Notes under the pieces: model-generated
What the model saw: only the letters and a program-made list of their open reading frames with translations
Told to the model about the DNA's origin: nothing
The model's database searches: none
From: a virus
Direction: 5' to 3' (one strand)
IMG/VR virus record: IMGVR_UViG_3300028859_000009
Span: 62,001-126,000 of that record
Length of the DNA: 64,000 bases
In this document: piece by piece, positions 1 through 64,000 of the stretch
Numbering within the stretch: the first letter of the stretch is position 1
How the letters are laid out: every line of letters begins with the position of its first letter
Translations under genes and position numbers: made by a program

Positions 1-115
1 GGGATGGACCCAGGTGTCTAAGGAATGAGGTAAATAAACGTATTAAGATATGTGTAATAAGTGTACATGAAAAGCACAGAAGTTATTACAATTGGTTCGA
101 ATCCCCTCCATCTCA
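1..115 (+). tRNA. degenerate tRNA-like element, anticodon not assigned
   Basis: Positions 1-7 pair with 108-114 to give a 7-bp acceptor stem, and a T-loop TTCGAAT lies at 96-102, but the T-stem has two mismatches (TT opposite CC). A perfect 8-bp stem (53-60 with 83-90) could be a long class II variable arm. No 5+7+5 anticodon arm can be drawn between 31 and 52, and at 115 nt it is too long for a normal tRNA. It may be a decayed Leu/Ser-type tRNA or one interrupted by an insertion. Confidence 0.4.
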
Positions 116-129
116 CAAAATAAATTAAT

Positions 130-204
130 GCTGGTTTCGTCTATCGGTTAGGACTACAGGTTTTCAACCTGCCAAGAAGAGTTCAACTCTCTTAATCAGT
201 ACCA
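130..204 (+). tRNA. tRNA-Glu (UUC)
   Basis: The acceptor stem pairs 130-136 with 194-200 and the anticodon stem-loop around 157-173 places TTC at the anticodon. The T-arm is AAGAG, TTCAACT, CTCTT. The discriminator A is followed by an encoded CCA (202-204). It decodes GAA, a frequent codon in this AT-rich genome. Confidence 0.85.
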
Positions 205-210
205 AAAAAT

Positions 211-285
211 GGATTATTAGGCTCCTTGGTGGAGAACTTGACCGTCACTCAAGTAAAATTAACGGACCGTAACCGTTATAGTCCG
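211..285 (+). tRNA. unusual tRNA-Asp-like (GUC)
   Basis: The acceptor stem (GGATTAT with ATAGTCC), a 4-bp D-stem with a GG-containing loop and the anticodon stem CTTGA/TCAAG can all be drawn, with GTC at the anticodon. Two normally invariant features are missing: position 33 is C instead of U, and the T-loop reads ACCGTAA instead of TTCRANY although its 5-bp stem (AACGG/CCGTT) is perfect. It may be a diverged, non-standard or decaying tRNA. Confidence 0.55.
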
Positions 286-293
286 CTTATTAT

Positions 294-368
294 TGGAATG
301 TAGCTCTTAACGGTTAGAGCGGCACTTTGTTAAAGTGAGGGTTATTGGTTCGAATCCAACTATTCCAG
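294..368 (+). tRNA. tRNA-Asn (GUU)
   Basis: The acceptor stem is TGGAATG with TATTCCA, the D-arm is canonical, the anticodon loop is TTGTTAA and the T-loop is TTCGAAT on a well-paired stem. This is the better formed of two adjacent Asn(GUU) genes. No CCA is encoded. Confidence 0.9.
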
Positions 369-379
369 CAAAAATATAT

Positions 380-451
380 GGGAATGTAGCTCAAAGGCAG
401 AGCAACTGGCTGTTAACCAGTAGGTTAGGATATCGTGATTCCTCACTCCCG
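380..451 (+). tRNA. second tRNA-Asn (GUU), divergent
   Basis: The anticodon arm (ACTGG, CTGTTAA, CCAGT) is perfect and gives GUU. The acceptor stem has one A-C mismatch and the T-arm is abnormal: its loop reads ATCGTGA and one stem pair is T-T. The 5' half resembles the neighbouring tRNA-Asn, so this is probably a duplicate that is diverging or decaying. Confidence 0.6.
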
Positions 452-459
452 CAAAAAAT

Positions 460-533
460 GACCGAGTGCCCGAATGGAATAAGGGGATAGTCTGCAAAAC
501 TATATTGTGTGGGTTCGAGTCCCACCTTGGCCT
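460..533 (+). tRNA. tRNA-Cys (GCA)
   Basis: The anticodon arm ATAGT, CTGCAAA, ACTAT gives GCA. The T-arm GTGGG, TTCGAGT, CCCAC is perfect. The acceptor stem GACCGAG/CTTGGCC has one A-C mismatch at the second pair. Confidence 0.8.
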
Positions 534-545
534 CAATAAACATAA

Positions 546-617
546 TGCCGAAGCTTAGTGGAAAAGAGATTTCTCTCATAAGGAAATCCAAATGATTTCG
601 AACATCATATTCGGTAC
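546..617 (+). tRNA. tRNA with CAU anticodon (Met or Ile2)
   Basis: The acceptor stem TGCCGAA pairs with TTCGGTA, the anticodon loop is CTCATAA and the T-arm is ATGAT, TTCGAAC, ATCAT. The first acceptor pair is T-A, so this is not a typical bacterial initiator. An elongator Met or an Ile tRNA needing lysidine are both possible. Confidence 0.8.
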
Positions 618-683
618 ATAGTTTATAATTGTGACTATTATCATACTAATAGTATGTTATGATTAATAAAAATAAACTTATAT

Positions 684-757
684 AGTCTTGTAGTTCAGTT
701 GGTTAGAGCAATTGCCTGATAAGCAATAAATCGTGAGTTCAAGTCTCACCGAGACTA
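684..757 (+). tRNA. tRNA-Ile (GAU)
   Basis: All arms are canonical: acceptor AGTCTTG/CGAGACT, D-loop with GTTGGTTAG, anticodon loop with GAT on stem TTGC/GCAA, and T-arm GTGAG, TTCAAGT, CTCAC. It decodes AUC and AUU. Confidence 0.9.
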
Positions 758-766
758 CTAAATAAT

Positions 767-839
767 GCTCCTATCATATAATTGGTAAGTATGCGCGCCT
801 TATAAGCACGTCATGTAGGTTCAATGCCTACTGGGAGTA
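767..839 (+). tRNA. tRNA-Ile (UAU)
   Basis: The acceptor stem GCTCCTA pairs with TGGGAGT and the T-arm GTAGG, TTCAATG, CCTAC is perfect. The anticodon loop reads CTTATAA, giving UAU, on a 5-bp stem with one C-A mismatch. A UAU anticodon reads AUA directly, whereas most bacteria use a lysidine-modified CAU tRNA. AUA is a very common codon in this window. Confidence 0.7.
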
Positions 840-844
840 CAAAT

Positions 845-927
845 GGATTGATTGAGCAGTTGGTTGGCTCGCCGCACTGTAAATGCGTTCTCTTCGGAGC
901 TTGTGGGTTCGAATCCCTCTCAGTCCA
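845..927 (+). tRNA. tRNA-Tyr (GUA)
   Basis: This is a class II tRNA with acceptor GGATTGA/TCAGTCC, anticodon stem GCA/TGC around CTGTAAA, a long variable arm (about 887-902) and the T-loop TTCGAAT. One T-stem pair is mismatched. It is the last tRNA of the array. Confidence 0.88.
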
Positions 928-982
928 CTAATTTTACAAATAATTTATTATACATTTTTTATATATAAAGATAAAAAGTAGT

Positions 983-1606
983 ATGAAGAAATTGTTACAA
1001 AAATTTGAATCATTACAAGAAGGTTTAGCAGTTATATTATCAAATTCATTATCTAGTATGGCTATGTTTTGGATAATAACATTATTAGTTATAATACCAT
1101 TATTTTTCAGTCAGCCTTCAGGACCAGTTGCATGGATGCAATATATAGTTTCCGTATTTTTTCAAGGTGTAGCGTTACCAGTTTTGGGTTATATTGCTAA
1201 AATAAGTGGAGAAAGGACTGATAGTATAATTAAAAAAATTGAAGAATTATCTGAAAAAATAGAAGGAATGACAGAAAATATTAAAACTGAAGTTGATGAT
1301 ATTGAAAAAGATGTTGACTATATCGAAAAAGATGTTGATGATATAAAAATTGATGTTGAAAAAACAGATAATAAAATAAAAAAGAATGTTGATGATATTC
1401 AGGAAAATGTTGATGATATTCAGGAAAATGTTGACAAAAATGATAAAAATATTCAAACTGATATTGATAATATACAAAAAAATGTTAATAACATAACAGA
1501 GAATGTAAAAGAGAATGATAATTTCGTAAAAACTCGCACTGATGATATACAAGAAAATGTTGATAAAATTCAAGAAAATGTTGATAATATATCAGGAAAA
1601 AGTTAA
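983..1606 (+). CDS. membrane-anchored heptad-repeat coiled-coil protein
   Basis: The 207-residue product has two hydrophobic segments (about residues 26-47 and 55-73), then an ISGERTDSIIKKIEE linker and a long helix built on a seven-residue repeat of the VDDIQEN type (about 85-200). This predicts two membrane helices and a parallel coiled coil. It is the first gene after the tRNA array. A TTTATATATAA box lies 15-20 bp upstream. Function is unknown; a holin- or spanin-like role or a membrane tether for other phage proteins would fit the architecture, but nothing in the sequence decides this. Confidence 0.75.
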   Translation: MKKLLQKFESLQEGLAVILSNSLSSMAMFWIITLLVIIPLFFSQPSGPVAWMQYIVSVFFQGVALPVLGYIAKISGERTDSIIKKIEELSEKIEGMTENIKTEVDDIEKDVDYIEKDVDDIKIDVEKTDNKIKKNVDDIQENVDDIQENVDKNDKNIQTDIDNIQKNVNNITENVKENDNFVKTRTDDIQENVDKIQENVDNISGKS

Positions 1607-1625
1607 AAAATATTTTAATTATTTA

Positions 1626-1656
1626 TTTGGTTAATTAATAAAAAAATAGTATCTTT
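1626..1656 (+). promoter_or_regulatory. Bacteroidota-type promoter
   Basis: TTTG at 1626-1629 and TATCTTTG at 1649-1656 are separated by exactly 19 bp, matching the Bacteroidota consensus TTTG-N19-20-TAnnTTTG. It lies just upstream of the ATG at 1676. Confidence 0.75.
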
Positions 1657-1675
1657 GTTTTTAATAAAATATAAA

Positions 1676-2155
1676 ATGAAATACGGAATTTACACATTAG
1701 TAATTGAAAATTATTTAGTTAAACATTTATCATTATTTAGTTTATATCCTTCTATGTTAGAATTTGGATGGGGAAATGGTTATATATTATTACCTACTAA
1801 TCATCCATTATATAAAAAACCATATGATGATATAAATGATATAAGAGTTCATGGTGGATTAACATACGGACAACTTTTTAATTCAGATTCATTTTTAAAA
1901 TGGATTGACGGATTATCAATTGATGGAGATGTAACATTAGATAATTATGAAAAATTCAATAATTATTGGATGATAGGTTTTGATACTAGTCATTATGGAG
2001 ATAATAAAGAAAATTGTAATAAGGAATATGTTATTCGTCAATCTGAATATTTAATTGATCAGTGTTTAGATGATAAAATAGAAGGAGTTAAAAAATATAA
2101 ATATAGATGTTCTATGAAAGAAAAATTAATAAATATTAACAATATTATTGAGTAA
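1676..2155 (+). CDS. conserved phage protein of unknown function
   Basis: The ATG at 1676 is preferred over a TTG at 1655, because the TTG falls inside the promoter -7 box. The 159-residue product contains the block GWGNGYILLP-NHPLY followed by VHGGLTYG and WMIGFDTSHYGD. I recall these blocks from a soluble protein found in many unrelated phages, but I know no function for it. There is no signal peptide or membrane segment. The next gene starts four bases after its stop, so the two are probably co-transcribed from the promoter at 1626-1656. Confidence 0.75.
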   Translation: MKYGIYTLVIENYLVKHLSLFSLYPSMLEFGWGNGYILLPTNHPLYKKPYDDINDIRVHGGLTYGQLFNSDSFLKWIDGLSIDGDVTLDNYEKFNNYWMIGFDTSHYGDNKENCNKEYVIRQSEYLIDQCLDDKIEGVKKYKYRCSMKEKLININNIIE

Positions 2156-2159
2156 AATA

Positions 2160-2780
2160 ATGGCTAGATATAATAATATAGGAATACATTCTGAATTTAT
2201 AAAAACTATACTAAAATGTGATCATTGTAATTTTGAATTAGATATTCCTAAACCACAAAATTATTCTGAATTTTCAATATTATCTAAATTTATATTTGGA
2301 ATTAAATTAACAATTGATTTTAAATGTACAGATTTGGTCGAATATCGTTGGCTCCCAGAAAATAAAAAAATAAAGTTAAAAAGAAAATTAAAATTAGCAT
2401 TTTTAAATAATAAAAAATTTATTTATTTAAAAAATCCAGATAAAACAAGAAAACCTTACAATAATAACTATGATAAAATGTTATTATTAAAATGTGAATA
2501 TGATTGTGAGCAAGAATTTAATGATTATGATGATAATAAATTTAATATAGAAATTTTTGGATCTTCATATATGACTAAAGGTATATTCTTTAAACACTGT
2601 ATTGGAGAATTAACTTGTGGTGGATTAGGATATGGGCAAGTTGACATTTATTTTATACCAGAATATATCAGGCTTATAAATATGTATAAAAATGAAAATG
2701 AAAAAGCAAGAGATTGTTTTAAAAATGAAATTCAAAAATTAATTGAAAAAAATGATAAATACGATAACATGCCTATGTAA
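2160..2780 (+). CDS. hypothetical protein with N-terminal CxxC
   Basis: The ATG at 2160 gives 206 residues; a TTG at 2148 would overlap the upstream gene. The N-terminal CDHC motif (near residue 20) and scattered cysteines (CEYDC, CIGELTCGG) could bind metal. I do not recognise the family. Its stop codon (2778-2780) lies inside the tRNA-like element at 2771-2850, so the gene ends within a potential RNA gene. Confidence 0.65.
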   Translation: MARYNNIGIHSEFIKTILKCDHCNFELDIPKPQNYSEFSILSKFIFGIKLTIDFKCTDLVEYRWLPENKKIKLKRKLKLAFLNNKKFIYLKNPDKTRKPYNNNYDKMLLLKCEYDCEQEFNDYDDNKFNIEIFGSSYMTKGIFFKHCIGELTCGGLGYGQVDIYFIPEYIRLINMYKNENEKARDCFKNEIQKLIEKNDKYDNMPM

Positions 2781-2850
2781 CCAGTCTTGACTACGAATCA
2801 AGTAACTGTAATTGAAGTTGTAAATGTGGGTTTGAATCCCATCGTAGGTT
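2771..2850 (+). tRNA. tRNA-like element, possible tRNA-Arg (ACG) without D-arm
   Basis: The acceptor stem GCCTATG/CGTAGGT (two wobble pairs), the T-arm GTGGG, TTTGAAT, CCCAT and a perfect stem-loop CTTGA, CTACGAA, TCAAG with ACG in the anticodon position are clear. Only eight bases separate the acceptor stem from that stem-loop, leaving no room for a D-arm, while 23 bases fill the variable region. It overlaps the end of the preceding gene. Confidence 0.5.
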
Positions 2851-2903
2851 CGATATATTATTCTATAAAAAGTTAATATATAAATAAAAATTTAAATAAA
2901 AAT

Positions 2904-3074
2904 ATGGATGATAAAAGATTAGTAGAAGCGATATTAGAATATAAAGATTATATTTGTGATAATACTCAAAGTGTTGAAATATCTTTTGTTGATAATATTG
3001 ATGATTGTGAATCAATAAATGAAATAGATATAGATGGTTATAAATTTAAAATAGGCATGAGCATTATTGAATAA
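2904..3074 (+). CDS. small acidic hypothetical protein (56 aa)
   Basis: This short frame opens with MDDKRLVEAILEYKD and ends MSIIE. It is rich in Asp and Glu. It has an ATG start after an A-rich leader and is followed immediately by a terminator. No family is recognised; reality is supported by its codon use and its position between a tRNA-like element and a terminator. Confidence 0.5.
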   Translation: MDDKRLVEAILEYKDYICDNTQSVEISFVDNIDDCESINEIDIDGYKFKIGMSIIE

Positions 3075-3075
3075 T

Positions 3076-3108
3076 AAAAAGTATATAAAATATTATATAC
3101 TTTTTTTA
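3076..3108 (+). terminator. intrinsic terminator
   Basis: The inverted repeat AAAAAGTATATA ... TATATACTTTTT with a T-run follows the stop of the 56-residue gene. Confidence 0.7.
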
Positions 3109-3149
3109 TATTATAGCCATATTGTTTTTATATATAAAATAAAAAAAAT

Positions 3150-3440
3150 ATGGATATAAATAAAATAAAAGAAATTTTTACTGCATGGAAAATTTCCTTT
3201 GATCCAACTTTAGAACAATCAGAACTTGCATCAGAAAGAATACAAATTTGTAACGAATGTGAGCATAAAGAAACAGTTGCGGTAGGAGAATTTGATATAT
3301 TTACAAGATGTAATCTATGTGGATGCGCTTTGAGAGCAAAGATATTCACAAATCACACATATAAAGACACTGGTGGCACGTGTCCAATAATGAAATGGGC
3401 AAAAATTGAAGAGCAATATTTAAAAAATAAAAAAATATAA
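3150..3440 (+). CDS. small zinc-ribbon protein
   Basis: The 96-residue product carries CNECEHKE, CNLCGCALRAK and a final CPIMKW, a pattern of about six cysteines in CxxC pairs expected to bind one or two zinc ions. Similar small CxxC ... CGCxLxxK ... CPxxKW proteins occur in T4-type phages; their role is unknown to me. A TTATATATAA box lies just upstream of the ATG. The downstream endonuclease gene starts at the base after its stop, so that gene may be translationally coupled to it. Confidence 0.7.
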   Translation: MDINKIKEIFTAWKISFDPTLEQSELASERIQICNECEHKETVAVGEFDIFTRCNLCGCALRAKIFTNHTYKDTGGTCPIMKWAKIEEQYLKNKKI

Positions 3441-4592
3441 TTGAAAAATAAATTAATCGTAAAAAATAAAAAATCTAAAATATATTATACATTAGAAGAA
3501 TTACAATTATTAGTTAATAAATATGAAACTCAACAAGATTTTAGAAATAACAACTTACGCGAATATAAATATTCTATTAAAAATAATTTACTTAAATTAT
3601 TATTTAAAAATCACCAAAATGAAGGTAAAATAAAAATAGGAAATAAAAGTAAATGGTCACTTGAAATATTACAAACAGAAGCAGATAAATATAAAAACAG
3701 AAAGGAGTTCAGAAAAAATAATTCACCAGCATATTATACGGCGTGTAGTAAAAAAATATTAAATAAGTTATTTGAAAATCATCAAAATAATGGATATTTA
3801 GATAAGCCTGAATGGAAAGAAAATATTTATGTTATATATGTATACGAATTACCAGAATTTAATAGAGCTTATGTTGGATTAACAAATAATATAAAAAGAA
3901 GAGATAACGAACACATTTTTTCTATTGATGAATCTTTAAATAAATTCTGCAAAGAAAATAATATTCCTCTACCAAAGTATAAAATATTAGAAGACGAATT
4001 AAAATCAACAGATGCTCAAGCACAAGAAAAATATTGGTTAGAATATTATATAAATAACAATTGGAATATGTTTAATATTGCAAAAACTGGCTCATTAGGA
4101 TGTGCTTCTATAAAATGGAATAAAAAATCATTGCAAAAATTAGCGAATTCATGTAAAACTAGAAAAGAATTTAGTAAAAATTATGGTGCATATTGGACTG
4201 CTCAACAAAAACGAATGTTAGATGAATTATTTGAAAATCATATAAATAAAGGTTTTATAGATGATTATTGGACATTTGATGTATTACAATCTGAGGCTAA
4301 TAAATATAAAACAAGACAAGATTTTAGAAATTATAATATATTAGCATATAAAGCTGCATGGTATAAAAAAATATTAGATAAATTATTTGAAAATCATTTA
4401 AATGAAGGATATTCTGAAAAACAAGTAAGAACTGGTTATTGGACTATTGAAAAATTACAAGAAGAAGCAAATAAATACCAAACAAGAAATGAATTTAAAA
4501 TAAATAACTCTAAAGCATACGATTCATCAAGAGAAAAAATGAATTTTTTATTTAAAGATCATAAAAATAATGGTTATAAAAACAAACAATGA
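3441..4592 (+). CDS. GIY-YIG homing endonuclease with flanking DNA-binding repeats
   Basis: The central domain (about residues 130-210) has the GIY-YIG signature in the form IYVIYVYE ... AYVGLTNNIKRR and a later catalytic-type Glu region (EKYWLEYY). It is flanked by five or six copies of a 40-residue module (WTxExLQxEANKYKTRxxFRxxNxxAY ... KLFENHxNxGY), two before and three after the catalytic domain, a NUMOD-like array that probably reads the target. The only in-frame start near the N-terminus is TTG at 3441, abutting the previous stop. A broken copy of the same module is found at 61.9 kb. A freestanding mobile endonuclease is the best reading. Confidence 0.85.
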   Translation: MKNKLIVKNKKSKIYYTLEELQLLVNKYETQQDFRNNNLREYKYSIKNNLLKLLFKNHQNEGKIKIGNKSKWSLEILQTEADKYKNRKEFRKNNSPAYYTACSKKILNKLFENHQNNGYLDKPEWKENIYVIYVYELPEFNRAYVGLTNNIKRRDNEHIFSIDESLNKFCKENNIPLPKYKILEDELKSTDAQAQEKYWLEYYINNNWNMFNIAKTGSLGCASIKWNKKSLQKLANSCKTRKEFSKNYGAYWTAQQKRMLDELFENHINKGFIDDYWTFDVLQSEANKYKTRQDFRNYNILAYKAAWYKKILDKLFENHLNEGYSEKQVRTGYWTIEKLQEEANKYQTRNEFKINNSKAYDSSREKMNFLFKDHKNNGYKNKQ

Positions 4593-4858
4593 CGAACAAG
4601 TTTAAAATAGGAGATATAGTTATTTGTAATGAATGTTGTAGTGATATTATTGAATATCCTTGGTATCATAAAAATTCAATGATAATTATAGCAATTGATA
4701 GATTTAGTTATTTTACAGATTATTGGGATTCTGGAAATCCAGTTTTTATAACAAATAAAACTATAAATCATATAACATATGAAGGTATATCGGAAGAATG
4801 TTTAGAATATTCTATTAAGCATATAAGAAAAGAAAAATTAAAAAAGCTTCAGATTTAA
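4589..4858 (+). CDS. small protein with shared C-terminal basic peptide
   Basis: This 89-residue protein overlaps the endonuclease gene by four bases (ATGA). It begins KFKIGDIVICNEC, a small beta-barrel-like GDxVxC motif shared with several other small proteins here (for example at 43.7 and 48.3 kb). It ends in IRKEKLKKLQI, one of the recurrent C-terminal basic peptides. It closes the plus-strand operon at a bidirectional terminator. No function is assigned. Confidence 0.65.
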   Translation: MTNKFKIGDIVICNECCSDIIEYPWYHKNSMIIIAIDRFSYFTDYWDSGNPVFITNKTINHITYEGISEECLEYSIKHIRKEKLKKLQI

Positions 4859-4873
4859 TCTGAAGCTTTTTTA
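4838..4873. terminator. bidirectional terminator
   Basis: AAAAAGCTTCAGAT and ATCTGAAGCTTTTTT form a near-perfect hairpin between convergent genes, with T-runs on both strands. Confidence 0.85.
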
Positions 4874-4875
4874 AT

Positions 4876-5925
4876 TTATTTTTTACCATGTATTGGACAA
4901 TTATCATCAACAAAATATTTTTTGGAAGGATATATTTCTATATTATTAATTTTTGGACATGTGCACATAGGAGTTTCCCAAAATTTATGATACATAATAT
5001 CTTCATCTTCCCCGTACAATGTCTGCATATTAAATTCAATATTTGTTAATTTTTTATAATATTTTTTATAACTTTTATTAGGTTTAAAAATATCTTCATA
5101 AATAATCAATTTATCTTTTACGCATTTTTTTAATTTAGATAAATTTTCTTTATTTTTAATTCTATTTTCATCGACTCTACATCTAAAATCTTTATATTTA
5201 ACCAAATAAATATCTTCTTTTTCATATTTATCAATTAGTTCATCTATTGTAGATTTTTTCAACTCTTTATAATCATCAATATTAAAATCATCATCATCAT
5301 CTTCGTCAATACATTTTTCTAAATTTTCAAATCTCTCTTTTTTATCAAGAGGACCTCCATGAAATGTTATTTCACTAAATATTGCATTATATAAATCAAA
5401 AACAGTAAATGATTTTTCCCCCAAATTCGTTATTGAATCTTCTTCTATTTGTCCATCTATTAATTTATTATAATCATATACAGTAAAATTATTATTAATT
5501 GAAATATTTAAATTTTTAATATTATTAAGAGATATAAAATCTATTGCATAAAATTTAGTATAATCGTTTGATACACCTTGAATAGTTGGAGTAGCGGTTA
5601 ATTCATTATCATATTTATTACAATTCCAATTAACTTCAAGATAATCCATGTCGATTTTATCTGTTATATTATTCTCAATTTCTTGAAGAAAAGGATCGAT
5701 ATAATATCCTCCTAGTGATGAGTAAAAAATATCATTAAAATCATTAACATTATATGATACAATATCGAATAATCTTTTAAATATTAAATTTTCGCCTAAT
5801 TCTACTGTATCAGATAGGAAAAGTATTATATCATTTGGATTTACAATATCAGCTTCATCTATTGATGATAAATATGAAATTGATTCTTCACTATAATATA
5901 TATTATTATTTGTTATGGTTATCAT
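4876..5925 (-). CDS. hypothetical protein of the virion block, C-terminal CxC/CPIHG motif
   Basis: The 349-residue product has an acidic central stretch (EDDDDDFNIDD, about residue 212) and a C-terminal cluster CTCP ... DDNCPIHG that could bind zinc. The phrase EITFHGGPLDKKERFENLE resembles segments I have seen in conserved tail-region phage proteins, but I cannot place it in a named family. It is the last gene of the minus-strand block running down from 15.5 kb, and spacing of ten bases from its neighbour supports one transcript. Confidence 0.6.
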   Translation of the reverse strand: MITITNNNIYYSEESISYLSSIDEADIVNPNDIILFLSDTVELGENLIFKRLFDIVSYNVNDFNDIFYSSLGGYYIDPFLQEIENNITDKIDMDYLEVNWNCNKYDNELTATPTIQGVSNDYTKFYAIDFISLNNIKNLNISINNNFTVYDYNKLIDGQIEEDSITNLGEKSFTVFDLYNAIFSEITFHGGPLDKKERFENLEKCIDEDDDDDFNIDDYKELKKSTIDELIDKYEKEDIYLVKYKDFRCRVDENRIKNKENLSKLKKCVKDKLIIYEDIFKPNKSYKKYYKKLTNIEFNMQTLYGEDEDIMYHKFWETPMCTCPKINNIEIYPSKKYFVDDNCPIHGKK

Positions 5926-5934
5926 ATGATTAAA

Positions 5935-6243
5935 TTAATTATCTGATTTTAATAATTCTTCATTTGTATTACTTTCAGGCTCTAAATCAATTTCTGATTC
6001 GACAGATATATTATTGAAGTCTATATCTGGACTTTCATCATAATTATTCAATTCATCAATATTAATTTCTGGACCAGTTACGTCTTCTGTTGATGTATGA
6101 GCTTGTTCTTTCATCTTATCTTGTTGAAGTCTAAGATATTCATCCATCATTTTCTTTTTTAAAATTTCTTGCTGTTTTTTCTTATTAGCGTTGTAAGATG
6201 CTAATCTAGCTTTATGAGTTTTATTATTTTTTGATTTTGGCAT
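5935..6243 (-). CDS. small charged protein of the virion block
   Basis: The 102-residue product is basic at the N-terminus (MPKSKNNKTHKARLASYNANKKK) and strongly acidic at the C-terminus, with a helical KQQEILKKKMMDEYLRLQQ segment between. Such bipolar small proteins are common near phage head and tail genes. No hydrophobic segment is present. Function is unknown. Confidence 0.6.
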   Translation of the reverse strand: MPKSKNNKTHKARLASYNANKKKQQEILKKKMMDEYLRLQQDKMKEQAHTSTEDVTGPEINIDELNNYDESPDIDFNNISVESEIDLEPESNTNEELLKSDN

Positions 6244-6268
6244 ATTATATTTTTTATTTTATTATTTA

Positions 6269-6631
6269 CTAATTAAATTTTTCTATGTTATTTATTTTAT
6301 CTTTTCTGAGATACTTTGAAAAATCAATCATTTTAATCAAACTAAGTTTTTCTAAATATGAAGTAAGTTCTGTATCACAGAAATAATAAAAATTATTAAA
6401 TTTAAATATAAGATAGTGATCATAATTCACATAGGATAAAAAATCTTCAAGATTATCTAATTCAATAATCTTGAGATTTTTTATCTCATTAACAATATTA
6501 GGATTTTTCAATAATGAAATCTTAACTTCACTTATATTAATATCAGTTTCGGTATTTTTATATATTAAGTCTCTAATTTCAGAAAAAATTTCTTTTTTAT
6601 TGCTGTGATTATGATTCTGTTCTTGTATCAT
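6269..6631 (-). CDS. hypothetical protein (120 aa)
   Basis: The product is a soluble alpha/beta-looking protein without recognised motif. It overlaps the end of the upstream 255-residue gene by 23 bases, indicating tight co-translation in the 15.5-4.9 kb operon. No family is assigned. Confidence 0.6.
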   Translation of the reverse strand: MIQEQNHNHSNKKEIFSEIRDLIYKNTETDINISEVKISLLKNPNIVNEIKNLKIIELDNLEDFLSYVNYDHYLIFKFNNFYYFCDTELTSYLEKLSLIKMIDFSKYLRKDKINNIEKFN

Positions 6632-7376
6632 CTGTTCTATCTATATTATTATATCCATCCATTGCATTTAATGCATCTACCCAATTATTAAACATATTAG
6701 TATATCTTTCTAATACAACGCCATACGCATTAAATAATCTAGTCATCAATCCTACCTCAGTTAATATATTTTTAAAATAAAAGAAATGATCAGTTGATCC
6801 TTTTTCTTCATGCTTCATCAATAGATGACTCACTAATACTAAGCTTTGAATTGAACAAACTGGAACAAATGATTCAGCGGCCTTAGGCAATGCTTTAATA
6901 TAATTTCTAGTTGGATCAATAAATTTAGTAAAAAGTTCCCAAAAATTGAAAAGTTCATTTCCATTATATGATAATTTTTTAGTTAAAATATTATCCATAT
7001 AATTCCATTCCTTCATAGAAAGTTCAAAATTAAAATTCAATGAACTATATTGAGTTTGATATGTTGAAAATAATTCTCTTCCATATCCAAATAATTTATC
7101 CCTATCATCTTTAGTCATATTTTTAACTTCATCTGAATCAGTTTGAAATCTATTCAAAAATACATCTAAATTTGTAAACAAATATTCATATTTTTGAAGT
7201 GATGTACTTTCAATATATTTCGATCCAGTTTCTTCTATAATTTTTTCTGCATCTTTAATTTTAGTATCATTTGAACTAATTTTTTTATCATCTCCATCTA
7301 CAAATAATTTTGTATACTCTTCGTTTAAATTGAATGTTTCGTCACTCTTAAAATTAAAAAATTTTTTTTCTTCCAT
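6609..7376 (-). CDS. hypothetical helical protein of the virion block
   Basis: The 255-residue product is predominantly helical, with conserved-looking aromatic segments (FNFELSMKEWNYMDNIL, LFNFWELFTKFIDPTRNYIKALPKAAESFVPVC). The mid-operon position suggests a structural or assembly role, but no motif proves it. Its 3' end overlaps the next gene. Confidence 0.6.
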   Translation of the reverse strand: MEEKKFFNFKSDETFNLNEEYTKLFVDGDDKKISSNDTKIKDAEKIIEETGSKYIESTSLQKYEYLFTNLDVFLNRFQTDSDEVKNMTKDDRDKLFGYGRELFSTYQTQYSSLNFNFELSMKEWNYMDNILTKKLSYNGNELFNFWELFTKFIDPTRNYIKALPKAAESFVPVCSIQSLVLVSHLLMKHEEKGSTDHFFYFKNILTEVGLMTRLFNAYGVVLERYTNMFNNWVDALNAMDGYNNIDRTDDTRTES

Positions 7377-7399
7377 TGTTATTTATTTATTTTTGTTAT

Positions 7400-7837
7400 T
7401 TATTTATTTGATTTTGCTTCTTTTTCTTTCTCTGCTTGCTGACTATTATATAAATCTCTACATTTATTTGCTCGTTCTACTGCTTCAACTCCATATCTAT
7501 TAATAATACCATATGATGTTATTAAATCTGCTTTACCTAATTTGATAGTTCCTTTTTCAAGATCAGCTTCAATTAATGCTAATTCTTGATCAATTAAAAT
7601 ATTTTTTATTTCATCATCAAATGCATCAAAGAAATTTTCATTAAAACTAACCAATAATTCAGCGTTTAATAGACTTACATATCTATCATTAATTTTAGCT
7701 ATTTTTACTAATGTTTTTTGTTTATCATCTGCTTGAAATACAAATTTTAAATTTATTGGAATGCACAATTTTTTTTCTAAGACTTTAAAATAGTCTATAA
7801 TATAATCTGCTAATTCGTGATATTGTTCTTTTGCCAT
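7400..7837 (-). CDS. hypothetical protein (145 aa)
   Basis: An ATG at 7837 (MAKEQYHELADYIIDYF) is preferred over a TTG 36 bases upstream. The product is soluble and ends in a basic-acidic tail QQAEKEKEAKSNK. It may be a small tail-assembly protein by position only. Confidence 0.55.
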   Translation of the reverse strand: MAKEQYHELADYIIDYFKVLEKKLCIPINLKFVFQADDKQKTLVKIAKINDRYVSLLNAELLVSFNENFFDAFDDEIKNILIDQELALIEADLEKGTIKLGKADLITSYGIINRYGVEAVERANKCRDLYNSQQAEKEKEAKSNK

Positions 7838-7879
7838 AATTTTTTGTTTTTTAAATATATTATAAATGTTCAATAAAGT

Positions 7880-8305
7880 TTATAAAAAAAATAATAAAGA
7901 TATAAATCCTAATAATATTAATAATATTATAGTTCCTACAAAAAATCTTGCAAAAAATTTAAGATTAAGATATTTAAATTTCAATACTATTCTTACATTC
8001 AAATCATCTATTTGTTGAATATTATCTGTATCTAGTTCTACATATTCTAAAATTCCTAATTCAAATAAAAAATTATTAATTTCAACAACATGATTTCGAA
8101 CCATATTATCAATATAATAATATCCATATTTGTCCATATTTTCTTTATCATCTAAAGGTAAATTTAATACTGTATATAATCTACCTATCCAATCATATTG
8201 TATTCCATAAGGATTAATATTTTTATTAATCCTTGAATCTGCTAAAAATTTTTTATTCTTCTTAAGAAGTTTAAAATATCTTATCAAATATAAAAATCTT
8301 TTCAT
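7880..8305 (-). CDS. protein with single C-terminal membrane helix
   Basis: The 141-residue product has a basic N-terminus and a strong C-terminal hydrophobic segment (about 117-141, FVGTIILLILLGFISLLFF), so it is probably tail-anchored with its body in the cytoplasm or virion interior. An ATATATAAATAA box lies about 20 bp upstream of the ATG. Function is unknown. Confidence 0.65.
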   Translation of the reverse strand: MKRFLYLIRYFKLLKKNKKFLADSRINKNINPYGIQYDWIGRLYTVLNLPLDDKENMDKYGYYYIDNMVRNHVVEINNFLFELGILEYVELDTDNIQQIDDLNVRIVLKFKYLNLKFFARFFVGTIILLILLGFISLLFFL

Positions 8306-8344
8306 ATCTTCTTTTTTTATTTATATATTTATTGATATTGGTTC

Positions 8345-8383
8345 AATTGAAATAAATACTATATCAAAATATTTATTTCAATT
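8345..8383. repeat. 14-bp inverted repeat between operon genes
   Basis: AATTGAAATAAATA (8345-8358) and its reverse complement (8370-8383) flank an 11-base loop. There is no T-run, so an RNA processing or stabilising hairpin downstream of the 995-residue gene is more likely than a terminator. Confidence 0.55.
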
Positions 8384-8439
8384 ACTTATAGGTTAGAATT
8401 AAATTAAAGTTTAATTATAAGATAAAAATATTATTAAAA

Positions 8440-11427
8440 TTATCTATGAAAACTTGGTGCTGGTGTTGGTTTATCTAATGAATTTTTAATTCCTTTTAAT
8501 AAACTTATCATTTCTGTTATACCAGTATAAAATTGAGGCTCAATTGTAGTTGTAACAACAATTGGCTCATTTGCTTTTTTATTAGCTTCTATTTTATCGT
8601 CTCCGAATAATGAAGTAAAAGCTTTACCAATAGTTTGAACTAAATTTGGAGTTGCTGATGAATTACCATAAATTGTTTTTATTGTATCTTGATTATCTTT
8701 CAATTTATCTAGAATTACTTGTAATTTTGCATCATCAACTGCACTCAATAAAACAACGCTAGCGGATACTTTTGATAAATTATCAAAAGTTGTGATATCT
8801 TTCAATGAATTAGAAAGATCGACAAAAGAATCTGCCAATTTATGTATTTGAATACTTTTGTCTGGCATATTATTTAATATTTTAACCAATTTATCAAAAC
8901 CTTGTATATAAAGATCTGATAAAGGATTTTGTGTTGCATTTGATAATAACATTAATGATGGAGATAACATACCTAAATTATTAGTAAAATTCATTAAATC
9001 ATTAATATTTACATTAAAATCATTAATATTTTTTGCCATTGAAACTAAAAAATTATTAAAATTAGTTAAATATGTAGCATCTGGAATATTAGTAAAATTT
9101 CCTTTTGATAATATATTAGACGCAGAAACAATAGCAGTTGAAGATTCTCTTACAAAATCTGTAATTGACATTTTACCTCCAACATCAAGTAATGAAGCAA
9201 GAATACGCATAATTCCAATGTCATTAACTTTAGAATATGCTGTTGCCATTGATATAAGAAAGCTACCAATTCCATCTGAATATTCTTTAGTAGGATGTCC
9301 AGCATTAGTCCAATTTGTAGAATCTAATATTGTTTTTGCTACAAGCATAGAATTTGCAGCATTTTTAACAAATACTTCAAAACTTTCAGGATTTATACTA
9401 AATATACTTGATCCTACCAAAGATACTACTGCATATGTTTCTGCAAATGATTTTAATAGTCCACCAACTCCATCAGCATAATCCTTAGATGGATAACTAC
9501 CTGCTGCTCCCCAATTAACTCCTGACAATTCTGCATTTGCTGTTTTCATAGCATTTGCCGCTGATATTACAAAGTCATTAAAACTTTGAGATTTATGTAG
9601 GGTTAAAAATGAAAATACTCTATTAATTCCTTGTAATCCTGTAATTGCAACATATGCAGCAGCAAACATTGTAAAAGCAGTACCTACTCCTAATGCCCAC
9701 TCTAATTTCGGATATCCACTTTCCCATTTTCCGTTTTGTAAAAGCCAAGATACTGCAACCATAGTATTAGCAATTTTAATTAAAGGATCTTCATCACCTG
9801 TAAATACTTTTGATATTGCACTAGCAATACCTCCAACTGATGCAATAACCATAGCTGAACTAAATGCTATTAATGATCCTCCAACACCTAATGCCCAATC
9901 TAACGGCGGATATTTAGTATAATTTCCTGCTTGTAACATATAAGAAACTATTACAATTGTACCTGCAACAGCTAAAATTGCAGCAAGACCAATCCAAAAA
10001 AATGGATCAGTTCCAGCAAATAATCCAACCACAGTAGCAATAAGTGCGAATCCACCCACTGCTAATCCAGCAGATAAGGTCCACATAAAATCTGGAGTAA
10101 TCATTTTAGTAGGTAATGATGAAAATATATTAGCTATAACAACAATTGCGATAGAAGTTAATATACTTCCACCTATACCAATAAGTAAATCTTCGATAGA
10201 CATTTTACCTAAAACATAAATTGCAGGAGTAAAAATCAATATAGACAATCCCATTGCTAATGTACTTAAAACTATATTTAATGGATCTTTAAGAGGTATA
10301 AATTTACTAAAAATTATACTAGATTGTGTAATTGCAAAAGCCATAGGTAAAATCATAAGGACTCCAGTAAGAACATCAGCGAATTTCATTTTACCTAAAA
10401 AATAAATTGCAGGAGTAAAAAACAATAATGATAATCCAATAACAGCACTACCAATTAATAAATCCAATGGATTACTGATTGGAATAAAACCTTTAAATAT
10501 TTCACTAGCCAAAACAATACCTCCAGCAATTAATGGTATCATAAATGGCAATGCCAACATTTCTTTATATGTTACATTTTTTAATCCTTTCAATGCAATT
10601 GAAATACCAAATGTTGCTACGCCCAAAGCCAATCCTATCATACCTACTGATAATACTTGAGCAAATGACATCTTCTCTACATTCTTTAAAATTTGTGAAG
10701 ATTTTACAATACCCCAAGCTATCATTGGTAAAATCAAAGGAAGTAATGGTATCATTTTTATTGATGATATACTAATCTTAGAAATTGATTTCATTATAAA
10801 ATAAGTTGCTAATCCCATTGCAGTACTAATAAGCATAATAGATATTGATTGCATTATTGAAAATTCAGGCATACTTTTTAATATATATCCAGATAACGCT
10901 AATCCAATCGCCATTAATGGCATAATAGCAGATATTAAAAGTACGTTAGTATATTTTAAATTTTTTATATCAGCAATCTTATTATAAGCAATAGACATAC
11001 CAACCATCGCTGCGGATAATGCAATAACAGAAAGAAAATCTACTTTCCCTATTATTTTAAATGCTAATCCTAATGCTAAAACACCTGCTGCAATTAAAAC
11101 AACAACTTTGATACCATCAACAATTTTGTTTTTGTTTTTAGGATCTTCTATATGTTCAAACATTCCAGATTCTTTTTGCTTCTTTATACCATCTATTTTT
11201 TGTAATATTTTTTGATTATCATCTCTAACATTTTTGAATCCTTGCTCAGTAATTTTCTGTAAATCTTTAACAACATGGCTCAAATTATCCATAGGAGTTT
11301 TTAAAAAATCATTGACTACATCTGACTTACCAGTTTTTTGCTGCTCTTTCAATAATTCTACTATTTCCTCTAATGCATGGGTGAATGTACCTAATGATTC
11401 TATATATTTTTCATCTATTTTAGACAT
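8440..11427 (-). CDS. 995-aa multi-hydrophobic protein, tape-measure or virion membrane protein candidate
   Basis: A short helical N-terminus (residues 1-90, EEIVELLKEQQKTGK) is followed by about a dozen hydrophobic segments (about 105-560). Some are clear internal repeats, such as two copies of LLIGSAVIGLSLLFFTPAIY-type segments with FLGKMKFADVL and VLGKMSIEDLL. The C-terminal half repeats a 60-70 residue unit with W ... YPSKDYADGVGGLLKSFA. The size, hydrophobic core and place in the virion-like block resemble tape-measure or pore-forming ejection proteins. I infer this from architecture only; there is no lysozyme or peptidase motif. Confidence 0.6.
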   Translation of the reverse strand: MSKIDEKYIESLGTFTHALEEIVELLKEQQKTGKSDVVNDFLKTPMDNLSHVVKDLQKITEQGFKNVRDDNQKILQKIDGIKKQKESGMFEHIEDPKNKNKIVDGIKVVVLIAAGVLALGLAFKIIGKVDFLSVIALSAAMVGMSIAYNKIADIKNLKYTNVLLISAIMPLMAIGLALSGYILKSMPEFSIMQSISIMLISTAMGLATYFIMKSISKISISSIKMIPLLPLILPMIAWGIVKSSQILKNVEKMSFAQVLSVGMIGLALGVATFGISIALKGLKNVTYKEMLALPFMIPLIAGGIVLASEIFKGFIPISNPLDLLIGSAVIGLSLLFFTPAIYFLGKMKFADVLTGVLMILPMAFAITQSSIIFSKFIPLKDPLNIVLSTLAMGLSILIFTPAIYVLGKMSIEDLLIGIGGSILTSIAIVVIANIFSSLPTKMITPDFMWTLSAGLAVGGFALIATVVGLFAGTDPFFWIGLAAILAVAGTIVIVSYMLQAGNYTKYPPLDWALGVGGSLIAFSSAMVIASVGGIASAISKVFTGDEDPLIKIANTMVAVSWLLQNGKWESGYPKLEWALGVGTAFTMFAAAYVAITGLQGINRVFSFLTLHKSQSFNDFVISAANAMKTANAELSGVNWGAAGSYPSKDYADGVGGLLKSFAETYAVVSLVGSSIFSINPESFEVFVKNAANSMLVAKTILDSTNWTNAGHPTKEYSDGIGSFLISMATAYSKVNDIGIMRILASLLDVGGKMSITDFVRESSTAIVSASNILSKGNFTNIPDATYLTNFNNFLVSMAKNINDFNVNINDLMNFTNNLGMLSPSLMLLSNATQNPLSDLYIQGFDKLVKILNNMPDKSIQIHKLADSFVDLSNSLKDITTFDNLSKVSASVVLLSAVDDAKLQVILDKLKDNQDTIKTIYGNSSATPNLVQTIGKAFTSLFGDDKIEANKKANEPIVVTTTIEPQFYTGITEMISLLKGIKNSLDKPTPAPSFHR

Positions 11428-11433
11428 TTATAA

Positions 11434-11859
11434 TTAAAATTTATTTTGAGTTCTTACAGTTTTCATATCAGGGTTATTTTTTTGTCTAACATTAGATTTT
11501 TTAAGAGTTTGATTTAATTTATCTATTTGTTGAACTGTCTTATCAAATTCTTGAACCTGAGTTTTATAATCTTGAACCTGAGTTTTAACTTCTTTTTGAT
11601 TTTCTGGCTCTAAATCTTGAATATTTTGTAATAATCCTTTTTCAATAACATCTTTCTTTGCTACAATATTTTGTTTTTGTTGTTCAGTGTTTTGTAATAT
11701 ATTATCTACATCATCTGTTGGTTTATGATTATTAGGCTGATTATTATTTTGAACTGACTTTATTTTTGCTTTATTAGATAATGAATTTATATAACCTTGT
11801 GAAGTATTAGGATTATTATTATCTTCTAAAAAAATTTCATAATTATTTATATGTTTCAT
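11434..11859 (-). CDS. small coiled-coil protein with capsid-targeting-like N-terminus
   Basis: The 141-residue product begins MKHINNYEIFLEDNNN, matching the recurrent N-terminal motif of this phage that resembles the T4 capsid targeting sequence (MKTYQEFIAEA type). The rest is Gln/Asn/Lys-rich coiled coil (KTQVQDYKTQVQEFDKTVQQIDKLNQTLKK). It overlaps the spacing of the two adjacent large genes and is likely an internal head or scaffold-like protein. Confidence 0.6.
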   Translation of the reverse strand: MKHINNYEIFLEDNNNPNTSQGYINSLSNKAKIKSVQNNNQPNNHKPTDDVDNILQNTEQQKQNIVAKKDVIEKGLLQNIQDLEPENQKEVKTQVQDYKTQVQEFDKTVQQIDKLNQTLKKSNVRQKNNPDMKTVRTQNKF

Positions 11860-11860
11860 A

Positions 11861-13009
11861 TTAAAATGTATTTTTATTTTTATTTTTATCTAATGTATTC
11901 TTTTTAGTTGAATTATATCCTCTATTCTTATTAAAATCATTTAAATTTTTTATTATATTTGTATTTTTTTGAGTACCTACATTTGATTTTTGTGTGATTG
12001 ATCCTGGTGCAACTGTTGTTCCTGATGTTGTTACTACTGTTGTTCCTGTTGCAACTGTTGTTACTGTTGTTCCTGATATTGGTACTACCTCTGTTATTGG
12101 TGCAACTGTTGTTCCTGATGTTGTTACTACTTCTGTTCTTGATGATTGATTAGTTGTTGTACTTGTTGATGTATTTGATTTATCCGATTTATTATATTTT
12201 TTTAATTTTGTTATATCAAATATAGGTTTATTATTTTCATCATATAAACTAATATTTTTATTTGTATCTGCATCAATCATACTTTTTATTTCACCATTCT
12301 CAATTTTAAATTCAACTGGCTGTTCTTTATACATATAAATATGTTCTTCGTCAATATCAGTCATAAGTTCAAATTCTTCTAATTTTAATTTCTTTTGATA
12401 TTCTTCTAAATTTGAACTATCTACATATTCTTTACTATTTATAATTTCTTTTAATTTTGAATTATAATCATTATCATCATTACTTTTAAAAAATGATATA
12501 ATACTAGGATTACCTTCTAATCCTTTTTTAACTAATTTAACTGGATATTTTTTATAAAAAAACATATCTCCTGCATCAGAATCTATAAATTTTTTTGTAC
12601 AATCTGCTGTTTTATCAGCGATAACTTCATTGATTGTTTGTTTATATTTAGAATATTTTGGATTTTTTTCTTTTTTATAAAGAGTTTTTAAAGTATTACC
12701 AGAAAAATTCAATTGATTTTCTGTTATTACCTTATTTATCCAAAAATCACTAATTTTTTTAATAATTTCTTCTCCTTTTAATTTATCAAAATTAGAAATT
12801 GAATTTTCAGGTTGTACATCATCTTCTTCTTTTTTTTCTTCACCTGAATCTTGTTCAGTTGTTATTTTTTTATCACCTGATACATCAGGATTGACTGAAT
12901 TGATTGATGTTGAATCATTAACTACATCATCTTTTTTTGTTGTAATAGGAGCTACCGCTGTTGATGTATCTTGTTCATTTAACATGAAATCTGAATATTT
13001 TTTTTTCAT
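11861..13009 (-). CDS. protein with capsid-targeting-like N-terminus and Thr/Val-rich linker
   Basis: The N-terminus MKKKYSDFMLNEQDTS ends in an L-N-E site like that cut by T4 prohead protease ([LI]-x-E). A folded middle (about 70-280) is followed by a low-complexity Thr/Ser/Val tract (about 285-350, repeats of TTSGTTVAP) and a basic tail. No family is recognised. The position next to two other proteins with similar N-termini supports a packaged internal protein. Confidence 0.6.
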   Translation of the reverse strand: MKKKYSDFMLNEQDTSTAVAPITTKKDDVVNDSTSINSVNPDVSGDKKITTEQDSGEEKKEEDDVQPENSISNFDKLKGEEIIKKISDFWINKVITENQLNFSGNTLKTLYKKEKNPKYSKYKQTINEVIADKTADCTKKFIDSDAGDMFFYKKYPVKLVKKGLEGNPSIISFFKSNDDNDYNSKLKEIINSKEYVDSSNLEEYQKKLKLEEFELMTDIDEEHIYMYKEQPVEFKIENGEIKSMIDADTNKNISLYDENNKPIFDITKLKKYNKSDKSNTSTSTTTNQSSRTEVVTTSGTTVAPITEVVPISGTTVTTVATGTTVVTTSGTTVAPGSITQKSNVGTQKNTNIIKNLNDFNKNRGYNSTKKNTLDKNKNKNTF

Positions 13010-13028
13010 TTTATATTTTATATTTTAT

Positions 13029-14987
13029 TTAAAATTTAGATGCAATTTTTTTCAAATTATCTAATACTACTTTATTATCCCAAAATTTAGGTGAACTTTC
13101 TTCATCTTTAAAAGCACAGAATTTCTTATCATTAGAATCAGTTATAAAATTTAATGCTTTCCACCAAAATTTAACTCTATCAAATTTACGGCAACTCTTA
13201 ATATTAATTTTATCTTTTTGATAATTGCTGGCTATTACACCATCAAAAGTATTACTAGGATTACTTAATTCCAAATCAGCTATAAATTTTTCACCTGATG
13301 GCTCACATAAAAACAATTTGTTTGTTTGGTTGTCAGAACTAATATAATTATTAAAAACCAAAAAACTATTACTTTGCCCATTAGTATTAGCACTTGTTCC
13401 TGATGGTAAACTTGCTCCTTTCTTTAACATAAAATATATATTAATTACATCATCTTTTTTTAAATTAACATTTGCAAAATTAGTGGATGAAAATAATTTT
13501 TCAAATTCTTTAAAATTTGAAGTGACAATATTATTTTCTATTTTCTTTATTGTTTGAGTAATCATAAACATATAGAATCCATTTGAAGGAGCAGAACTAA
13601 TCGGAGCTATTGTAGCATTATAATTAATTCCTTGATACTCAAATATACAATATTGCCAATTGCCTTCTAATCCTCCTATCTTAGTTTCAGATTGATTTAA
13701 TGAATCTCCTAAATTATCTCCAATTTTCAATGATTCAGAATCATTTTCAAACTTTTTTATTTCTTTATTTGCTTTTATTGTAGTTCCAGATAAATTTAAT
13801 CCTGAGCCATATGAACCTTCTCTAATATCAACACTCGGTATATCCATTAATAATGAAAAACTTGCATAAACTTTAGATAATTCTTTATCCCATCTCAATT
13901 TCAATTTTTCTGTTTCAACATTTTGTTCTTTTGTAACAAATAAATCTTTTGCTGTAAGTTGAATTACTTTTAAACTTTCAGAATTTACATTTGATGATAC
14001 TTCCTTCATTGCAGCATCATTTCTAGCAATTGTTTTTTCTATTTCTGCTAAATTTATAGAAGATATTGGCAAAGAAAAATCAGCTTCACGTTCTTTATAT
14101 TTATCTTGATCTCTTTTAGTTATAATACTTTTTACACTAACAAAACTTTTAATTATTGATTTCGGATTAGCCGCTGGACTAATCGTTGGTTTATTTGAAT
14201 CTATTCCTATTTTACCAGCACTAGAATCTGTTCTAAGTTTAGCTAATGCTTCATTTGTTACTGATGCTTCATCTGGTGCTTTTTCATTTTTAGTTTCTTT
14301 TTCTTTTAATTTTTTAACTATTTCATAATTAACATAAATTGCCTTTATCATATCAAGCTTCTTTTTTGATTCTTCATCACCTTCATCTGCACTTTTCTTA
14401 ATATCATCAAAAAATTGAATATTTTTTTTCAAAAACTCATATGTTTCAGTTTTCATTTTATCATATTCTTCCTTGTCAATAACTTCTTTTACATCGTTAA
14501 TACTTTTTATTATTGGTATATCATTATCTGTTTTTATTCCTGATTTTTTTATCAATTCTTCAACATCCTCTCCTTCTGAACCATTCATCATTTTATTAAA
14601 TAAATCTTCCCCTATATCTTTTTTAATAGATTCAAAAGAAACTTCATTTTCATTTTCATTTGATTCTTTATTTTCTTGATTTTCTTCTTCTGAAATCTTA
14701 CCTGATTGTAAATCTATTTTCTTTATAAAACAATATACAATAACACCACGTATTAATTCATTAATTAATTTTGCAATTAATCTATTAATAATGAAATTTT
14801 CTTTACTTTTTCTCCATAACCAACTTAAACCTTTGAATAATCCATTCATTAATTTTCCTAAATAAGTATCTTTCAAATCAGCATTATTAGCAAATCCATC
14901 TCTAGATCCAACTCCTCCTTGAGTTCCTCCAAATATTTCATTCATTTTTATAAAATCTTTACGACTTTGAATATTTTTAAATTTCAT
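13029..14987 (-). CDS. 652-aa virion-associated candidate protein
   Basis: The N-terminus MKFKNIQSRKDFIKMNE precedes IFGGTQGGVGSRDGF and again presents an M-N-E site. Residues about 45-90 are amphipathic/hydrophobic (LFKGLSWLWRKSKENF ... VIVYCFIKK), then come an acidic stretch and a long soluble region. It could be an internal or membrane-interacting virion protein. No enzymatic motif is seen. Confidence 0.6.
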   Translation of the reverse strand: MKFKNIQSRKDFIKMNEIFGGTQGGVGSRDGFANNADLKDTYLGKLMNGLFKGLSWLWRKSKENFIINRLIAKLINELIRGVIVYCFIKKIDLQSGKISEEENQENKESNENENEVSFESIKKDIGEDLFNKMMNGSEGEDVEELIKKSGIKTDNDIPIIKSINDVKEVIDKEEYDKMKTETYEFLKKNIQFFDDIKKSADEGDEESKKKLDMIKAIYVNYEIVKKLKEKETKNEKAPDEASVTNEALAKLRTDSSAGKIGIDSNKPTISPAANPKSIIKSFVSVKSIITKRDQDKYKEREADFSLPISSINLAEIEKTIARNDAAMKEVSSNVNSESLKVIQLTAKDLFVTKEQNVETEKLKLRWDKELSKVYASFSLLMDIPSVDIREGSYGSGLNLSGTTIKANKEIKKFENDSESLKIGDNLGDSLNQSETKIGGLEGNWQYCIFEYQGINYNATIAPISSAPSNGFYMFMITQTIKKIENNIVTSNFKEFEKLFSSTNFANVNLKKDDVINIYFMLKKGASLPSGTSANTNGQSNSFLVFNNYISSDNQTNKLFLCEPSGEKFIADLELSNPSNTFDGVIASNYQKDKINIKSCRKFDRVKFWWKALNFITDSNDKKFCAFKDEESSPKFWDNKVVLDNLKKIASKF

Positions 14988-15479
14988 TTATTTTATATTA
15001 ATTTTTTTAATTTTTAAACCATTATATGAATATTTTTTACCAAATATTACAAAATAATCATTTTCAAATTTAACAGGATAATCTTTAGACTTATCTATAC
15101 TTGAATCATAAATAACATCTTCATTGATACTTAACGAATAATATTTCAATTCTTTAATGAAAGATTCGTACAATTCTTTATTTGATTTCATAATCGTATA
15201 TTTTTTTTCATTTCTAACTTCTGATGAATCAACATTATCAATTTTTTGGACATCTGGCATTTTTTCTTGCTTTTTATTTTCAATTTTCTTATAAAGTGCC
15301 TTAGATGATATATCTTTAATTAAATCACCGTCAATATTTTTCTTAATTGATGAGTCAGTAGGAGAATCTGTAATTAGCTCAGTAGAATCATCATTAAATT
15401 TATATTTTTCAATAATATTTAATTCTTTATCATTATTGACTCCTTTCTTATTCTCTTTATTACTTAATTCTTCTGACAT
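14988..15479 (-). CDS. acidic hypothetical protein (163 aa)
   Basis: The first gene of the minus-strand block. The product is disordered and acidic for about 90 residues, then ends in a short folded unit (YPVKFENDYFVIFGKKYSYNGLKIKKINIK). A TTATATATAA box lies about 25 bp upstream of the ATG. Its stop abuts the next start. No function is assigned. Confidence 0.6.
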   Translation of the reverse strand: MSEELSNKENKKGVNNDKELNIIEKYKFNDDSTELITDSPTDSSIKKNIDGDLIKDISSKALYKKIENKKQEKMPDVQKIDNVDSSEVRNEKKYTIMKSNKELYESFIKELKYYSLSINEDVIYDSSIDKSKDYPVKFENDYFVIFGKKYSYNGLKIKKINIK

Positions 15480-15569
15480 AAAAATATTCTTTTTTCTTTA
15501 TATATAAAAATTATTTATTCCTTTAAATATATATTAAAATAATAAATTTAAAAATTTATATATAACATT

Positions 15570-16337
15570 ATGAAAATATTTAAATATAGTAGATATTCAT
15601 TTTTAAATGAAGTAAACCTAATAACAGAGGACTCTGAGTTCCAGCAATTTCAGTTTGGTATAGAACCAATGGGAACTGCTGGCGGAGGTGGTCAATTTGC
15701 TTTCGCTCAGGACCCAAGTGCATCATATTATAATTATCAGGACAGTCCCTATACTGATTTTTATGCAAGGCAATCTGGATTAGTATCTAACTTAGATAGA
15801 GTTATAAAAGGATTACGTGGTCAAAATGATTTAATTTATAAAGATAGTAATCCATTTTTGGAAGATATTGAATTATATGATAAAATTAAAATTTTAAGGA
15901 TATACGAGAACACTAGTTTAAAATTAGATGTGTTTATATCATTTGAATTTGACAAAAATGAATACTTTGGTGTATTTAGGAATTACAATGGAATAGTAAG
16001 ACCAACTCTTGAATCAGAAGTATATTTTGAGCCAGAATATTTATATAGAATTGATAGTGAATATAAACTAAAATTAAGTAATTATTTTTACAAAAAATTA
16101 GAAAAATGGTTTATTCCAGAAAAAGGTTTTTATAAAAATATGAAAAATGAAACTATATTAAAAAACAATATTGGTAAATTATACGAAATAAATGAAAATA
16201 AAGTAGTTGAAATTTTAGGATATAATATTAACAGTAATAATAAACCATATATTATAATAAAAGTAAATGAAGATACTTATCATATAGAAAATAATGATTA
16301 TTATTATTTTAAATGGAGATTTGAAAAAATGAAATAA
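15570..16337 (+). CDS. protein with capsid-targeting-like N-terminus
   Basis: The 255-residue product starts MKIFKYSRYSFLNEVN, with an L-N-E site, followed by a Gly/Ala/Tyr-rich low-complexity segment (GTAGGGGQFAFAQDPSASYY) and a folded C-terminal part that is Tyr/Lys-rich. A TTTATATATAA box sits just upstream of the ATG and a strong terminator follows the stop, so it is its own transcription unit. It may be an injected internal protein; function is unknown. Confidence 0.6.
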   Translation: MKIFKYSRYSFLNEVNLITEDSEFQQFQFGIEPMGTAGGGGQFAFAQDPSASYYNYQDSPYTDFYARQSGLVSNLDRVIKGLRGQNDLIYKDSNPFLEDIELYDKIKILRIYENTSLKLDVFISFEFDKNEYFGVFRNYNGIVRPTLESEVYFEPEYLYRIDSEYKLKLSNYFYKKLEKWFIPEKGFYKNMKNETILKNNIGKLYEINENKVVEILGYNINSNNKPYIIIKVNEDTYHIENNDYYYFKWRFEKMK

Positions 16338-16367
16338 AAAGAGATTAAACTTAATCTCTTTTTTTAT
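16336..16367. terminator. bidirectional terminator
   Basis: AAAAAGAGATTAA and TTAATCTCTTTTTTT form a hairpin between convergent genes. Confidence 0.85.
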
Positions 16368-16368
16368 A

Positions 16369-17034
16369 TTATACAATTAATAAGTTTTCTTTATAATTTG
16401 TATAAATATCTACTAACAAGTTTCTTAAATTATCTGAATAAGTATCATTTTCAAATGTCAATTTCTTTAATTTAATAATAATATCACATATCTCTTTTTT
16501 ACTATATTTTCTATATTCTGTTTTATAATTAAAATTAATTTTAAATAATTCCTTTATATCATCATCTGATTCTGTAATTATAGATTCTATCTCAGAATCT
16601 GGTTTAATTTCATTAAATAAACTTTTATTATAAAGTTCATTGGTAGGAACGCAATTAATATTTCCGACATCATCTGGATTTATTGTTTTAACTTTATTAA
16701 ATACTTCTTCTAATACTTTATCACTACGGCTAAAAAATTCATTAGGATCAACTCCAATAACTGGTTTAAATAAATCATAAAATAACCTTCTTTGAATTTT
16801 ATCTCCATTACTCAAATTACAAATTTTATCGTTTCTAGATAATACAGTCACAATATAAGTATCATCACTTTTTAATTGATAATCTTCTCCTATTATTTCT
16901 AAATTATTATCTTTTAAATACTTTTTAATAACATCTTCGAAAAAAGAACTTTTATTAATATTTTTTTCTGTTGCTAATGTATCAAATGCGTCATATAGCG
17001 TCTGATCAATTGAATATGTTTTTGTTGTTTTCAT
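16369..17034 (-). CDS. RHH-like N-terminal domain protein
   Basis: The first 45 residues (KTYSIDQTLYDAFDTLATEKNINKSSFFEDVIKKYLKDN) have the beta-helix-helix pattern of ribbon-helix-helix DNA-binding domains. The remaining 175 residues are unrecognised. It is divergent from the gp46-like gene and could regulate that promoter region, which is inference from position only. Confidence 0.55.
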   Translation of the reverse strand: MKTTKTYSIDQTLYDAFDTLATEKNINKSSFFEDVIKKYLKDNNLEIIGEDYQLKSDDTYIVTVLSRNDKICNLSNGDKIQRRLFYDLFKPVIGVDPNEFFSRSDKVLEEVFNKVKTINPDDVGNINCVPTNELYNKSLFNEIKPDSEIESIITESDDDIKELFKINFNYKTEYRKYSKKEICDIIIKLKKLTFENDTYSDNLRNLLVDIYTNYKENLLIV

Positions 17035-17134
17035 ATTTTATTTTTTATTTATATATTTAAAAACTTAAGTTCAAATTGTCAAAAATAACATTTTTATTTA
17101 AAAACTTTTTTATTATGTTCATATATAATTATAC

Positions 17135-18877
17135 ATGATAATTAAATCAATTTCACTTAAAAATTTCAAATCATTTGGAAACAATATTCAATCAATAGAA
17201 TTTAAAGAAAATTCTTCTGATTTAATATTATTATCTTCAGAAAATGGAGGTGGTAAAAGCAGTTTTCAGCAATCATTTGATTTTTCTCTCTTTGGTATAG
17301 TAAGAGGAAAAAATGGTAGTAAAGTAACTCAAAAAATACTTCCAAATAGAATTAACAAAAATTTAGAAACTGAAATACAATTCACTAATAATATGTCTGA
17401 TATTATTAGAATTCAGAGATGTTTAGAACCTAATCATGCAAAAGTATTTATTAATGATATAGATGAAACAAGAAAATTTAAAAATTTAAAAAAAGAAGAT
17501 AGAGATAAATTAATAGGATTTGATTATGATACTTATAAAAGTTTTATTTCAATGTCAGTATCTGATTTTGCAAATTTTATTGACTTAAATCCAGAAGATA
17601 AAAGAAATATTATAAATAGATTATTCAATTTGCAAAATTTAGATGAATATCTAAATTTAAATAACGGATTAATCAAACAAAATAAAGAAGAAGAATTAAA
17701 ATTAATATCTATAATAGAAACTAATGAGCAAACAATTAAAACATTAAATCAAAATATTATAAATATTAAGAGAAGTGGAATATTAGATAAAGAAAAAGAA
17801 AGAGAGAAATTAGAAATAGAAAAAAACTCAAAGAGAGAACCATATATAAATTATAAGAAAGAATTACTATCATATGATGATAAATTTAAAAAATTAGATC
17901 AAGAAAGACAAGACTTTGAAAATCAAAGAAATATAATATCAAATGATATTATAGAAATAAAAGTTGAAATAAAAAATATAGAAGAAAAATTAGAGATATA
18001 TGAATCAGGTATTTGTCCATTATGTAATACTGATTTAAGTGATGAAAATCACAAGCATGATTTGAGTGATATTAATTATAAATTAATAAAAGAAAAAGAA
18101 AATTTTAAAAAATTAAATTCTAAAAAAGATAGTTTAACTTTAAAATTAACTCAAATTTCAAATGATAGAGATTCATTATATAATCAAAAAAATATAATCA
18201 GTTCAAAATATAATAATTTAATATATGAGTTAAAAATAATAACAAAAAAAATATCAGATTTAATAGATACATCAGATCATATATCTATTGTAGAATTAGA
18301 AAAAAATATTGAAGAACTTAAAAATAATAATATCAAAAATAATAATAAAATAATAGAACTAAATAATAAAAATAAAATCTATGAAGAATTAAAATATATA
18401 TTTTCAACTAATGGAGTTAGAAAAAGCATTGTTCAGAATATAGTTAAACCAATAAATGTTTATTTAAAAGAAATTTTAGATGATATGAAATCTACATATA
18501 ACGTTAAAATAGATGAAAATTTTAACGTTAAAATATATGAGAGATTAACTACTGAAATACATCCTGAAAGTTTATCTATGGGGGAATCAAAAAAAATAAA
18601 TATTGGAATTGCTCTATCGTATCTAAAACTAATATTAAAATTTAGAAAATTAAATATTTTATTTTTAGATGAAGTATTTTCTAGCATGGGTCCTATTAAT
18701 GTAGAATACGCATTGAAAGTATTAAAAGATTTCACCAAGGAATTTAATATAAATATTATTATATTAGATCCTAAAGTATATTTCACAGAAAGTTCATCAA
18801 TGAGTAGTTATTTTGATAGAATTTTAAAAATAACTAAAAAAATGTCATTCTCAGTAATAAATGAAGAAAATATATAA
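17135..18877 (+). CDS. 46: recombination endonuclease ATPase subunit, T4 gp46 / Rad50-SbcC type
   Basis: This 580-residue protein has an N-terminal Walker A (ENGGGKSSF, about residues 36-44), long coiled coils, a zinc-hook CPLC near residue 293, an ABC signature LSMGESKKINIGIALS and Walker B LNILFLDEVFSSM near residue 510. This is the full SMC-like layout of T4 gp46 (560 residues), which with the gp47 nuclease resects DNA ends for recombination-dependent replication and host DNA degradation. No gp47 partner is visible in the window. An ATATATAA box lies upstream. The next gene overlaps by 17 bases. Confidence 0.93.
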   Translation: MIIKSISLKNFKSFGNNIQSIEFKENSSDLILLSSENGGGKSSFQQSFDFSLFGIVRGKNGSKVTQKILPNRINKNLETEIQFTNNMSDIIRIQRCLEPNHAKVFINDIDETRKFKNLKKEDRDKLIGFDYDTYKSFISMSVSDFANFIDLNPEDKRNIINRLFNLQNLDEYLNLNNGLIKQNKEEELKLISIIETNEQTIKTLNQNIINIKRSGILDKEKEREKLEIEKNSKREPYINYKKELLSYDDKFKKLDQERQDFENQRNIISNDIIEIKVEIKNIEEKLEIYESGICPLCNTDLSDENHKHDLSDINYKLIKEKENFKKLNSKKDSLTLKLTQISNDRDSLYNQKNIISSKYNNLIYELKIITKKISDLIDTSDHISIVELEKNIEELKNNNIKNNNKIIELNNKNKIYEELKYIFSTNGVRKSIVQNIVKPINVYLKEILDDMKSTYNVKIDENFNVKIYERLTTEIHPESLSMGESKKINIGIALSYLKLILKFRKLNILFLDEVFSSMGPINVEYALKVLKDFTKEFNINIIILDPKVYFTESSSMSSYFDRILKITKKMSFSVINEENI

Positions 18878-19244
18878 AGAAATAGAAAACGATATAAACT
18901 ATTTAGTAATTGAAAATGATAATGAAAATGATAATTTTTCAATTTATAGTAATATTATTAATGATTTTTGGTATAAAATTCCAAAAAAATATCAAAAATC
19001 AAAAGATATTAAATTTATAACCCATAATATATATAATACAAAAACATTATATATTCATAATAAAAAAGAACATAATATCTACAGAGCATCATATAGCATT
19101 AGAGATAGTTCAACTGGTTTTTATTATAACAGCTATTGTATATATGGTAAAAAATATGATAATATGAATGAATGGACAAAAAAAAGAACTATAATACTAA
19201 GAGCAAAAAAAATTCAAAAATTAAATAGAATTCAAACTATTTAA
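18861..19244 (+). CDS. hypothetical protein (127 aa), C-terminal basic peptide
   Basis: The gene overlaps the end of the gp46-like gene and runs convergently into the terminase-like gene with a 24-base overlap. The product is Tyr/Asn/Lys-rich and ends ILRAKKIQKLNRIQTI, a variant of the recurrent C-terminal tag. No family is recognised. Confidence 0.55.
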   Translation: MKKIYKEIENDINYLVIENDNENDNFSIYSNIINDFWYKIPKKYQKSKDIKFITHNIYNTKTLYIHNKKEHNIYRASYSIRDSSTGFYYNSYCIYGKKYDNMNEWTKKRTIILRAKKIQKLNRIQTI

Positions 19245-19892
19245 TTTTTTTATTTTCTTTTTCCTAATGTAAGATAAATTAGAATAATCTAGTAACTCAT
19301 AAGGTTTATAACTTAAATCTTTTAATATATTAGAATTTAATTTATAGCTTGAATCTATCATCAAAGTGTCATTTATATCATATGGAATTATATTAATATA
19401 ATAATCATTTTTATAATCTAAAGTCTTAATTATATTAATATTATATTCAAAAGTAAATATACATTTGCATTTGCATTTATTACTAACCATATTTATAAAC
19501 ATATTTAAATATTGAACGTTATTAATTCCATTAGTTATTTTAGAAAAACCATCGATTACAATTAATTCTGGATTATAAGATGTTAATATAGAAAAAAAAT
19601 TATCTGTAATAGAACAAAATGTTAATTTATTATTATTTATGAAATTAATATTGTTTGAACTATATTTAACAACAACATTATTTATATCATTTCTAATTTT
19701 TGACATAAAATCACGAAAATATTTTTTATAATCAATAATAAAAAATATTTTTTTATCGTTATTATTAATTACAAAATTTTCTATCATTTTATTTATTACA
19801 AAACTTTTACCTGTTTGTCTTGACCAAAAAAACATAGATTTATCATTTTTAATAAAATTAGATAATGCATATTCTTGATAATCTCTTAACAT
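19221..19892 (-). CDS. stand-alone terminase-like ATPase domain lacking catalytic Glu
   Basis: The N-terminus LRDYQ (residues 2-6), Walker A SRQTGKS (24-30) and Walker B ELIVIDG (109-115) follow the order and spacing of the ATPase domain of T4 large terminase gp17 (RDYQ, SRQLGKT, IYIDE). The product is only 223 residues, so the nuclease domain is absent, and the Walker B Asp114 is followed by Gly instead of the catalytic Glu. It ends with the basic tag YIRKKKIKKLNSLNSI. A regulatory or decoy paralogue of the terminase or helicase is possible; it is not the packaging motor itself. Confidence 0.6.
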   Translation of the reverse strand: MLRDYQEYALSNFIKNDKSMFFWSRQTGKSFVINKMIENFVINNNDKKIFFIIDYKKYFRDFMSKIRNDINNVVVKYSSNNINFINNNKLTFCSITDNFFSILTSYNPELIVIDGFSKITNGINNVQYLNMFINMVSNKCKCKCIFTFEYNINIIKTLDYKNDYYINIIPYDINDTLMIDSSYKLNSNILKDLSYKPYELLDYSNLSYIRKKKIKKLNSLNSI

Positions 19893-20101
19893 TAGAGCCT
19901 GAATTGTTTTTTATTTGTTGTATAAAACTGCTGAGGCATTTTTTTAGGATTTATTTTCTTTTTAGAAAAAATTGTAGAATTAATAAGAGTTGAACATATG
20001 ATCGCTAATGCAAATATAATTGTCAATTCAAATCCGAATGAGTTATAAATAAAAAATAATATTACATTAAAGAAAAGTAATATGATAAGGTATTTCCACA
20101 T
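19892..20101 (-). CDS. small two-helix membrane protein
   Basis: The 69-residue product has two hydrophobic segments (about 4-20 and 24-47) and a basic C-terminal tail. Its stop overlaps the start of the terminase-like gene, so they are co-translated. Function is unknown. Confidence 0.6.
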   Translation of the reverse strand: MWKYLIILLFFNVILFFIYNSFGFELTIIFALAIICSTLINSTIFSKKKINPKKMPQQFYTTNKKQFRL

Positions 20102-20142
20102 AAAAAGTCGTTTTCTTATTTTATAAAGAAAACGACTTTTTG
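20102..20142. terminator. strong bidirectional hairpin
   Basis: AAAAAGTCGTTTTCTT and AAGAAAACGACTTTTT form a 16-bp stem (one of the best in the window) between two minus-strand genes. Confidence 0.85.
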
Positions 20143-20162
20143 TTTATATTATTTAAAAATAA

Positions 20163-20657
20163 TTAATAAGAATATGATAAAGATTTTTTATTTTTAATAG
20201 AATTCTTAGTAGAAATAATACCAGCACAGGTGCTCCCTATTCCGTTTTTTAAAGATTCCGGAGTTGTGAGCGTTCTGCCGCATATTGCACAAATTCCTTT
20301 ATGATAAATTCCCATATCTTTATGAATTTGATTTAGCATCAATAAATTGAAGAAAAATGAAAATGCTTTATAAGATAATGCATCTTGTTTAATTTTAGAT
20401 TTTGGAGTTAATTTAAAAATCAATTTACCATAATTAAAAATAGATCCCATATAAGTATATGATCCTTCATTGTCACTTCCAGTAAGAACATAAACAAATA
20501 ATGGTGATTTTTCATCAGCATCTTTCATTTTTTTAATTTTGTAAGTAAACCAATTTCCAGTTATTTTACTTTCCAATGTGAAAATAGCATTACCGCCAAC
20601 TATGAATTTTTTAATGTCTTCGACATTTTCAAACTGATATAGAGTTTCTTTTTTCAT
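20163..20657 (-). CDS. DUF6011-like zinc protein
   Basis: The ATG at 20657 (MKKETLYQFENVED) is chosen; a longer frame reading begins inside the promoter region. The C-terminal part has CAICGRTLTTPESLKNGIGSTCAG, the four-cysteine motif of DUF6011-type proteins known from phages and plasmids. The N-terminal 90 residues are beta-rich. Upstream on this strand is a TATCTTFG-like box with the sequence TATCTTTG (20683-20690 on the plus strand as CAAAGATA), 19 bp from a T-rich -33 region. Confidence 0.65.
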   Translation of the reverse strand: MKKETLYQFENVEDIKKFIVGGNAIFTLESKITGNWFTYKIKKMKDADEKSPLFVYVLTGSDNEGSYTYMGSIFNYGKLIFKLTPKSKIKQDALSYKAFSFFFNLLMLNQIHKDMGIYHKGICAICGRTLTTPESLKNGIGSTCAGIISTKNSIKNKKSLSYSY

Positions 20658-20682
20658 ATCTTTGTTTTTAATTATAATACAA

Positions 20683-20713
20683 AGATACAACATTTTAGAG
20701 TAATAAAAAAATC
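20683..20713 (-). promoter_or_regulatory. candidate Bacteroidota-type promoter
   Basis: On the minus strand TATCTTTG is preceded, 19 bp upstream, by TTTT, a 3/4 match to the -33 TTTG. It overlaps the terminator hairpin of the gene upstream. Confidence 0.5.
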
Positions 20714-20738
20714 CTTGATACATATATTATCAAGGATT
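20709..20738 (-). terminator. intrinsic terminator
   Basis: On the minus strand AATCCTTGATA and TATCAAGGATT form a stem followed by a T-run, downstream of the 206-residue membrane protein gene. Confidence 0.75.
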
Positions 20739-20763
20739 ATAGATATTTAATATTTTTTAATAT

Positions 20764-21384
20764 TCAAATTAATGTTTTAACATGATTCATAACATCTAAA
20801 AATATTTTCTGTTCATCATCAGACATAGTATGTTCCTCAGTATATGTTACAAAAAAGAATCCTAATCTATCGACTTCATTATATATTTTTTTATAATAAA
20901 TTTTATGAACAGATCTTTCTTTAAATATATTATAAATATCTTTATTATGGTTAAGAGATTTAATATCATCAAGATATATATAATTGAAATCTTTATCACT
21001 TCTTAATATAGTTGTAGCTATTTTACTAGAAGTCACTGGCAATTCATCTAATACTCTATCATCAATAAGTTTACCAGAATTATTCATTGTAAATAAAAAA
21101 TCTAATGATATATAACCCTTTGTATAATCATATTTGAAAAAACTCATATAATTAAAATTTAAATCCGATGATATCCTTTGATAATAAGAAAATAGTGTAC
21201 CAGTTTCTTTTAACATATTCATATATTGTATATTTTCATGATATGTTAAAAAATCAATATTTCTTGATATAAATTCAAATAAAGTACTATAATTTTTTTT
21301 GTTGTTATTATAAATTTTTTTTGTCATTATAATAAATCCAATGATAACTAAAGTAATAAATATACATATAACGATTTCATTCAT
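20764..21384 (-). CDS. membrane-anchored GAF-like protein, second of a pair
   Basis: One N-terminal membrane helix (about residues 3-21) is followed by a roughly 170-residue cytoplasmic domain. Its order of segments (LFSYYQRISSDLNFNYMSFFKYD ... VHKIYYKKIYNEVDRLGFFFVTYTEE) parallels the GAF-like domain of the gene upstream. It lacks the HNGG motif of its partner. The gene follows that partner by 11 bases. GAF folds bind small ligands or mediate dimerisation; the pair may form a hetero-oligomer at the membrane. Confidence 0.55.
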   Translation of the reverse strand: MNEIVICIFITLVIIGFIIMTKKIYNNNKKNYSTLFEFISRNIDFLTYHENIQYMNMLKETGTLFSYYQRISSDLNFNYMSFFKYDYTKGYISLDFLFTMNNSGKLIDDRVLDELPVTSSKIATTILRSDKDFNYIYLDDIKSLNHNKDIYNIFKERSVHKIYYKKIYNEVDRLGFFFVTYTEEHTMSDDEQKIFLDVMNHVKTLI

Positions 21385-21395
21385 ACTCTTATGAA

Positions 21396-22103
21396 TTATT
21401 TTTTATTTATTAATACCGCTATTTTTATGGCTGTTTCAGCAAATTCTTCAAATTGTTCTTTAGTTAATTCTTTAGTATGATAATAATATTCCATTGTTAT
21501 AAGTCCAATTGGAGTATTATCATAATCTTCTAAAATTGTTGAGTAATAAGTTTTTATACCTAATGATGTTAAATAATCTTTTAAAAAATAATCTTTCAAA
21601 TCAGCTACAACTGGAATATAAATCTCTTCACGTGTAGCTAATATTCTATTCCAAAGAGGATTTATACTCAATGGCATATTTTGCATTTCTTTTATAATTG
21701 GTTTGGTTTCTAATGATACTGCCTCATAAGTATTACTACATTTCTTAAATTCTACGCCTGATAAATTTTTACCCCCATTGTGAAATTCATAAATAGATAT
21801 CCTTTCACTATCAAATATCTGTAATAAATGATACATCTGTATTTGTATTTTATTTGCATTTTCTGCAAAATTCATAAATTTTGTTGGTAAATCAGAATGA
21901 TCATCATTCGGTATTTTTTTCATCATATCATCCAACCTAGTATATAATGAATCAATTTTATCTTCTTGCTCTTTTATTCTTTTTGCCGAACTATTTATCA
22001 TCATATAAGAAATTAAAATTACAATCAAAAAAACCGTAATTATAAAACCGTAATCTTGAAATATATTAGCAATATTAATTGCGAGTAGTATATAATTTAA
22101 CAT
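21396..22103 (-). CDS. membrane-anchored GAF-like protein with HNGG motif
   Basis: The 235-residue product has a membrane helix (about 18-38), a short coiled coil (KRIKEQEDKIDSLYTRLDDMM) and a GAF-like domain containing RISIYEFHNGGKNLSGVEF and a C-terminal TPIGLITMEYY strand. This HNGG-bearing GAF-like type is, to my recollection, found in other large phages, of unknown function. A TTTATATATAA box lies upstream. It forms an operon with the following paralogue-like gene. Confidence 0.6.
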   Translation of the reverse strand: MLNYILLAINIANIFQDYGFIITVFLIVILISYMMINSSAKRIKEQEDKIDSLYTRLDDMMKKIPNDDHSDLPTKFMNFAENANKIQIQMYHLLQIFDSERISIYEFHNGGKNLSGVEFKKCSNTYEAVSLETKPIIKEMQNMPLSINPLWNRILATREEIYIPVVADLKDYFLKDYLTSLGIKTYYSTILEDYDNTPIGLITMEYYYHTKELTKEQFEEFAETAIKIAVLINKK

Positions 22104-22279
22104 ATTTAATTTATTTATTTTTAAATTTTATATAGTTTATATATAAATTTTATTTTTCAAAAAAATTTAAATATATTAAACATTGGACGGTAAAGATTAT
22201 TATCAAATTTAAAAAAAAGTAATATCAAAATTGATATTTTTTGATATTTATAAATTTATATATAAATAAAAAATATAAT

Positions 22280-22429
22280 ATGAAAACATTACATATAGAT
22301 GATAAAGTACATAATATTTTTAAAAAATATTGTAAAGATAATGGATATCAAATTAATAAATTAACAGAAATTATTATATCTGATTACATAAAAAACAACG
22401 CATCTAATGATACTAACGAAAGAAATTGA
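22280..22429 (+). CDS. small ribbon-helix-helix protein
   Basis: The ATG at 22280 gives 49 residues (MKTLHIDDKVHNIFKKYCKDNGYQ ...), a beta strand followed by two helices as in Arc/MetJ-type repressors. A TTTATATATAA box lies 25 bp upstream. Its 3' end overlaps the HNH endonuclease gene by 23 bases, an arrangement repeated at 32.4-32.6 kb. Confidence 0.65.
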   Translation: MKTLHIDDKVHNIFKKYCKDNGYQINKLTEIIISDYIKNNASNDTNERN

Positions 22430-23267
22430 AATAATAGTAAATTCGGCAAATATGAAGCATTTCAAATCATTAGGATACGAAAATCTTAAACCAGGAAATA
22501 AACTAACAATACCAGTAGAACATCTAAATAACGGTAGTCATTCAATGGTTACTGTTAAATGTGATGTCTGTGATACTGAAAAAGAATTAATGTATAGGTT
22601 CTATTTTAAAAATATCAAAAAACACAATACATATACATGCTCATCAAAATGTGGGCAAGAAAAAGTTAAAAAAACATACTTAGAAAAATATGGTGATGAA
22701 AATTATCGTAATCTTGAAAAACATAAAGAAACTTGTTTAGAAAAATATGAAGTGGAAAATCCATCTCAAGTTGAAAAATTCAAAGAGAAAAGAAAAGAAA
22801 CTATGATTGAGAGATATGGAACAGAATATTATTATCAAAGTGAAGATTTTAAAGAAAAATATGAACAGACAAGTCTAATAAATTATGGAACAATACATCC
22901 TATGTCTTCTGATAAAATGAAAGATATCATGAAAGAATATCATATTAAAAATGGATTTATTATAGAAACAGATGATTTTCAACTATATAGAAATAAAGTT
23001 TATAATTTAACAAAAAAATTAAAAAGTGAATTATTTTCTACATGGGACGGTAAAGATTATTATGATAATGAATATATTAAAGATAATTTTAATTTACCAG
23101 GTACGCATAAAGATTATCCTACTATTGATCATAAATATCCAATATCTGAGGGATTTAAAAATGGTATAAAAGAAGAAGAAATTGCAAAAATATCAAATTT
23201 ATGTTTTACTAAAAAATTTATAAATTCTCAAAAATACAATAAACTAATATATCATTTTTTTAAATAA
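22407..23267 (+). CDS. HNH-type homing endonuclease with zinc finger and KYG repeats
   Basis: The N-terminus carries CDVCDTE ... CSSKCGQ, a zinc-binding module, then three or four repeats of about 26 residues each with a K/RYG or NYG core (LEKYGDEN, LEKYEVEN, IERYGTEY, INYGTIH). The C-terminal domain has WDGKDYYDNEYI, YPTIDHKYPISEGF, and ISNLCFTKKFINSQK, which fits an HNH fold (DH, N, INSxK). It is a paralogue of the proteins at 24.3 and 31.5 kb. The tail overlaps the convergent gene at 23252 by 16 bases. Confidence 0.82.
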   Translation: MILTKEIEIIVNSANMKHFKSLGYENLKPGNKLTIPVEHLNNGSHSMVTVKCDVCDTEKELMYRFYFKNIKKHNTYTCSSKCGQEKVKKTYLEKYGDENYRNLEKHKETCLEKYEVENPSQVEKFKEKRKETMIERYGTEYYYQSEDFKEKYEQTSLINYGTIHPMSSDKMKDIMKEYHIKNGFIIETDDFQLYRNKVYNLTKKLKSELFSTWDGKDYYDNEYIKDNFNLPGTHKDYPTIDHKYPISEGFKNGIKEEEIAKISNLCFTKKFINSQKYNKLIYHFFK

Positions 23268-23893
23268 TTGCCAGTATCAGCACTATAAATATATTGATGA
23301 TTATAAATTGGTATAGAATTAAATGATTTTAATGCTATATAAACATCCATAATACACTCATTGGAGGCACCCCCAATCACAATAATTTTTTTATTTTTAA
23401 ATTTTTTAAATAATTCAACCAATTCTTCATTAACATAAAACCATTTATGATTATTACCTATGTATATTAAAAATTCATTCTTATCTTTTAATTTAAAAGC
23501 GTCTCCTTTTTTAAAATTGTTGTGTCTTGAATTGAATTCTTCAAGAGTTTTATTATCAAATATATGTGTTATCCATTCCTTAAATCCTCCTTTATATTTA
23601 GAATAAAATTTCTTAACTCCATATTTTTTTTCTATCAAATCAACTTCATTTTTAAATTTATAAGTAGGTTTAGATCCTTGATTTGAATCCCATATTTGAT
23701 AAACCCCTTTTCCTGATTCATCTGATGGAAAATCTAAACAATATTTATCTATTTTTTTAATAAATCCATTAGGATCAGTAGGAAAATATTTCTTGAAATT
23801 AGACTGTACATCAACAATTAATAATATTCCGTCATGATCAATTAAAGAGATGTTTTCATTAATCGTGAATTCTTTAAACTTAAATACCTCCAT
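23252..23893 (-). CDS. isochorismatase-fold protein with capsid-targeting-like N-terminus
   Basis: The N-terminus MEVFKFKEFTINENIS carries the recurrent motif with an I-N-E site. The body fits a cysteine hydrolase of the isochorismatase/nicotinamidase fold: GILLIVDVQSNF with Asp28, and VIGGASNECIMDVYIALKSF with a nucleophile-like Cys near 177. The metal-binding DxH motif of nicotinamidases is not evident, so substrate is unknown. A separate and much better PncA lies at 57.1 kb. Confidence 0.6.
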   Translation of the reverse strand: MEVFKFKEFTINENISLIDHDGILLIVDVQSNFKKYFPTDPNGFIKKIDKYCLDFPSDESGKGVYQIWDSNQGSKPTYKFKNEVDLIEKKYGVKKFYSKYKGGFKEWITHIFDNKTLEEFNSRHNNFKKGDAFKLKDKNEFLIYIGNNHKWFYVNEELVELFKKFKNKKIIVIGGASNECIMDVYIALKSFNSIPIYNHQYIYSADTGNYLKK

Positions 23894-24002
23894 AGCTTTA
23901 TATAAATTTTTTATTTTATTTTTTATATATAAATATATTAAAATAAAAAAGTCAACGAATTAGCACTTCCATAATAAACAATAACTTTATTTGTGTTAAT
24001 TT

Positions 24003-24296
24003 TTGTATATTATAAAATTACACATAGATAGTATCTTACTATGTGTAAAATCAAATGATTCAGACTTATATTGGAAATTCACAAAAGGCAAAAAATATAA
24101 AATGTATTATTCAAATTTTACTGGATGCAGATTGAAAGATGATAATAATAAATTTTGTTGTATTGATTACTGGAGAATTTTTAACTATCAAAATAAAAAT
24201 GTTCACATATTTGAATATGCAGATGGAATATTCACAACTGGCAAATCATTAGAAGAATATGAAATAAAAACAGCAGGAGAAAAATATAATTTATAA
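24003..24296 (+). CDS. small beta-barrel-like protein, uncertain start
   Basis: The frame opens at TTG 24003 with no good ATG; the next in-frame ATG is at codon 38. The text FTKGKKYKMYYSNFTGCRLKDDNNKFCCIDYWRIF matches the pattern xxGKxYxxxxxxxxxxxxDDxGxxxxF seen in the 82-residue protein at 48.3 kb. Function is unknown. A non-standard or missing start could mean the gene is decaying. Confidence 0.5.
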   Translation: MYIIKLHIDSILLCVKSNDSDLYWKFTKGKKYKMYYSNFTGCRLKDDNNKFCCIDYWRIFNYQNKNVHIFEYADGIFTTGKSLEEYEIKTAGEKYNL

Positions 24297-25349
24297 TCAT
24301 CTACAATTTGAACCCTTTGATGAATTGATTCCTCTCTTTGTTATACACAAATTTGACAATTTACTAATTTCTTCAGGTGAAATACTATTTTCAAATCCAT
24401 ATTTTACAGATTTTTTATGATCAATTGTTGGATAATTTCTATCATTTTTATTATTACCTTTTATATATTCATTATCATAAAAATCATAACCATTCCAAAA
24501 TTCATATAATTCTTTTTTATTTTTATTCGTATATGATTTAACTTTCAATTTATAATTCAAAAAATCACTCCTATCAGAATCTTGTAAATATAATCCTAAT
24601 GATTGCTTAGTTTTAATCATCTTATTTTTAACATCATCATTGCACATCGGATTTATATTACCATATCTTTCAGTATTTGTTGTCTCTATCTTGTTCCGTA
24701 TATCATCATTTTTAATAGGGTGATCAACACCATATTTATCTAACATTGGCTTAACTCTAAATTCATACAATGAAAAAACATTTTTTGCTCCATATTTTTC
24801 TAGATTTGTGTTTTCTATTTTAATTTGAGTGTCTTTATCTAAAAGTGATGTTGTAACACCATAATTTTTTAAAAATGTATTTTTAATTTTATTTTTAATT
24901 TCATCATTTTCAGATGCATAATCGCAGCCAAATCTAATATTGTTTGTTTCTTTCATCTTTTCTTTAAATTCTAAAACATTTAATGCATGTTCAGTACCAT
25001 ATCTTTCTATCATAGTATTTCTAATTTTATCTCTTATAACATCAGATTCTAATATATTATCAACTCCATATTTTTCTTTGACACTTATTTTTCTTTTTAT
25101 ATTGTTACATTTTTGACAATAATAGTCCTCAGTTCTATTTTTTGTATATCTATTATAAGCAATAAACAATATCTTTCTTTCTTCACCACAGCGATCACAC
25201 TTAGCATCAATTAAGACATTACTATTAATTGTCAAATCTTCAATTTTAACTTCTATAGTTTGTCCACCTTTAACATAATATCCTTTATCTATATAATGTT
25301 TCACATATCTATTATTCATTTTTAAAATCACACTTTCAGATAATATCAT
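24297..25349 (-). CDS. HNH-type homing endonuclease with seven to eight KYG repeats
   Basis: The ATG at 25349 (MILSESVILKMNNRYVKHY) is used instead of an upstream non-ATG start. A zinc module CDRCGEE ... CQKCNN is followed by about seven repeats (KYGVDN, RYGTEH, RFGCDY, NYGVTT, KYGAKN, KYGVDH, RYGNIN), then a C-terminal HNH domain with YPTIDHKKSVKYGFENSIS and LSNLCITKRGINSSK. It is the longest of the three HNH paralogues and, unlike the others, has no RHH gene upstream. A TATATATA box lies upstream. Confidence 0.82.
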   Translation of the reverse strand: MILSESVILKMNNRYVKHYIDKGYYVKGGQTIEVKIEDLTINSNVLIDAKCDRCGEERKILFIAYNRYTKNRTEDYYCQKCNNIKRKISVKEKYGVDNILESDVIRDKIRNTMIERYGTEHALNVLEFKEKMKETNNIRFGCDYASENDEIKNKIKNTFLKNYGVTTSLLDKDTQIKIENTNLEKYGAKNVFSLYEFRVKPMLDKYGVDHPIKNDDIRNKIETTNTERYGNINPMCNDDVKNKMIKTKQSLGLYLQDSDRSDFLNYKLKVKSYTNKNKKELYEFWNGYDFYDNEYIKGNNKNDRNYPTIDHKKSVKYGFENSISPEEISKLSNLCITKRGINSSKGSNCR

Positions 25350-25453
25350 ATTCTTTTTTATTTGTATATATAAAAAAAAGTTATTCAATAAAATTGTTTC
25401 AGAAAATAGACAATTTAAAATTTATATATAATAAAAAATAATAATTTGTAATT

Positions 25454-26206
25454 ATGGCAATGACAATCGATCAATTAATTGATATAGTTCAGGGGGATTT
25501 GACCGTTTCTGGATTATTTGATAAAATTATACCTGATATGGAAGTAATTCGTTTAGTCAGAGAAGAAGCTTTAGATTGGTTTTATAAAAATTATCAATTC
25601 TCTAAAATTAAAATGTTTTATTACCTTAAAAGAGATTTCATTGACACAGATGAATATCATAGAACAAAAACAATAGTTTTACCGCCAGAAGTAGAAGATA
25701 TAGTTAGAATAGTAAAAATAGACAATCCAAATTTATTTCGCTTGGGAATACAAGCTCCTCAGCTTTCTATAAATCTTGGAGTTACCAATCAGCCTTTTTT
25801 AACGTCTTTTGTTACCACAGCAGGAGAATTAGGAGTGTATCGTTCTGTTATTAGTAATTTTGCTGATCAAATAAATAAAATGACTACAAATACAATAAGA
25901 TTTAATTATAATCATATAAATAAGCATCTTAATTTATTAACAATGATTGATACTGATATGATGTTAGAAATATATTCACGAATTGAAGAAGAAGAACTTT
26001 TTGATAATGTATATTTCAAACAATATCTTATTGGATTATGTCAAATAAGACAAGGTCAAGCTGTGGGGAGATTTAATTTTAATTTACCAGGAAATTTTCA
26101 GTACAATTCAGCCGATATGATTTCTCAAGGTAAAGAAAAAATGGATGCAGTAATAGAAAAAGTAAGATCAGAAACAAATACTGGTTGGTTTATAATGGAT
26201 AGGTAA
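25454..26206 (+). CDS. candidate neck/head-completion structural protein
   Basis: The 250-residue protein is of normal composition, with MTIDQLIDIVQGDLTVSG at the start and INLPGNF-like segment NFNLPGNFQYNSADMISQGKEKM followed by a C-terminal WFIMD. The helical C-terminal part with a LPGxxxxxxxxMxxxGK pattern reminds me of neck or head-tail joining proteins of T4-type phages, but the match is by impression. It has its own TTTATATATAA box and a terminator, as expected for a late gene. Confidence 0.45.
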   Translation: MAMTIDQLIDIVQGDLTVSGLFDKIIPDMEVIRLVREEALDWFYKNYQFSKIKMFYYLKRDFIDTDEYHRTKTIVLPPEVEDIVRIVKIDNPNLFRLGIQAPQLSINLGVTNQPFLTSFVTTAGELGVYRSVISNFADQINKMTTNTIRFNYNHINKHLNLLTMIDTDMMLEIYSRIEEEELFDNVYFKQYLIGLCQIRQGQAVGRFNFNLPGNFQYNSADMISQGKEKMDAVIEKVRSETNTGWFIMDR

Positions 26207-26215
26207 CAAAGACTC

Positions 26216-26247
26216 AAAAATCACTAATTTTTTAGTGATTTTTATTT
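26216..26247. terminator. bidirectional terminator
   Basis: AAAAATCACTAA and TTAGTGATTTTT form a hairpin between convergent genes. Confidence 0.85.
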
Positions 26248-27546
26248 TTGGTCGTAGTGATATTCTGTAATTGAATTATCACGTTTAATTACTGTTATTA
26301 GTTCATTATCAGTTTCCTCAAATAAAGTTAAAAAGTCGTCAGCTTCAGCAACTAGTTCTGGTTCTTCTACTTCTTCATCAATTTCTTCAGATTCTGTTGA
26401 CTCTTGAATTTCATCTACTACTTGTTCATTTAATTCTTCATTTTTCCATTCCTCACGAATTTCTGAATATATTTCATCCATATCATTAAGATATTGCTGA
26501 GTTGAACTAACGATTGGTTCTACAATAGGTTCTACAATAGGTTCTACAATAGGTTCTACAACAGGCTCTACAATAGGTTCTACAACAGGCTCTACAATTA
26601 CTGGTTCAGTACTTTTATTAATATTAATACCAAATGATTCAGGATTATTAATTACAGATTTAATTGTTTCTGATATTATGGCTTCATAATTTTTTTTATC
26701 ATCATCTTCTTCGTTATGTTCATCATCAGTTTCTTCGTCATCTTCTTCTTTTTTAGTTGTTAATTGATTAATTCCTATTAATAATGTAATAGCCAATGGA
26801 TCAAATACACATATAATCAGTAATGCAACAATATTAACTAAATTATCAATGGGTATACCTGTTAATTTTGCTACAAATTTATATGGTCCAATTTCATTTG
26901 TTTCGTCTGATGATTTCAAATTTATAATTTTTTGATCATAATAAGTTATTGAATCATTATATGCACTTGCTTGTTTCATTTTTGTTGTGATATCAGCATT
27001 AAGCATATTAATTTGATTATCTGAACCTGTTATATGAGTTTCAGCACTTTTTGCAACATTATTATTTTTTTTAGTATAAAGATCATCCAATCTTTTTTCT
27101 TGCTGTGTTCTCAATCCAGATAATGTATTTATTCTAGTATTTGAACTTTCTATAGATTTATTAATCATATCTAATTGTATTTTAAATAATGATTTTTTAC
27201 TTTCTATAATTTTTACTTGAGATTCTCTACTTTCTAATTTAGTAGATGATTGTTGATATGATCCTACAAGGAATCCATAAATTCCAACTGATGTTAAAAA
27301 CATAATGAATACTACTGCAAAAACATAAAATGCTCTTAAAACAGGTTTTATTTTTTTCCAATAACGATAAACATAAGATACTGTAACTAATTTAGAAAAC
27401 TCTAATGCTGCTGCTAATATTGTTATACCTGCTCCTGCAGATGCAAATAATTTTGTGAGTCCAAAAATCGAAAAATATGCTGCAGTACCAGCCAATGATA
27501 GTGCAGCAATTGATAATAGTATCACAAATAATAAATTTTTATTCAT
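26242..27546 (-). CDS. conserved phage membrane protein with coiled coil and EPIV repeats
   Basis: Three membrane segments lie in the first 115 residues (including FGLTKLFASAGAGITILAAA and FYVFAVVFIMFLTSVGIYGF), then a coiled coil (about 125-220), then a further hydrophobic segment with FDPLAITLLIGIN (about 235-260). The tail is acidic with about eight VEP[IV] repeats. The helix-coiled coil-FDPLAI layout is, as I recall, common in large marine T4-type phages. Role is unknown; an envelope-modifying or superinfection function is possible. Confidence 0.7.
   Translation of the reverse strand: MNKNLLFVILLSIAALSLAGTAAYFSIFGLTKLFASAGAGITILAAALEFSKLVTVSYVYRYWKKIKPVLRAFYVFAVVFIMFLTSVGIYGFLVGSYQQSSTKLESRESQVKIIESKKSLFKIQLDMINKSIESSNTRINTLSGLRTQQEKRLDDLYTKKNNNVAKSAETHITGSDNQINMLNADITTKMKQASAYNDSITYYDQKIINLKSSDETNEIGPYKFVAKLTGIPIDNLVNIVALLIICVFDPLAITLLIGINQLTTKKEEDDEETDDEHNEEDDDKKNYEAIISETIKSVINNPESFGININKSTEPVIVEPVVEPIVEPVVEPIVEPIVEPIVEPIVSSTQQYLNDMDEIYSEIREEWKNEELNEQVVDEIQESTESEEIDEEVEEPELVAEADDFLTLFEETDNELITVIKRDNSITEYHYDQK
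26514..26597 (-). repeat. 12-bp tandem repeat encoding VEP[IV]
   Basis: The 12-base unit GGTTCTACAATA and near-identical variants recur about seven times on the plus strand, encoding the Val-Glu-Pro-Ile/Val repeat of the membrane protein tail. Slippage would change the repeat number. Confidence 0.85.
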
Positions 27547-27551
27547 ATGGT

Positions 27552-27977
27552 TTAATCTTTTCTTCCTGTTACATATCTTTCTTTTCTTGTTTTGTTTATA
27601 TTTGAAAAAGTGATATATTTATCATCTATCTTAATATCAAAGCTATAAAGATTTGTATCATTACTTAATAATTGTTTTATTTTTTCTATTTTGATATTAG
27701 ACCTTGCTTCAAAATCAGTAATAACAAATTTCAATCCATCATTTTCATCTAATTTATTTTTAAATTCTGGTAATCTTAAAAATTCCATTATTCTTTCTAC
27801 TAATTTGCCAAATTTATCTGATCCTTTTCTATATTCACCAAAATATTGTTTGAAATTTTTTATTCGTGGTTCTTCACCATAATTTGTTCCAGCAAAAGGA
27901 ATTTTACCTTCTGGGCCTGCAACAGATGGAAAATAAAAATTATGATCTGTTGATTTAGTATTAAAGCTTGTTATCAT
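27552..27977 (-). CDS. hypothetical protein (141 aa)
   Basis: The product starts MITSFNTKSTDHNFYFPSVAGPEGKIPFAG and is soluble. It overlaps the upstream gene by one base and precedes the membrane protein by five bases, so the three form a transcript. No family is recognised. Confidence 0.6.
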   Translation of the reverse strand: MITSFNTKSTDHNFYFPSVAGPEGKIPFAGTNYGEEPRIKNFKQYFGEYRKGSDKFGKLVERIMEFLRLPEFKNKLDENDGLKFVITDFEARSNIKIEKIKQLLSNDTNLYSFDIKIDDKYITFSNINKTRKERYVTGRKD

Positions 27978-28309
27978 TATATGTTGAATTTTTTTGAATT
28001 TTTTAATATTTTCATATTGTTGATAAGTTTACTAAAATTAGTTACACTTGCGTACATAACATAATTAATTATTTGAAATCTTGCATCAGAATCATTTAAA
28101 ATGTTACACAGTTCATTATATTCTACAAAATTATCATTTGTAATTGACATACTAATTTTAAAAGATAGACAAAATCTGACATTTGTGTCAATTTTAAAAT
28201 TTATAATTCCTAATTTATCATCCCACAATTCTAAAAACAAAGATTTCACTTTATTTACAAATATATCGTAATCTTCTTGATTATTTTCATTAAATTTCTG
28301 TATTATCAT
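27977..28309 (-). CDS. cassette protein with N- and C-terminal signature peptides
   Basis: The 110-residue product begins MIIQKFNENN (F-N-E site) and ends KNSKKFNI, carrying both terminal signatures that recur in the 42-47 kb cassettes. The middle is unrecognised. It sits between a hypothetical gene and the amidoligase-like gene in one operon. Confidence 0.6.
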   Translation of the reverse strand: MIIQKFNENNQEDYDIFVNKVKSLFLELWDDKLGIINFKIDTNVRFCLSFKISMSITNDNFVEYNELCNILNDSDARFQIINYVMYASVTNFSKLINNMKILKNSKKFNI

Positions 28310-28316
28310 AAATAAA

Positions 28317-29732
28317 TTACCATTTTTTTCCTTTAGTGAAAGGTATTTTCATATCTTTCAAATCTTCTGGACCTTTTTTAACATCTTCACCAGTTGGTGT
28401 AGTATGAAAATAATTATTTGTATCTGTTGCAATTTTAACTGAATCATCTATAACAGCATTAGGTCCAAGTTTACACATTCTTATAACAGAGTTGCCTTTA
28501 ACTCTACAATTGACCATACATTGATATAAATAGCAATCACTAACTTCTGAATCTAAATCAATTGTTGCACTTTCTATTTTAGAATTTATTACATCAGTAT
28601 CTGAAATATCTCCTCCGTGAATAGTACCATTAACCAATTCTGATGAAATAAAATTACAACTATTATATCTACCACTATTCATAGTGCATTCTATGAAATC
28701 TAAATCATAAAGATCAAATATTGTTTTAAATGTTGCATCAACCAATTCAATTCTATTAACTTCTGTGTCTAAATTTATAATACAATCTTTAAGATTATAA
28801 ATATTTCTAACCATATCAAATATTTTAGTATAAATTGTATCATAATATGCTTTTATTATACTGTAATCATTTAATTTATCTACTTGAACATCAATTGTTG
28901 GAAATTCTGCAATAAAATCATTATAATTTGAAAATGTTTTAAAAATGTTAATATTTTCAAATAAGTATTTTTGTAATTTTTTTAAATCATCTTCATCTAA
29001 TTTAGCATCACAACAATTCCAAGTAATCGCAATAAAATAATCCATTAATGATAATATTTCTGCGGATTTCTTATTATAATTATCTCCACCAATATATCTC
29101 CATTCTAATCGTTGTCCAGATGCTTCAATATTTTCAGCAGGTAAAAAATTTATACCGTAATATTTTGTGTTCCCGATTTGCACATTATTCTGTAGTATAT
29201 CAACAGCATTAGTTGAAAAATCAAATCCTTTAAATGGAATTAATGTTTTAACACTTTTTGCATAAATATTATTCTTTCTTTCAGGAAAAAAATTATAAAT
29301 TCTATCTTCATCTACTCCTAAAATTAATTTCAATTTATTTAAATTATCTAATACTTTACCATTACCAATATCTTCAAAAGATATATTAATGTGTATAGAA
29401 CATTTTTCATCCGTTCTTGCGTATTTATCCAAAACTTTAAGAATTTTCAATAAAATAATCTTTGAATTTACATAAGGTATTGGTCCTGTGATGTATTCAC
29501 ATAATTCAGGACCTCCGGATAAATCTGGCTCAAGCTTAAAATTATTTTCATCTGGTACAAAATCAGAGTGATATTTACGAAACCCACGACTTTGAATTGG
29601 TGCTAACTCATTATTTAATAACTCAAGTAACTTAAAATATGATTTATCAGTATAGAATTCAAATTCGAACCCTATTACCGCATTCTTTAATTTATTAAAA
29701 TCTGTAATATATTCATTAGAGTATATTTTCAT
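28317..29732 (-). CDS. amidoligase-like enzyme with C-terminal beta-helix
   Basis: The first 260 residues fit the putative amidoligase (glutamate-cysteine ligase-like) superfamily: GFEFEFYTDKS near residue 21, ELCEYITGP, CSIHINIS and RLEWRYIGG. These supply the Glu, His and Arg residues used by that fold to bind ATP, metal and substrate. From about 355 to 440 comes a solenoid of short repeats (CNFISSELVNGTIHGG, SDTDVINSKIESATID ...) typical of a left- or right-handed beta-helix. In related phages such enzymes are thought to modify peptides or proteins; the substrate is unknown. It begins a four-gene minus-strand operon with a TTTATATATA box upstream. Confidence 0.65.
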   Translation of the reverse strand: MKIYSNEYITDFNKLKNAVIGFEFEFYTDKSYFKLLELLNNELAPIQSRGFRKYHSDFVPDENNFKLEPDLSGGPELCEYITGPIPYVNSKIILLKILKVLDKYARTDEKCSIHINISFEDIGNGKVLDNLNKLKLILGVDEDRIYNFFPERKNNIYAKSVKTLIPFKGFDFSTNAVDILQNNVQIGNTKYYGINFLPAENIEASGQRLEWRYIGGDNYNKKSAEILSLMDYFIAITWNCCDAKLDEDDLKKLQKYLFENINIFKTFSNYNDFIAEFPTIDVQVDKLNDYSIIKAYYDTIYTKIFDMVRNIYNLKDCIINLDTEVNRIELVDATFKTIFDLYDLDFIECTMNSGRYNSCNFISSELVNGTIHGGDISDTDVINSKIESATIDLDSEVSDCYLYQCMVNCRVKGNSVIRMCKLGPNAVIDDSVKIATDTNNYFHTTPTGEDVKKGPEDLKDMKIPFTKGKKW

Positions 29733-29784
29733 TAATAATTTTATATTTTATTGTATATATAAAAAAAATATTGTTATTTTTTAA

Positions 29785-29921
29785 ATCCTTGCGAAATATA
29801 TGAGATTGTATCTGGTTATAAATCATTCAGAGATATTAAAGTAGAGTCAAATGAATATTGGAGCAATAATATAGAAAATTTCATCAAAAATTTAATTTCT
29901 CATAATAGAAAAGAAAAATAA
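29785..29921 (+). pseudogene. gene fragment without start
   Basis: An open frame (CEIYEIVSGYKSFRDI ... NLISHNRKEK) without any start codon occupies most of the gap between two divergent genes. It has coding-like composition. It ends in HNRKEK, reminiscent of the recurrent C-terminal tag. It looks like the 3' remnant of a lost gene, perhaps removed when the adjacent restriction-modification genes arrived. Confidence 0.45.
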
Positions 29922-29958
29922 TTAATATAAATAGATCAATATAATATAAACTTTTAAT

Positions 29959-29995
29959 TTTTTAATGATATAATATATTTAAATATCATTAAAAA
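29959..29995 (+). promoter_or_regulatory. 13-bp inverted repeat covering the start of the restriction gene
   Basis: TTTTTAATGATAT (29959-29971) is perfectly complementary to ATATCATTAAAAA (29983-29995), which includes the A of the ATG at 29995. As DNA it could be an operator; as RNA a hairpin hiding the start codon. Either would delay synthesis of the nuclease until methylation is established. Confidence 0.6.
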
Positions 29996-30597
29996 TGAAA
30001 AATGAAAAAAAATTTATAGATTGTCTAGAGCTCCACATAAATAATAGATTAGAGCAATCAAAAATAAAAATCACAGATTTAGTTCTTGAAGAACTAATAA
30101 CATTCGCATTAGAAGATTCAGACAATACATACACTTACAATTCAGGTAGTCACACAGCAGGTAGAGACATAGAAGCATTAGAAGATAATGCATCAGTAAA
30201 ATCAGCTAAAGTAACTAAGGATATATTGGAAATGTCATCATTCAGATTAAGTAGATATAAAAATAACTTACCTAATATGATTGAATTCATTGATAATGAA
30301 GGTAAGAATTTTGAATACTATTATGTATTAGCTAGAAATGAAAATAAAGAAAAAATATCATATAGTTTTTACATTCTTCCGTCTAATATATTTGAATCAA
30401 AAAGTATGACATGGGAAGAATATAAATCTGGATGGCGCACAACTGATGATTCTCATGTAAAATTAAGAATAGTTAAAAATATGTCATCACAATTATGGAT
30501 AACACTAAAATTAAAAAACATAGAAAAATATATTAAATTTAAAATTGATAAAGAAATATCAACATTAGGAGAAAAAAGATATAAAGCTAATCTGTAA
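29995..30597 (+). CDS. probable type II restriction endonuclease
   Basis: The 200-residue protein has GSHTAGRDIE followed by ASVKSAKV, which fits a PD-(D/E)xK active site with Asp58 and Ser67-Val-Lys69 (SVK in place of ExK occurs in some restriction enzymes). Later segments such as FRLSRY, YYYVLARNENK ... SYSFYILPSNIF and MSSQLWITLKL are in the style of small type II enzymes. It lies convergent to a DPPY-type DNA methyltransferase with only a terminator between, the usual layout of a restriction-modification pair. Function is inferred from motif and neighbour; specificity is unknown. Confidence 0.65.
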   Translation: MKNEKKFIDCLELHINNRLEQSKIKITDLVLEELITFALEDSDNTYTYNSGSHTAGRDIEALEDNASVKSAKVTKDILEMSSFRLSRYKNNLPNMIEFIDNEGKNFEYYYVLARNENKEKISYSFYILPSNIFESKSMTWEEYKSGWRTTDDSHVKLRIVKNMSSQLWITLKLKNIEKYIKFKIDKEISTLGEKRYKANL

Positions 30598-30611
30598 AGA
30601 TTAGCTTTTTT
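30581..30611. terminator. terminator between restriction and methyltransferase genes
   Basis: AAAGCTAATC and GATTAGCTTTTTT form a hairpin overlapping the stop of the nuclease gene. Confidence 0.8.
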
Positions 30612-30625
30612 ATTAATATCATATT

Positions 30626-31510
30626 TTAATCTACAAGAAATTTCCAATTTTCAACAGCAGAATTAGACATGCTGATATATATAGGATTGTTATCAAAACC
30701 AACAAAATTCATTCCTAATTTTCTACAAACCACACCTTCACTACCAGATCCAGCAAATGGTATCACAACTAAACCACCGTCAGAAGGCTTAGATGATAAT
30801 AGTAATCTCTCAGTTAACTTTAATGGTTTTTGTGTTGGATGCTTAACTACGTCTTTCTTTTTTTCAGATGAAAGATTTTTCATTTCAGATGGTAGGCAAA
30901 ATTTACCGTCAAGTAAAAAGTATCTTTCCTTTGATCCTGCTCCACCTGCTAATGATGATATGTTAGTAAACACATCTCTAGGTAATGCTCCACCTGGATG
31001 AGCCTCATATACCGTATCTTTATATCCACCATATCTAGCTGTGTCACTTTTTGTTCTTTTTTTACCTGCTGAATTTTTTAAAAATGTTTCACTATAAGGT
31101 TCTCTAACATCATCAACATTAAAAATAGCGTCATTTTTATATGCCCATATAATAGATTCATGACTTCTTTGCCAACCACTTTTATATGTAGGTACAGTTT
31201 TATTAGTATAGTGCCAAATTAACCATCTCTTATTTAAATTTAAATTTACTGATAAATGAGCCAATATTTCAGAAAACCCATAGATAAAAATGCTACCAGT
31301 TGGCTTTAATATTCTTATAGATTCATTCATCCATAATTTAGACCACTCTATATAATCTTCAAGTTTCATATTATCTTTATTATTACCAAAATCTTTACCT
31401 ATATTATAAGGTGGATCTATTAACACGATATCAACTGATTCATCATCAATTTTATGCATACCATCTAAAACATCCATAAGATAATATTTATTCAATTCTA
31501 ATTTATTCAT
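30626..31510 (-). CDS. DNA adenine/cytosine methyltransferase, DPPY type (beta class)
   Basis: The catalytic motif IDPPYN is at residues 31-36, followed by KHPTQKPLKLTERLL and the AdoMet-binding VIPFAGSGSEGVVCRKLG near residue 250. Motif IV before motif I marks the beta class, and DPPY favours N6-adenine methylation. At 294 residues it is a normal length. Convergent with the probable restriction enzyme at 29995-30597, it is likely the protecting partner. A homing endonuclease gene lies directly upstream. Confidence 0.88.
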   Translation of the reverse strand: MNKLELNKYYLMDVLDGMHKIDDESVDIVLIDPPYNIGKDFGNNKDNMKLEDYIEWSKLWMNESIRILKPTGSIFIYGFSEILAHLSVNLNLNKRWLIWHYTNKTVPTYKSGWQRSHESIIWAYKNDAIFNVDDVREPYSETFLKNSAGKKRTKSDTARYGGYKDTVYEAHPGGALPRDVFTNISSLAGGAGSKERYFLLDGKFCLPSEMKNLSSEKKKDVVKHPTQKPLKLTERLLLSSKPSDGGLVVIPFAGSGSEGVVCRKLGMNFVGFDNNPIYISMSNSAVENWKFLVD

Positions 31511-31541
31511 TATTTATTTGTCTATTATTTTTATATTCTAT

Positions 31542-32429
31542 TTAGATAGAATTATTGTTTTTGTTTATAATATATTCATACTCACACATTCTATTTTTAG
31601 ATGAATTTATAGTTCTTTTTGTAATACATAAATTATCAAAATGTGCAATATCATCTATTGAAATATTATTCATAAATTCATAAAATATAGATGTTTTATG
31701 ATCTATTGTTGGATATAACGAATGTCCAGGGTTAAGATTTAAATTTTCTTTAATATATTCATTATCATAATAATCATAACCATTCCAATCATAAAAAATA
31801 ACACTCTTTAATGTTCTTGTTATTTTTCTGACTTTAAACTGATATATCTCAAAATCACTTTTATAAAAATCTGGAACCTTTCTACCATTTAATACTAGTG
31901 ATTCTTCATATTTTGTAGACTGGCTATAGTGATCAACACCATATTTTTCTCTACACGTATTTTTCATTTTTTCCTTCACTATATAACTTTTTGCTGCATT
32001 ATCAAATCCAAAATTATTTATATTAGACTCAACAATTTTTAATCTTATATCTTTAGACTGAGATGGATAATCAACACCATATTTTTTATTGTTTGTAGAT
32101 ATAATTTTATTCTTTATTTCATCAATTTGAAACACATTATCACGACCATATCTTTCATTATTAGTTTTTATATTTTTAAATTGAGCACAAGTTGGTGAAC
32201 AACAATAAACATTGTTGTTATTATATGATAACAAATATTGCCTATATGGTTTAAATGATTGTTTATGACAAATATCACACTCAACAAGAATATTAGTATG
32301 TGAGCCAACAGGTAAATTAAAAACATCAATAACATATTCTTCTCCTTTTTTTATATCATTGACACATTTTTTAAAGAATTTATAATTAACAGAATTTATT
32401 TTTATTTTAACATTTTTTGAAATTATCAT
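31542..32429 (-). CDS. HNH-type homing endonuclease with zinc finger and KYG repeats
   Basis: The 295-residue paralogue has a zinc module CDICHKQ ... CSPTCAQ, about four KYG-type repeats (RYGRDN, KYGVDY, NFGFDN, KYGVDH) and the C-terminal WNGYDYYDNEYI, YPTIDHKTSIFYEF and FDNLCITKRTINSSK. It overlaps an upstream RHH gene by 23 bases, as does the copy at 22.4 kb. It sits between a methyltransferase and a SLOG gene and could have mobilised either. Confidence 0.82.
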   Translation of the reverse strand: MIISKNVKIKINSVNYKFFKKCVNDIKKGEEYVIDVFNLPVGSHTNILVECDICHKQSFKPYRQYLLSYNNNNVYCCSPTCAQFKNIKTNNERYGRDNVFQIDEIKNKIISTNNKKYGVDYPSQSKDIRLKIVESNINNFGFDNAAKSYIVKEKMKNTCREKYGVDHYSQSTKYEESLVLNGRKVPDFYKSDFEIYQFKVRKITRTLKSVIFYDWNGYDYYDNEYIKENLNLNPGHSLYPTIDHKTSIFYEFMNNISIDDIAHFDNLCITKRTINSSKNRMCEYEYIINKNNNSI

Positions 32430-32589
32430 ATTCTATAATATCATTTTTTATTAATCCACATTCTTTCATATCTTTATGAATAAGATATTCTACATATTTT
32501 GACTTATTCTCAAAATTTTCTTCTAAAAATAGAATAATTTCAGGCTCAAAGGAAAAAACCACTTTACTTTTTGTTATTTTCTTTTTCAT
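32407..32589 (-). CDS. small ribbon-helix-helix-like protein
   Basis: The 60-residue product (KVVFSFEPEIILFLEENFENKSKYVEYLIHKDMK) has a beta strand then two helices, like RHH repressors. It overlaps the HNH endonuclease gene and is divergent from another RHH gene at 32681. A TTTATATATA box lies upstream. It may control expression of the endonuclease. Confidence 0.6.
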   Translation of the reverse strand: MKKKITKSKVVFSFEPEIILFLEENFENKSKYVEYLIHKDMKECGLIKNDIIEYDNFKKC

Positions 32590-32680
32590 TTATCTTTCTT
32601 TTTATTTGTATATATAAATTAAAAAATATCATTTTTTGCCATTTTTTAAACTTTGATACTACAATATAATATATAACAAT

Positions 32681-32848
32681 ATGAGAAAAATAGGAAGACC
32701 AAAAGTCAAAAACAGAAAAGAAAACATATCGTTATCAATCAACACACAAATAGATGATATACTAACTGAATATCTTAAAGATAAAGATATGACGAAATCA
32801 CAATATGTTGAACATTTAATAAAAAAAGATAGGGAGGATAAAAAATGA
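32681..32848 (+). CDS. 55-aa ribbon-helix-helix protein
   Basis: The product starts MRKIGRPKVKNRKENISLSIN and continues with two helices (QIDDILTEYLKDKD and TKSQYVEHLIKKD), a good RHH repressor pattern with a basic N-terminal arm. It overlaps the SLOG gene by four bases (ATGA). Upstream lies an AT-rich divergent promoter region shared with the minus-strand RHH gene. Confidence 0.7.
   Translation: MRKIGRPKVKNRKENISLSINTQIDDILTEYLKDKDMTKSQYVEHLIKKDREDKK
32831..32847 (+). promoter_or_regulatory. strong Shine-Dalgarno sequence
   Basis: AGGGAGG lies eight bases before the ATG at 32845. It is conspicuous because almost no other gene in the window has a purine-rich ribosome-binding site, as expected for Bacteroidota-type translation. 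Confidence 0.6.
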
Positions 32849-33381
32849 TTCATATATGCTTCAGTGGGGGTGCCACAGGATCAGATCTTTTGTGGAGTTT
32901 TGAATCTATAAAAAAAGGATATAAAGTCATAGATTTTTCTTTTGAAGGCCACAACACAAAATCAGAGAATAAATATATTCTATCTAGCAATCAGCTAAAA
33001 GAAGGCTATGAGCACATTAAAATAGCAAATAACACATTAAATAGAAATGTAACTAACGTATCATCTTATGTAAAAAATCTAATATCTAGAGATTGGTTTC
33101 AAGTAAAAAAATCTGATACAATTTTTGCCATTGGTATTTTACAGACAGAAAATACAGTTCTCGGTGGTACAGGCTGGGCTGTACAATTAGCCATAGATAA
33201 TCACAAACCAATATATTTATTTGAGCAAAATATAAATCAATGGCATTATTTTGATTATGAATCAAACGCATTTGAAATTTATGAAGGAATTCCAAAATTA
33301 ACTGAAAAGTTTGCAGGAATTGGTACAAGAAATATAAATCAAAATGGAATAGATGCTATTATAAGTTTATTTAAAGATTAA
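32845..33381 (+). CDS. SLOG-family (YpsA/DprA-like) nucleotide-binding protein
   Basis: The Rossmann-like fold of SLOG proteins is shown by CFSGGATGSD (residues 5-14) and VLGGTGWAVQLAIDNHKPIYLFEQ with W ... FAGIGTRNINQNGIDAI near the end. SLOG domains bind nucleotide-derived ligands; phage members are of unknown role. It is translated from the strong Shine-Dalgarno site and coupled to the RHH gene. The 3' end overlaps a convergent gene by 11 bases. Confidence 0.72.
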   Translation: MIHICFSGGATGSDLLWSFESIKKGYKVIDFSFEGHNTKSENKYILSSNQLKEGYEHIKIANNTLNRNVTNVSSYVKNLISRDWFQVKKSDTIFAIGILQTENTVLGGTGWAVQLAIDNHKPIYLFEQNINQWHYFDYESNAFEIYEGIPKLTEKFAGIGTRNINQNGIDAIISLFKD

Positions 33382-33709
33382 ATTTATCAGATAAATTTTT
33401 AATTTTCTGTTCTTTAATTTCATCAGGTGTAGCTAATATTAAATCTGCATCAGAAAACGGCATAGTATAATCAAAGTTACTAGTATAATATTTTTTTATA
33501 TAATCTAATATTTCAATAGGAATATTTTCATATTTTACATTATAATATTTAAAATTATCATGTTTATCATAATCTATGGATTCAATTTGTCCGATATTAT
33601 TCTCAAAAAAGTTTTTCAAATCTTTTGAATATGTCAATTCATGACATCTTACATAATCACCTACGTTAAATCCAGAATTTAAATCTTCATAATGTTTTAA
33701 AAATTTCAT
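33371..33709 (-). CDS. cassette protein with N- and C-terminal signature peptides
   Basis: The ATG at 33709 gives MKFLKHYEDLNSGFNVGDYVRCHE and an end of KIKNLSDKFNL. The body GDYVRC ... FFENNIGQIESID ... VKYENIP is homologous in pattern to the proteins at 43.7 and 44.4 kb. It is thus a dispersed member of that small family. A TTATATATAA box lies upstream, overlapping the terminator at 33738-33768. Confidence 0.65.
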   Translation of the reverse strand: MKFLKHYEDLNSGFNVGDYVRCHELTYSKDLKNFFENNIGQIESIDYDKHDNFKYYNVKYENIPIEILDYIKKYYTSNFDYTMPFSDADLILATPDEIKEQKIKNLSDKFNL

Positions 33710-33737
33710 ATTAAAAATTATTTTATAACTTATATAT

Positions 33738-33768
33738 AAAAAAATCCACAATAAATTGTGGATTTTTT
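33738..33768. terminator. terminator
   Basis: AAAAAATCCACA and TGTGGATTTTTT form a hairpin after the gene ending at 33771 on the minus strand. Confidence 0.8.
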
Positions 33769-33770
33769 AT

Positions 33771-34019
33771 TTACCAAGCATCATTCCTTTCTGGTAAATC
33801 ATAGATATCATCTAAATAAGGTAAAGGATAATCTTTATGCTTATTATCTTGTATTTCAGATTCACTAACAACACTAAAATTATAAAAACCATTATGAATA
33901 CTTTCTTCTAACAAATAAGATAATTCTTCATTTGTAAGATCATATATATCATGTTGCTTACTTAAAATTGCTTTTATTGCAAATTCTCTTGTTACTAAAT
34001 GTGTTGATTTTATACTCAT
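33771..34019 (-). CDS. hypothetical protein (82 aa)
   Basis: A small soluble product (MSIKSTHLVTREFAIKAILSKQHDIYDLTNEELSYLLEE) that is largely helical. It is the last gene of the operon with the orphan methyltransferase. No function is assigned. Confidence 0.55.
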   Translation of the reverse strand: MSIKSTHLVTREFAIKAILSKQHDIYDLTNEELSYLLEESIHNGFYNFSVVSESEIQDNKHKDYPLPYLDDIYDLPERNDAW

Positions 34020-34022
34020 AAT

Positions 34023-34247
34023 TTAATTTATTTCTCTATATTTAATATTGACTGTTGGATTTTCATTTATTCCTAATCTTCTTAATTTTCTAACTATTGA
34101 TCCCTTTTTATAAATAGTTAGTATACAATCTTCTGCATCTATTTCTGAAGTTTTAATTTTACCTGTATATTTATTAAAATCATCTGAACTTTCAAAAACA
34201 AATTCTACATTTTTCTTTTCTTTTTCTACTACGACTTTCTCTTTCAT
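34023..34247 (-). CDS. hypothetical protein (74 aa)
   Basis: A small charged protein whose start codon overlaps the stop of the methyltransferase gene. The body (VEFVFESSDDFNKYTGKIKTS) is beta-rich. It may be an accessory to the methyltransferase; evidence is positional only. Confidence 0.55.
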   Translation of the reverse strand: MKEKVVVEKEKKNVEFVFESSDDFNKYTGKIKTSEIDAEDCILTIYKKGSIVRKLRRLGINENPTVNIKYREIN

Positions 34248-34993
34248 TACATTTCATTTTTTTTTCTGATTTTATTCAAATCTATATTCTTATCCGCAAT
34301 ATTTACGTACTCACTTGATATATCAAAGCCTATATACTGTCTACCTAATCTTTTTGCTACAATAGCAGTTGTACCTATTCCCATAAAAGGATCTAATACT
34401 ACATCTCCTTCTTTAGTAGTTGCTTTTATACATTGTTCAACCAATTCTTCTGGAAAAGGTGCTGGATGAGGAATATTCATTTTTGGTGATATTCTCCAAA
34501 TACTTTTTTGCTCAATCAAATCTCTTTTATTAAATATTGGAGCCTTTTTATTATCCTTTGTTAACCAATATATCAATTCATATACTGGCTGAAAAAAATA
34601 TAATGAATTATTCACATCAGCTTTTCTATCCCAAATTATTGTTTGATAAATATTTATATTTGATTTACTAACCCATTCATATGGAGAATATTCAGTTTTA
34701 TTATATCTTCTATTTTTATGATTATAAAAAAATGATCCGCCAGGCTTTAATACTCTTTTAATTTCATTCAATATTTCAATTTGCCATTTCTGATATTCAT
34801 CTTCAGGCATATTATCTTCAAAATTGTCATATGTAATATATCCATCCCAATCTCCACCTTTTTGCTTTTTTCCTTTCATAAGCCCTAATTTGTTATATGG
34901 TGGTGATGTTACACCAACATCAATACTATTATCATCTAATTTTCTTAATCCTTCTAATACATCCATTTGATATATTTTATTATATTCTAGCAT
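34247..34993 (-). CDS. orphan N4-cytosine-type DNA methyltransferase
   Basis: The catalytic motif TSPPYN (residues 29-34) and the AdoMet-binding VLDPFMGIGTTAIVAKRLG near residue 200 define a beta-class amino-methyltransferase, and SPPY favours N4-cytosine. At 248 residues it is normal. No nuclease is adjacent, so it probably protects phage DNA from a host restriction system or regulates packaging or expression. Confidence 0.88.
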   Translation of the reverse strand: MLEYNKIYQMDVLEGLRKLDDNSIDVGVTSPPYNKLGLMKGKKQKGGDWDGYITYDNFEDNMPEDEYQKWQIEILNEIKRVLKPGGSFFYNHKNRRYNKTEYSPYEWVSKSNINIYQTIIWDRKADVNNSLYFFQPVYELIYWLTKDNKKAPIFNKRDLIEQKSIWRISPKMNIPHPAPFPEELVEQCIKATTKEGDVVLDPFMGIGTTAIVAKRLGRQYIGFDISSEYVNIADKNIDLNKIRKKNEM

Positions 34994-35088
34994 ATTCTAG
35001 CATTCATTTTTATTATTTTTGGTTATCTAAATATATTTAGATAAAAATAATTCATTTGTTTAATATTTAATGATAATTTTTAAAAATA

Positions 35089-35118
35089 AAAAATGAGTGA
35101 AATTAATTCACTCATTTT
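35089..35118. terminator. palindromic terminator
   Basis: AAAAATGAGTGAA and TTCACTCATTTTT form a perfect hairpin just downstream of the polymerase-locus operon. Confidence 0.85.
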
Positions 35119-35140
35119 TAATGTTAACTTATTAAATCCC

Positions 35141-36124
35141 TCATTTAGTCCATGTGAACTTCTCAGTTCCAACATCATATATTCTATATAATTTATTGAC
35201 ATAACAAATATCATGTTCACCCCAATATTCACCATTATATCCACAGGATAATAAGACATCTTTCCGATATCCAAATCTATTCTTTCTTACATTATCAACT
35301 ATATAAAAATATGATGGATCACTTTTATGTTCAAATACTAATCCTAATTTTTTATAAATGTTCTCAGAACTACTCCACATCATATCAGCATATGAAGTTA
35401 TTGTAGAAGGATCATATGTATTAACAAAAAATTTAAATAATTTTGATGCACCTCCAATAACAGAAGTACCCATTTTATTACAAAATCTTAATAATTCATA
35501 GTCATCAGAACCTCCGTGTTGACCCATATTCTTTCTTAGTTTACCAAAAGTCATAACTGAAACTATTTCATCATTAAATTTTAAACCTAATTTAATAAAA
35601 GATCCTACGTTACCTTGAAGATGATTTTCATTTATAAATTTACTAACAAAAGAATTATCTTTTTTATCAAAAATTACAATTTTACATTTCCTTGCATATA
35701 TTGTTTCTGATAATCCAAACATATTTTTTAATCTGGATTTTATATTAGTTTTTCTAATTTCCCATAAATCTTCAAATATTTGTATTAAATGAATTCCTGA
35801 TTTTTCATATTCCAAATAAGAATTTAATTGATATTTTTTATCTACATTTAACTCACAATAACTATATAAATCAATAAATTTTAAAGCTAAATTTAATTCA
35901 GGTATATAAAAATCAGATTTATAATCGTTTATACTATAATTCTCAATTAATTTATATTTACAATTATTAATTACATGATTTCTAAATTCTTCAAAATTTT
36001 CTTTTGTATTCAAATTTTCAAAATTCGTAGGATTTAAATACGTTTGAATCCAACTATCTGATTTAGTTGGCTCTATTCTATATAGTGAATTATCTGTTAA
36101 TATTTCTTTACTTAGTTTTAACAT
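35141..36124 (-). CDS. Hef-like homing endonuclease relative with altered active site
   Basis: The 327-residue product aligns by eye along its whole length with the C-terminal 350 residues of the protein at 40381-42084: DFYIPELNLALKFID versus DIYLPDLKLAFEYNG, then GIHLIQIFEDLW, HLQGNVGSFIKLGL, MTFGKLR, ELLRFCNKMGTSVIGGASKLFKFF and FGYRKD. The Glu of AFEYNG, expected to be part of the Vsr/PD-(D/E)xK site, is Lys here. Nuclease activity may be lost. The N-terminal zinc and KYG repeats are also absent. It is the last gene after the split polymerase. Confidence 0.72.
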   Translation of the reverse strand: MLKLSKEILTDNSLYRIEPTKSDSWIQTYLNPTNFENLNTKENFEEFRNHVINNCKYKLIENYSINDYKSDFYIPELNLALKFIDLYSYCELNVDKKYQLNSYLEYEKSGIHLIQIFEDLWEIRKTNIKSRLKNMFGLSETIYARKCKIVIFDKKDNSFVSKFINENHLQGNVGSFIKLGLKFNDEIVSVMTFGKLRKNMGQHGGSDDYELLRFCNKMGTSVIGGASKLFKFFVNTYDPSTITSYADMMWSSSENIYKKLGLVFEHKSDPSYFYIVDNVRKNRFGYRKDVLLSCGYNGEYWGEHDICYVNKLYRIYDVGTEKFTWTK

Positions 36125-36191
36125 TTACTTATTTATTTTTAATAGTTATATTGATTATACAAATATACAACATTTTTTTCATATGAAAAAA

Positions 36192-37163
36192 TCAAAATGT
36201 AAATATTGAATTTAATACTGACAATCTTTTATTAATTGTAGGCAATCCAATTGGTTCGAGGAATCTGTTAATTATACTCAACATTGTTACGTCAAATTGT
36301 TCGTCGTAATCAATTTTAACTCCTTCTTTTTCACATATTTCATATGGATATAATCCCCTTTGATATGCGAATATTGGATTTTTAATATGATTACAATAAA
36401 AATATTTTATACGCCCTCCTCTTATATTATCATATTTAGTTTTATATTCTGAATTCTTATTTAATAAATAATTATGTAATGCTGCGGCTTTAACTGCAAA
36501 GTGAGCACCTTTAACACACACTACATCTGTAACATCATCAATAACTTTAATAGGATAATTACTACAACTTGATGTCATACTAATATCTTCAATATTCGCC
36601 ATCATAAACTGTTTTTTCAAATCTTTAACAATAAGTAAAATCTTTCTAATATCCAAATTATTAGGATTAGCAAATATATATCGTAAGAACTCATAAATAT
36701 TCTCTCTCACAAATGGAGGAGTTGATGATTTAACAATTTCGACACCTTTTGGATAAAAATAACTCATACTTTCATAAAACAGTCCATCTTCCCAAGCAAC
36801 GTTATTAATATAATGTTTCTTTTGAATATGTAAAGCTGATCTATTAATTGTTTCAAGTTCAAAATTATGAATATTTTTAACTCCGTATTTAGCAGCATAT
36901 TCATCTAACCAACCATTATATAATTTCTCAATAAATACTCTATCAATATGTAAAATAAAATCTAATTCATCTCCAGTATAACCAACAGATTTTATCATAG
37001 GAGCGAACGAAATATAAAGTGAGTTATGTACTAATATATTATTAGCAATAAATGTATGAGTTTCATCATCAACTTCGATATCATAAACATATTCATCTTC
37101 AAATTCACCTATCATTTCACATGATTCTATATCATCAAAATAGTATTCTATATTATTTATCAT
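36192..37163 (-). CDS. 43: split intein C-fragment plus C-terminal part of DNA polymerase B
   Basis: Residues 1-47 form an intein C-fragment with block F (YVYDIEVDDETHTFIANNILVHN) ending in the His46-Asn47 splice dyad. Ser48 starts the C-extein SLYISFAPM, which completes polymerase motif C when joined to YGDTD of the upstream piece. The remainder is the thumb region, with the KKHYINNVAWEDG (KKxY-like) motif and KGVEIVKSSTPPF. The intein block F and the extein are both intact, so trans-splicing should restore a normal YGDTDSLYISF site. It is separated from the N-piece by a homing endonuclease and two other genes. Confidence 0.92.
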   Translation of the reverse strand: MINNIEYYFDDIESCEMIGEFEDEYVYDIEVDDETHTFIANNILVHNSLYISFAPMIKSVGYTGDELDFILHIDRVFIEKLYNGWLDEYAAKYGVKNIHNFELETINRSALHIQKKHYINNVAWEDGLFYESMSYFYPKGVEIVKSSTPPFVRENIYEFLRYIFANPNNLDIRKILLIVKDLKKQFMMANIEDISMTSSCSNYPIKVIDDVTDVVCVKGAHFAVKAAALHNYLLNKNSEYKTKYDNIRGGRIKYFYCNHIKNPIFAYQRGLYPYEICEKEGVKIDYDEQFDVTMLSIINRFLEPIGLPTINKRLSVLNSIFTF

Positions 37164-37168
37164 TTTAA

Positions 37169-37435
37169 TTATTTTATTATTTCAAATTTTATTATTTCAA
37201 ATTCATTTATATTAATATCATCTGTTGATGGTCTATCATAGAACATACTAAATTGAGCATGTACTGAATCACTATAAGCCAATTTAGCTTCTTCTTCAGT
37301 TTCTACAAACCATATAGGAGAATATTTATTAGTTGTAAATAAATATTCAGTACCAAATTCACTATCATCACTATAAATAACATTAAATCTTATAATTTTA
37401 TTAGTTTCTTTGTGTATAAATGTCCAAACTTCCAT
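37169..37435 (-). CDS. small conserved phage protein (cargo in split locus)
   Basis: The 88-residue product (MEVWTFIHKETNKIIRFNV ... YLFTTNKYSPIWFVETEEEAKLA) resembles a small protein I recall from other large phages. It overlaps the upstream gene by 35 bases and ends five bases before the intein C-fragment. It has no link to polymerase or intein motifs and so is cargo within the interrupted gene. Confidence 0.6.
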   Translation of the reverse strand: MEVWTFIHKETNKIIRFNVIYSDDSEFGTEYLFTTNKYSPIWFVETEEEAKLAYSDSVHAQFSMFYDRPSTDDININEFEIIKFEIIK

Positions 37436-38057
37436 ATAATTCTTTTATTTTTTCTATTAATTCATCATCAAATTTTAGATTTTCATATTTCAATTTTTCT
37501 AAAATTTCAAAAATATAATTATTAGATAATTTTTTAGAAATCACTCCTGATAAATTATTTGATGTAAATGAATATAAATCATCATCCAGCAATAAATTAT
37601 ACCAAATATTATAAGCATCTAAAGATGAAAACTTATTTGAAGTTATAAAACCGAAATCTAAAATCACCAATTTATATAATTTATATCCTAATGTGTATCC
37701 TTTTAAATTTACTGGCATTCCTTTTTCAAAATCTATTAAATTTAATCTTGTTTCATCAACAGAAAAATCGAATTCCAAGTCTAATGATATTTTATTTTCT
37801 ATCTTTAAATTTAATTTTTTTAAAATCTCAATAAACCAAAAATCTGGTTTAATATAAATTCCATATGAATGCTTTTTATAATAAAAATTACTTACATCAT
37901 ATTTAGATATTTCATTTTTAATATCAATATAATCGTCAGATATTATAACTCCTTCTTTTGACTTTTTTTTAATATATGTATCATCATTTTTTATAATATC
38001 ATTCAATTTAGACTTATTAAATTTTTCATAAGTTTTTATAAAAATTGATTTTTTCAT
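37401..38057 (-). CDS. hypothetical protein (218 aa), cargo in split locus
   Basis: The product begins MKKSIFIKTYEKFNKSKL, a weaker version of the recurrent N-terminal motif, and is otherwise unrecognised. It overlaps the homing endonuclease gene by four bases (ATGA). It may have been carried in with the endonuclease or inserted afterwards. Confidence 0.55.
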   Translation of the reverse strand: MKKSIFIKTYEKFNKSKLNDIIKNDDTYIKKKSKEGVIISDDYIDIKNEISKYDVSNFYYKKHSYGIYIKPDFWFIEILKKLNLKIENKISLDLEFDFSVDETRLNLIDFEKGMPVNLKGYTLGYKLYKLVILDFGFITSNKFSSLDAYNIWYNLLLDDDLYSFTSNNLSGVISKKLSNNYIFEILEKLKYENLKFDDELIEKIKELYGSLDIYTQRN

Positions 38058-39217
38058 TTTTCAAACTCCTTAATTTTTTCAATTATTTCTTCAATAATTT
38101 TAAATATACCTTTTTCTTTTAAATCTTTTTCCCATATTATAATAACATCTCTGACTTTTGTTTTTAAAAATTTTATTTTATCGTAATCTTTTTTCCAAAT
38201 ATCTTTAGCTAAATAAGGTTTATTATGATTTTTTAAAAATGATATAGGAATATCATTTTCAAAAAATATTTTAGGATTAGCGTGCCATTTATCACCATTA
38301 AATTCTATAACCAAATTCAACTCTTTAATAAATAAATCTGTCATATATGTTATATTATTTACAGTATCAACAAAATAATATTCCTTATTATTAGTTGCAT
38401 AAAATAATGTATACTCATTTAACTTATCTAACTTATTTTTTAATTCATCAAATATTTTTTGAGAAATATCTGAATATCCAAATTCAAATGATCTTTTATT
38501 TACAAAATTTTCAAATTTTTCTATCCCATTCATTTCACCATATTGTGAAATAAAATATTCTAAAGAACAAGTATATCTTTGTCTATCGATATAATTATTC
38601 CAAATTTCTAAACCTTTTTCTTCGCCGTTTCTTTCAATGATATTTTTTAATGTAATTGACCTTGAACGATTATATTCATCGAATTTTTTCTCATCCCAAC
38701 CATATTTTTCTTTCTTATATTCAAATGTGTTTGTTATTGCTTGTTTTTCACAATAGTTTTTCCATTTTTCCTTACCATTTTTTTCACCATGTTTGCTGAT
38801 AAGTGTTTTTTCTGTTATTGAATAATTTTGTTTTTTCCATTGCTCAGAAATATCATTAGGTATATCAAACGCAAAGCATGTTATATCACATATTCTATTA
38901 AAAACTCTACCTTTATTTAAATTGTTATATTCTGGATATTTTTCTATTAAACAATCTTCACAAACTGATAGAGTATAATCTTTTTCTAATAATGTTTTTT
39001 TAGTTAAGTATGACTTTTTATTAGGATAAATATTATAATTTTTATCTATACTAAATATCGAATCATAATAATAAATAGGACCATCACAATATAAGCATTT
39101 TCTATGATTTGGCAATTCTTTAATCAAAACATAGTTATAAAGTTCCTTAGTTTTATTTTTATTAAACCAAGTAATCCAAGTTTTATTATATTCATAATTA
39201 TTTTTTCTTTTTGTCAT
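38054..39217 (-). CDS. Vsr-like homing endonuclease of a fractured-gene split intein
   Basis: The 387-residue product has an N-terminal zinc module (CLYC ... CEDC), three repeats of the form GEKNGKEKWKNYCEKQ, and a C-terminal nuclease domain with TDLFIKELNLVIEFNGDKWH and W-KDYDKIKFLKTKVRDVIIIWEKDL. This fits the Vsr/PD-(D/E)xK-type endonucleases reported for fractured genes with split inteins (Dassa and colleagues, 2009). The gene lies 39 bases after the intein N-fragment and presumably invades intein-free polymerase genes. Confidence 0.85.
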   Translation of the reverse strand: MTKRKNNYEYNKTWITWFNKNKTKELYNYVLIKELPNHRKCLYCDGPIYYYDSIFSIDKNYNIYPNKKSYLTKKTLLEKDYTLSVCEDCLIEKYPEYNNLNKGRVFNRICDITCFAFDIPNDISEQWKKQNYSITEKTLISKHGEKNGKEKWKNYCEKQAITNTFEYKKEKYGWDEKKFDEYNRSRSITLKNIIERNGEEKGLEIWNNYIDRQRYTCSLEYFISQYGEMNGIEKFENFVNKRSFEFGYSDISQKIFDELKNKLDKLNEYTLFYATNNKEYYFVDTVNNITYMTDLFIKELNLVIEFNGDKWHANPKIFFENDIPISFLKNHNKPYLAKDIWKKDYDKIKFLKTKVRDVIIIWEKDLKEKGIFKIIEEIIEKIKEFEK

Positions 39218-39256
39218 ATGGCAATACTTTTATCTCTATATATAAATATTAAAATA

Positions 39257-40147
39257 TCATATTTTTCTAACTGAAAGTATTTTATCTGTTTTCAATATTT
39301 CTGATGGTTTAACTTCTATTTTTTTATTATCTCTAAAAACTATCATAGAATGATCATTAGTTACTATAATTTCCTCACCAGATTTAGTTTTTAATTTCCA
39401 TTTAGGTTTAGAAACTTTATGCCTAATAATTCTCTTAACTGGCGCATAATAAAGTTTTTTATCTTCATTCCAATTTAAAATAAGTTCTTTGCAATTAACT
39501 GACACATGTCCATTTAATGTTACACCAGCAGATCCATATTGAATATTTTTATTATATAAATCTTCTATTGTAAAATATCCATCATTAGTATTTATAATGG
39601 TCTTACAAAAAACGGAATCAGTATCACCATAAATTGTTATTGGAACATCTTTTGGTATAGGTTTTACATTTGAACAATCACAAACAAATCTACTATATAA
39701 TACATTATATCCATTTAATTCTTTTTTATCTTCAACTAAATCACCACGATAATAATTTAATTTTTCTAACATATTATCTACTGATGTATATGTATAATGT
39801 ATATTTTCACCATTTCTATCTAATAAATAAAATTTACCTTCTTTTTCTGCAATATATTCAAGTCCGAGTAATTGATGTGTTTTTGTGTCTAAATGCCATT
39901 CTTTATAAAAATATGTTTCAATCTTTTTAAGCATATAATTTATAACATCACGTCCTTGAGCAGTTATTGCATTTGCAATATGAGAATTTGATAATACAAA
40001 TTTTGGATGTGCAAATGCACCATAAGTTCCATTAATTACAAGTTTTAATGCAAGTTGCATAGCTTTTGCTCTATCGTATTCAGCCTTAGTTTCATCAATT
40101 TTTCTTTTTACTTCTGAAATTTTATCTCTCTTTTCTTGTGCTGTCAT
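39257..40147 (-). CDS. 43: DNA polymerase B middle fragment plus split intein N-fragment
   Basis: Residues 1-177 carry polymerase motif B (LALKLVINGTYGAFAHPKF) and the first part of motif C (IYGDTD, ending at Asp177). The intein N-fragment starts at Ser178: SVFCKTIINTNDGYFTIEDL, a class of Ser1 inteins known at this motif C insertion point, followed by block B (VTNDHSMIV). The fragment has 119 intein residues. Upstream polymerase parts (exonuclease and motif A) are missing from this gene and from the window, so the ATG at 40147 starts within the fingers domain. Confidence 0.92.
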   Translation of the reverse strand: MTAQEKRDKISEVKRKIDETKAEYDRAKAMQLALKLVINGTYGAFAHPKFVLSNSHIANAITAQGRDVINYMLKKIETYFYKEWHLDTKTHQLLGLEYIAEKEGKFYLLDRNGENIHYTYTSVDNMLEKLNYYRGDLVEDKKELNGYNVLYSRFVCDCSNVKPIPKDVPITIYGDTDSVFCKTIINTNDGYFTIEDLYNKNIQYGSAGVTLNGHVSVNCKELILNWNEDKKLYYAPVKRIIRHKVSKPKWKLKTKSGEEIIVTNDHSMIVFRDNKKIEVKPSEILKTDKILSVRKI

Positions 40148-40207
40148 TTTATATATTGTTTCTTATTATATGAATTATTTATGATTTGGTTTAAATAAAA
40201 AATATCT

Positions 40208-40261
40208 AGTTTATTAAATATAATATATTCTAATTATATAGTTTATTAAATATAATATATT
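40208..40261. repeat. 32-bp-period direct repeat
   Basis: Two identical 22-bp copies of AGTTTATTAAATATAATATA plus TT (40208-40229 and 40240-40261) lie in the AT-rich gap between the polymerase fragment and the Hef-like gene. It may be a scar of insertion or a regulatory repeat. Confidence 0.65.
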
Positions 40262-40341
40262 TTAATATATAATAATTATAATATAATTAGTTTAAAAAAT
40301 AAACTTTATTATTTTTTAAATATACAATATTAAAGATAATA

Positions 40342-40360
40342 ATGATACTAATGGTATCAT
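40342..40360. promoter_or_regulatory. 7-bp inverted repeat, possible operator
   Basis: ATGATAC and GTATCAT flank TAATG in the divergent promoter region upstream of the Hef-like endonuclease gene. Confidence 0.35.
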
Positions 40361-40380
40361 CATAAAATACAAATTATAAC

Positions 40381-42084
40381 ATGATAAAAGAAAAAGAGTT
40401 AAATATACAAATGACAAGTAGAAATATAACATATTATAAAAATTTAGGATATAATGTTATAAATGGTAATACTTGTAATATAAAAATTGAAGATGTAAAT
40501 AAAAATTCAAAACTTAAAATTACAGCGATTTGTGAGAAATGTGATTCTGAAAATTATATTTCAATCGAAAAATATTATAAAAATTTCAATAATCATAATT
40601 ATTATGGTTGTAAAAAATGTTCCAAGGAAAAATTCAAACTAACAAGTAATATATTATTTGGAGTTGATAATCCTATGAAAAATAAAGAAATAAAAGAAAA
40701 AGCAGAAAAAACTAATTTAAAAAAATACGGGTATAAAACTTCATTATTAAATAATGAAGTAAAAGAAAAAATAAAAAAAACAAATTTAGAAAAATATGGT
40801 ACGGAAATTCCTTTAGAAAATAAAGAAATTAGAGATAAAATTAAAAATACTAATTTAGAAAGATATGGAGTAGAATATCCTGCTCAAAATAAAAATATAG
40901 AAAATAAAATTAAAAATACCAATTTAAAAAAATATGGTTTTGAACATCCAGCTCAAAATGAAAAAATAAAACAAAAAATAAAAGACACAAATTTAGAAAA
41001 ATATGGTAACATTTCACCTTTTAAAAGTGATATAATAAAATCTAAATTCGCTGAAAAATATAAAGATAAATATAAAGAAATAAATATTATTGAAGTTGAA
41101 GATAATCATTTAATTATTAAATGTGATAAATGTGATCATTCATATAAAATTTCAAAAACTATGTTTAATCATAAAATGTTAGAACATATTATTTTATGTC
41201 CTAAATGTAATCCGTCATCTAATTCATTCATGGAATCTAAAATTATAGAATTCATATCAGAAAATTATAGTAAATCTATAATATTAAATAGTAAATCTAT
41301 AATATCTCCATTAGAATTAGATATTTATTTACCAGATTTAAAATTAGCATTTGAATATAATGGTATATATTGGCATAATGAAGTAAATAAAGATAATAAT
41401 TATCATTTAAATAAAACTGAAGAATGTGAAAAATTAGGAATACAATTAATTCATATATGGGAAGACGAATGGCTATATAAGAGAGAGATAATAAAATCTA
41501 TAATATTAAATAAATTAGGAAAAATAAAAAATAAAATATATGCTATAGACTGTGAAATAAAAAAAATTGATAATAATAATTTAGCTAGAGAATTTCTTAA
41601 TAATAATAATATTCAAGGATTTATAGGTTCAAAAATTAAAATTGGATTATTTTATGAAAAAAAATTAGTAAGTCTTATGACATTTGATAATAGACATATT
41701 ATAAATGAAGGAGAATATAATTTATTAAGGTTTTGTAATATATTAAATACTGATATTATAGAAGGAGAATATCAATTATTTAATTATTTTATTAAAAATT
41801 ATAATTCTAATAAAATAACAGTGTACTCAGATAGATCTATTAGTCAAGGTAAATTATATGAAAAATTAGGATTTAAATATGAAGGAAAAACTGATCCTAA
41901 TTATTTTTATGTCATAAATAGAAATAGATATAATAAATTTAACTTCAGAAAAAATAAATTAGTTATGGATGGATTTGATATTAATAAAACAGAGCATGAA
42001 ATAATGTTAGAAAGAAAGATATATAGAATATATGATTCTGGTAATCTAAAATTTGTATATTACAATAATATTGATATTAAATAA
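40381..42084 (+). CDS. Hef-like homing endonuclease with zinc modules and KYG repeats
   Basis: The 567-residue product combines two CxxC modules (CEKCDSE ... CKKCSKE, later CDKCDHS ... CPKCNPS), about six KYG repeats (FGVDNP, KYGYKT, KYGTEI, RYGVEY, KYGFEH, KYGNIS) and a C-terminal nuclease region with LELDIYLPDLKLAFEYNGIYWH and IWEDEW. The latter fits Vsr-like/PD-(D/E)xK Hef enzymes that replace mob genes in T4-type phages. The KYG array is shared with the three HNH paralogues. It is divergent from the split polymerase and probably acts as its mobile neighbour. Confidence 0.85.
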   Translation: MIKEKELNIQMTSRNITYYKNLGYNVINGNTCNIKIEDVNKNSKLKITAICEKCDSENYISIEKYYKNFNNHNYYGCKKCSKEKFKLTSNILFGVDNPMKNKEIKEKAEKTNLKKYGYKTSLLNNEVKEKIKKTNLEKYGTEIPLENKEIRDKIKNTNLERYGVEYPAQNKNIENKIKNTNLKKYGFEHPAQNEKIKQKIKDTNLEKYGNISPFKSDIIKSKFAEKYKDKYKEINIIEVEDNHLIIKCDKCDHSYKISKTMFNHKMLEHIILCPKCNPSSNSFMESKIIEFISENYSKSIILNSKSIISPLELDIYLPDLKLAFEYNGIYWHNEVNKDNNYHLNKTEECEKLGIQLIHIWEDEWLYKREIIKSIILNKLGKIKNKIYAIDCEIKKIDNNNLAREFLNNNNIQGFIGSKIKIGLFYEKKLVSLMTFDNRHIINEGEYNLLRFCNILNTDIIEGEYQLFNYFIKNYNSNKITVYSDRSISQGKLYEKLGFKYEGKTDPNYFYVINRNRYNKFNFRKNKLVMDGFDINKTEHEIMLERKIYRIYDSGNLKFVYYNNIDIK

Positions 42085-42100
42085 ACTTTTTATATTTTTG
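42071..42100 (+). promoter_or_regulatory. Bacteroidota-type promoter
   Basis: TTG at 42071-42073 and TATTTTTG at 42093-42100 are separated by 19 bp. Confidence 0.6.
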
Positions 42101-42158
42101 TATTATATATAATATAAAACTATTTAGTTAAAAAACTATAAATATGTTTACATTATTA

Positions 42159-42188
42159 TTGATAATTAAAAAACTTTTTATATCTTTG
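42159..42188 (+). promoter_or_regulatory. Bacteroidota-type promoter
   Basis: TTG at 42159-42161 and TATCTTTG at 42181-42188 are separated by 19 bp, 39 bases before the small gene at 42227. Confidence 0.72.
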
Positions 42189-42226
42189 TACTATAATAAT
42201 TATAAACAAAAAAAAAAATAAAGATT

Positions 42227-42433
42227 ATGAAACTGACAGCAGAAGAATACGAATTATTATTGAAGAAATTGGAATTTAGGTTTAAAAATTCAGGTAATGA
42301 ATTAGTAGAAAAATTAAAAAACAATGATGAATTATCTAATGATGATATCACATTATTGTTAAAAAAATTGGAATATAATTTCAAAAAAGGTAAGAATGAA
42401 ATTTTAGAAAAATTGGCTAAACAATTAGCTTAA
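42227..42433 (+). CDS. 68-aa helical protein with internal repeat
   Basis: The product contains two copies of a helix LLLKKLEFRFKNSGNELVEKL / LLKKLEYNFKKGKNEILEKL, so it is a small tandem duplication. It has its own promoter pair and is followed by a strong terminator, giving a mono-cistronic early-type unit. Such highly expressed small proteins are often host-takeover factors; this is inference. Confidence 0.65.
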   Translation: MKLTAEEYELLLKKLEFRFKNSGNELVEKLKNNDELSNDDITLLLKKLEYNFKKGKNEILEKLAKQLA

Positions 42434-42465
42434 ATTATTCTTAGTTATTTTACATTACACTCTTC

Positions 42466-42500
42466 AAAAAGAGATGATATATTTTATATCATCTCTTTTT
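42466..42500. terminator. bidirectional terminator
   Basis: AAAAAGAGATGATATA and TATATCATCTCTTTTT form a 16-bp stem between convergent genes. Confidence 0.9.
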
Positions 42501-43165
42501 TATATATTAAATTTATTTGTACTATTTGATAATTCTACTAATCTTGAAATTTTTTCATCATCTAAAGTTAATGTTTTAAGATAGTCATTAAATTTTTCAA
42601 TAAATTCTTCATTTATATCATACCATCTTTTATCTAATTTATCTAAATAATCATTTCTATTATAATTATTCTCGTTATATTGTTCATCATCTCCATAGTA
42701 GCAATCAAATTTAATACTATCTAAATCAAAATCTTTCATTATTGAATACACAGTTTTTCCTAATTTTTCTGGTATATGTTGTTCGATTTTTAAATATTTA
42801 AATAACATAATTAATTTCATATGAATATTTGCATTATTATATTTTCTACCAAATCCTCTTGAATTTGAAGAGCTAGCAAATCCGTTTTCAAAATATTGAA
42901 TATGACCTCCATTACATACTTGTCTATTATAATTACATAGAAGAATACAAAAATAAGGTAGTATACCATATTTTTCTTTCACAATATCTAAAAATTTTTC
43001 ATAATCAATATTTGATGTAGATTCTATATAAGAAACGTCAGTTATAGCGTCAAATACATTTCCTTCTGAAAAATCTTTATTTTTTAATAATAATGTTTTT
43101 AATTCTCCTTCATTTTTAAATAAAATAGGAAAATTAGTTCCTTCATACATTTTCAAGTGTTTCAT
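42500..43165 (-). CDS. DUF4375-like protein with signature termini
   Basis: The N-terminus is MKHLKMYEGTNFP and the end is NSTNKFNI, both recurrent signatures. The body contains YNRQVCNGGHIQYFENGFASS, the NGGxxQ[YF]xxN motif typical of DUF4375 (DMP19-like) proteins. Function of that family is unknown. It is the last of five tandem cassettes on the minus strand. Confidence 0.62.
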   Translation of the reverse strand: MKHLKMYEGTNFPILFKNEGELKTLLLKNKDFSEGNVFDAITDVSYIESTSNIDYEKFLDIVKEKYGILPYFCILLCNYNRQVCNGGHIQYFENGFASSSNSRGFGRKYNNANIHMKLIMLFKYLKIEQHIPEKLGKTVYSIMKDFDLDSIKFDCYYGDDEQYNENNYNRNDYLDKLDKRWYDINEEFIEKFNDYLKTLTLDDEKISRLVELSNSTNKFNI

Positions 43166-43166
43166 A

Positions 43167-43676
43167 TTATAAATTAAATTTTGTTACTGAATCATCAAAT
43201 TCTTTTTTCTTCAAATAATCTTTATATTGTTCTGGATATTTAGATATTATTCTATTGATATCGTACGTATTTAAAAAACCTAATGTTTCATGTCCTTGTT
43301 TATTTTTACAATATAGTGATGCTCCAGCTTCTAATAATATTCTCATTGATGCTAGGTCACTATTTATAGCAGCTCTCATTATTGGAGTATCACCGTTATC
43401 ATTTTTAGCTTCAATATCAGCACCAACCTCTATAAGTTTATAAATTAAATCAAATGAACATATGGTAGCAGCATATGTCAAAGGAGTCTGTCCATTTTTA
43501 GCTTTAATATTTGGATATGCTCCCTCATCTAATAAATTTATCATTTTTATTGATGATTCTTTGCTTCTATTATCAATAATATTTTCATCAATAATTTTGA
43601 TCAATTCGTTAGTAGCTTCAATCTTTATAATAAAGTCATCTGAATAATCTTCAAATTTTTTAAAATTAGTTATCAT
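43167..43676 (-). CDS. ankyrin-repeat protein with signature termini
   Basis: The N-terminus MITNFKKFEDYSDD and the end DDSVTKFNL are the cassette signatures. Residues about 60-150 form ankyrin repeats: GAYPNIKAKNGQTPLTYAA, EVGADIEAKNDNGDTPIMRAA and EAGASLYCKNKQGHETLGF. Ankyrin repeats bind proteins, so it may target a host protein. If the N-terminus is a packaging signal, it would be injected with DNA. Confidence 0.78.
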   Translation of the reverse strand: MITNFKKFEDYSDDFIIKIEATNELIKIIDENIIDNRSKESSIKMINLLDEGAYPNIKAKNGQTPLTYAATICSFDLIYKLIEVGADIEAKNDNGDTPIMRAAINSDLASMRILLEAGASLYCKNKQGHETLGFLNTYDINRIISKYPEQYKDYLKKKEFDDSVTKFNL

Positions 43677-43990
43677 AAATTAAATTTATTTGATTGTATT
43701 ATATATTCTAATTCATCTTTATTTTTTGATATATATTTTATTTCATCTAATGACATATTTCTTTCATTGTGTGAGAAATATTTTTCTAAATTTTTTGGTA
43801 TTTCTTCATAATGTATCACATATGGCTGCATGAATTCTGTGTCATATCTAATATATTCACCTATATTATTTGATGTAAAAGTAATAATTTCAGAATCCGA
43901 ATATGACTCTGATTCATTACACACTACCAAATCTCCAATTTCTGGCTCATCTTTACAAATTTCTTCAAATAATTTAAAATTAGTTATCAT
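43673..43990 (-). CDS. cassette protein, GDxVxC family, copy A
   Basis: MITNFKLFEEICKDEPEIGDLVVCNES at the start and ELEYIIQSNKFNL at the end. The sequence is a clear paralogue of the gene at 44350-44664. It overlaps the ankyrin gene with an ATGA junction. The GDLVVC ... FTSNNIGEYIRYD core suggests a small beta-barrel; function is unknown. Confidence 0.65.
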   Translation of the reverse strand: MITNFKLFEEICKDEPEIGDLVVCNESESYSDSEIITFTSNNIGEYIRYDTEFMQPYVIHYEEIPKNLEKYFSHNERNMSLDEIKYISKNKDELEYIIQSNKFNL

Positions 43991-44014
43991 AAATTAAATT
44001 TTTTTATATTATTA

Positions 44015-44353
44015 TTAAAATTCAATTTCATCATAATAATCTTGAATTTCTTCTGGTGTGCATACTAATTTACCCATAAATATATTATTATCATAGCTTT
44101 CTGATGTTGGGTACGGATACCATGTATAAGAATTTTCATACTCTGGATGTTTTACTATTGTAATTGTTTCTAAATCTGTGAAATTATCTCTAGCTGTAAA
44201 AACTTTATTCTTACGAAGTCTAATCCAATCTTTAATTATAATCTCTGGCATTCCAATTTTTTTCAGAGATATATAAAAATCTGGCATTTTTACAGGCATA
44301 TTCCAAAGTAATTTTTTATCAGAATCTTCAAATTTTTTAAAATTAGTTATCAT
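44015..44353 (-). CDS. cassette protein (112 aa)
   Basis: It starts MITNFKKFEDSDKK and ends YYDEIEF, so only the N-terminal signature is present. The body has NKVFTARDNFTDLETITIVKHPEYENSYTWYPYP. It overlaps the next cassette by four bases. No family is recognised. Confidence 0.6.
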   Translation of the reverse strand: MITNFKKFEDSDKKLLWNMPVKMPDFYISLKKIGMPEIIIKDWIRLRKNKVFTARDNFTDLETITIVKHPEYENSYTWYPYPTSESYDNNIFMGKLVCTPEEIQDYYDEIEF

Positions 44354-44664
44354 AAATTAAATTTATTTGATTGTATTATATATTCTAATTCATCTTTATT
44401 TTTAGACCAATATTTTATTTCATCAATTGACATATTTCTTTCATCATCACCTGAAAAATAACTTTTCATATTTTTTGGTGTATAATCATATTTTATTATA
44501 TAAGGATAAGCCTCTCCGTCATCATATCTAATAAATTTACCGATATTAGTTGATGTAAATATAGTATTAATATCAGCATAGTCTACTTCTTCACATATAA
44601 CAAAATCTCCAATTTCTATTGATTTTTCGTTTATTGATTCAAATTTTTTAAAATTAGTTATCAT
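44350..44664 (-). CDS. cassette protein, GDxVxC family, copy B
   Basis: It starts MITNFKKFESINEKSIEIGDFVICEE and ends ELEYIIQSNKFNL. It matches copy A at 43673-43990 over nearly its whole length, with the last 50 bases almost identical, evidence of recent duplication or recombination. An ATATATAA box lies upstream; this is the first gene of the cassette operon. Confidence 0.65.
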   Translation of the reverse strand: MITNFKKFESINEKSIEIGDFVICEEVDYADINTIFTSTNIGKFIRYDDGEAYPYIIKYDYTPKNMKSYFSGDDERNMSIDEIKYWSKNKDELEYIIQSNKFNL

Positions 44665-44715
44665 ATTATTATATATAAAATATTTTTTAGAAAATAAATA
44701 TTAATATATATAATT

Positions 44716-45441
44716 ATGGAAAATTCTAATTTAACAAAGCAAGCAAAATCTGATATATTTTCTGAATTATATCCAATTATAAATTTTTATATAAATAAAG
44801 GTGCAACTCCGCAGTCATTAAAAAAATATTATAGAAATTCTAAAATGTTTAATGATATTTTAGATGATATAAAAAATAAAGGTTCTAATCTTATAACAGA
44901 TGATATTGAATATAAAAATTTAGTAAAAACTGTATTAAATGATATTTTAGATGATTTAATAGCAAAGCAAAAAGATGATGAATATAAAAACAAACAAATG
45001 AAGCACTTAAAGGAATTTAATTCATATGAATATAAAAATGAATCATTTGGATTGATTACATTATTCGCAATTGGTTTCTTTTTATATAAATTTTTAAAAA
45101 GTATACTTACTAATTATATGAGAAATAGAAATACAAAATTATTATTAACAATACTAAGTAAACTAAATAAATTAAAAGAAAAAGATAAAATACAAGTTAT
45201 TGATCTTTCTAATGTATATTATATAAGATTAAATTTTGATAATGATGAAGGTGGTATTAAAATGTCTAATTTTGATATTGAAGAAAGTGGCATCAAAATA
45301 TCAAAATTTAATGTTAATGAATGTGATATTAGAGTATTAAAAAATGAAAAAACTTTAGAAATATCAGAAGGTACAAATAAAATAAAAATAAATTTGACTA
45401 ATAATGAATATAATGAATTCTTAAAATTAATACAAAAATAA
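44716..45441 (+). CDS. membrane protein with internal signature motif, possible fusion
   Basis: The 241-residue frame has at residue 95 an internal ATG (44998) opening MKHLKEFNSYEYKNES, a copy of the N-terminal signature, followed by one membrane helix (LITLFAIGFFLYKFLKSIL). The frame may be a fusion of a 94-residue protein with a signature-bearing membrane protein, or have an alternative internal start. The plus-strand gene has an ATATATAA box and is the first of six. Confidence 0.6.
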   Translation: MENSNLTKQAKSDIFSELYPIINFYINKGATPQSLKKYYRNSKMFNDILDDIKNKGSNLITDDIEYKNLVKTVLNDILDDLIAKQKDDEYKNKQMKHLKEFNSYEYKNESFGLITLFAIGFFLYKFLKSILTNYMRNRNTKLLLTILSKLNKLKEKDKIQVIDLSNVYYIRLNFDNDEGGIKMSNFDIEESGIKISKFNVNECDIRVLKNEKTLEISEGTNKIKINLTNNEYNEFLKLIQK

Positions 45442-45455
45442 ATAAACAATATAAA

Positions 45456-45992
45456 ATGATAAATGAAATAAACAATATTAAAAAATTCACAGAATGGTTT
45501 CCGTTATATGAATTTCAAATACCTAATGTAAAATTAGATGAGTTCTTCTATAACATAAAATTATCAACTTCTAAATACACTAAAATTCTTGTTGATTATT
45601 TTAAAACATATGAACAATATATTGATTTAATGGATAAAAAGAAGCATCAATATAAGATTAATGATATGTCAGGCGATATTTTAGGTACTGAAAAAGTAGT
45701 TTTCAAATGTAGCATTTTTGATAAAGAAGATATTGAAAATATCAGAGAAAATTTAGTAACTTTTGCATTATCAGAATTTTATTCAGATATTCCTGATTCA
45801 TTAAATGTTTTTGGTATAATGATGAAACCTTTATCGTTTATTGATAAAGAAAAAGTTAAATATTCATTTCAGCAAACTATAACTTTTGATACAACAATAA
45901 ATGTTATATCAACATTAGGTAATATGGTATATGATAATGAATTTAATGGATATTATATTTGGACTGATAAAAAAGATAAATTAACTGAATGA
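45456..45992 (+). CDS. hypothetical protein (178 aa)
   Basis: The product begins MINEINNIKKFTEWFPLYE, partly like the signature motif, and is otherwise soluble and unrecognised. Its end overlaps the next gene by four bases. Confidence 0.55.
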   Translation: MINEINNIKKFTEWFPLYEFQIPNVKLDEFFYNIKLSTSKYTKILVDYFKTYEQYIDLMDKKKHQYKINDMSGDILGTEKVVFKCSIFDKEDIENIRENLVTFALSEFYSDIPDSLNVFGIMMKPLSFIDKEKVKYSFQQTITFDTTINVISTLGNMVYDNEFNGYYIWTDKKDKLTE

Positions 45993-46528
45993 TAATTAAA
46001 AGATTTTTTCAATTAAATGAAAATAATAGCGTTGATAATGATATAAAAAAGGTATTATCAAATAAAGATGATTTATATGCAAAAATTCTAAATTATATGA
46101 AATCACATTTAGATTATTATGATTTTGAAATTGAACTTGATCATCTTGGTGATGTTTGGAATCCTAATTTTTTAAGTGGTGGAGAATTAAATATTGAAAT
46201 TTTCGATAAAAATGAATCTAATGGTGATAATTATGAATTTAATGGTGAGGAATACCAAGCATTACTAGACGAAACAAATTTAACTAAGTCAGAAGTAACA
46301 AATATAATTAATGATTACAATGATTTATTATCATCTTTGACTGATTACTTAAAACAAATCAAAGTATTAAAAACAAATGAATATGCTGATTTTGCATATT
46401 TTGAAGATGATAATACACTTAATATATTGTATCTTGATGAAAAAGAAAGGGGAGATTATTATATTTTATCAAATAACGAATATAATGATTTCTTATTATA
46501 TATAGAATCAAAAAAATTTAATATTTAA
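45989..46528 (+). CDS. cassette protein with signature termini
   Basis: Begins MIIKRFFQLNENNSVDN (L-N-E site) and ends YIESKKFNI. The middle is acidic (ELDHLGDVWNPNFLSGGELNIEIFDKNE) and near its end has YYILSNNEYNDFLLYIE, resembling the end of the preceding membrane protein (LTNNEYNEFLKLIQK). No function is assigned. Confidence 0.6.
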   Translation: MIIKRFFQLNENNSVDNDIKKVLSNKDDLYAKILNYMKSHLDYYDFEIELDHLGDVWNPNFLSGGELNIEIFDKNESNGDNYEFNGEEYQALLDETNLTKSEVTNIINDYNDLLSSLTDYLKQIKVLKTNEYADFAYFEDDNTLNILYLDEKERGDYYILSNNEYNDFLLYIESKKFNI

Positions 46529-46530
46529 TT

Positions 46531-46785
46531 ATGATTGAAAAAGATATGCAAATCAAAGAGTTATACGATTTAAAACATATAAATGATAAAATAGAAACTG
46601 GATTTGATTATGAAGAAGAATTAATGACAAAATCATTATCAAATTTAATGTTTCAAAATGAAACTACTAGCTCATTTTTAGATAAGTTAAAAAAACTATT
46701 AATATATACTATAGAATCTAACTTAATTATACGAAATTTCTTTAATCCGACAATTTCAAAATATTACAATAAACATAATAATTAA
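46531..46785 (+). CDS. small hypothetical protein (84 aa)
   Basis: The product is helical and charged at its N-terminus with a more hydrophobic segment (LLIYTIESNLIIRNFF). It starts three bases after the preceding stop and so is part of the same operon. No family is recognised. Confidence 0.5.
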   Translation: MIEKDMQIKELYDLKHINDKIETGFDYEEELMTKSLSNLMFQNETTSSFLDKLKKLLIYTIESNLIIRNFFNPTISKYYNKHNN

Positions 46786-46790
46786 ATAAT

Positions 46791-47066
46791 ATGAAAATTA
46801 AAAAATTTGAAAAATACGAGCATAACATTGAACCAATAATATATGATCCAGAATATAAATTGATGAAAATTGATGAAAATGGAGACTCAAATGAAATTGA
46901 TATCAATGTAAATCCATTTGATTTAGATGAGATTGTTAGTTGTTATTTAGATATGAAAGGATATGATAATAATTTGTGGATAAAAAAAATAACAGAAGAA
47001 ATAGTAGACTTAAATATGATACCTGAAATAAAAATTCATCTATCTGCTAAAAAATTCAATATATAA
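46791..47066 (+). CDS. cassette protein with signature termini (91 aa)
   Basis: It begins MKIKKFEKYEHN and ends LSAKKFNI, so both signatures are present around a short acidic body. It is the last of the plus-strand cassette genes before the HAD-like gene. Function is unknown. Confidence 0.6.
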   Translation: MKIKKFEKYEHNIEPIIYDPEYKLMKIDENGDSNEIDINVNPFDLDEIVSCYLDMKGYDNNLWIKKITEEIVDLNMIPEIKIHLSAKKFNI

Positions 47067-47067
47067 T

Positions 47068-47098
47068 TTTTTTATTCAAAATAAAATTTGTATATTTG
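47068..47098 (+). promoter_or_regulatory. candidate Bacteroidota-type promoter
   Basis: TTTT at 47068-47071 and TATATTTG at 47091-47098 are 19 bp apart, 35 bases before the ATG at 47133. Confidence 0.5.
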
Positions 47099-47132
47099 TA
47101 TTCAAAATAATAACTCATTTAAAAAGTATATA

Positions 47133-47990
47133 ATGAATACAGAAGTAGAAAATTCAAAACATCAAAAATATTCTAAGATTAACGAAAAAATATTCAAATA
47201 TTATTCATTTGATATTGATGATAATTTGTTATACACCAATACAAAAATTATAATGGAGCATTTAGTGAATAATAAATGGATTGATGAAGAAGTAGATACA
47301 GCTATATTTTCTAAAATTAGAGGTACTGAAGGCTGGAGGTATAAACCAGGTGATGAATCATTTTCGAACTTTAGAGATTATGGGCATCTTAAAGATGAAA
47401 CTTTCATTATTGATTTCAAATATGCTGTTATAAATAAGAAATTTGGACCATCTTGGACAAAGTTTCTTGAATGTTTAATAAATGGTAATATATTTTCTAT
47501 TATAACATCAAGAGGTCACTCACCAAAAAACATAAGAAAAGCTTTATATTGGCTTATATATGAATATGGATTAGACAATTTTAAAGATTTACAAATAAAA
47601 AATATAAACAAAAATATTAATTTTAAAGATCAAATGATAAAAAATCTTTTAAAATATCATAAAATTTTTAAAACTGAATCTCACCAAGTAATTGATTATT
47701 ATATTGAATTGTGTCCAATTTATACTATATCATCTAATTATTTTATAGAAAAATATGGTATAATGACAGCAGAAGAATCAAAGAAAAATGCTCTACAAGA
47801 TTTTAATGAAATAGTTAATAAATATGCAACTAAATTAGGTATAAATGTTAAATATGGATTTTCTGATGATGATCCTAAATTTGTTAAGGCTGCAATGGAT
47901 CAATTTTTAGAATTAAAATTATCAACTAAAAATGTAACATATTCTGTATTTGATACAGGTGGAGATAAAAAAATAAAAAAGGTATTGTAA
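47133..47990 (+). CDS. HAD-like phosphatase family protein
   Basis: The ATG at 47133 gives 285 residues; an earlier TTG reading starts inside the promoter. HAD motifs are FDIDDNLLYTNT (motif I, DxD), SIITSRGHSPKNI (motif II) and YGFSDDDPKFV (motif IV). HAD enzymes usually remove phosphate from small molecules or nucleic acid ends, so a role comparable to polynucleotide phosphatase or metabolite phosphatase is possible. A terminator follows. Confidence 0.7.
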   Translation: MNTEVENSKHQKYSKINEKIFKYYSFDIDDNLLYTNTKIIMEHLVNNKWIDEEVDTAIFSKIRGTEGWRYKPGDESFSNFRDYGHLKDETFIIDFKYAVINKKFGPSWTKFLECLINGNIFSIITSRGHSPKNIRKALYWLIYEYGLDNFKDLQIKNINKNINFKDQMIKNLLKYHKIFKTESHQVIDYYIELCPIYTISSNYFIEKYGIMTAEESKKNALQDFNEIVNKYATKLGINVKYGFSDDDPKFVKAAMDQFLELKLSTKNVTYSVFDTGGDKKIKKVL

Positions 47991-48004
47991 TAATTAATAT
48001 TCAC

Positions 48005-48037
48005 AAAAAAACCAACATTATTAATGTTGGTTTTTTT
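48005..48037. terminator. bidirectional terminator
   Basis: AAAAAAACCAACATTA pairs with TAATGTTGGTTTTTTT between convergent genes. Confidence 0.88.
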
Positions 48038-48054
48038 ATAAACTAATATTAAAA

Positions 48055-48195
48055 TTAGTTTTTACTATAATGTTCTCCCATTGTGATCAATTGAAAGCAC
48101 TCAGTAGGCGTGATACCATTTTTTTCTGCATATTCTGCAATATTTGATCCAGTTGAAACATACTCATTGTAGAAAGAAATTAATTGTTTGTTCAT
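48055..48195 (-). CDS. 46-aa small helical protein
   Basis: The product MNKQLISFYNEYVSTGSNI continues AEYAEKNGITPTECFQLITMG, a helix-turn-helix-like pattern. It has its own strong promoter (48236-48265, minus strand) and a terminator. Short DNA- or protein-binding phage factors look like this. The function is unknown. Confidence 0.6.
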   Translation of the reverse strand: MNKQLISFYNEYVSTGSNIAEYAEKNGITPTECFQLITMGEHYSKN

Positions 48196-48235
48196 TTGTT
48201 TAATTTTTAAATTTGTTTATAATTTTGATTGAATA

Positions 48236-48265
48236 CAAAGATATAAAAAAATCTGAACTACACAA
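48236..48265 (-). promoter_or_regulatory. Bacteroidota-type promoter
   Basis: On the minus strand TTG (48263-48265) and TATCTTTG (48236-48243) are 19 bp apart, upstream of the 46-residue gene. It is embedded within the terminator hairpin of the preceding operon. Confidence 0.72.
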
Positions 48266-48282
48266 GTAATTCAGATTTTTTT
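48245..48282 (-). terminator. terminator of the IF-3/PepF operon
   Basis: AAAAAAATCTGAA and TTCAGATTTTTTT form a 13-bp stem just downstream of the 82-residue gene, overlapping a promoter for the next gene. Confidence 0.8.
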
Positions 48283-48284
48283 TG

Positions 48285-48533
48285 TTAAATGTTATGTTCT
48301 ATCTCTAATAATTTATTTTTTCTATATTCTATAATTCCAATAAACCAATTTTTATATGATAGTCCATTAACATCTTGATATATTGTGAAAGAAATCTGTC
48401 TACCATTATCATCTTTTATAATTATACGTTCACTATATGAACTATCTACAATAGAATATATTTTTCCTACTGTTACTGATGAAATACCATAATCATTATC
48501 ATGACAATATAATTTATCTCCAATTTTTATCAT
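48285..48533 (-). CDS. small beta-barrel-like protein (82 aa)
   Basis: The product (IKIGDKLYCHDNDYG ... VTVGKIYSIVDSS ... IIIKDDNGRQISF) has a KOW/SH3-like repeat pattern and ends YRKNKLLEIEHNI, a variant of the C-terminal tag. It overlaps pepF by four bases and closes the operon. Function is unknown. Confidence 0.62.
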   Translation of the reverse strand: MIKIGDKLYCHDNDYGISSVTVGKIYSIVDSSYSERIIIKDDNGRQISFTIYQDVNGLSYKNWFIGIIEYRKNKLLEIEHNI

Positions 48534-50329
48534 TTCAATAAAGATTTTAGTTCTTCCAAATATTCCGAGAATTGTTTAAATGCATCCTTATAACATTCTC
48601 CATCGGTCAAATCTATACCAGCCTTTTTCAACAAATCTACAGGATAATCACTACTACCAGATTTCAATAGTTCCATATATTTTTCTAATTGTTCTTTATC
48701 TCCATTCAAAATTCTTGTTGAAAGAATAACTGCAGAAATAAAACTTGTTGAATATTGGAATACATAAAAATCATAATAGAAATGTGGAATACGTGACCAT
48801 TCATTTGCATACAATTTATCAATTTTAATAATATTTTTATCTTCACCATGATACTTTTTAAGTAATTCATAATATTTATCATTCATCAATGATGCTGTTA
48901 AAACTTCATCATTTTCTACTGATTCATACATAAATTTTTCAAATTCAGCAAACATAGTTTGTCTGAATACAGTTGTTCTAAAATGTTCAATATAATTATT
49001 CAACAAGAAAATTTTCAATTGTTTATCATCTGTTGTAGTCAACATATGATTAAGTAACAAAAGTTCATTTGTTGTTGATGCAATTTCAGCAATAAATGTT
49101 GAATAACTTGATTTATTATAAGGTTGATTAGCATTACTTAATATAGAATGTCCAGCATGTCCTGCTTCATGAAGAAGAGTTGAAACATCATCATATTTAT
49201 CTTTATAATTCAATAAAATATAAGGATGAACATCGTACACAGATCCATTCATATATGCACCAGTATCTTTAAATTGATTTGGATATACATCTATCCAACT
49301 TTCACTGATTGCTCTTTTCATAATATTAGTATATTCATTTCCAAGAATTGAGGTTGATTCTATAAGTAATTTTTTAGCGTTATCATATGAATATTTGTAA
49401 TCTACATCATTCACAATGGGGTTATATAAATCATAATAATTCAATTCATCATAATTTAATATATCTTTTCTAAAATTAAGATAATCAAACATTTTATCAA
49501 GATTATTGGATACATTTTCAATTAAACCATCATAAATAGATATAGGAATATTTTCTGATGATAAAGAATTATCTAAAGATGATTTATAATTTCTAATTTT
49601 ACTTTCTGTTGCAGAACTCTTAATGAATTTGAACATCAATTTAGATAATGTGTTCTTATATTCATCAAATGTTTTATAAAAAGTATCATAAACTAATTTA
49701 CGATCATCTCTATTGCTAGATTCAATTAATACTCTATAATTTCTATCATCAACTAATACTTCTTCTCCATTTGATAGTGTAATAGTTGAATATTTCAATT
49801 CAGTATTTTTAAAAATTGTATATACATCATTTGATGTTGAAAAAACATCAGAAATATTAGTTAAAAGTTCTTCTTCTATTTTAGATAAAATATGACTTTT
49901 ATTTTTTAATGTATCTTTAATATCAAAATGATAGACTTCTAAATCTTCACAAGATAATATATTTGAAATTATATCATCATTAAAATGAATAATTTCGTCT
50001 GTAATAAATTCGCATTTTGAACTAAATTTAACAGCAGCATCTTTTACTTTCTGAACCAATTTATCAGCATCTTCATTATTTTGTTCTTGATCTAAATACA
50101 TATTAGCATAACAAAAAAGCTTTGTTATCATTTTACTTGTCTTAGTTGACAAATCCAAACATTTCTTCAATTCTTTAGTATCTGTTAATTTACCATTAAA
50201 TAATACAATTTTTTTAGTATAATCTAAAATTTTATCACAATCTATATCAAATTCATCTTTATCTTTATAAATTTGTGTTAAATCCCATTTAAATTCATCC
50301 GAAATTTCATTTCTTAATTTTGTTTCCAT
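48530..50329 (-). CDS. pepF: oligoendopeptidase F (M3 family zinc peptidase)
   Basis: The 599-residue protein has the full M3B layout: an N-terminal helical region beginning EISDEFKWDLTQIYKDKDEF and the zinc motif LLHEAGHAGHS near residue 386 (HExxH), with downstream EIASTTNE supplying the third ligand. Length matches bacterial PepF (about 600). These cytoplasmic enzymes cut 7-17 residue peptides. It belongs to an operon with IF-3 and a hypothetical gene behind one strong promoter. A full-length intact PepF in a phage is unusual; it may recycle host peptides or remove signal or defence peptides. Confidence 0.93.
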   Translation of the reverse strand: METKLRNEISDEFKWDLTQIYKDKDEFDIDCDKILDYTKKIVLFNGKLTDTKELKKCLDLSTKTSKMITKLFCYANMYLDQEQNNEDADKLVQKVKDAAVKFSSKCEFITDEIIHFNDDIISNILSCEDLEVYHFDIKDTLKNKSHILSKIEEELLTNISDVFSTSNDVYTIFKNTELKYSTITLSNGEEVLVDDRNYRVLIESSNRDDRKLVYDTFYKTFDEYKNTLSKLMFKFIKSSATESKIRNYKSSLDNSLSSENIPISIYDGLIENVSNNLDKMFDYLNFRKDILNYDELNYYDLYNPIVNDVDYKYSYDNAKKLLIESTSILGNEYTNIMKRAISESWIDVYPNQFKDTGAYMNGSVYDVHPYILLNYKDKYDDVSTLLHEAGHAGHSILSNANQPYNKSSYSTFIAEIASTTNELLLLNHMLTTTDDKQLKIFLLNNYIEHFRTTVFRQTMFAEFEKFMYESVENDEVLTASLMNDKYYELLKKYHGEDKNIIKIDKLYANEWSRIPHFYYDFYVFQYSTSFISAVILSTRILNGDKEQLEKYMELLKSGSSDYPVDLLKKAGIDLTDGECYKDAFKQFSEYLEELKSLLK

Positions 50330-50332
50330 TTT

Positions 50333-51052
50333 TTATTTTATAATTGTTTGTATTTTAGCTGTTTGTATTTGATTTTGTAACCATTTATTTACTATATTCC
50401 GATATTTTATATTTTCTTTGAGTAATTCGATATCTTTTTTTGCTTCTTCGATTGCATCAGAATATTTGTTTTTATTAGTATTATATAAAAGCATAAGATC
50501 ATCATATAAGTCTATTTGTTGATGATCAGTATTATCTTTTTCAAATTTTAATGATTGATTAAGACATGATTCTATAGTATCATTATAAGTATACCATTTT
50601 TTTGATTTTATCCAATTTTTTGTATTATCATCTAATTGATTTGGTATTAATTCAATTTCTTGCATATTCGTTAAATCTATTAATTTTTTATTATTATCTT
50701 TTAACCATTTAGCATATTTTTCCATACTATTGACATTTTTTAAAACATCAGATATTTTAAGTCCAATTCCTAAATCATCAATTCCTAAATAGATTCTCAT
50801 AAATGTTAATGCTCCAGGATGTTCTGTTTCATTATCTTTCATAACGTTATAACAACCAGCAGGAACAACCCATTCATCAGATGGTAAACTTGAATAATGT
50901 GTAATAAAAATTTCTGCTTTACCTTCTTCAATTAATTCCTCAACTAAATTGGCATATTCTATTGATGTATGTCTAATAATTGATAATGATAAACCCTGTT
51001 CACTTTTTTTGGTTATTTTAATAATTGAATTGAGCATTTCTATCTTTTCCAT
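50333..51052 (-). CDS. hypothetical protein between infC and pepF
   Basis: The 239-residue protein has a helical N-terminus (SIIKITKKSEQGLSLSIIRHTSIEYANLVEELIEEGKAEIF), which looks like a winged-helix arrangement, and a coiled-coil C-terminus (DAIEEAKKDIELLKENI). No family is recognised. Close spacing (seven and three bases) places it in one operon with IF-3 and PepF. Confidence 0.6.
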   Translation of the reverse strand: MEKIEMLNSIIKITKKSEQGLSLSIIRHTSIEYANLVEELIEEGKAEIFITHYSSLPSDEWVVPAGCYNVMKDNETEHPGALTFMRIYLGIDDLGIGLKISDVLKNVNSMEKYAKWLKDNNKKLIDLTNMQEIELIPNQLDDNTKNWIKSKKWYTYNDTIESCLNQSLKFEKDNTDHQQIDLYDDLMLLYNTNKNKYSDAIEEAKKDIELLKENIKYRNIVNKWLQNQIQTAKIQTIIK

Positions 51053-51059
51053 AAATAAT

Positions 51060-51596
51060 TTATTTGTTTTTATTTGGTTTTATTGGTTTTATTATCATTT
51101 GCATTCTTTTACCTTCTAATTTTGGCATAGATTCTGCTGCTCCAACTCCATCTAATGCATCGACAAACTTCAATAGTTTGACTTTACCTTGATCTTGATA
51201 TATAATTTCTCTTCCTTTAAAAAATACTGATAATAATACTTTATCTCCACCCAATAAAAAAGTTTTAGCATTTTTTAATTTAAAATTAAAATCATGTTCA
51301 TCAATATTTGGAGTCATTCTAATTTCTTTAATATCAATTTGATTTTGTTTTTGAACTTTTTTTTGCTCTTTATCTTTTTTCTTTTTATCATAAAGAAATT
51401 TATCATAATCTACAATCTTGCATATAGAAATATTATTATTAGATGAAATTTCAACTAAGTCTAATTCCATTTCATCCGCAAGTCTAATGGCTTTTCTAGT
51501 GTCTAATACGCAATTTTCGACATTATCTCCTACTAATCTAACACTTTGACTAGTAATAAACCTATTTATTTTGTTTTGAGCTTCTTGTTTCTTCAT
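51060..51596 (-). CDS. infC: translation initiation factor IF-3
   Basis: The 178-residue protein has both IF-3 domains: the N-terminal VRLVGDNVENCVLDTRKAIRLADEMELDLVEISSN, the linker KIVDYDKFLYDKKKKDKEQKK, and the C-terminal IKEIRMTPNIDEHDFNFKLKNAKTFLLGGDKVLLSVFFKGRE ... PKLEGKRMQMIIKP. IF-3 binds the 30S subunit, prevents premature 50S joining and checks initiator tRNA and start codon. A phage copy could bias initiation toward phage mRNAs, which mostly lack Shine-Dalgarno sites. It is first in its operon, with a good promoter upstream. Confidence 0.95.
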   Translation of the reverse strand: MKKQEAQNKINRFITSQSVRLVGDNVENCVLDTRKAIRLADEMELDLVEISSNNNISICKIVDYDKFLYDKKKKDKEQKKVQKQNQIDIKEIRMTPNIDEHDFNFKLKNAKTFLLGGDKVLLSVFFKGREIIYQDQGKVKLLKFVDALDGVGAAESMPKLEGKRMQMIIKPIKPNKNK

Positions 51597-51616
51597 TTAT
51601 AATTTATTTATAGGTA

Positions 51617-51648
51617 CAAATATAATACAATTATTTGTATAAACCAAA
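51617..51648 (-). promoter_or_regulatory. Bacteroidota-type promoter of the IF-3 operon
   Basis: On the minus strand TTTG (51645-51648) and TATATTTG (51617-51624) are separated by 20 bp, about 20 bases before the infC ATG. Confidence 0.72.
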
Positions 51649-51738
51649 TTTCATTAATAATTTTTTATATATAACAACAATGAAAATAACTAAAATTCAA
51701 AATAATCAACCAATACAAGGAATTGGAATAATATTTTT

Positions 51739-52485
51739 ATGTTGATAAATAATTTTAATGATTTCAATAATTTTAATAATATTAAAATTATTGAAAATAA
51801 TAATATATTTCCATCAATAAGACATTTATCGTCTTATGAATCTGCAATTTCTATACTAGAAAATAAAAATTTTATGAGTAGACAGGAGTTATTAAATAAT
51901 AACATTAATATAAATAAAAAAAATAAAAAATTAGAATTTGATAATAAATGGTGGATAGAAAGAAAAAATATTGAATTAGAAAAATTCAAAACTGAAAATT
52001 TAATATTTTGTACTCCAGATTGGTATAATACATATGATCACGAAACTGGACATGGACCAGTTATGTTTTATTTTAAACCATCTATATTTGAAGATTATAA
52101 AGTCACATTTACTTTATTAGATAATATAAGTAGTGAAATAAAAAAAATATACGATAAAAATGAATTATCTGATATATATTATAACATATTAAATAAAAAC
52201 AAAAAATCTAAGCTATTATTAGAAGCAAAAACAATACTAACAAATTTAGATATTACAAATATTGGTTCAATGTATAATACTAGTATGGGTAAAATATTTA
52301 TAGAAGAAGGTAAATTTTATTATAAATATTCAGAAGTTCAAATACACTCAAATAAAATTCCAATAGAATATATAAGTAAAATAAAATTAACTAATAATTA
52401 TTTAGATTATTCAGAAGAAGATAATAATATAAAAGAAAAATTCATTTCAATTTGCAAAAAATTAAAAATTAAAATTATAATATGA
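51739..52485 (+). CDS. possible ADP-ribosyltransferase-like protein
   Basis: The N-terminus MLINNFNDFNNFNNI resembles the signature motif. The body has RHLSSYESAISILENKNFMSRQEL, an H-x-T-like start followed by an IL...L.S pattern; FCTPDWYN ... GPVMFYFKP; and a late EVQIHSNKIPIEYISKI. This order is similar to DarT-type ADP-ribosyltransferase folds, with a late Glu. It is a weak, by-eye similarity. The gene overlaps the metalloprotease gene by four bases. An ATATATAA box lies upstream. Confidence 0.4.
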   Translation: MLINNFNDFNNFNNIKIIENNNIFPSIRHLSSYESAISILENKNFMSRQELLNNNININKKNKKLEFDNKWWIERKNIELEKFKTENLIFCTPDWYNTYDHETGHGPVMFYFKPSIFEDYKVTFTLLDNISSEIKKIYDKNELSDIYYNILNKNKKSKLLLEAKTILTNLDITNIGSMYNTSMGKIFIEEGKFYYKYSEVQIHSNKIPIEYISKIKLTNNYLDYSEEDNNIKEKFISICKKLKIKIII

Positions 52486-53324
52486 TAACAACATTTAAAA
52501 TATTTGAAAGACTTGGTATTGATAATACTATACTCAAAATGTCAGAAAAAATATATTCTGGTTTTTTAGAAAATTATAACAAAGAGAAAGAATTCACAAA
52601 TTCATCAGATACTTTTTATACTGATATAACAGATTTAAAAAAAGAATTTAATTTTAAATTTAACCCAGATAAAATAGGATGTCAAATAAATTACAATAAT
52701 GCAGAAAGTAGAGGTGGATTTACAATAGAGATTGGAGTTATAAATAGATTATCAAATGATGAAATTAAGAAACCATATGAAATTAAAAGTGAAATTCTAC
52801 ACGAAGTTCAACATCTGGTTAATGCATTCAGATATTCAAAAACAAAAACATCAAAAACAAAAACAATAGAAAAAAAATCTTTTATAAATAAGTATGAATT
52901 TATGAATATTTTTGATCATGATTTAATGGGGTCATTTAGTAATACAGATAGTAATACATATGGTATGAAAAGATCAGTAATAAATTTTATGAAATGTGAC
53001 TTATTCACAGAGCAATATAAAAAAATAATAGCATATTTTTATTTAGCAGATAAAAATGAAATGATGTCTAAATTACATGAATTTTTACCAGAAATTAAAA
53101 ATATTAAAAATGTTAAAGATATAGATAACTCATATAAGATTTCATTTTATAAAGATATGTCAAATTTCAAAATAGACATTAATAGTTGTACAATAGAAGA
53201 AAAATACAAACTATCTAAAATATTCAATCCAAAAGATGCTAAACGAGTAGAGAGTTATTTTAATAATAAAAGTAAAACATTAATAAAAAAAATTCATAAA
53301 CTAGCAGATTTTAGAACAGAATAA
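52482..53324 (+). CDS. HExxH zincin with signature N-terminus
   Basis: The 280-residue protein begins MITTFKIFERLGI and contains SEILHEVQHLVNAFRYS (HExxH, near residues 108-112), the zinc-binding helix of metallopeptidases. The rest is unrecognised; the third zinc ligand is not obvious. It may be an injected protease. It is translationally coupled to the ART-like gene. Confidence 0.6.
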   Translation: MITTFKIFERLGIDNTILKMSEKIYSGFLENYNKEKEFTNSSDTFYTDITDLKKEFNFKFNPDKIGCQINYNNAESRGGFTIEIGVINRLSNDEIKKPYEIKSEILHEVQHLVNAFRYSKTKTSKTKTIEKKSFINKYEFMNIFDHDLMGSFSNTDSNTYGMKRSVINFMKCDLFTEQYKKIIAYFYLADKNEMMSKLHEFLPEIKNIKNVKDIDNSYKISFYKDMSNFKIDINSCTIEEKYKLSKIFNPKDAKRVESYFNNKSKTLIKKIHKLADFRTE

Positions 53325-53439
53325 TATAATAATATAATAATTATTAAAAAAACTAATAAATTTACATATATTGAAAAAATAATTAGTATTTTTGTAAAAT
53401 AATATAAGATGCAATTTTTAATATAATCAGATGTAAAAT

Positions 53440-53688
53440 ATGCTTAAAATCGGTGAAAAATATCTTAGTAAAGATGTGGTTAGTGTACTATTCAGTTTAC
53501 AAAATAAAAACGAATATCATAAAATAATTGATATTGAAAATGATATAATATACATAGATATTAACAGTAATACTATAATGATGTCAACAAATAATACTAT
53601 ATTCAGTAACTATTCATATTTCTTTGATTATTATTACACTAAGCAAGAAGAACGCAAATTAAAACTTCTACGATTAATTAAATTTTAA
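53440..53688 (+). CDS. small protein with C-terminal basic tag
   Basis: The 82-residue product (KIGEKYLSKDVVSVLFSL ... NEYHKIIDIENDIIYIDI) ends in EERKLKLLRLIKF, a variant of the recurrent C-terminal peptide. It has a candidate -7 box TATTTTTG at 53388-53395, though without a well-spaced -33. Function is unknown. Confidence 0.55.
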   Translation: MLKIGEKYLSKDVVSVLFSLQNKNEYHKIIDIENDIIYIDINSNTIMMSTNNTIFSNYSYFFDYYYTKQEERKLKLLRLIKF

Positions 53689-53698
53689 TATATTTACA

Positions 53699-54376
53699 TT
53701 AAAAATATTTATGAAATATATTAAAATTTAATTTATTCTTCTCTATAACATTAATCATATAATAAAGTTGGTTGTTTTCTTTTGTATTAAATAATACATC
53801 ATTATCTTCTGTATATTCTATTAATTTCCAAGCATCTAAAATCAATTCTTCTCTTACTTCTTCGTATAGATGATAATTAGAAAAATTATCTTTTGGCCCT
53901 AAAAAACGAAGTTCACTTCTTCTAAAATTTTGAATATCTCCATGTCCACAACAAGGCCTCATTATATCCAATACATCAGAATCATAAACAATATTATGAT
54001 TAATATCATTAGTTAAATTTTTACTAATTAATGATGAAATATATTTACATTTATTTTCATCATAATTAGAATTTTTTATAAGATAATTTAAACATATATT
54101 TGAGCTATCATTTTCCCACAAATCTATACCACTTCCTTGTCTACCACTATCATGAAATGATACTGCATATCTAATTGAGTTGAAATCCACATCTATACTC
54201 AATTCTTTTGTATAGAATCTCGACATAAATTCAGAAAAAATAATAGATCTTGATATATGACGTCTACCATGAATTCCATAATCATCAAATGTATTTTCGT
54301 GATTTTTATAAATGTTTAATATTGATTTAGAGAATTCATCTAAAAAATCATTCCATTTTTGTATATCTGTATTCAT
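53699..54376 (-). CDS. HD-domain phosphohydrolase
   Basis: The 225-residue product has HGRRH (36-40), FHDSG (HD at 75-76) and YDSDVLDIM (Asp near 130), the H...HD...D metal ligands of HD hydrolases. These act on nucleotides or cyclic nucleotides. It overlaps the primase gene by one base, which links it to replication or nucleotide metabolism. Confidence 0.75.
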   Translation of the reverse strand: MNTDIQKWNDFLDEFSKSILNIYKNHENTFDDYGIHGRRHISRSIIFSEFMSRFYTKELSIDVDFNSIRYAVSFHDSGRQGSGIDLWENDSSNICLNYLIKNSNYDENKCKYISSLISKNLTNDINHNIVYDSDVLDIMRPCCGHGDIQNFRRSELRFLGPKDNFSNYHLYEEVREELILDAWKLIEYTEDNDVLFNTKENNQLYYMINVIEKNKLNFNIFHKYF

Positions 54377-55593
54377 TATTTTTTATATTTATTTTTATCA
54401 TATGGTTTTTTACCAAAATATTCTGGTTTAGGATATAATGTTTCATCCAAATATAATTTATCAAAAATATCATTTGAAAAATACTTTTGTAAATTTATTT
54501 TTTTAAATTTATTCATATCCTTTATTTCTTGTACTAATTTATTTAAATCTTTAATTTTAATAAAATATTTTTTTGCTACAAATTTATCTTTTTTATTTTT
54601 TAATAAATCTTCTATCAATTTTTGCCACAAAAAAACCTTATATCCTTTATCTAAGAGAGTTTGAGATTTTCTGATACCAACGTTATCTTGATCTAAAAAG
54701 AATTGAATATCCAAGTCAGAATCAAATAAAAAAGATAAGTCAGTATCAATTGAGTTTAATCCAATAGCTCCAATCGAATTGGTTCTAGAATTTCCATAAT
54801 TCATAAATAATGAATCAAGCATACCTTCAAATATTGTCACTGGTTGATTCCAGTCAACATTTAATATATTAAAAAAATTTGAAAGCTTATTATAAGATAG
54901 CATTTCTAATTCATCCAAAACTTCATCTGGATGTAAAATTGAGTAAATTTTTTCGAAATTAAAAATTTTAAAAAATCTTTTATCCCCAGGTTTCATATTA
55001 CGAATTTGCATTCCTAATAATTTCTTACCTGATTTATTCAACATTACAATGCATTTCTCAGTCCATTTATCTGTTAATTTATAATCACACTCATATATAT
55101 TTTCGAAATTTTCTATCAATCTTTCAAATTTCAAATATTGATAAGCAGCAGAGTTTAATTGAATTGGTTTAAATTTTGAAATTTGATGTTCTGAATGCTC
55201 ATTTATATAATTAGAAAACTCATCTATATCAATTAATTTATTTAAATGTTCAGGTATATAAACATCCTTCTTACTATCAAATTTCATATTAGAATCAGCA
55301 AAATCATATAATGCTTGTTTTTCTTCTAACCCAATTTCAACATTAAATTCTTTAAATAATTTTGTAACACTAGATCTACAATCTTCATTAAAACAAACCA
55401 TATATGTAGGATTATCCTTATATATATTTGCTCTTTTTGCATTAGGATCTTTACGAGAATCACCACAAATTGGACATGCAAAATTTAATCTATCATTATA
55501 ATCTTTAATTATAAATTTACGGGGATCAGAATGCGCATTTTTAAGCACTTCTATCATCTTACTTTTTATATATTCAATATCTATTTTTGCCAT
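54376..55593 (-). CDS. DNA primase, DnaG type
   Basis: The 405-residue protein has an N-terminal zinc-binding domain with Cys40, Cys43, Cys67 and Cys72 (CPICGDSRKDP ... CFNEDC), a linker, and a Toprim domain with VTIFEGMLDSLFM and FFLDQDNVGI. This is the layout of T4 gp61-like primases, which make RNA primers with the replicative helicase. The helicase is not in this window. Coupled to the HD hydrolase. Confidence 0.88.
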   Translation of the reverse strand: MAKIDIEYIKSKMIEVLKNAHSDPRKFIIKDYNDRLNFACPICGDSRKDPNAKRANIYKDNPTYMVCFNEDCRSSVTKLFKEFNVEIGLEEKQALYDFADSNMKFDSKKDVYIPEHLNKLIDIDEFSNYINEHSEHQISKFKPIQLNSAAYQYLKFERLIENFENIYECDYKLTDKWTEKCIVMLNKSGKKLLGMQIRNMKPGDKRFFKIFNFEKIYSILHPDEVLDELEMLSYNKLSNFFNILNVDWNQPVTIFEGMLDSLFMNYGNSRTNSIGAIGLNSIDTDLSFLFDSDLDIQFFLDQDNVGIRKSQTLLDKGYKVFLWQKLIEDLLKNKKDKFVAKKYFIKIKDLNKLVQEIKDMNKFKKINLQKYFSNDIFDKLYLDETLYPKPEYFGKKPYDKNKYKK

Positions 55594-55641
55594 AACTCAT
55601 GATAGAAAAAATGATTAATAAAGTTTAATCTATAAACATAA

Positions 55642-55669
55642 AAAATCAGGCTCATAACAACCTGATTTT
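55642..55669. terminator. terminator
   Basis: AAAATCAGG and CCTGATTTT form a stem with an 11-base loop downstream of the gene at 55767-56150. Confidence 0.65.
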
Positions 55670-55766
55670 CAATTACTATTATAAAAAGATGCAAGATCAT
55701 GATATATATACTATATATAATATATAATTTACTTCATAATTGAATGATAATCAACAATATACTATA

Positions 55767-56150
55767 TTAAAAAGATTCTAATATTTCTATTAAATCCTTT
55801 AATTTTATATATTCAATACCGTAATCGTCATAATTCCCGTAATATTCCCATTCATGTTTAGTTGTTGATTCTAATGATTCTTCTATTTTTTTAAATTGAA
55901 GATATGTTATTTCTGGTTTTAATATTTCTAAAACCATATCAAGTGCTTTGAATTTTGGTTTATCTTCTCCATCATATTCTTCTGACTCATCATCATTCCA
56001 ACAATTACCGCCTGATGATCCGCCTTCTGACCAACGCATATACACAATTAATTCTTTAATACCATCACAGCCATATGGTTCATTGAAAACTCCCTGATCT
56101 GATGGGCATTTATTATTTATTTTATTTATTTGTTCATTAGTTAATTTCAT
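55767..56150 (-). CDS. hypothetical protein (127 aa)
   Basis: The ATG at 56150 (MKLTNEQINKINNKCPSDQ) is chosen over a TTG six bases upstream. The centre reads ELIVYMRWSEGGSSGGNCWNDDESEEYDGEDKPKF. The protein is acidic with a Gly/Ser-rich patch. No family is recognised. Confidence 0.6.
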   Translation of the reverse strand: MKLTNEQINKINNKCPSDQGVFNEPYGCDGIKELIVYMRWSEGGSSGGNCWNDDESEEYDGEDKPKFKALDMVLEILKPEITYLQFKKIEESLESTTKHEWEYYGNYDDYGIEYIKLKDLIEILESF

Positions 56151-56222
56151 ATTCAATATTTAAAAATTATAATTGCAAATGTAATAAATTATTTTCAAAT
56201 AAAAAATATTATTTCAAATTAT

Positions 56223-56253
56223 TTTGTTATTATCAAAATTAGTTGTATATTTG
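56223..56253 (+). promoter_or_regulatory. Bacteroidota-type promoter
   Basis: TTTG at 56223-56226 and TATATTTG at 56246-56253 are separated by 19 bp. It drives the plus-strand gene run that starts at 56282. Confidence 0.78.
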
Positions 56254-56281
56254 CAAACTATAAATTTTAAAAAATAAAAAT

Positions 56282-56620
56282 ATGGAAAATTATTTAGGTA
56301 AAATATTAGATGCGTCAATAGTATCATCAGGTAGAAAAGTAAAAAACGGTACATATATTACTTTTGAAACACATGTTAATATCACAATTGGTCAATATGT
56401 AGATATTGTATTTGATAATAAAATACATCATTTTGAAGTAAAAGATATTTCAATTAAAGATGTAAAATTAGTAGTAGATGCTTGTGAGATAGGATATTAC
56501 GCAACAAAATTTGATAACGATAAAAACTTTGATTTGAGAAAATTGATTGATGTTGATATTGTACTTATTACTGATAATGATAAAATTAAAAAAATTAAAG
56601 AAGAATCTTGTTGGTGCTAA
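56282..56620 (+). CDS. hypothetical protein (112 aa)
   Basis: The product (MENYLGKILDASIVSSGRKVKNGTYITFETHVNITIGQYVDIVFDNKIHHF) is beta-rich and starts the NAD-related operon. No family is recognised. Its expression should be early, given the host-type promoter. Confidence 0.6.
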   Translation: MENYLGKILDASIVSSGRKVKNGTYITFETHVNITIGQYVDIVFDNKIHHFEVKDISIKDVKLVVDACEIGYYATKFDNDKNFDLRKLIDVDIVLITDNDKIKKIKEESCWC

Positions 56621-56630
56621 ATTAAATATT

Positions 56631-56798
56631 ATGATAAAAAATATATTGTTAAATAAAAAAGATTTTGAAAAACTAACTAAAGGTGAAGTGATCGAAAAAG
56701 ATGGTATTAAAATAGCTATTCAAGATATTGGATATCAAACTATGATTAATATCTTAGATGAGAATTATTATTTAAATGATCGAAAAAAATATTTTTAA
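56631..56798 (+). CDS. small hypothetical protein (55 aa)
   Basis: The ATG at 56631 (MIKNILLNKKDFEKLTKGEVIE) is preferred because it begins after the upstream stop. The next ATG immediately follows its stop. The small beta-rich product has no recognised family. Confidence 0.5.
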   Translation: MIKNILLNKKDFEKLTKGEVIEKDGIKIAIQDIGYQTMINILDENYYLNDRKKYF

Positions 56799-57149
56799 AT
56801 GAAATTAGAAAAATATCTTGAATATCGTAAAATTTTTGAAAATAATTATAAAGAACAAATAAAAGTTGGAAAACATGATTTAGAATTTGTAAATTTATAT
56901 GATTTGAAAAATGATATTTCAAGATTTAAAAAATTTATATTTATTTATAGTTATGATAATAATTCTTTATTTACTAATACAGTATCTTCAATAGATACTA
57001 GAAAAAGATTTATAATTAAAAATAACAAACCAGCAATAAAAATCAAAATAGATGTTACAAATGTGCATTTAATTGATGAATGGTCTGAGAGATTTGAAAA
57101 AGTATTAGAATTTTATAATAAAAATATTAATAATAAAAAATATGAATAA
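56799..57149 (+). CDS. hypothetical protein (116 aa)
   Basis: It begins MKLEKYLEYRKIFENNYKEQ, a longer variant of the signature motif with an F-E site, and ends in NKNINNKKYE. It overlaps pncA by eight bases. No function is assigned. Confidence 0.55.
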   Translation: MKLEKYLEYRKIFENNYKEQIKVGKHDLEFVNLYDLKNDISRFKKFIFIYSYDNNSLFTNTVSSIDTRKRFIIKNNKPAIKIKIDVTNVHLIDEWSERFEKVLEFYNKNINNKKYE

Positions 57150-57813
57150 AAAAATAACAATATTTAAAAATTTAACAGCAAGTCATAATGTAGATCCTCA
57201 AAATGGATTTACTCCATTATGTCCAGATGAATTACCTGTTGAAGATGGAGATAAAATCGTGATTGAATTGAATAAACAAAATAATTTAACTAAATATAAA
57301 ACAGTATCAAAAGATATGCATCCTGTTAATTCAATTTGGATTGCAAATGATGAACATCCTCAATTTTCACCAATAGAAGGAGAAAATGTTGATATTTCTT
57401 GGAAATCTCATTGTATATCTGGAACTTTTGGTTCTGAACTTATATCAGGACTTCCTAAAATGAGTGATTATGACTTCTTTGTAGCAAAAGGATTTGAACC
57501 AGATTTACATCCTTATTCAAGTTGCTATCATGACTTAAATAAAAAAATATCTACAGGACTTATTGAATGGTATATATCTAAACATATTGATACAGTTATA
57601 ATTGGAGGGTTAGCATTAAATTTTGAAGATGATCCTCTTTGTGTTGGCACAACAATTATTGATTTAGTTAATGCTGGATTTGATGTTATTTTAAATATGG
57701 GCGCGACCAGAGGATTAGGATCAATAGAAGGTAGAAAAAAATTTATTAATATGCTAATTGACGAATATCATGTAGTAGTTGTAAATTCTGCTGATGAAAT
57801 TAAAGTTATTTAA
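57142..57813 (+). CDS. pncA: nicotinamidase (PncA family)
   Basis: All key residues of the family are present: Asp18 (VDPQNGF), Lys116 (FFVAKGFEP) and Cys167 (DPLCVGTT) as catalytic triad, and Asp58-x-His60 plus His90 (WKSHCISGT) as metal ligands. It is 223 residues, a normal length. It converts nicotinamide to nicotinate, the substrate for PncB at 60136-61338 in the same run. The product can restore NAD after NAD-consuming host defences release nicotinamide. Confidence 0.88.
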   Translation: MNKKITIFKNLTASHNVDPQNGFTPLCPDELPVEDGDKIVIELNKQNNLTKYKTVSKDMHPVNSIWIANDEHPQFSPIEGENVDISWKSHCISGTFGSELISGLPKMSDYDFFVAKGFEPDLHPYSSCYHDLNKKISTGLIEWYISKHIDTVIIGGLALNFEDDPLCVGTTIIDLVNAGFDVILNMGATRGLGSIEGRKKFINMLIDEYHVVVVNSADEIKVI

Positions 57814-57822
57814 TTTAATATT

Positions 57823-58161
57823 ATGTTTTATACTGGTGATATTATAATATTTAGAAATACTGATAAAAAATATAATTTTTTTAATATTAATATTAAAAAT
57901 AAACAGAATTCTGTTTATTTTCTTTATTCTTTTGATAATAATTTTAATGTATTTGATAGTTATAAACTAAATGATGGAGATATATTTAAAATTATATGTG
58001 ATAATTATACATTTCGTCAGTATCTAATACCAATATATCCATTTGATATTCCAAAAACATATAATTATGAAGTATATAATCGAACCTATAATATGTTTAC
58101 TAAATTGAGTATATCTGAATATAGAAACCTAAAACTTAAAAAACTAAACAATTTACAATGA
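57823..58161 (+). CDS. small protein with C-terminal tag, repeat 1
   Basis: The 112-residue product is Asn/Tyr/Phe-rich and ends ISEYRNLKLKKLNNLQ. Its last 50 bases are nearly identical to those of the next gene, so it is one of three tandem copies that share a C-terminal tag. Function is unknown. Confidence 0.6.
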   Translation: MFYTGDIIIFRNTDKKYNFFNINIKNKQNSVYFLYSFDNNFNVFDSYKLNDGDIFKIICDNYTFRQYLIPIYPFDIPKTYNYEVYNRTYNMFTKLSISEYRNLKLKKLNNLQ

Positions 58162-58394
58162 TAGCAAAGATAGCAAAAGCTGGAGATAAAGTTGTTTATA
58201 CTGGTGAACTTTATCATCATGTAGATGACTTATTAACTAAAAATTCAATTTATATTGTAAAAGATATATCCTTAGTACGTAAAAAATTCGGATACATATT
58301 ATTTGGTTTTGATATTTCATTTAATTTTGATGAATTTGAAAAATTATCTGAATATAGAAAACTAAAACTTAAAAAACTAAACAATTTACAATGA
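58158..58394 (+). CDS. small protein with C-terminal tag, repeat 2
   Basis: It begins MIAKIAKAGDKVVYTGELYHH, a GDKVxY start shared with the next gene, and ends LSEYRKLKLKKLNNLQ. It overlaps both neighbours by four bases. A small beta-barrel is likely. Confidence 0.62.
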   Translation: MIAKIAKAGDKVVYTGELYHHVDDLLTKNSIYIVKDISLVRKKFGYILFGFDISFNFDEFEKLSEYRKLKLKKLNNLQ

Positions 58395-58621
58395 TAGCTA
58401 AAGCAGGTGATAAAGTCATATATATCGGTGAATATTATAATAAATATAATATTTTATTATTAAATGGTTCAACTTATACTATAAGACATATAACTCAAAT
58501 ATTAGATCATTATCTATATGAATTAGATGAATTTAATAGAATAAATTGTTTTATATCTAATAAATTTGAAACAATATCTGAATATAGAAAAAGAAAACTT
58601 GAAAAAATAAATAATTTATAA
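58391..58621 (+). CDS. small protein with C-terminal tag, repeat 3
   Basis: It begins MIAKAGDKVIYIGEYYNKY and ends ISEYRKRKLEKINNL, and is a clear paralogue of the preceding gene, so the two arose by tandem duplication. Overlap with the next gene is one base. Confidence 0.62.
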   Translation: MIAKAGDKVIYIGEYYNKYNILLLNGSTYTIRHITQILDHYLYELDEFNRINCFISNKFETISEYRKRKLEKINNL

Positions 58622-58953
58622 TGATAGCATATAAATTAATGAAACAAAGAAAAAATGGTACTCTTGGTAGTTTATTTATAAATGCTAAAAAAGTATATTC
58701 TTTAAATAAATGGATGAATGCTGAGTTTATACCAACAAATGGATTTGCTGAAAGATTTGGCTGGCATTGTTGTTTCACTCCAAATGCACCACATTTGAAA
58801 GAAAATTTATCAAGTGGTGAAGTAAGAGTATGGGTCGAAGTTGAAGTTGAAGGAATAAAAACATATGATAGACCAGAATCTCAGGGAGGTTCTTGGATTC
58901 TTGCTGATAAAATGAAAATTAATAGTATCATTGATAAAAATGAATATAGATAA
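58621..58953 (+). CDS. conserved phage protein (AYKLMKQRKNGTLG family)
   Basis: The 110-residue product opens MIAYKLMKQRKNGTLGSLF and contains GFAERFGWHCCFTPNAPHLKE, VRVWVEVEVEG and YDRPESQGGSWILADKMKI. I recall this domain in many phages and plasmids; no function is known to me. It is soluble and of normal length. Confidence 0.7.
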   Translation: MIAYKLMKQRKNGTLGSLFINAKKVYSLNKWMNAEFIPTNGFAERFGWHCCFTPNAPHLKENLSSGEVRVWVEVEVEGIKTYDRPESQGGSWILADKMKINSIIDKNEYR

Positions 58954-59197
58954 ATCTTTAGGATATTGGAATTTAGGAAATTGTAGTTATTTAGATGAAC
59001 TTGCATATCATCTTTTTCTTAAAGATTATGATAATTGGTTTCATTCTGTAGGTTTTGAAGAACCAATAACACAATACGTATTTTGTATGCAACATTCATA
59101 TGAAAAACACACAGGACATATCGCACAATATTACAATAAAGCAGTATTAGTAATAAGAAAAGAAAAACTTGAAGAAATAAATGGAATCAAAAAATAA
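58940..59197 (+). CDS. hypothetical protein with C-terminal tag (85 aa)
   Basis: The ATG at 58940 is chosen over a TTG at 58931. The product (MNIDKSLGYWNLGNCSYLDELAYHLF) ends VIRKEKLEEINGIKK, a tag variant. It overlaps the next gene by 17 bases. Confidence 0.58.
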   Translation: MNIDKSLGYWNLGNCSYLDELAYHLFLKDYDNWFHSVGFEEPITQYVFCMQHSYEKHTGHIAQYYNKAVLVIRKEKLEEINGIKK

Positions 59198-59507
59198 ATA
59201 TTATAAGAATTCTTTAACTGGACATATTATTTGCGAACAAACATTTATATCAGATATTATTACTAATATTCCAACTAAATATTATGATTTACATATGCGT
59301 GAAATTGGTGAGAATTTTGATTTACGTGGATATGTAGAAATCAAACAGAAAAAATTTGATTTATATAGAAGTAGTAGATGGAATGCAGGTGAAATAAATA
59401 GTTGGTTTATAAAACCTAAAATAGAAAAAACTTTAATTGAAATAAGAAAAGAAAAATTAGAAGAACTAAATAAAATAAAAAATAAAAAATATGATTGGAA
59501 TGTATAA
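59181..59507 (+). CDS. hypothetical protein with C-terminal tag (108 aa)
   Basis: The product ends EIRKEKLEELNKIKNKKYDWNV, again carrying the basic tag. It overlaps its neighbours at both ends. The middle is beta-rich (GENFDLRGYVEIKQKKFDLY). No family is recognised. Confidence 0.58.
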   Translation: MESKNKYYKNSLTGHIICEQTFISDIITNIPTKYYDLHMREIGENFDLRGYVEIKQKKFDLYRSSRWNAGEINSWFIKPKIEKTLIEIRKEKLEELNKIKNKKYDWNV

Positions 59508-60129
59508 AGAAATGAATGAAGAAATATATAAAAGATTGAGATATTATGAAAGTCAAGAACAAACAGATGATATAAAAAGTCGAATGGATGAACTATGCTT
59601 ACTAATTTTTTATATTAAAGAAAAAATGTTAGCACAAATGGATAGAAAACCTATGCCACAAGAAATTGAAAGAAAATTTCTTGTTAAAAGTGAATATAAA
59701 TCATTTGCAGTAAATGAATATAAAATTATTCAAGGATATATTTCATCTAATCCTGCAGTTAGAATTCGCATTAAAAATGATAAAGCATATATAACTATCA
59801 AAGGAAAAACTAATGAAACTGGTGTGTCTCGCTATGAATTTGAAAAGGAAATATTAGTTGATGAAGCAAAAGAATTAATGTTATTATGTGAAGATGGTAA
59901 AATAGATAAAACTCGTTATAATATTCAAGTTGGAAATCATATATTTGAAGTTGATGAATTTCATGGTGAAAATGAAGGATTAACTATTGCTGAAGTTGAA
60001 CTTAGTAGTGAAGATGAATCATATGATATTCCAGAATGGTTAGGTGAAGAAGTTACTGGAAATAAAGAATATTATAATTCATATATTAGTAAAAATCCTT
60101 ATAATAAACAAAATATTAATTTAAATTAA
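59491..60129 (+). CDS. CYTH-family triphosphate tunnel metalloenzyme
   Basis: The catalytic signature EIERKFLVK is at residues 58-66. Later charged strands RIRIKNDKAYITIKGK, EFEKEI and FEVDEFHGENEGLTIAEVEL build the tunnel of CYTH/TTM enzymes, which hydrolyse inorganic triphosphate or related substrates. A 50-residue helical extension precedes the domain. It lies between nicotinamidase and PncB genes and may clean up or supply phosphates for that pathway, which is inference. Confidence 0.82.
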   Translation: MIGMYKEMNEEIYKRLRYYESQEQTDDIKSRMDELCLLIFYIKEKMLAQMDRKPMPQEIERKFLVKSEYKSFAVNEYKIIQGYISSNPAVRIRIKNDKAYITIKGKTNETGVSRYEFEKEILVDEAKELMLLCEDGKIDKTRYNIQVGNHIFEVDEFHGENEGLTIAEVELSSEDESYDIPEWLGEEVTGNKEYYNSYISKNPYNKQNINLN

Positions 60130-60135
60130 AAAACA

Positions 60136-61338
60136 ATGAAACAAATTATCAAAAGTATCTTAGATACTGACTTATACACATTTAGCTTGTGTTATTTATA
60201 TCTTCAAAAATTTCCTCGTGCTATTGGAAAATATAGTTTTATTGATAGAAATTCAACCTGTTATCCAAAAGGATTTGCAGAAAAAGTTAAAAATCAACTT
60301 AAAAAAATGGAAGATGTAAAATTAACTGATGATGAATTCAACTTTATGTTAGATAAGTTTTATTATTTCCCAAAATGGTTTTTTACATTTTTGAAAGGAT
60401 ATAGATTTGATTCATCTGAAGTTTCTATAAGTCAAGATGTAGAAGGTCATTTATCAATTGAAATTGAAGGATCAATTTTTAAAACTATATTTTGGGAGCA
60501 ACCAATATTAGCAATTGTATCTGAACTTGCTCATAAAATGAATGGAGATTTTGATAAATATGATGAAAAAAAAGAATATCAAAAATCATATGACAAATGT
60601 AAAAAAATGATTGATGCTAAAATTTTAGTCTCTGAGTTCGGAACTAGGCGCCGTCTTTCTTTTGCTCATCAGCATCTTGTTATTAAATCATTCATTGATT
60701 GTATGAAAGATAATTGTACTGATTTAGGAGGTATAATAGGCACATCAAATGTATATTTCGGTATGAAATATGGATTAAAAATAAATGGTACAATGTCACA
60801 CCAATATATTAGCTTAATTGCATCAATATATGGACCAGTAGAAGCAAATAATACTGCAATGAATATGTGGGAAGATGTATATCAAGGTTCGTTAGGAACA
60901 TTCTTGTATGATACATTAACTAGAGAAGTATTCATGAAAAACTTTTCATTAAAAAATGCTATTTTATTTCAAGGAGTAAGAGTAGATAGTGGAGATGAAA
61001 TTGAAGCATTAGAAGATTTTATTCTAAAATATAAATCTCTTGGTATTGATCCATCAACAAAAACTATAATTTTTAGTAACGCATTAACTGTAGATAAAGC
61101 AATTGAAATTCATAAAATTGTTGATGGACGTATGAAAGATAGTTATGGTATAGGTACACACTTATCATGTAGTGTGGATAATGTAAAGCCATCTAATATG
61201 GTCATAAAACTTACAGCAGCTAAAATTACAGAATCAAGGGAATGGAATAATTGTGTAAAATTTAGTGACGATAAAGGTAAATATACTGGTGATAAAGAAA
61301 CAATTGAAATTTATAGAAATTTGTTAAATATCAAATAA
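60136..61338 (+). CDS. pncB: nicotinate phosphoribosyltransferase (PncB)
   Basis: The 400-residue product matches PncB in length and motifs: DTDLYTFSLCYLY near the start, FGTRRRLSFAHQ, GTSNVYFGMKYGLKINGTMSHQYI, GVRVDSGDEIEALE and IIFSNALTVDKAIEI. It makes nicotinate mononucleotide from nicotinate and PRPP. Together with the phage PncA, it provides the first two steps of the Preiss-Handler NAD salvage; the adenylyl transfer and amidation would need host NadD and NadE or genes elsewhere. Confidence 0.93.
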   Translation: MKQIIKSILDTDLYTFSLCYLYLQKFPRAIGKYSFIDRNSTCYPKGFAEKVKNQLKKMEDVKLTDDEFNFMLDKFYYFPKWFFTFLKGYRFDSSEVSISQDVEGHLSIEIEGSIFKTIFWEQPILAIVSELAHKMNGDFDKYDEKKEYQKSYDKCKKMIDAKILVSEFGTRRRLSFAHQHLVIKSFIDCMKDNCTDLGGIIGTSNVYFGMKYGLKINGTMSHQYISLIASIYGPVEANNTAMNMWEDVYQGSLGTFLYDTLTREVFMKNFSLKNAILFQGVRVDSGDEIEALEDFILKYKSLGIDPSTKTIIFSNALTVDKAIEIHKIVDGRMKDSYGIGTHLSCSVDNVKPSNMVIKLTAAKITESREWNNCVKFSDDKGKYTGDKETIEIYRNLLNIK

Positions 61339-61360
61339 TTTATTTATATTTTTAATAACT

Positions 61361-61391
61361 TCTGATATATCAATTATTTTGTTTATCTTTA
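61361..61391 (+). promoter_or_regulatory. weak Bacteroidota-type promoter
   Basis: TCTG at 61361-61364 and TATCTTTA at 61384-61391 are 19 bp apart, 47 bases before the lipoprotein ATG. Each box has one mismatch. Confidence 0.4.
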
Positions 61392-61438
61392 CAAAAAATT
61401 CTAAAAACCTCACTTGTATAGGTTAAAGTCATTCTATT

Positions 61439-61891
61439 ATGAAGAAAATTATATTATTTTTAATTGTGTGTCTTTTTTTATTTAGTTGTAGTAAAACTGA
61501 TGATCCAGTAGTCTTTAATTATAATTTTTTGATTGGAACGTGGACTGAATATAAATCAATGCAAGTTTATTATATTGATACTAATAAACCATACAAGTGG
61601 GATTCGGGAATTTATATTGACACAATAGCTTTTAGTCCATTATATCAAGAATTTAGTTATTATAAATACAAAGGAAATTGGTACACAAATTCAGAAATTC
61701 TTAATATATCACCATTAGGTAATAATTTTACAGAAGTAGAGTATCATAGTGTAATAACTCAAGATGATAAGAATATCATAATTGAATATCAAGAAACTGA
61801 TTATAATAGAAAATTTTATCATTACTTTAAGAAAATATCAAAAGAATGGAAATTAGAATATATGTTAAATGATATAAGTAAAAATAAATAA
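61439..61891 (+). CDS. Bacteroidota-style lipoprotein
   Basis: The N-terminus MKKIILFLIVCLFLFSC is a signal peptide with a lipobox; Cys17 would be lipidated and the mature protein starts CSKTDDPV. The acidic residues after +1 resemble the surface-export signal of Bacteroidota lipoproteins. The remaining 130 residues (FLIGTWTEYKSMQVY ... KWDSGIYIDTIAF) look like a lipocalin-type small beta-barrel (G-x-W motif). A surface lipoprotein from a phage fits superinfection exclusion, but this is inferred. Confidence 0.75.
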   Translation: MKKIILFLIVCLFLFSCSKTDDPVVFNYNFLIGTWTEYKSMQVYYIDTNKPYKWDSGIYIDTIAFSPLYQEFSYYKYKGNWYTNSEILNISPLGNNFTEVEYHSVITQDDKNIIIEYQETDYNRKFYHYFKKISKEWKLEYMLNDISKNK

Positions 61892-61983
61892 TGAGTATTA
61901 AAAAATGGACGATTGAAAAACTTCAAAATGAAGTTGATAAATATAAGACAAGAGCAGAATTTTACATCTTAACAGACGGATGA
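61891..61983 (+). pseudogene. remnant of a NUMOD-like homing-endonuclease module
   Basis: The frame MSIKKWTIEKLQNEVDKYK is followed by TRAEF and then stops after 30 residues. It matches the repeated module WTIEKLQEEANKYQTRNEF of the GIY-YIG endonuclease at 3441-4592. It is the beginning of a decayed or partly deleted endonuclease gene. Confidence 0.65.
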
Positions 61984-62113
61984 ACTAATATCGGATTTAT
62001 ATAATATTCGTTCATTTGACGATATTGCAAAAGAAGAATCTAAAATAATTAATAATATTATAAGAAAAGAAAAAATAGAAAAAATAGAAAAATTAAATAA
62101 ACTATTAGAATAA
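61972..62113 (+). pseudogene. gene remnant with C-terminal tag
   Basis: The frame TDELISDLYNIRSFDDIAKEES ends in NIIRKEKIEKIEKLNKLLE and lacks a start codon. It is the 3' end of a tag-bearing gene interrupted by, or joined to, the endonuclease fragment at 61891-61983. Confidence 0.5.
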
Positions 62114-62130
62114 TATAGTATAAATATATT

Positions 62131-62820
62131 ATGGACTATAAAGATTTAGTATATATTGACATTGAAACTGCAGGGTTTTATCCAGATTTATCATCTCTAA
62201 AAGAGAATGATATTAGAGGATATGATCTTTTTATGCGTAAAATAGAAAGAAAAAGTTCACAATTTTTAGATTGGAAAGAAGATCCAAATGATGTTTATAT
62301 CAATAAATCTTCATTGATTCCAGAATTTGGTAGAATAGTTTGTGTTTCTATGGCTAGAATTTCTAAAAATGATGAAATTAAAATGATGTCGATATGTAAT
62401 GAAGATGAAGAAATTATAGTTAAAAAAACACAGCAATCACTTATGAATATATCTAACAATTCATTATTAGGATTAAGTGGTTTTTATATTAAAGGATTTG
62501 ATATTCCATGGCTAAATAGAAAAATGCTAGCATATGGATATATAATTCCTAAAATACTTAAAACATTTAGTATTAAACCTTGGGAAATGAATGTAGTTGA
62601 TTTAGCTGAAGTTTGGAAAAGTTCAGGAACATTAGAACCTGTTTCTTTTGATGAAATGCTATATTCATTAAATATTGATAGTCCAAAAGATTTGATGGCT
62701 GGTAAAGATGTACATAAATATTTTTGGGAAAATAAAGAATTAAATAAAATAAAAAGTTACTGTGAAAAAGATGTAATGGGATGTATTAAAGCAGCAAAAA
62801 AAATTATACACTTAATATAA
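62131..62820 (+). CDS. stand-alone DEDDy 3'-5' exonuclease, PolB-like
   Basis: The 229-residue product has Exo I VYIDIETAG (Asp10, Glu12), Exo II GFYIKGFDIPWLNRK and Exo III YCEKDV, the DEDDy pattern of the predicted PolB-like exonuclease family. It resembles the proofreading domain of family B polymerases but is free-standing. Since the polymerase fragment in this window lacks an exonuclease region, it could contribute proofreading or DNA end trimming. Confidence 0.78.
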   Translation: MDYKDLVYIDIETAGFYPDLSSLKENDIRGYDLFMRKIERKSSQFLDWKEDPNDVYINKSSLIPEFGRIVCVSMARISKNDEIKMMSICNEDEEIIVKKTQQSLMNISNNSLLGLSGFYIKGFDIPWLNRKMLAYGYIIPKILKTFSIKPWEMNVVDLAEVWKSSGTLEPVSFDEMLYSLNIDSPKDLMAGKDVHKYFWENKELNKIKSYCEKDVMGCIKAAKKIIHLI

Positions 62821-62825
62821 AATAT

Positions 62826-63185
62826 ATGGAATTCAACAAAATTTATAGACTATTAGATGACGACTATTATGATAATGGTCGTAATATATTAAAATATAGG
62901 GAATTGAGAGATTATGAAAAAACAGAATATGAATTAGATAATGATTTTAATTCTATTTGGTTTAGAGTTTGGAATGATAAAAAAATCACATGGTTTTCTG
63001 TTAAAAATGATTTGAATGGGCCGAATATATCAGAACTTTTTTCATATTCTACTGCATCATATATAACAAAATGTTCGTCATTTAATAAAAAATTGAAAAT
63101 TGAAACTGAATTTGAGCAAGTATGTCAGATATTTTTATGTATTCTACATCACATCATCATATATAACAAAATGTTCGCCATTTAA
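62826..63185 (+). CDS. hypothetical protein truncated by an internal duplication
   Basis: The 119-residue product reads normally to about residue 98, then changes to CQIFLCILHHIIIYNKMFAI. A near-repeat of the preceding DNA lies immediately downstream (63155-63209), in whose frame an ending RKEKIKTLNNI is still visible. The original protein probably ended with the recurrent basic tag, before a 100-bp duplication shifted its end. Confidence 0.5.
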   Translation: MEFNKIYRLLDDDYYDNGRNILKYRELRDYEKTEYELDNDFNSIWFRVWNDKKITWFSVKNDLNGPNISELFSYSTASYITKCSSFNKKLKIETEFEQVCQIFLCILHHIIIYNKMFAI

Positions 63186-63209
63186 TTGAAAATTGAAATT
63201 GAATTTGAG
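63055..63209 (+). repeat. imperfect direct duplication
   Basis: The block from CATCATATATAACAAAATG at 63055 to about 63116 recurs, with a few changes and a deletion, at 63155-63209. The intervening 40 bp include a partial copy of the flank. Confidence 0.8.
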
Positions 63210-63250
63210 AAAAATAATAGAAAAGAAAAAATAAAAACCTTAAATAATAT

Positions 63251-63439
63251 ATGAAAACAAAAACAGATTTACTAATAGAAACACTTACTAATGATAGTGG
63301 AAGAAGAGTATTTACCATTACAGAAACGAAAGAATTAATTAAAATTGCACAATTAGAAATTACTAATGATGATAAATTAAACGAAGAGATTTTGAAATTT
63401 AAACAATCATATGTAGATGGTATTAGTTGGAAATTATAA
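63251..63439 (+). CDS. small hypothetical protein (62 aa)
   Basis: The product (MKTKTDLLIETLTNDSGRRVFTITETKELIKIAQLEITN) is soluble. It lies 18 bases before the last gene. No family is recognised. Confidence 0.5.
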   Translation: MKTKTDLLIETLTNDSGRRVFTITETKELIKIAQLEITNDDKLNEEILKFKQSYVDGISWKL

Positions 63440-63456
63440 AAAAATATAAAAATAAA

Positions 63457-64000
63457 ATGACAAAAATTATAACAAGTCCTGAAAAAATTGATGATAAAAA
63501 AGGAAATAATGTATACGTTTTTTTAGGTGGACCTATTCAAGGTGCACCTAATTGGCAACCAAATATATGCAATGATTTATCTGGATATAAAAATTTAGTA
63601 GTTACAAATCCAAGAAGAAAATCATTAGATAAATCAAAATTCAATTTTGATGAACAAGTAAAATGGGAAACAGAATATTTAAATGAAGCTGATATACTTA
63701 TTTTTTGGATTCCAAAAGAAGAGGAAAAAATAGAAGGTAGAATGTATGGACAAACTACTAGATTTGAAATTGGTGAATGGATTTCAAAATGTAATAAAAA
63801 AATTATAATTGGAATTGATGAAGAATTTCCAATGAAAAAATACATTAAAAATAGACTTGAAAAAGATTATAATGTTAAAGTACTTAATACTTATAAAGAA
63901 GTATTAAATGAAGTTAAAAATAAAATAGATTTTTTATCAAATTCTAAACCAGATACTTTTTTTACGTCTGATGAACATTTCGGAAGTAAAAGAACACTTG
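63457..64000 (+). CDS. nucleoside deoxyribosyltransferase-like domain fused to metallophosphoesterase (partial)
   Basis: The first domain has VYVFLGGPIQGAPNWQ and GQTTRFEIGEWISKC, as in nucleoside 2-deoxyribosyltransferase-like proteins (GGPI ... E). From about residue 168, DTFFTSDEHFGSKRTL is the opening of a calcineurin-like phosphoesterase (DxH). The frame is open at the window end, so the second domain is truncated. Nucleotide or nucleoside metabolism is likely, fitting the NAD genes nearby. Confidence 0.72.
   Translation, partial: MTKIITSPEKIDDKKGNNVYVFLGGPIQGAPNWQPNICNDLSGYKNLVVTNPRRKSLDKSKFNFDEQVKWETEYLNEADILIFWIPKEEEKIEGRMYGQTTRFEIGEWISKCNKKIIIGIDEEFPMKKYIKNRLEKDYNVKVLNTYKEVLNEVKNKIDFLSNSKPDTFFTSDEHFGSKRTL

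What the first reader, a model, noticed from the sequence alone, without database searches (positions are those of the whole stretch)
39257..42084. The polymerase is broken a second time, upstream of motif B
The 39257-40147 gene starts in the fingers region with an ordinary ATG, so motif A and the whole exonuclease domain must be encoded elsewhere or be absent. A Hef-like endonuclease lies divergently just upstream, as at split polymerase genes in some T4-type phages. The enzyme would then consist of at least three polypeptides.
Basis: inference. Interest (0 to 1): 0.7.

Follow-up and report, generated by a model that had tools for sequence, protein, structure and literature searches.

The report
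Phage DNA polymerase split in three
The main DNA-copying enzyme of this very large bacterial virus is encoded in three separate gene pieces, one lying about 98,000 bases from the others on the opposite strand; the same break is found throughout its relatives, including the largest known phages, so it is an old and apparently working arrangement rather than an error.

Summary
The gene at 39257-40147 (M) starts at the tip of the fingers domain of a T4-type family B polymerase. Exonuclease and motif A lie in a 494-aa gene (N) outside the window, 98.4 kb away on the opposite strand of the same 140.7-kb record. N ends and M begins with the two fingers helices; residues between motifs A and B sum to a normal fingers length.

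The break is old. All 80 IMG/VR relatives examined end N there. Contigs and complete Mahaphage genomes up to 735 kb keep the halves 85-281 kb apart on opposite strands; an allied clade keeps them about 4 kb apart.

M also ends in an N-intein whose C-half is at 36192-37163, so three translated pieces should mature into a two-chain enzyme. Precedents exist: Aeromonas phage Aes144 (gp43A/B1/B2), and 43A/43B of phage 25, reported to co-purify and be active.

The Hef-like genes at both broken ends are real but probably later insertions: a sister phage has the same split and empty sites at both ends. Novelty: new variant of a known kind. Association and splicing are inferred, not shown.

The parts
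39617..40147 (-). M extein, 177 aa: second fingers helix, motif B, palm up to YGDTD of motif C
   Evidence: PF00136 from profile position 133; RB69 gp43 residue 553 aligns with residue 28 of the uninterrupted homologue P0004; ATG aligned in 9 of 10 M homologues
39257..39616 (-). N-terminal half of a split intein (residues 178-296 of M) and stop codon
   Evidence: PF14890 Intein_splicing E 9e-11; 49.7% identity of M residues 141-294 to the intein-containing piece of Tenacibaculum phage PTm1
37023..37163 (-). C-terminal half of the split intein, 47 aa, ending VHN
   Evidence: PF14890 matched at profile positions 115-155, E 9e-5 but below the Pfam cut-off; homologous C-inteins in L113-L117 and L119
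36192..37022 (-). C extein, 276 aa: SLYISF... rest of palm and thumb, and stop codon
   Evidence: phrog_262 DNA polymerase E 2e-30; 94% identical to the C part of the uninterrupted MC gene of L084
38054..39217 (-). 387-aa ORF in the intein gap, probable free-standing endonuclease (VSR-like by position)
   Evidence: phrog_22677, function unknown; homologues lie upstream of the C piece in L113-L115, L117, L119; PTm1 and Aes144 have an annotated VSR endonuclease at this position
37401..38057 (-). 218-aa ORF in the intein gap, unknown
   Evidence: no convincing family match
37169..37435 (-). 88-aa ORF in the intein gap, unknown
   Evidence: no family match
40381..42084 (+). Hef-like homing endonuclease gene, divergent, upstream of M
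   Evidence: PF24308 E 5e-27; phrog_3339 homing endonuclease E 3e-120
40205..42465 (.). about 2.26-kb inserted cassette (Hef-like gene and a 68-aa ORF), starting 58 bases upstream of the M start codon; 15 bases stand here in the sister phage L107
   Evidence: blastn comparison
35141..36124 (-). 327-aa Hef-like gene (C-terminal part of the family) just downstream of the C piece
   Evidence: phrog_3339 positions 258-534, E 5e-76

Best explanation
This is a T4-type replicative family B DNA polymerase whose gene was broken long ago at the turn between the two long helices of the fingers domain, and whose C-terminal half was later broken again by a split intein. N (494 aa: exonuclease, palm strand with motif A, first fingers helix; outside the window) and M+C (second fingers helix, motif B, motif C, thumb) are translated separately. 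M and C are joined by trans-splicing at YGDTD/S. The joined chain then docks on N: the two fingers helices pair as in the one-chain enzyme and the palm is completed across the interface, since motif A is on one chain and motif C on the other. Shown by sequence: the pieces, their order, the position of the breaks, conservation, purifying selection. Inferred: splicing, docking, activity. The Hef-like genes at the broken ends are probably mobile genes that settled beside the halves after the break.
For: N half found: PF03104 and PF00136 matches, 494 aa. Break position: N aligns to RB69 gp43 up to residue 492 with 19 residues to spare; residue 28 of the MC homologue equals RB69 553. Nothing lost: motif A to motif B across the break sums to 131 residues in the window and 124-146 in 13 of the 14 other phages for which a sum could be made (735-kb LR756501: 185; PTm1 gave none), against 106-146 in 5 contiguous enzymes, with Cassandra at 231 and MaF61 without a count. 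AlphaFold2: N ends in helix 453-491, MC begins with helix 3-41; motif A (365-403) and motif C (172-178) regions fall below pLDDT 50 when each half is folded alone. Conservation: 0 of 80 relatives continue N past this point. Placement: N and MC on opposite strands 85-86 kb apart in two independent contigs, 100-281 kb apart in four Mahaphage genomes. Purifying selection: dN/dS N 0.07-0.12, M 0.10-0.13, C 0.04-0.05. Intein: Ser1, TNDH, HN/S present; the predicted spliced junction YGDTDSLYISF is the uninterrupted sequence of L084. No other polymerase of families A or C in this record. Precedent: 43A/43B of phage 25 co-purify and are active, PMC2988022 passage.
Against: No experiment shows association, splicing or activity. 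The MC model is weak (pLDDT 67, pTM 0.44) and the low palm confidence may come from shallow alignments (35 and 19 rows). G000 is a fragment, so a second, intact polymerase outside it is not excluded. 13 of 17 N-bearing records searched lack MC; in at least four of them the record ends before the expected place, but I did not check this for all 13.
Confidence: 0.87

Rival explanations
1. A Hef-type homing endonuclease inserted into the fingers region and broke the gene in this lineage; the halves then moved apart, each keeping a Hef copy at its broken end.
For: Hef-like genes stand at both broken ends in the window's genome, 44% identical to each other. Among 30 N loci, 11 have one within about 100 bases of the N stop, and none shows one within 500 bases upstream of N.
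Against: Sister contig 3300029923_000008 has the same split without Hef at either end and with empty sites at the window's insertion points. Among 30 N loci, 15 show no Hef-like match in the fetched stretch, and 4 of 10 M loci lack one upstream. The family has 6 gene places in this record, so it is common here. In the allied clade nrdB and nrdA, not an endonuclease, lie between the halves. An ancestral Hef later lost cannot be excluded.
Confidence: 0.1
2. The pieces are decaying remnants, replaced by another polymerase.
For: The gene is in three pieces and the record is incomplete.
Against: dN/dS 0.04-0.13 for all pieces; catalytic positions invariant across the alignments; fixed across a deep clade; no family A or C polymerase in the record.
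Confidence: 0.03
3. Assembly or start-codon artefact: N and M really belong to one gene.
For: N lies 1.3 kb from the end of the record.
Against: Independent contigs show the same N end (80 of 80) and the same M start; two other contigs carry both halves in the same relative orientation 85-86 kb apart.
Confidence: 0.01

Closest known systems
Aeromonas phage Aes144 gene 43A / 43B1 / 43B2 (JN377900)
   Same: N half, fingers/palm piece ending in an N-intein, VSR endonuclease in the intein gap, C piece beginning with a C-intein: the same three-piece layout
   Different: All pieces lie in a row within 5 kb on one strand; here N is 98 kb away on the other strand. Its M piece also carries an annotated two-part join that the window lacks.
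Gene 43A/43B of Aeromonas phages 44RR and 25
   Same: Family B polymerase split into two cistrons; for phage 25 the halves are reported to co-purify and to be active (PMC2988022, passages)
   Different: Halves adjacent, separated by a short untranslated stretch or a seg gene; no distant dispersal. The exact break position was not computed here for 44RR or 25; Aes144 was used instead.
Tenacibaculum phage PTm1 and Acinetobacter phage Ac42 split polymerases; Synechococcus phage S-CREM2 subunits A and B
   Same: N half ends and C half begins at the fingers tip; PTm1 also has the split intein
   Different: Halves within about 2.5 kb on one strand
Pseudomonas phage MIJ3 / Cassandra polymerase B
   Same: Split intein at motif C with a homing endonuclease gene between the pieces (PMC6892783 passages)
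   Different: No break in the fingers; exonuclease and motif A are on the first piece (803 aa in Cassandra)

Membership tests
T4-type (gp43) family B DNA polymerase | 3'-5' exonuclease domain with its acidic motifs | tested here: met
   PF03104 E 8e-11 on N; D98, E100, D197, Y301, D305 invariant in 35 N sequences; that these are the Exo residues is recalled
T4-type (gp43) family B DNA polymerase | Motifs A (DxxSLYP), B (KxxxNxxYG), C (YxDTDS) | tested here: met
   DFSSLYP in N, KLVINGTYGA and YGDTD in M, S from C after predicted splicing; the motif patterns are recalled
T4-type (gp43) family B DNA polymerase | Fold of the T4/RB69 enzyme | tested here: met
   N model best hits are RB69 gp43, E 3.5e-23, TMq 0.68. 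MC model also hits RB69 gp43 but weakly, E 4.6e-6, TMq 0.31
Split gp43A/43B polymerase | Two cistrons broken in the fingers | tested here: met
Split gp43A/43B polymerase | Halves adjacent in the genome | tested here: not met
   98.4 kb apart, opposite strands
Split gp43A/43B polymerase | Halves associate and are active | not testable with these tools
   needs co-expression
Split intein at the pol-c site | Nucleophile at +1, block B TxxH, C-terminal HN followed by S | tested here: met
   Ser178 of M, TNDH, VHN/S; Pfam PF14890 above cut-off for the N half (42.3 against 35.8), below it for the C half (22.8)
Split intein at the pol-c site | Trans-splicing activity | not testable with these tools
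   needs assay
Hef-like homing endonuclease (phrog_3339 / DUF7487) | Family match and presence/absence at a defined site | tested here: met
Hef-like homing endonuclease (phrog_3339 / DUF7487) | Cleaves the empty allele and homes | not testable with these tools
   needs assay

The most novel reading that the evidence does not exclude
In the huge phages of Bacteroidetes the polymerase has become an obligate two-subunit enzyme whose subunits are encoded 85-281 kb apart on opposite strands, and the separation is used: the N subunit, a complete exonuclease domain with half a palm, is made at a different time or dose from the catalytic C subunit, so proofreading nuclease and polymerase can be regulated separately. 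The fingers tip would be a natural fracture point that evolution has used several times.
Probability: 0.12. Interest if true: 0.7.

Novelty: new variant of a known kind. Interest (0 to 1): 0.5.

Why it matters
A replicative polymerase whose active site is built from two separately encoded chains far apart on the genome, conserved through the largest known phages, is a natural test of how a single-chain enzyme can become an obligate heterodimer. The break has arisen, or been undone, several times at the same turn of the fold (one origin for all split rows rejected, p-AU 0.0005), so the fingers tip is a candidate site for engineered split polymerases. It also warns that annotation by one gene misses half of this enzyme in such phages.

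Tried and rejected
Local assembly break or wrong start: rejected by independent contigs. A second, contiguous polymerase in the record: none found with DNA_pol_B, DNA_pol_A or DNA_pol3_alpha. Identity of the 247-aa gene just upstream of MC in the linked clade: I guessed a sliding clamp, but Pfam and PHROGs gave nothing, so it is left unknown; a protein search for it in the window's record found nothing. Searching 12 M-bearing records for N gave nothing; most are short, one is 308 kb, and without a positive control in that call this shows little. Alignment of full-length contiguous rows with truncated rows scattered some C-terminal ends (Aes144, S-CREM2, MA9V2, two Vibrio phages and L019); those end positions were not used, and the trees used only columns up to T4 residue 495. 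PTm1 gave no motif A and MaF61 no motif A or B by my simple patterns, so they have no spacing value. Literature searches for this split in huge phages found no description of it; the main text of the huge-phage paper PMC7162821 has no 'DNA polymerase' or 'split' (term search). One preprint on Jug phages says polymerase genes there are frequently split by endonuclease sequences (PMC12363816, passages). Petrov, Ratnayaka and Karam 2010 (J Mol Biol 395:457) on insertions in gene 43 was seen only in a reference list; its content is recalled and not relied on.

Full report
What was claimed and what is there. The gene at 39257-40147 (-) has an ordinary ATG, an in-frame stop a few codons upstream, and begins within family B polymerase after motif A (PF00136 from profile position 133).

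Where the rest is. The window is bases 62001-126000 of a 140,730-base IMG/VR record, G000. DNA_pol_B matches at two places only: M, and an ORF at G000:C1:1339-2823 (+) of 494 aa. That ORF also carries the exonuclease domain (PF03104) and motif A DFSSLYP. The C-terminal piece is at window 36192-37163 (-), recognised by PHROGs. The gap between N and M is 98.4 kb, and they are on opposite strands.

Position of the break. N aligns to RB69 gp43 as far as residue 492, with 19 residues left. In the uninterrupted homologue of M+C from L084 (P0004), residue 28 aligns with RB69 553. By extrapolation the break lies near RB69 511-526; that this is the tip of the fingers is recalled. Predicted models agree: N ends in helix 453-491 (pLDDT 80.6) and MC begins with helix 3-41 (pLDDT 67.3, weak overall). 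The distance from motif A to motif B summed over the two chains is 131 in the window and 124-146 in 13 of the 14 other phages with a sum (LR756501: 185; PTm1 no value); contiguous enzymes give 106-146 in 5 of 7, with 231 in Cassandra and no value for MaF61. So the break cuts a turn and removes nothing.

The second break. M ends in an N-intein and C starts with a C-intein, inserted at YGDTD/S. Ser1, TNDH and HN/S are present. The predicted spliced sequence equals the uninterrupted one of L084. Five M homologues (three different sequences) have no intein; six C homologues (L113-L117, L119) start with a C-intein. The intein is therefore variable while the fingers break is constant. Three chains are made and two are expected to remain.

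How old and how wide. Of 314 IMG/VR stretches that encode a relative of N, the best 80 were fetched. In all 80 the ORF stops at the same place, at most 24 residues past the end of the match, and none runs on. M homologues begin there too: 9 of 10 at an aligned ATG, 1 of 10 with an upstream ATG. In the complete genomes of 634 to 735 kb the N and MC matches are on opposite strands: 114.7 kb apart in LR756501 if circular, 131.9 kb in LR756502, 100.8 kb in LR745206 and 280.7 kb in LR756504 (tblastn positions; ORFs of LR756504 not inspected). The same holds for contigs 3300029983_000007 (86.5 kb) and 3300029923_000008 (85.4 kb). These genome sizes are those of the Mahaphage genomes of PMC7162821, which also places the Lak phages there and predicts Bacteroidetes hosts (term-search passages). 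In Lak-B5 and LR756500 the halves lie on one strand about 9-10 kb apart. In an allied clade N and MC are separated by about 4 kb holding nrdB, nrdA and a 247-aa gene of unknown function (13 loci listed; families from one locus).

Records without the partner. Of 17 N-bearing records searched for MC, 4 have it and 13 do not (the same call also covered 2 records chosen for M, both with M). In the four that carry the window's own N sequence (L004, L005, L007, L011) the record ends before the place where MC is expected from the other genomes (positions). I did not check this for the other nine. None of 12 M-bearing records, one of them 308 kb, gave N.

One break or many. On a tree of 54 N regions (columns before the break only), the window's side holds 42 split rows and one contiguous row, MaF61, on a long branch; the label needs 6 changes, 5 forced by starred branches. 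On 25 rows chosen from these, a single clade of all split rows is rejected (p-AU 0.0005), while a single clade of the 16 split rows of the Bacteroidetes and huge phages, without MaF61, is not (p-AU 0.11). These are quick trees with long branches. Losses by re-fusion cannot be told from repeated breaks.

Selection. dN/dS between the window and sister sequences is 0.07-0.12 for N, 0.10-0.13 for the M extein and 0.04-0.05 for the C extein (synonymous sites are near saturation in some pairs). The pieces are maintained.

The Hef-like genes. One follows N by about 60 bases, one lies divergently upstream of M; they are 44% identical. Of 30 N loci (many near-identical), 8 have a same-strand and 3 an opposite-strand Hef-like gene right after N, 3 have one about 420 bases on, 1 has one only upstream (about 1 kb), and 15 none. 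Of 10 M loci, 6 have one upstream and 4 none. Comparison with sisters shows about 2.26 kb in the window upstream of M where L107 has 15 bases, and about 4.1 kb after N, starting 18 bases past the stop, which L008 lacks. L008 and L108 are the same contig, so one phage has the split with neither insertion. The family has 6 gene places in the record. The endonucleases are best seen as later arrivals that favour these ends; whether an ancestor of theirs made the break is open.

How it most likely works. N supplies the exonuclease and the motif A aspartate; M+C supplies motif B, the motif C aspartates and the thumb. The two fingers helices pair across chains. Each half alone has low predicted confidence in its palm segment, which fits, but does not show, that the palm forms only in the complex. 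Association of such halves is reported for phage 25 (PMC2988022, passages).

Verdict. The layout matches Aeromonas phage Aes144 43A/43B1/43B2 in kind. What is different is that the split is fixed in a clade of huge phages and the halves are unlinked. New variant of a known kind.

Noticed in passing
window 43167-44664 (-): Four neighbouring small ORFs start with nearly the same peptide (MITNFKKFE / MITNFKLFE) and three end in KFNL, though their middles differ. A similar start (MKHVKLFE) occurs on ORFs of relatives (L065, L076). A shared leader or cleavage signal is possible.
   Followed up: no
L093 (LR756501, 735-kb phage), ORF 3827-5545: The MC subunit of the 735-kb phage has about 47 extra residues before the fingers helix.
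   Followed up: no
L111, L112, L120: MC homologues with open frames of 596, 596 and 698 codons, well beyond the usual 453: C-terminal extensions or in-frame insertions not examined.
   Followed up: no
window 130-928 (+): Array of seven tRNA genes: Glu, Asn, Asn, Cys, Ile, Ile (anticodon tat), Tyr.
   Followed up: no
L034, L036, L038, L044, L049, L054, L055, L060, L062, L065, L069, L070, L076: Recurrent order N polymerase half, nrdB, nrdA, about 247-aa unknown gene, C polymerase half in an allied phage clade (families checked for L038 only).
   Followed up: partly
G000:C1 near 3144, 49717, 84626, 86609, 93893, 102675: Six places with DUF7487 (Hef-like) genes in 140.7 kb.
   Followed up: partly

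Follow-up and report, generated by a model that had tools for sequence, protein, structure and literature searches.

The window analyzed here is a stretch of 64,000 nucleotides, bases 62001-126000 of the IMG/VR virus record IMGVR_UViG_3300028859_000009 (140,730 bp), with a GC content of 18-31% in 2-kb steps. ORF calls revealed four tightly spaced genes on the minus strand, from 51596 to 48285, with intergenic spacings of 7 nt and 3 nt and then a 4-nt overlap. The first gene, infC (51060..51596), starts with AUG and encodes a translation initiation factor IF-3 of 178 aa (TIGR00168, PF05198, PF00707). It is followed by an orphan gene of 239 aa (50333..51052; the 50333 gene) that belongs to no Pfam, PHROG, or PADLOC family, by pepF (48530..50329), which encodes an M3 oligoendopeptidase F of 599 aa (TIGR00181), and by a small orphan ORF of 82 aa (48285..48533; the 48285 gene) that belongs to a paralogue family. 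On the same strand, a promoter TTTG-N20-TATATTTG was found as an exact pattern match 20 nt before the infC ATG (51617..51648), and a hairpin resembling an intrinsic terminator (48245..48282; 17 pairs, then a T run) closes the unit. Three terminator-like sites were found in the region against 0.2 expected. From the sequence, we infer one transcript across the four genes. A preliminary description had listed a complete IF-3, a complete M3 peptidase with an intact HExxH, and two unknown genes; the ORFs and the curated cut-offs bore this out, and the peptidase motif was found as HEAGH at residues 387-391.

Outside the unit, the window holds a DNA primase gene (54376..55593, minus strand; phrog_47, E 2.7e-15), phage DNA polymerase and SbcC-like genes, and seven tRNAs, and the record also carries SmpB. 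In the search for a tmRNA partner of SmpB, G000 gave only short tRNA-like matches, and the relative G003 had a full-length tmRNA match just below the threshold (44.3 vs. 47 bits).

The IF-3 was above cut-off for both Pfam domains (IF3_N, 80.0 bits; IF3_C, 102.4 bits) and scored 163 bits against the NCBI curated equivalog TIGR00168 (cut-off 60). It was 43% identical (72/167) to the IF-3 chain 8jsg. We compared it with E. coli IF-3 at 15 positions that we take to be functional: four were identical (R25, Y75, K110, and R133), five were changed from R to K, one was Y107F, and five differed otherwise. Among the last was R99T, and these differences may count against the dosage explanation given below. 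Its dN/dS was 0.126-0.197 (NG86, five comparisons of the window with relatives), values that are rough because dS exceeded 1 in the two farthest pairs.

The start codon was also compared. Counting near-copies, 43 of 55 viral rows had an in-frame ATG 5-25 codons ahead of the conserved I14, as did 9 of 23 bacterial rows; in the window's clade all 13 rows, near-copies among them, had one where the start is expected. Many bacterial infC rows had only AUU, AUC, or AUA at that place; in E. coli, the AUU start of infC serves feedback by IF-3 itself. Since L026, a contig taken for bacterial, has an ATG start as well, the AUG may be inherited instead of being a phage change.

PepF scored 552 bits against the NCBI curated equivalog TIGR00181 (cut-off 490.55) over residues 6-596, and its best solved relative was 2qr4 (E 2.1e-124). 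The zinc site, H387, E388, H391, and E415, the last of which is presumably the third zinc ligand, was invariant in eight aligned sequences. PepF had no hydrophobic N-terminus and is therefore probably cytoplasmic. With a PepF dN/dS of 0.101-0.178 (NG86, three comparisons with the window), both IF-3 and PepF are under purifying selection (dN/dS 0.10-0.20). In its full length, its passing of the equivalog cut-off, and its intact HExxH, the protein resembles cellular oligoendopeptidase F (M3B). It differs in being phage-borne and in its divergence, with at most 41% identity to cellular PepFs among the at least 80 loci listed, which were mostly from Bacillota. In a quick tree without any known Bacteroidota row, the phage form was a lone long branch, and the phage PepFs grouped, on long branches, with six Pseudomonadota MAGs (SH-aLRT 99; no bootstrap).

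The two orphan genes gave higher ratios. The 50333 gene had dN/dS values of 0.33 and 0.44 (NG86), its protein had no PDB match at E 0.001, and its predicted model was of low confidence (mean pLDDT 63.7). Eight viral loci had homologues, and other large phages are among the carriers. The copy in L223/L224 directly follows an M42 peptidase gene, and in L025, L221, and L222 no M42 peptidase was seen by eye before it. The 48285 gene belongs to a family with several paralogues in the window's phage and, with dN/dS values of 0.51 and 0.79 (NG86), is by this measure only loosely constrained, unlike IF-3 and PepF.

Direct viral searches gave six IF-3 loci and five PepF loci. The block of infC, orphan, pepF, and small orphan was kept in L002 and L004, where the IF-3 and PepF proteins are 86-89% identical, and L002 had the small orphan twice. 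L002/L003 and L004/L005 had identical gene tables despite coming from different metagenomes. L011 lacked the 50333 gene and, by eye, had a different short ORF in its place, and in L006 and L007 infC came after the primase, without pepF. A wider scan raised the sample to 48 viral IF-3 loci, a few of them truncated. None of the 48 had L35, L20, or ThrS as neighbours of infC, compared with 22 of 23 bacterial loci, where the single exception was a second IF-3 copy in Aneurinibacillus.

In an IF-3 tree of 76 rows, the window's IF-3 fell in an all-viral clade of 11 rows (support 100/99), nested in a clade of 30 rows (100/98) whose sole non-viral row was L026, a thrS-infC contig taken for Bacteroidota. 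Because deep branches were weak and some viral rows long, our claims are kept to these two clades. L140 grouped with L026, and since its IF-3 lies, by eye, amid cellular-looking genes, L140 may not be viral. The preliminary description had named a phylogeny pointing to recent host contamination as one result that would speak against it, and the operon could in principle be a bacterial infC and pepF fused to a phage contig by misassembly. Such cases seem to exist in the public phage collection: 7 of the 16 IF-3 records examined (of 26) carried ThrS, L35, or L20, and of 16 PepF-matching records the four examined all lay, by eye, amid cellular-looking genes. Here, however, the same block occurs in contigs from other metagenomes, the IF-3 sits in a well-supported viral clade, and the bacterial neighbours are absent from viral loci. 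We therefore rejected contamination of the assembly on synteny and phylogeny, its probability being negligible, and regard the genes as phage-borne. On these sequence comparisons, the unit is a genuine and compact phage operon, with a putative promoter and terminator, maintained in a phage lineage with large, AT-rich genomes.

The spread of the two genes differed. Of the six records of the window's kin, the four that have the operon had an M3 peptidase, and the two that have only infC did not; none was found in the 20 further IF-3 phage records examined, including six public genomes of 462-735 kb. Thus, pepF was found in 4/4 records of the window's clade vs. 0/22 other IF-3 phage records examined. 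In a profile scan of viral contigs, five of the nine PepF loci belonged to the window's clade, and the remaining four (L181-L184) resembled, by eye, fragments of bacterial genomes or of prophage edges. PHROGs has a family for IF-3, and the window's PepF matches another of its families, which carries no name. After de-duplication, 8 of 43 viral loci had a primase near infC, and in the nearest phages a primase was its usual upstream neighbour. Because pepF is limited to one clade among IF-3 phages, infC appears to be the older gene, and pepF either a gain of the window's clade or a loss elsewhere; its absence from most of these phages also indicates that IF-3 does not need it.

The promoter had been described beforehand as host-type, and the exact match before infC agrees with what we take to be the Bacteroidota promoter consensus (-33 TTTG and -7 TAnnTTTG). 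Over the whole window the exact consensus was hardly above chance (8 matches vs. 4.4 expected; 7 of 100 shuffles reached this number). When only the 100 nt ahead of each gene are counted, two of the 82 genes, infC among them, had the full motif (0.28 expected). The -7 element TAnnTTTG stood upstream of 14 of the 82 (5.3 expected, s.d. 2.2). The infC promoter aligned without gaps in L002, L004, and L011, where the first TTTG of L011 carries a single change, and was absent from the upstream alignment of L006 and L007. GGAG or GAGG occurred in 2 of 82 upstream regions against 0.84 expected, so the phage lacks Shine-Dalgarno (SD) motifs, and the bases upstream of the window's genes are A-rich. These promoter elements and SD-less, A-rich starts fit a Bacteroidota host. 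Because LR756501 and LR756504 fall in the same IF-3 clade as the window, the clade and the promoter and start signals together suggest that the host of this phage lineage is probably a member of Bacteroidota. Al-Shayeb et al. (2020, PMC7162821) predict that their five genomes larger than 634 kb all replicate in Bacteroidetes.

That study reported IF3 in huge phages, and a 2021 review and a 2024 paper mention it as well. The records LR756500, LR756501, and LR756504, which we take to be among those of Al-Shayeb et al., likewise encode a full-length IF-3 of the same tree clade, but this is 47-49% identical to that of the window and the records lack an M3 peptidase. In searches of an open-access library, we found no report of a phage PepF or of an infC-pepF operon. 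Phage IF-3 as such was known before; what is new is its pairing with PepF.

The best explanation, in which we place about even confidence on sequence grounds, is that IF-3 supports phage translation by dosage and that PepF recycles peptides inside the cell. The phage IF-3 would work on the host 30S subunit, where it would prevent the subunits from associating and would check start codons; by its dosage, it would sustain initiation during the shutdown of host gene expression. We prefer the dosage role because the AUG-started phage infC should escape the AUU-type feedback brake of E. coli infC. The seven tRNAs of the window and the SmpB of the record, as further genes connected with translation, are in keeping with this explanation. 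PepF, in the cytoplasm, would cut the short peptides left by protein breakdown, and their complete degradation would supply amino acids for phage synthesis. In this order of events infC would have come first, and pepF and the 50333 gene would have joined later in the window's clade or been lost in others. Peptide recycling would need further peptidases besides PepF.

Phage IF-3 could instead differ from the cellular factor in proofreading or mRNA choice and favour phage mRNAs. IF-3 controls initiation, and the differences between phage and cellular IF-3 at the positions taken to be functional would suit such selectivity. Publications have proposed it for phage bS21 and for IF3 (PMC9723584 and PMC7162821). 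The preliminary description had suggested a shift of host ribosomes to phage starts that lack SD sites. The lack of SD sites was upheld, but the shift itself is weak: Bacteroidia ribosomes fail to recognise the SD (PMC9976891), which would make a shift superfluous in a host from the Bacteroidota. As the A-rich, SD-less phage starts look like those expected for such a host, we see no start context peculiar to the phage that IF-3 could prefer, and we consider selective initiation unlikely. The bS21 of Bacteroidetes phages (PMC9723584) is a comparable case, in which a component of the host's initiation machinery has a phage version proposed to bias translation, although it is another protein than IF-3. 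An initiation takeover of the bS21 type was considered and rejected, as a bS21 gene was found in none of the six records of the window's group, which may be fragments; the positive control matched in 6 of 14 genomes.

IF-3 is also an anti-association factor, and the phage copy might split idle or hibernating 70S and 100S ribosomes in slow-growing hosts, so that infection could start in starved cells. The SmpB of the record is in line with this, and a 2021 review suggests a rescue or translation-support role for phage IF3; the idea overlaps with the dosage reading, and we judge it very unlikely as a separate explanation. For PepF, the preliminary description had offered both the release of amino acids and the cleavage of peptide signals, and the sequence data fit either role. 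The rival to recycling is a dedicated target, for instance a signalling peptide of the host, an antimicrobial peptide that attacks ribosomes, or a peptide of a competitor; PepF would then have nothing but the promoter in common with IF-3. This deserves a fair hearing because cellular PepFs degrade the XIP pheromone in Streptococcus salivarius and the precursor of the lasso peptide microcin J25 in Bacillus subtilis. Against it, we found no candidate peptide system, and PADLOC reported no defence family in the unit; a dedicated target seems rather unlikely to us.

Other phages place different peptide-degrading genes beside infC. In the clade of LR756501 (735 kb), infC is preceded by a gene of ~369 aa that carries the inverted motif HLIEH; its copy in L023 scored above the cut-offs for PF00675 (43.8 vs. 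22.3) and PF05193 (43.0 vs. 23), which identifies an M16 peptidase. M16 was present in seven of the eight records of this clade, the 33.8-kb fragment of L147 being without it, and in none of the six records of the window's kin. Of the two M16 genes in LR756501, one is by infC. In Agrobacterium phage Atu_ph07 and Sinorhizobium phage Phosso, the gene immediately upstream of infC is clpX, an adjacency also noted in a paper on Sinorhizobium phage AP-J-162. These large phages resemble the window in having infC beside a proteolysis gene, but their IF-3 identity is about 40%, their hosts and other neighbours differ, and the gene is ClpX instead of PepF. At most of the IF-3 phage loci inspected by eye, infC had no peptide-degrading neighbour. 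The loci give a hint of a possible repeated pairing, but large phages hold several proteases, and each clade counts once. A wider proposal, which we regard as doubtful, is that phages repeatedly joined initiation control to peptide degradation (M3, M16, ClpX), the paired enzymes clearing host-derived or translation-blocking peptides so that ribosome takeover pays, with the 50333 family as a peptidase accessory (M3 here, M42 in L223/L224).

In the papers found, phage IF-3 is named but not tested, and an operon that links it to an enzyme of known chemistry opens a direct test of its role. If the pairing of infC with peptidase genes holds in several lineages, the takeover of translation by these phages would reach beyond the ribosome, to include amino-acid supply or the removal of blocking peptides.

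In the 735-kb phage LR756501, infC adjoins a gene for an M16 (insulinase-type) peptidase (positions 3675-4784 of its infC locus, L023), and the same arrangement occurs in six relatives of this phage. Among bacteria, Aneurinibacillus tyrosinisolvens has a second, divergent IF-3 gene that lies outside the usual ribosomal context. The public phage collection also holds phage-labelled records with a bacterial thrS-infC or infC-L35-L20 block (e.g., MT837394, MT121966, and CAKLQH020000014), which are probably bacterial contigs.

An SmpB gene scored above the curated cut-off at record bases 128551-128994 (L017:3551-3994, outside the window), and SmpB was found in four of the six group records; the relative G003 had a full-length tmRNA match, near threshold, at 2697-3067. 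A phage DnaK, likewise above its curated cut-off, was encoded at L014:11540-13411, another stretch of the record, and a nicotinate phosphoribosyltransferase at window 60136-61338.

The last gene of the infC/pepF operon (window 48285-48533) belongs to a family of small paralogues with the motif KxGDxxxC ... LTxGKxYxI, frequently in tandem, with further members at window 53440-53688 and record bases 26646-28132. Many ORFs that are otherwise unrelated share a similar start peptide (e.g., MITNFKKFE, MKHLKxFE), at window 43167-46791, at 52482, and elsewhere in the record; a crude pattern matched 16 of 220 ORFs, and ORFs of LR745206 (locus L025) carry similar N-terminal tags. These peptides resemble the capsid-targeting tags of T4. 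At least six ORFs begin with MKIR(N/S/T)GFVSNSSSSSF (record bases 54968-59383; L015:16968-21383).

The family B DNA polymerase gene is broken into two separate ORFs on the minus strand (window 36192-40147). One (39257-40147) carries, after YGDTDSVF, an N-terminal intein part at its end, the other (36192-37163) starts with a C-terminal intein part, and two other ORFs separate them; in the relative L008 the polymerase is one 453-aa ORF. The window polymerase looks like a gene fractured at a split intein.
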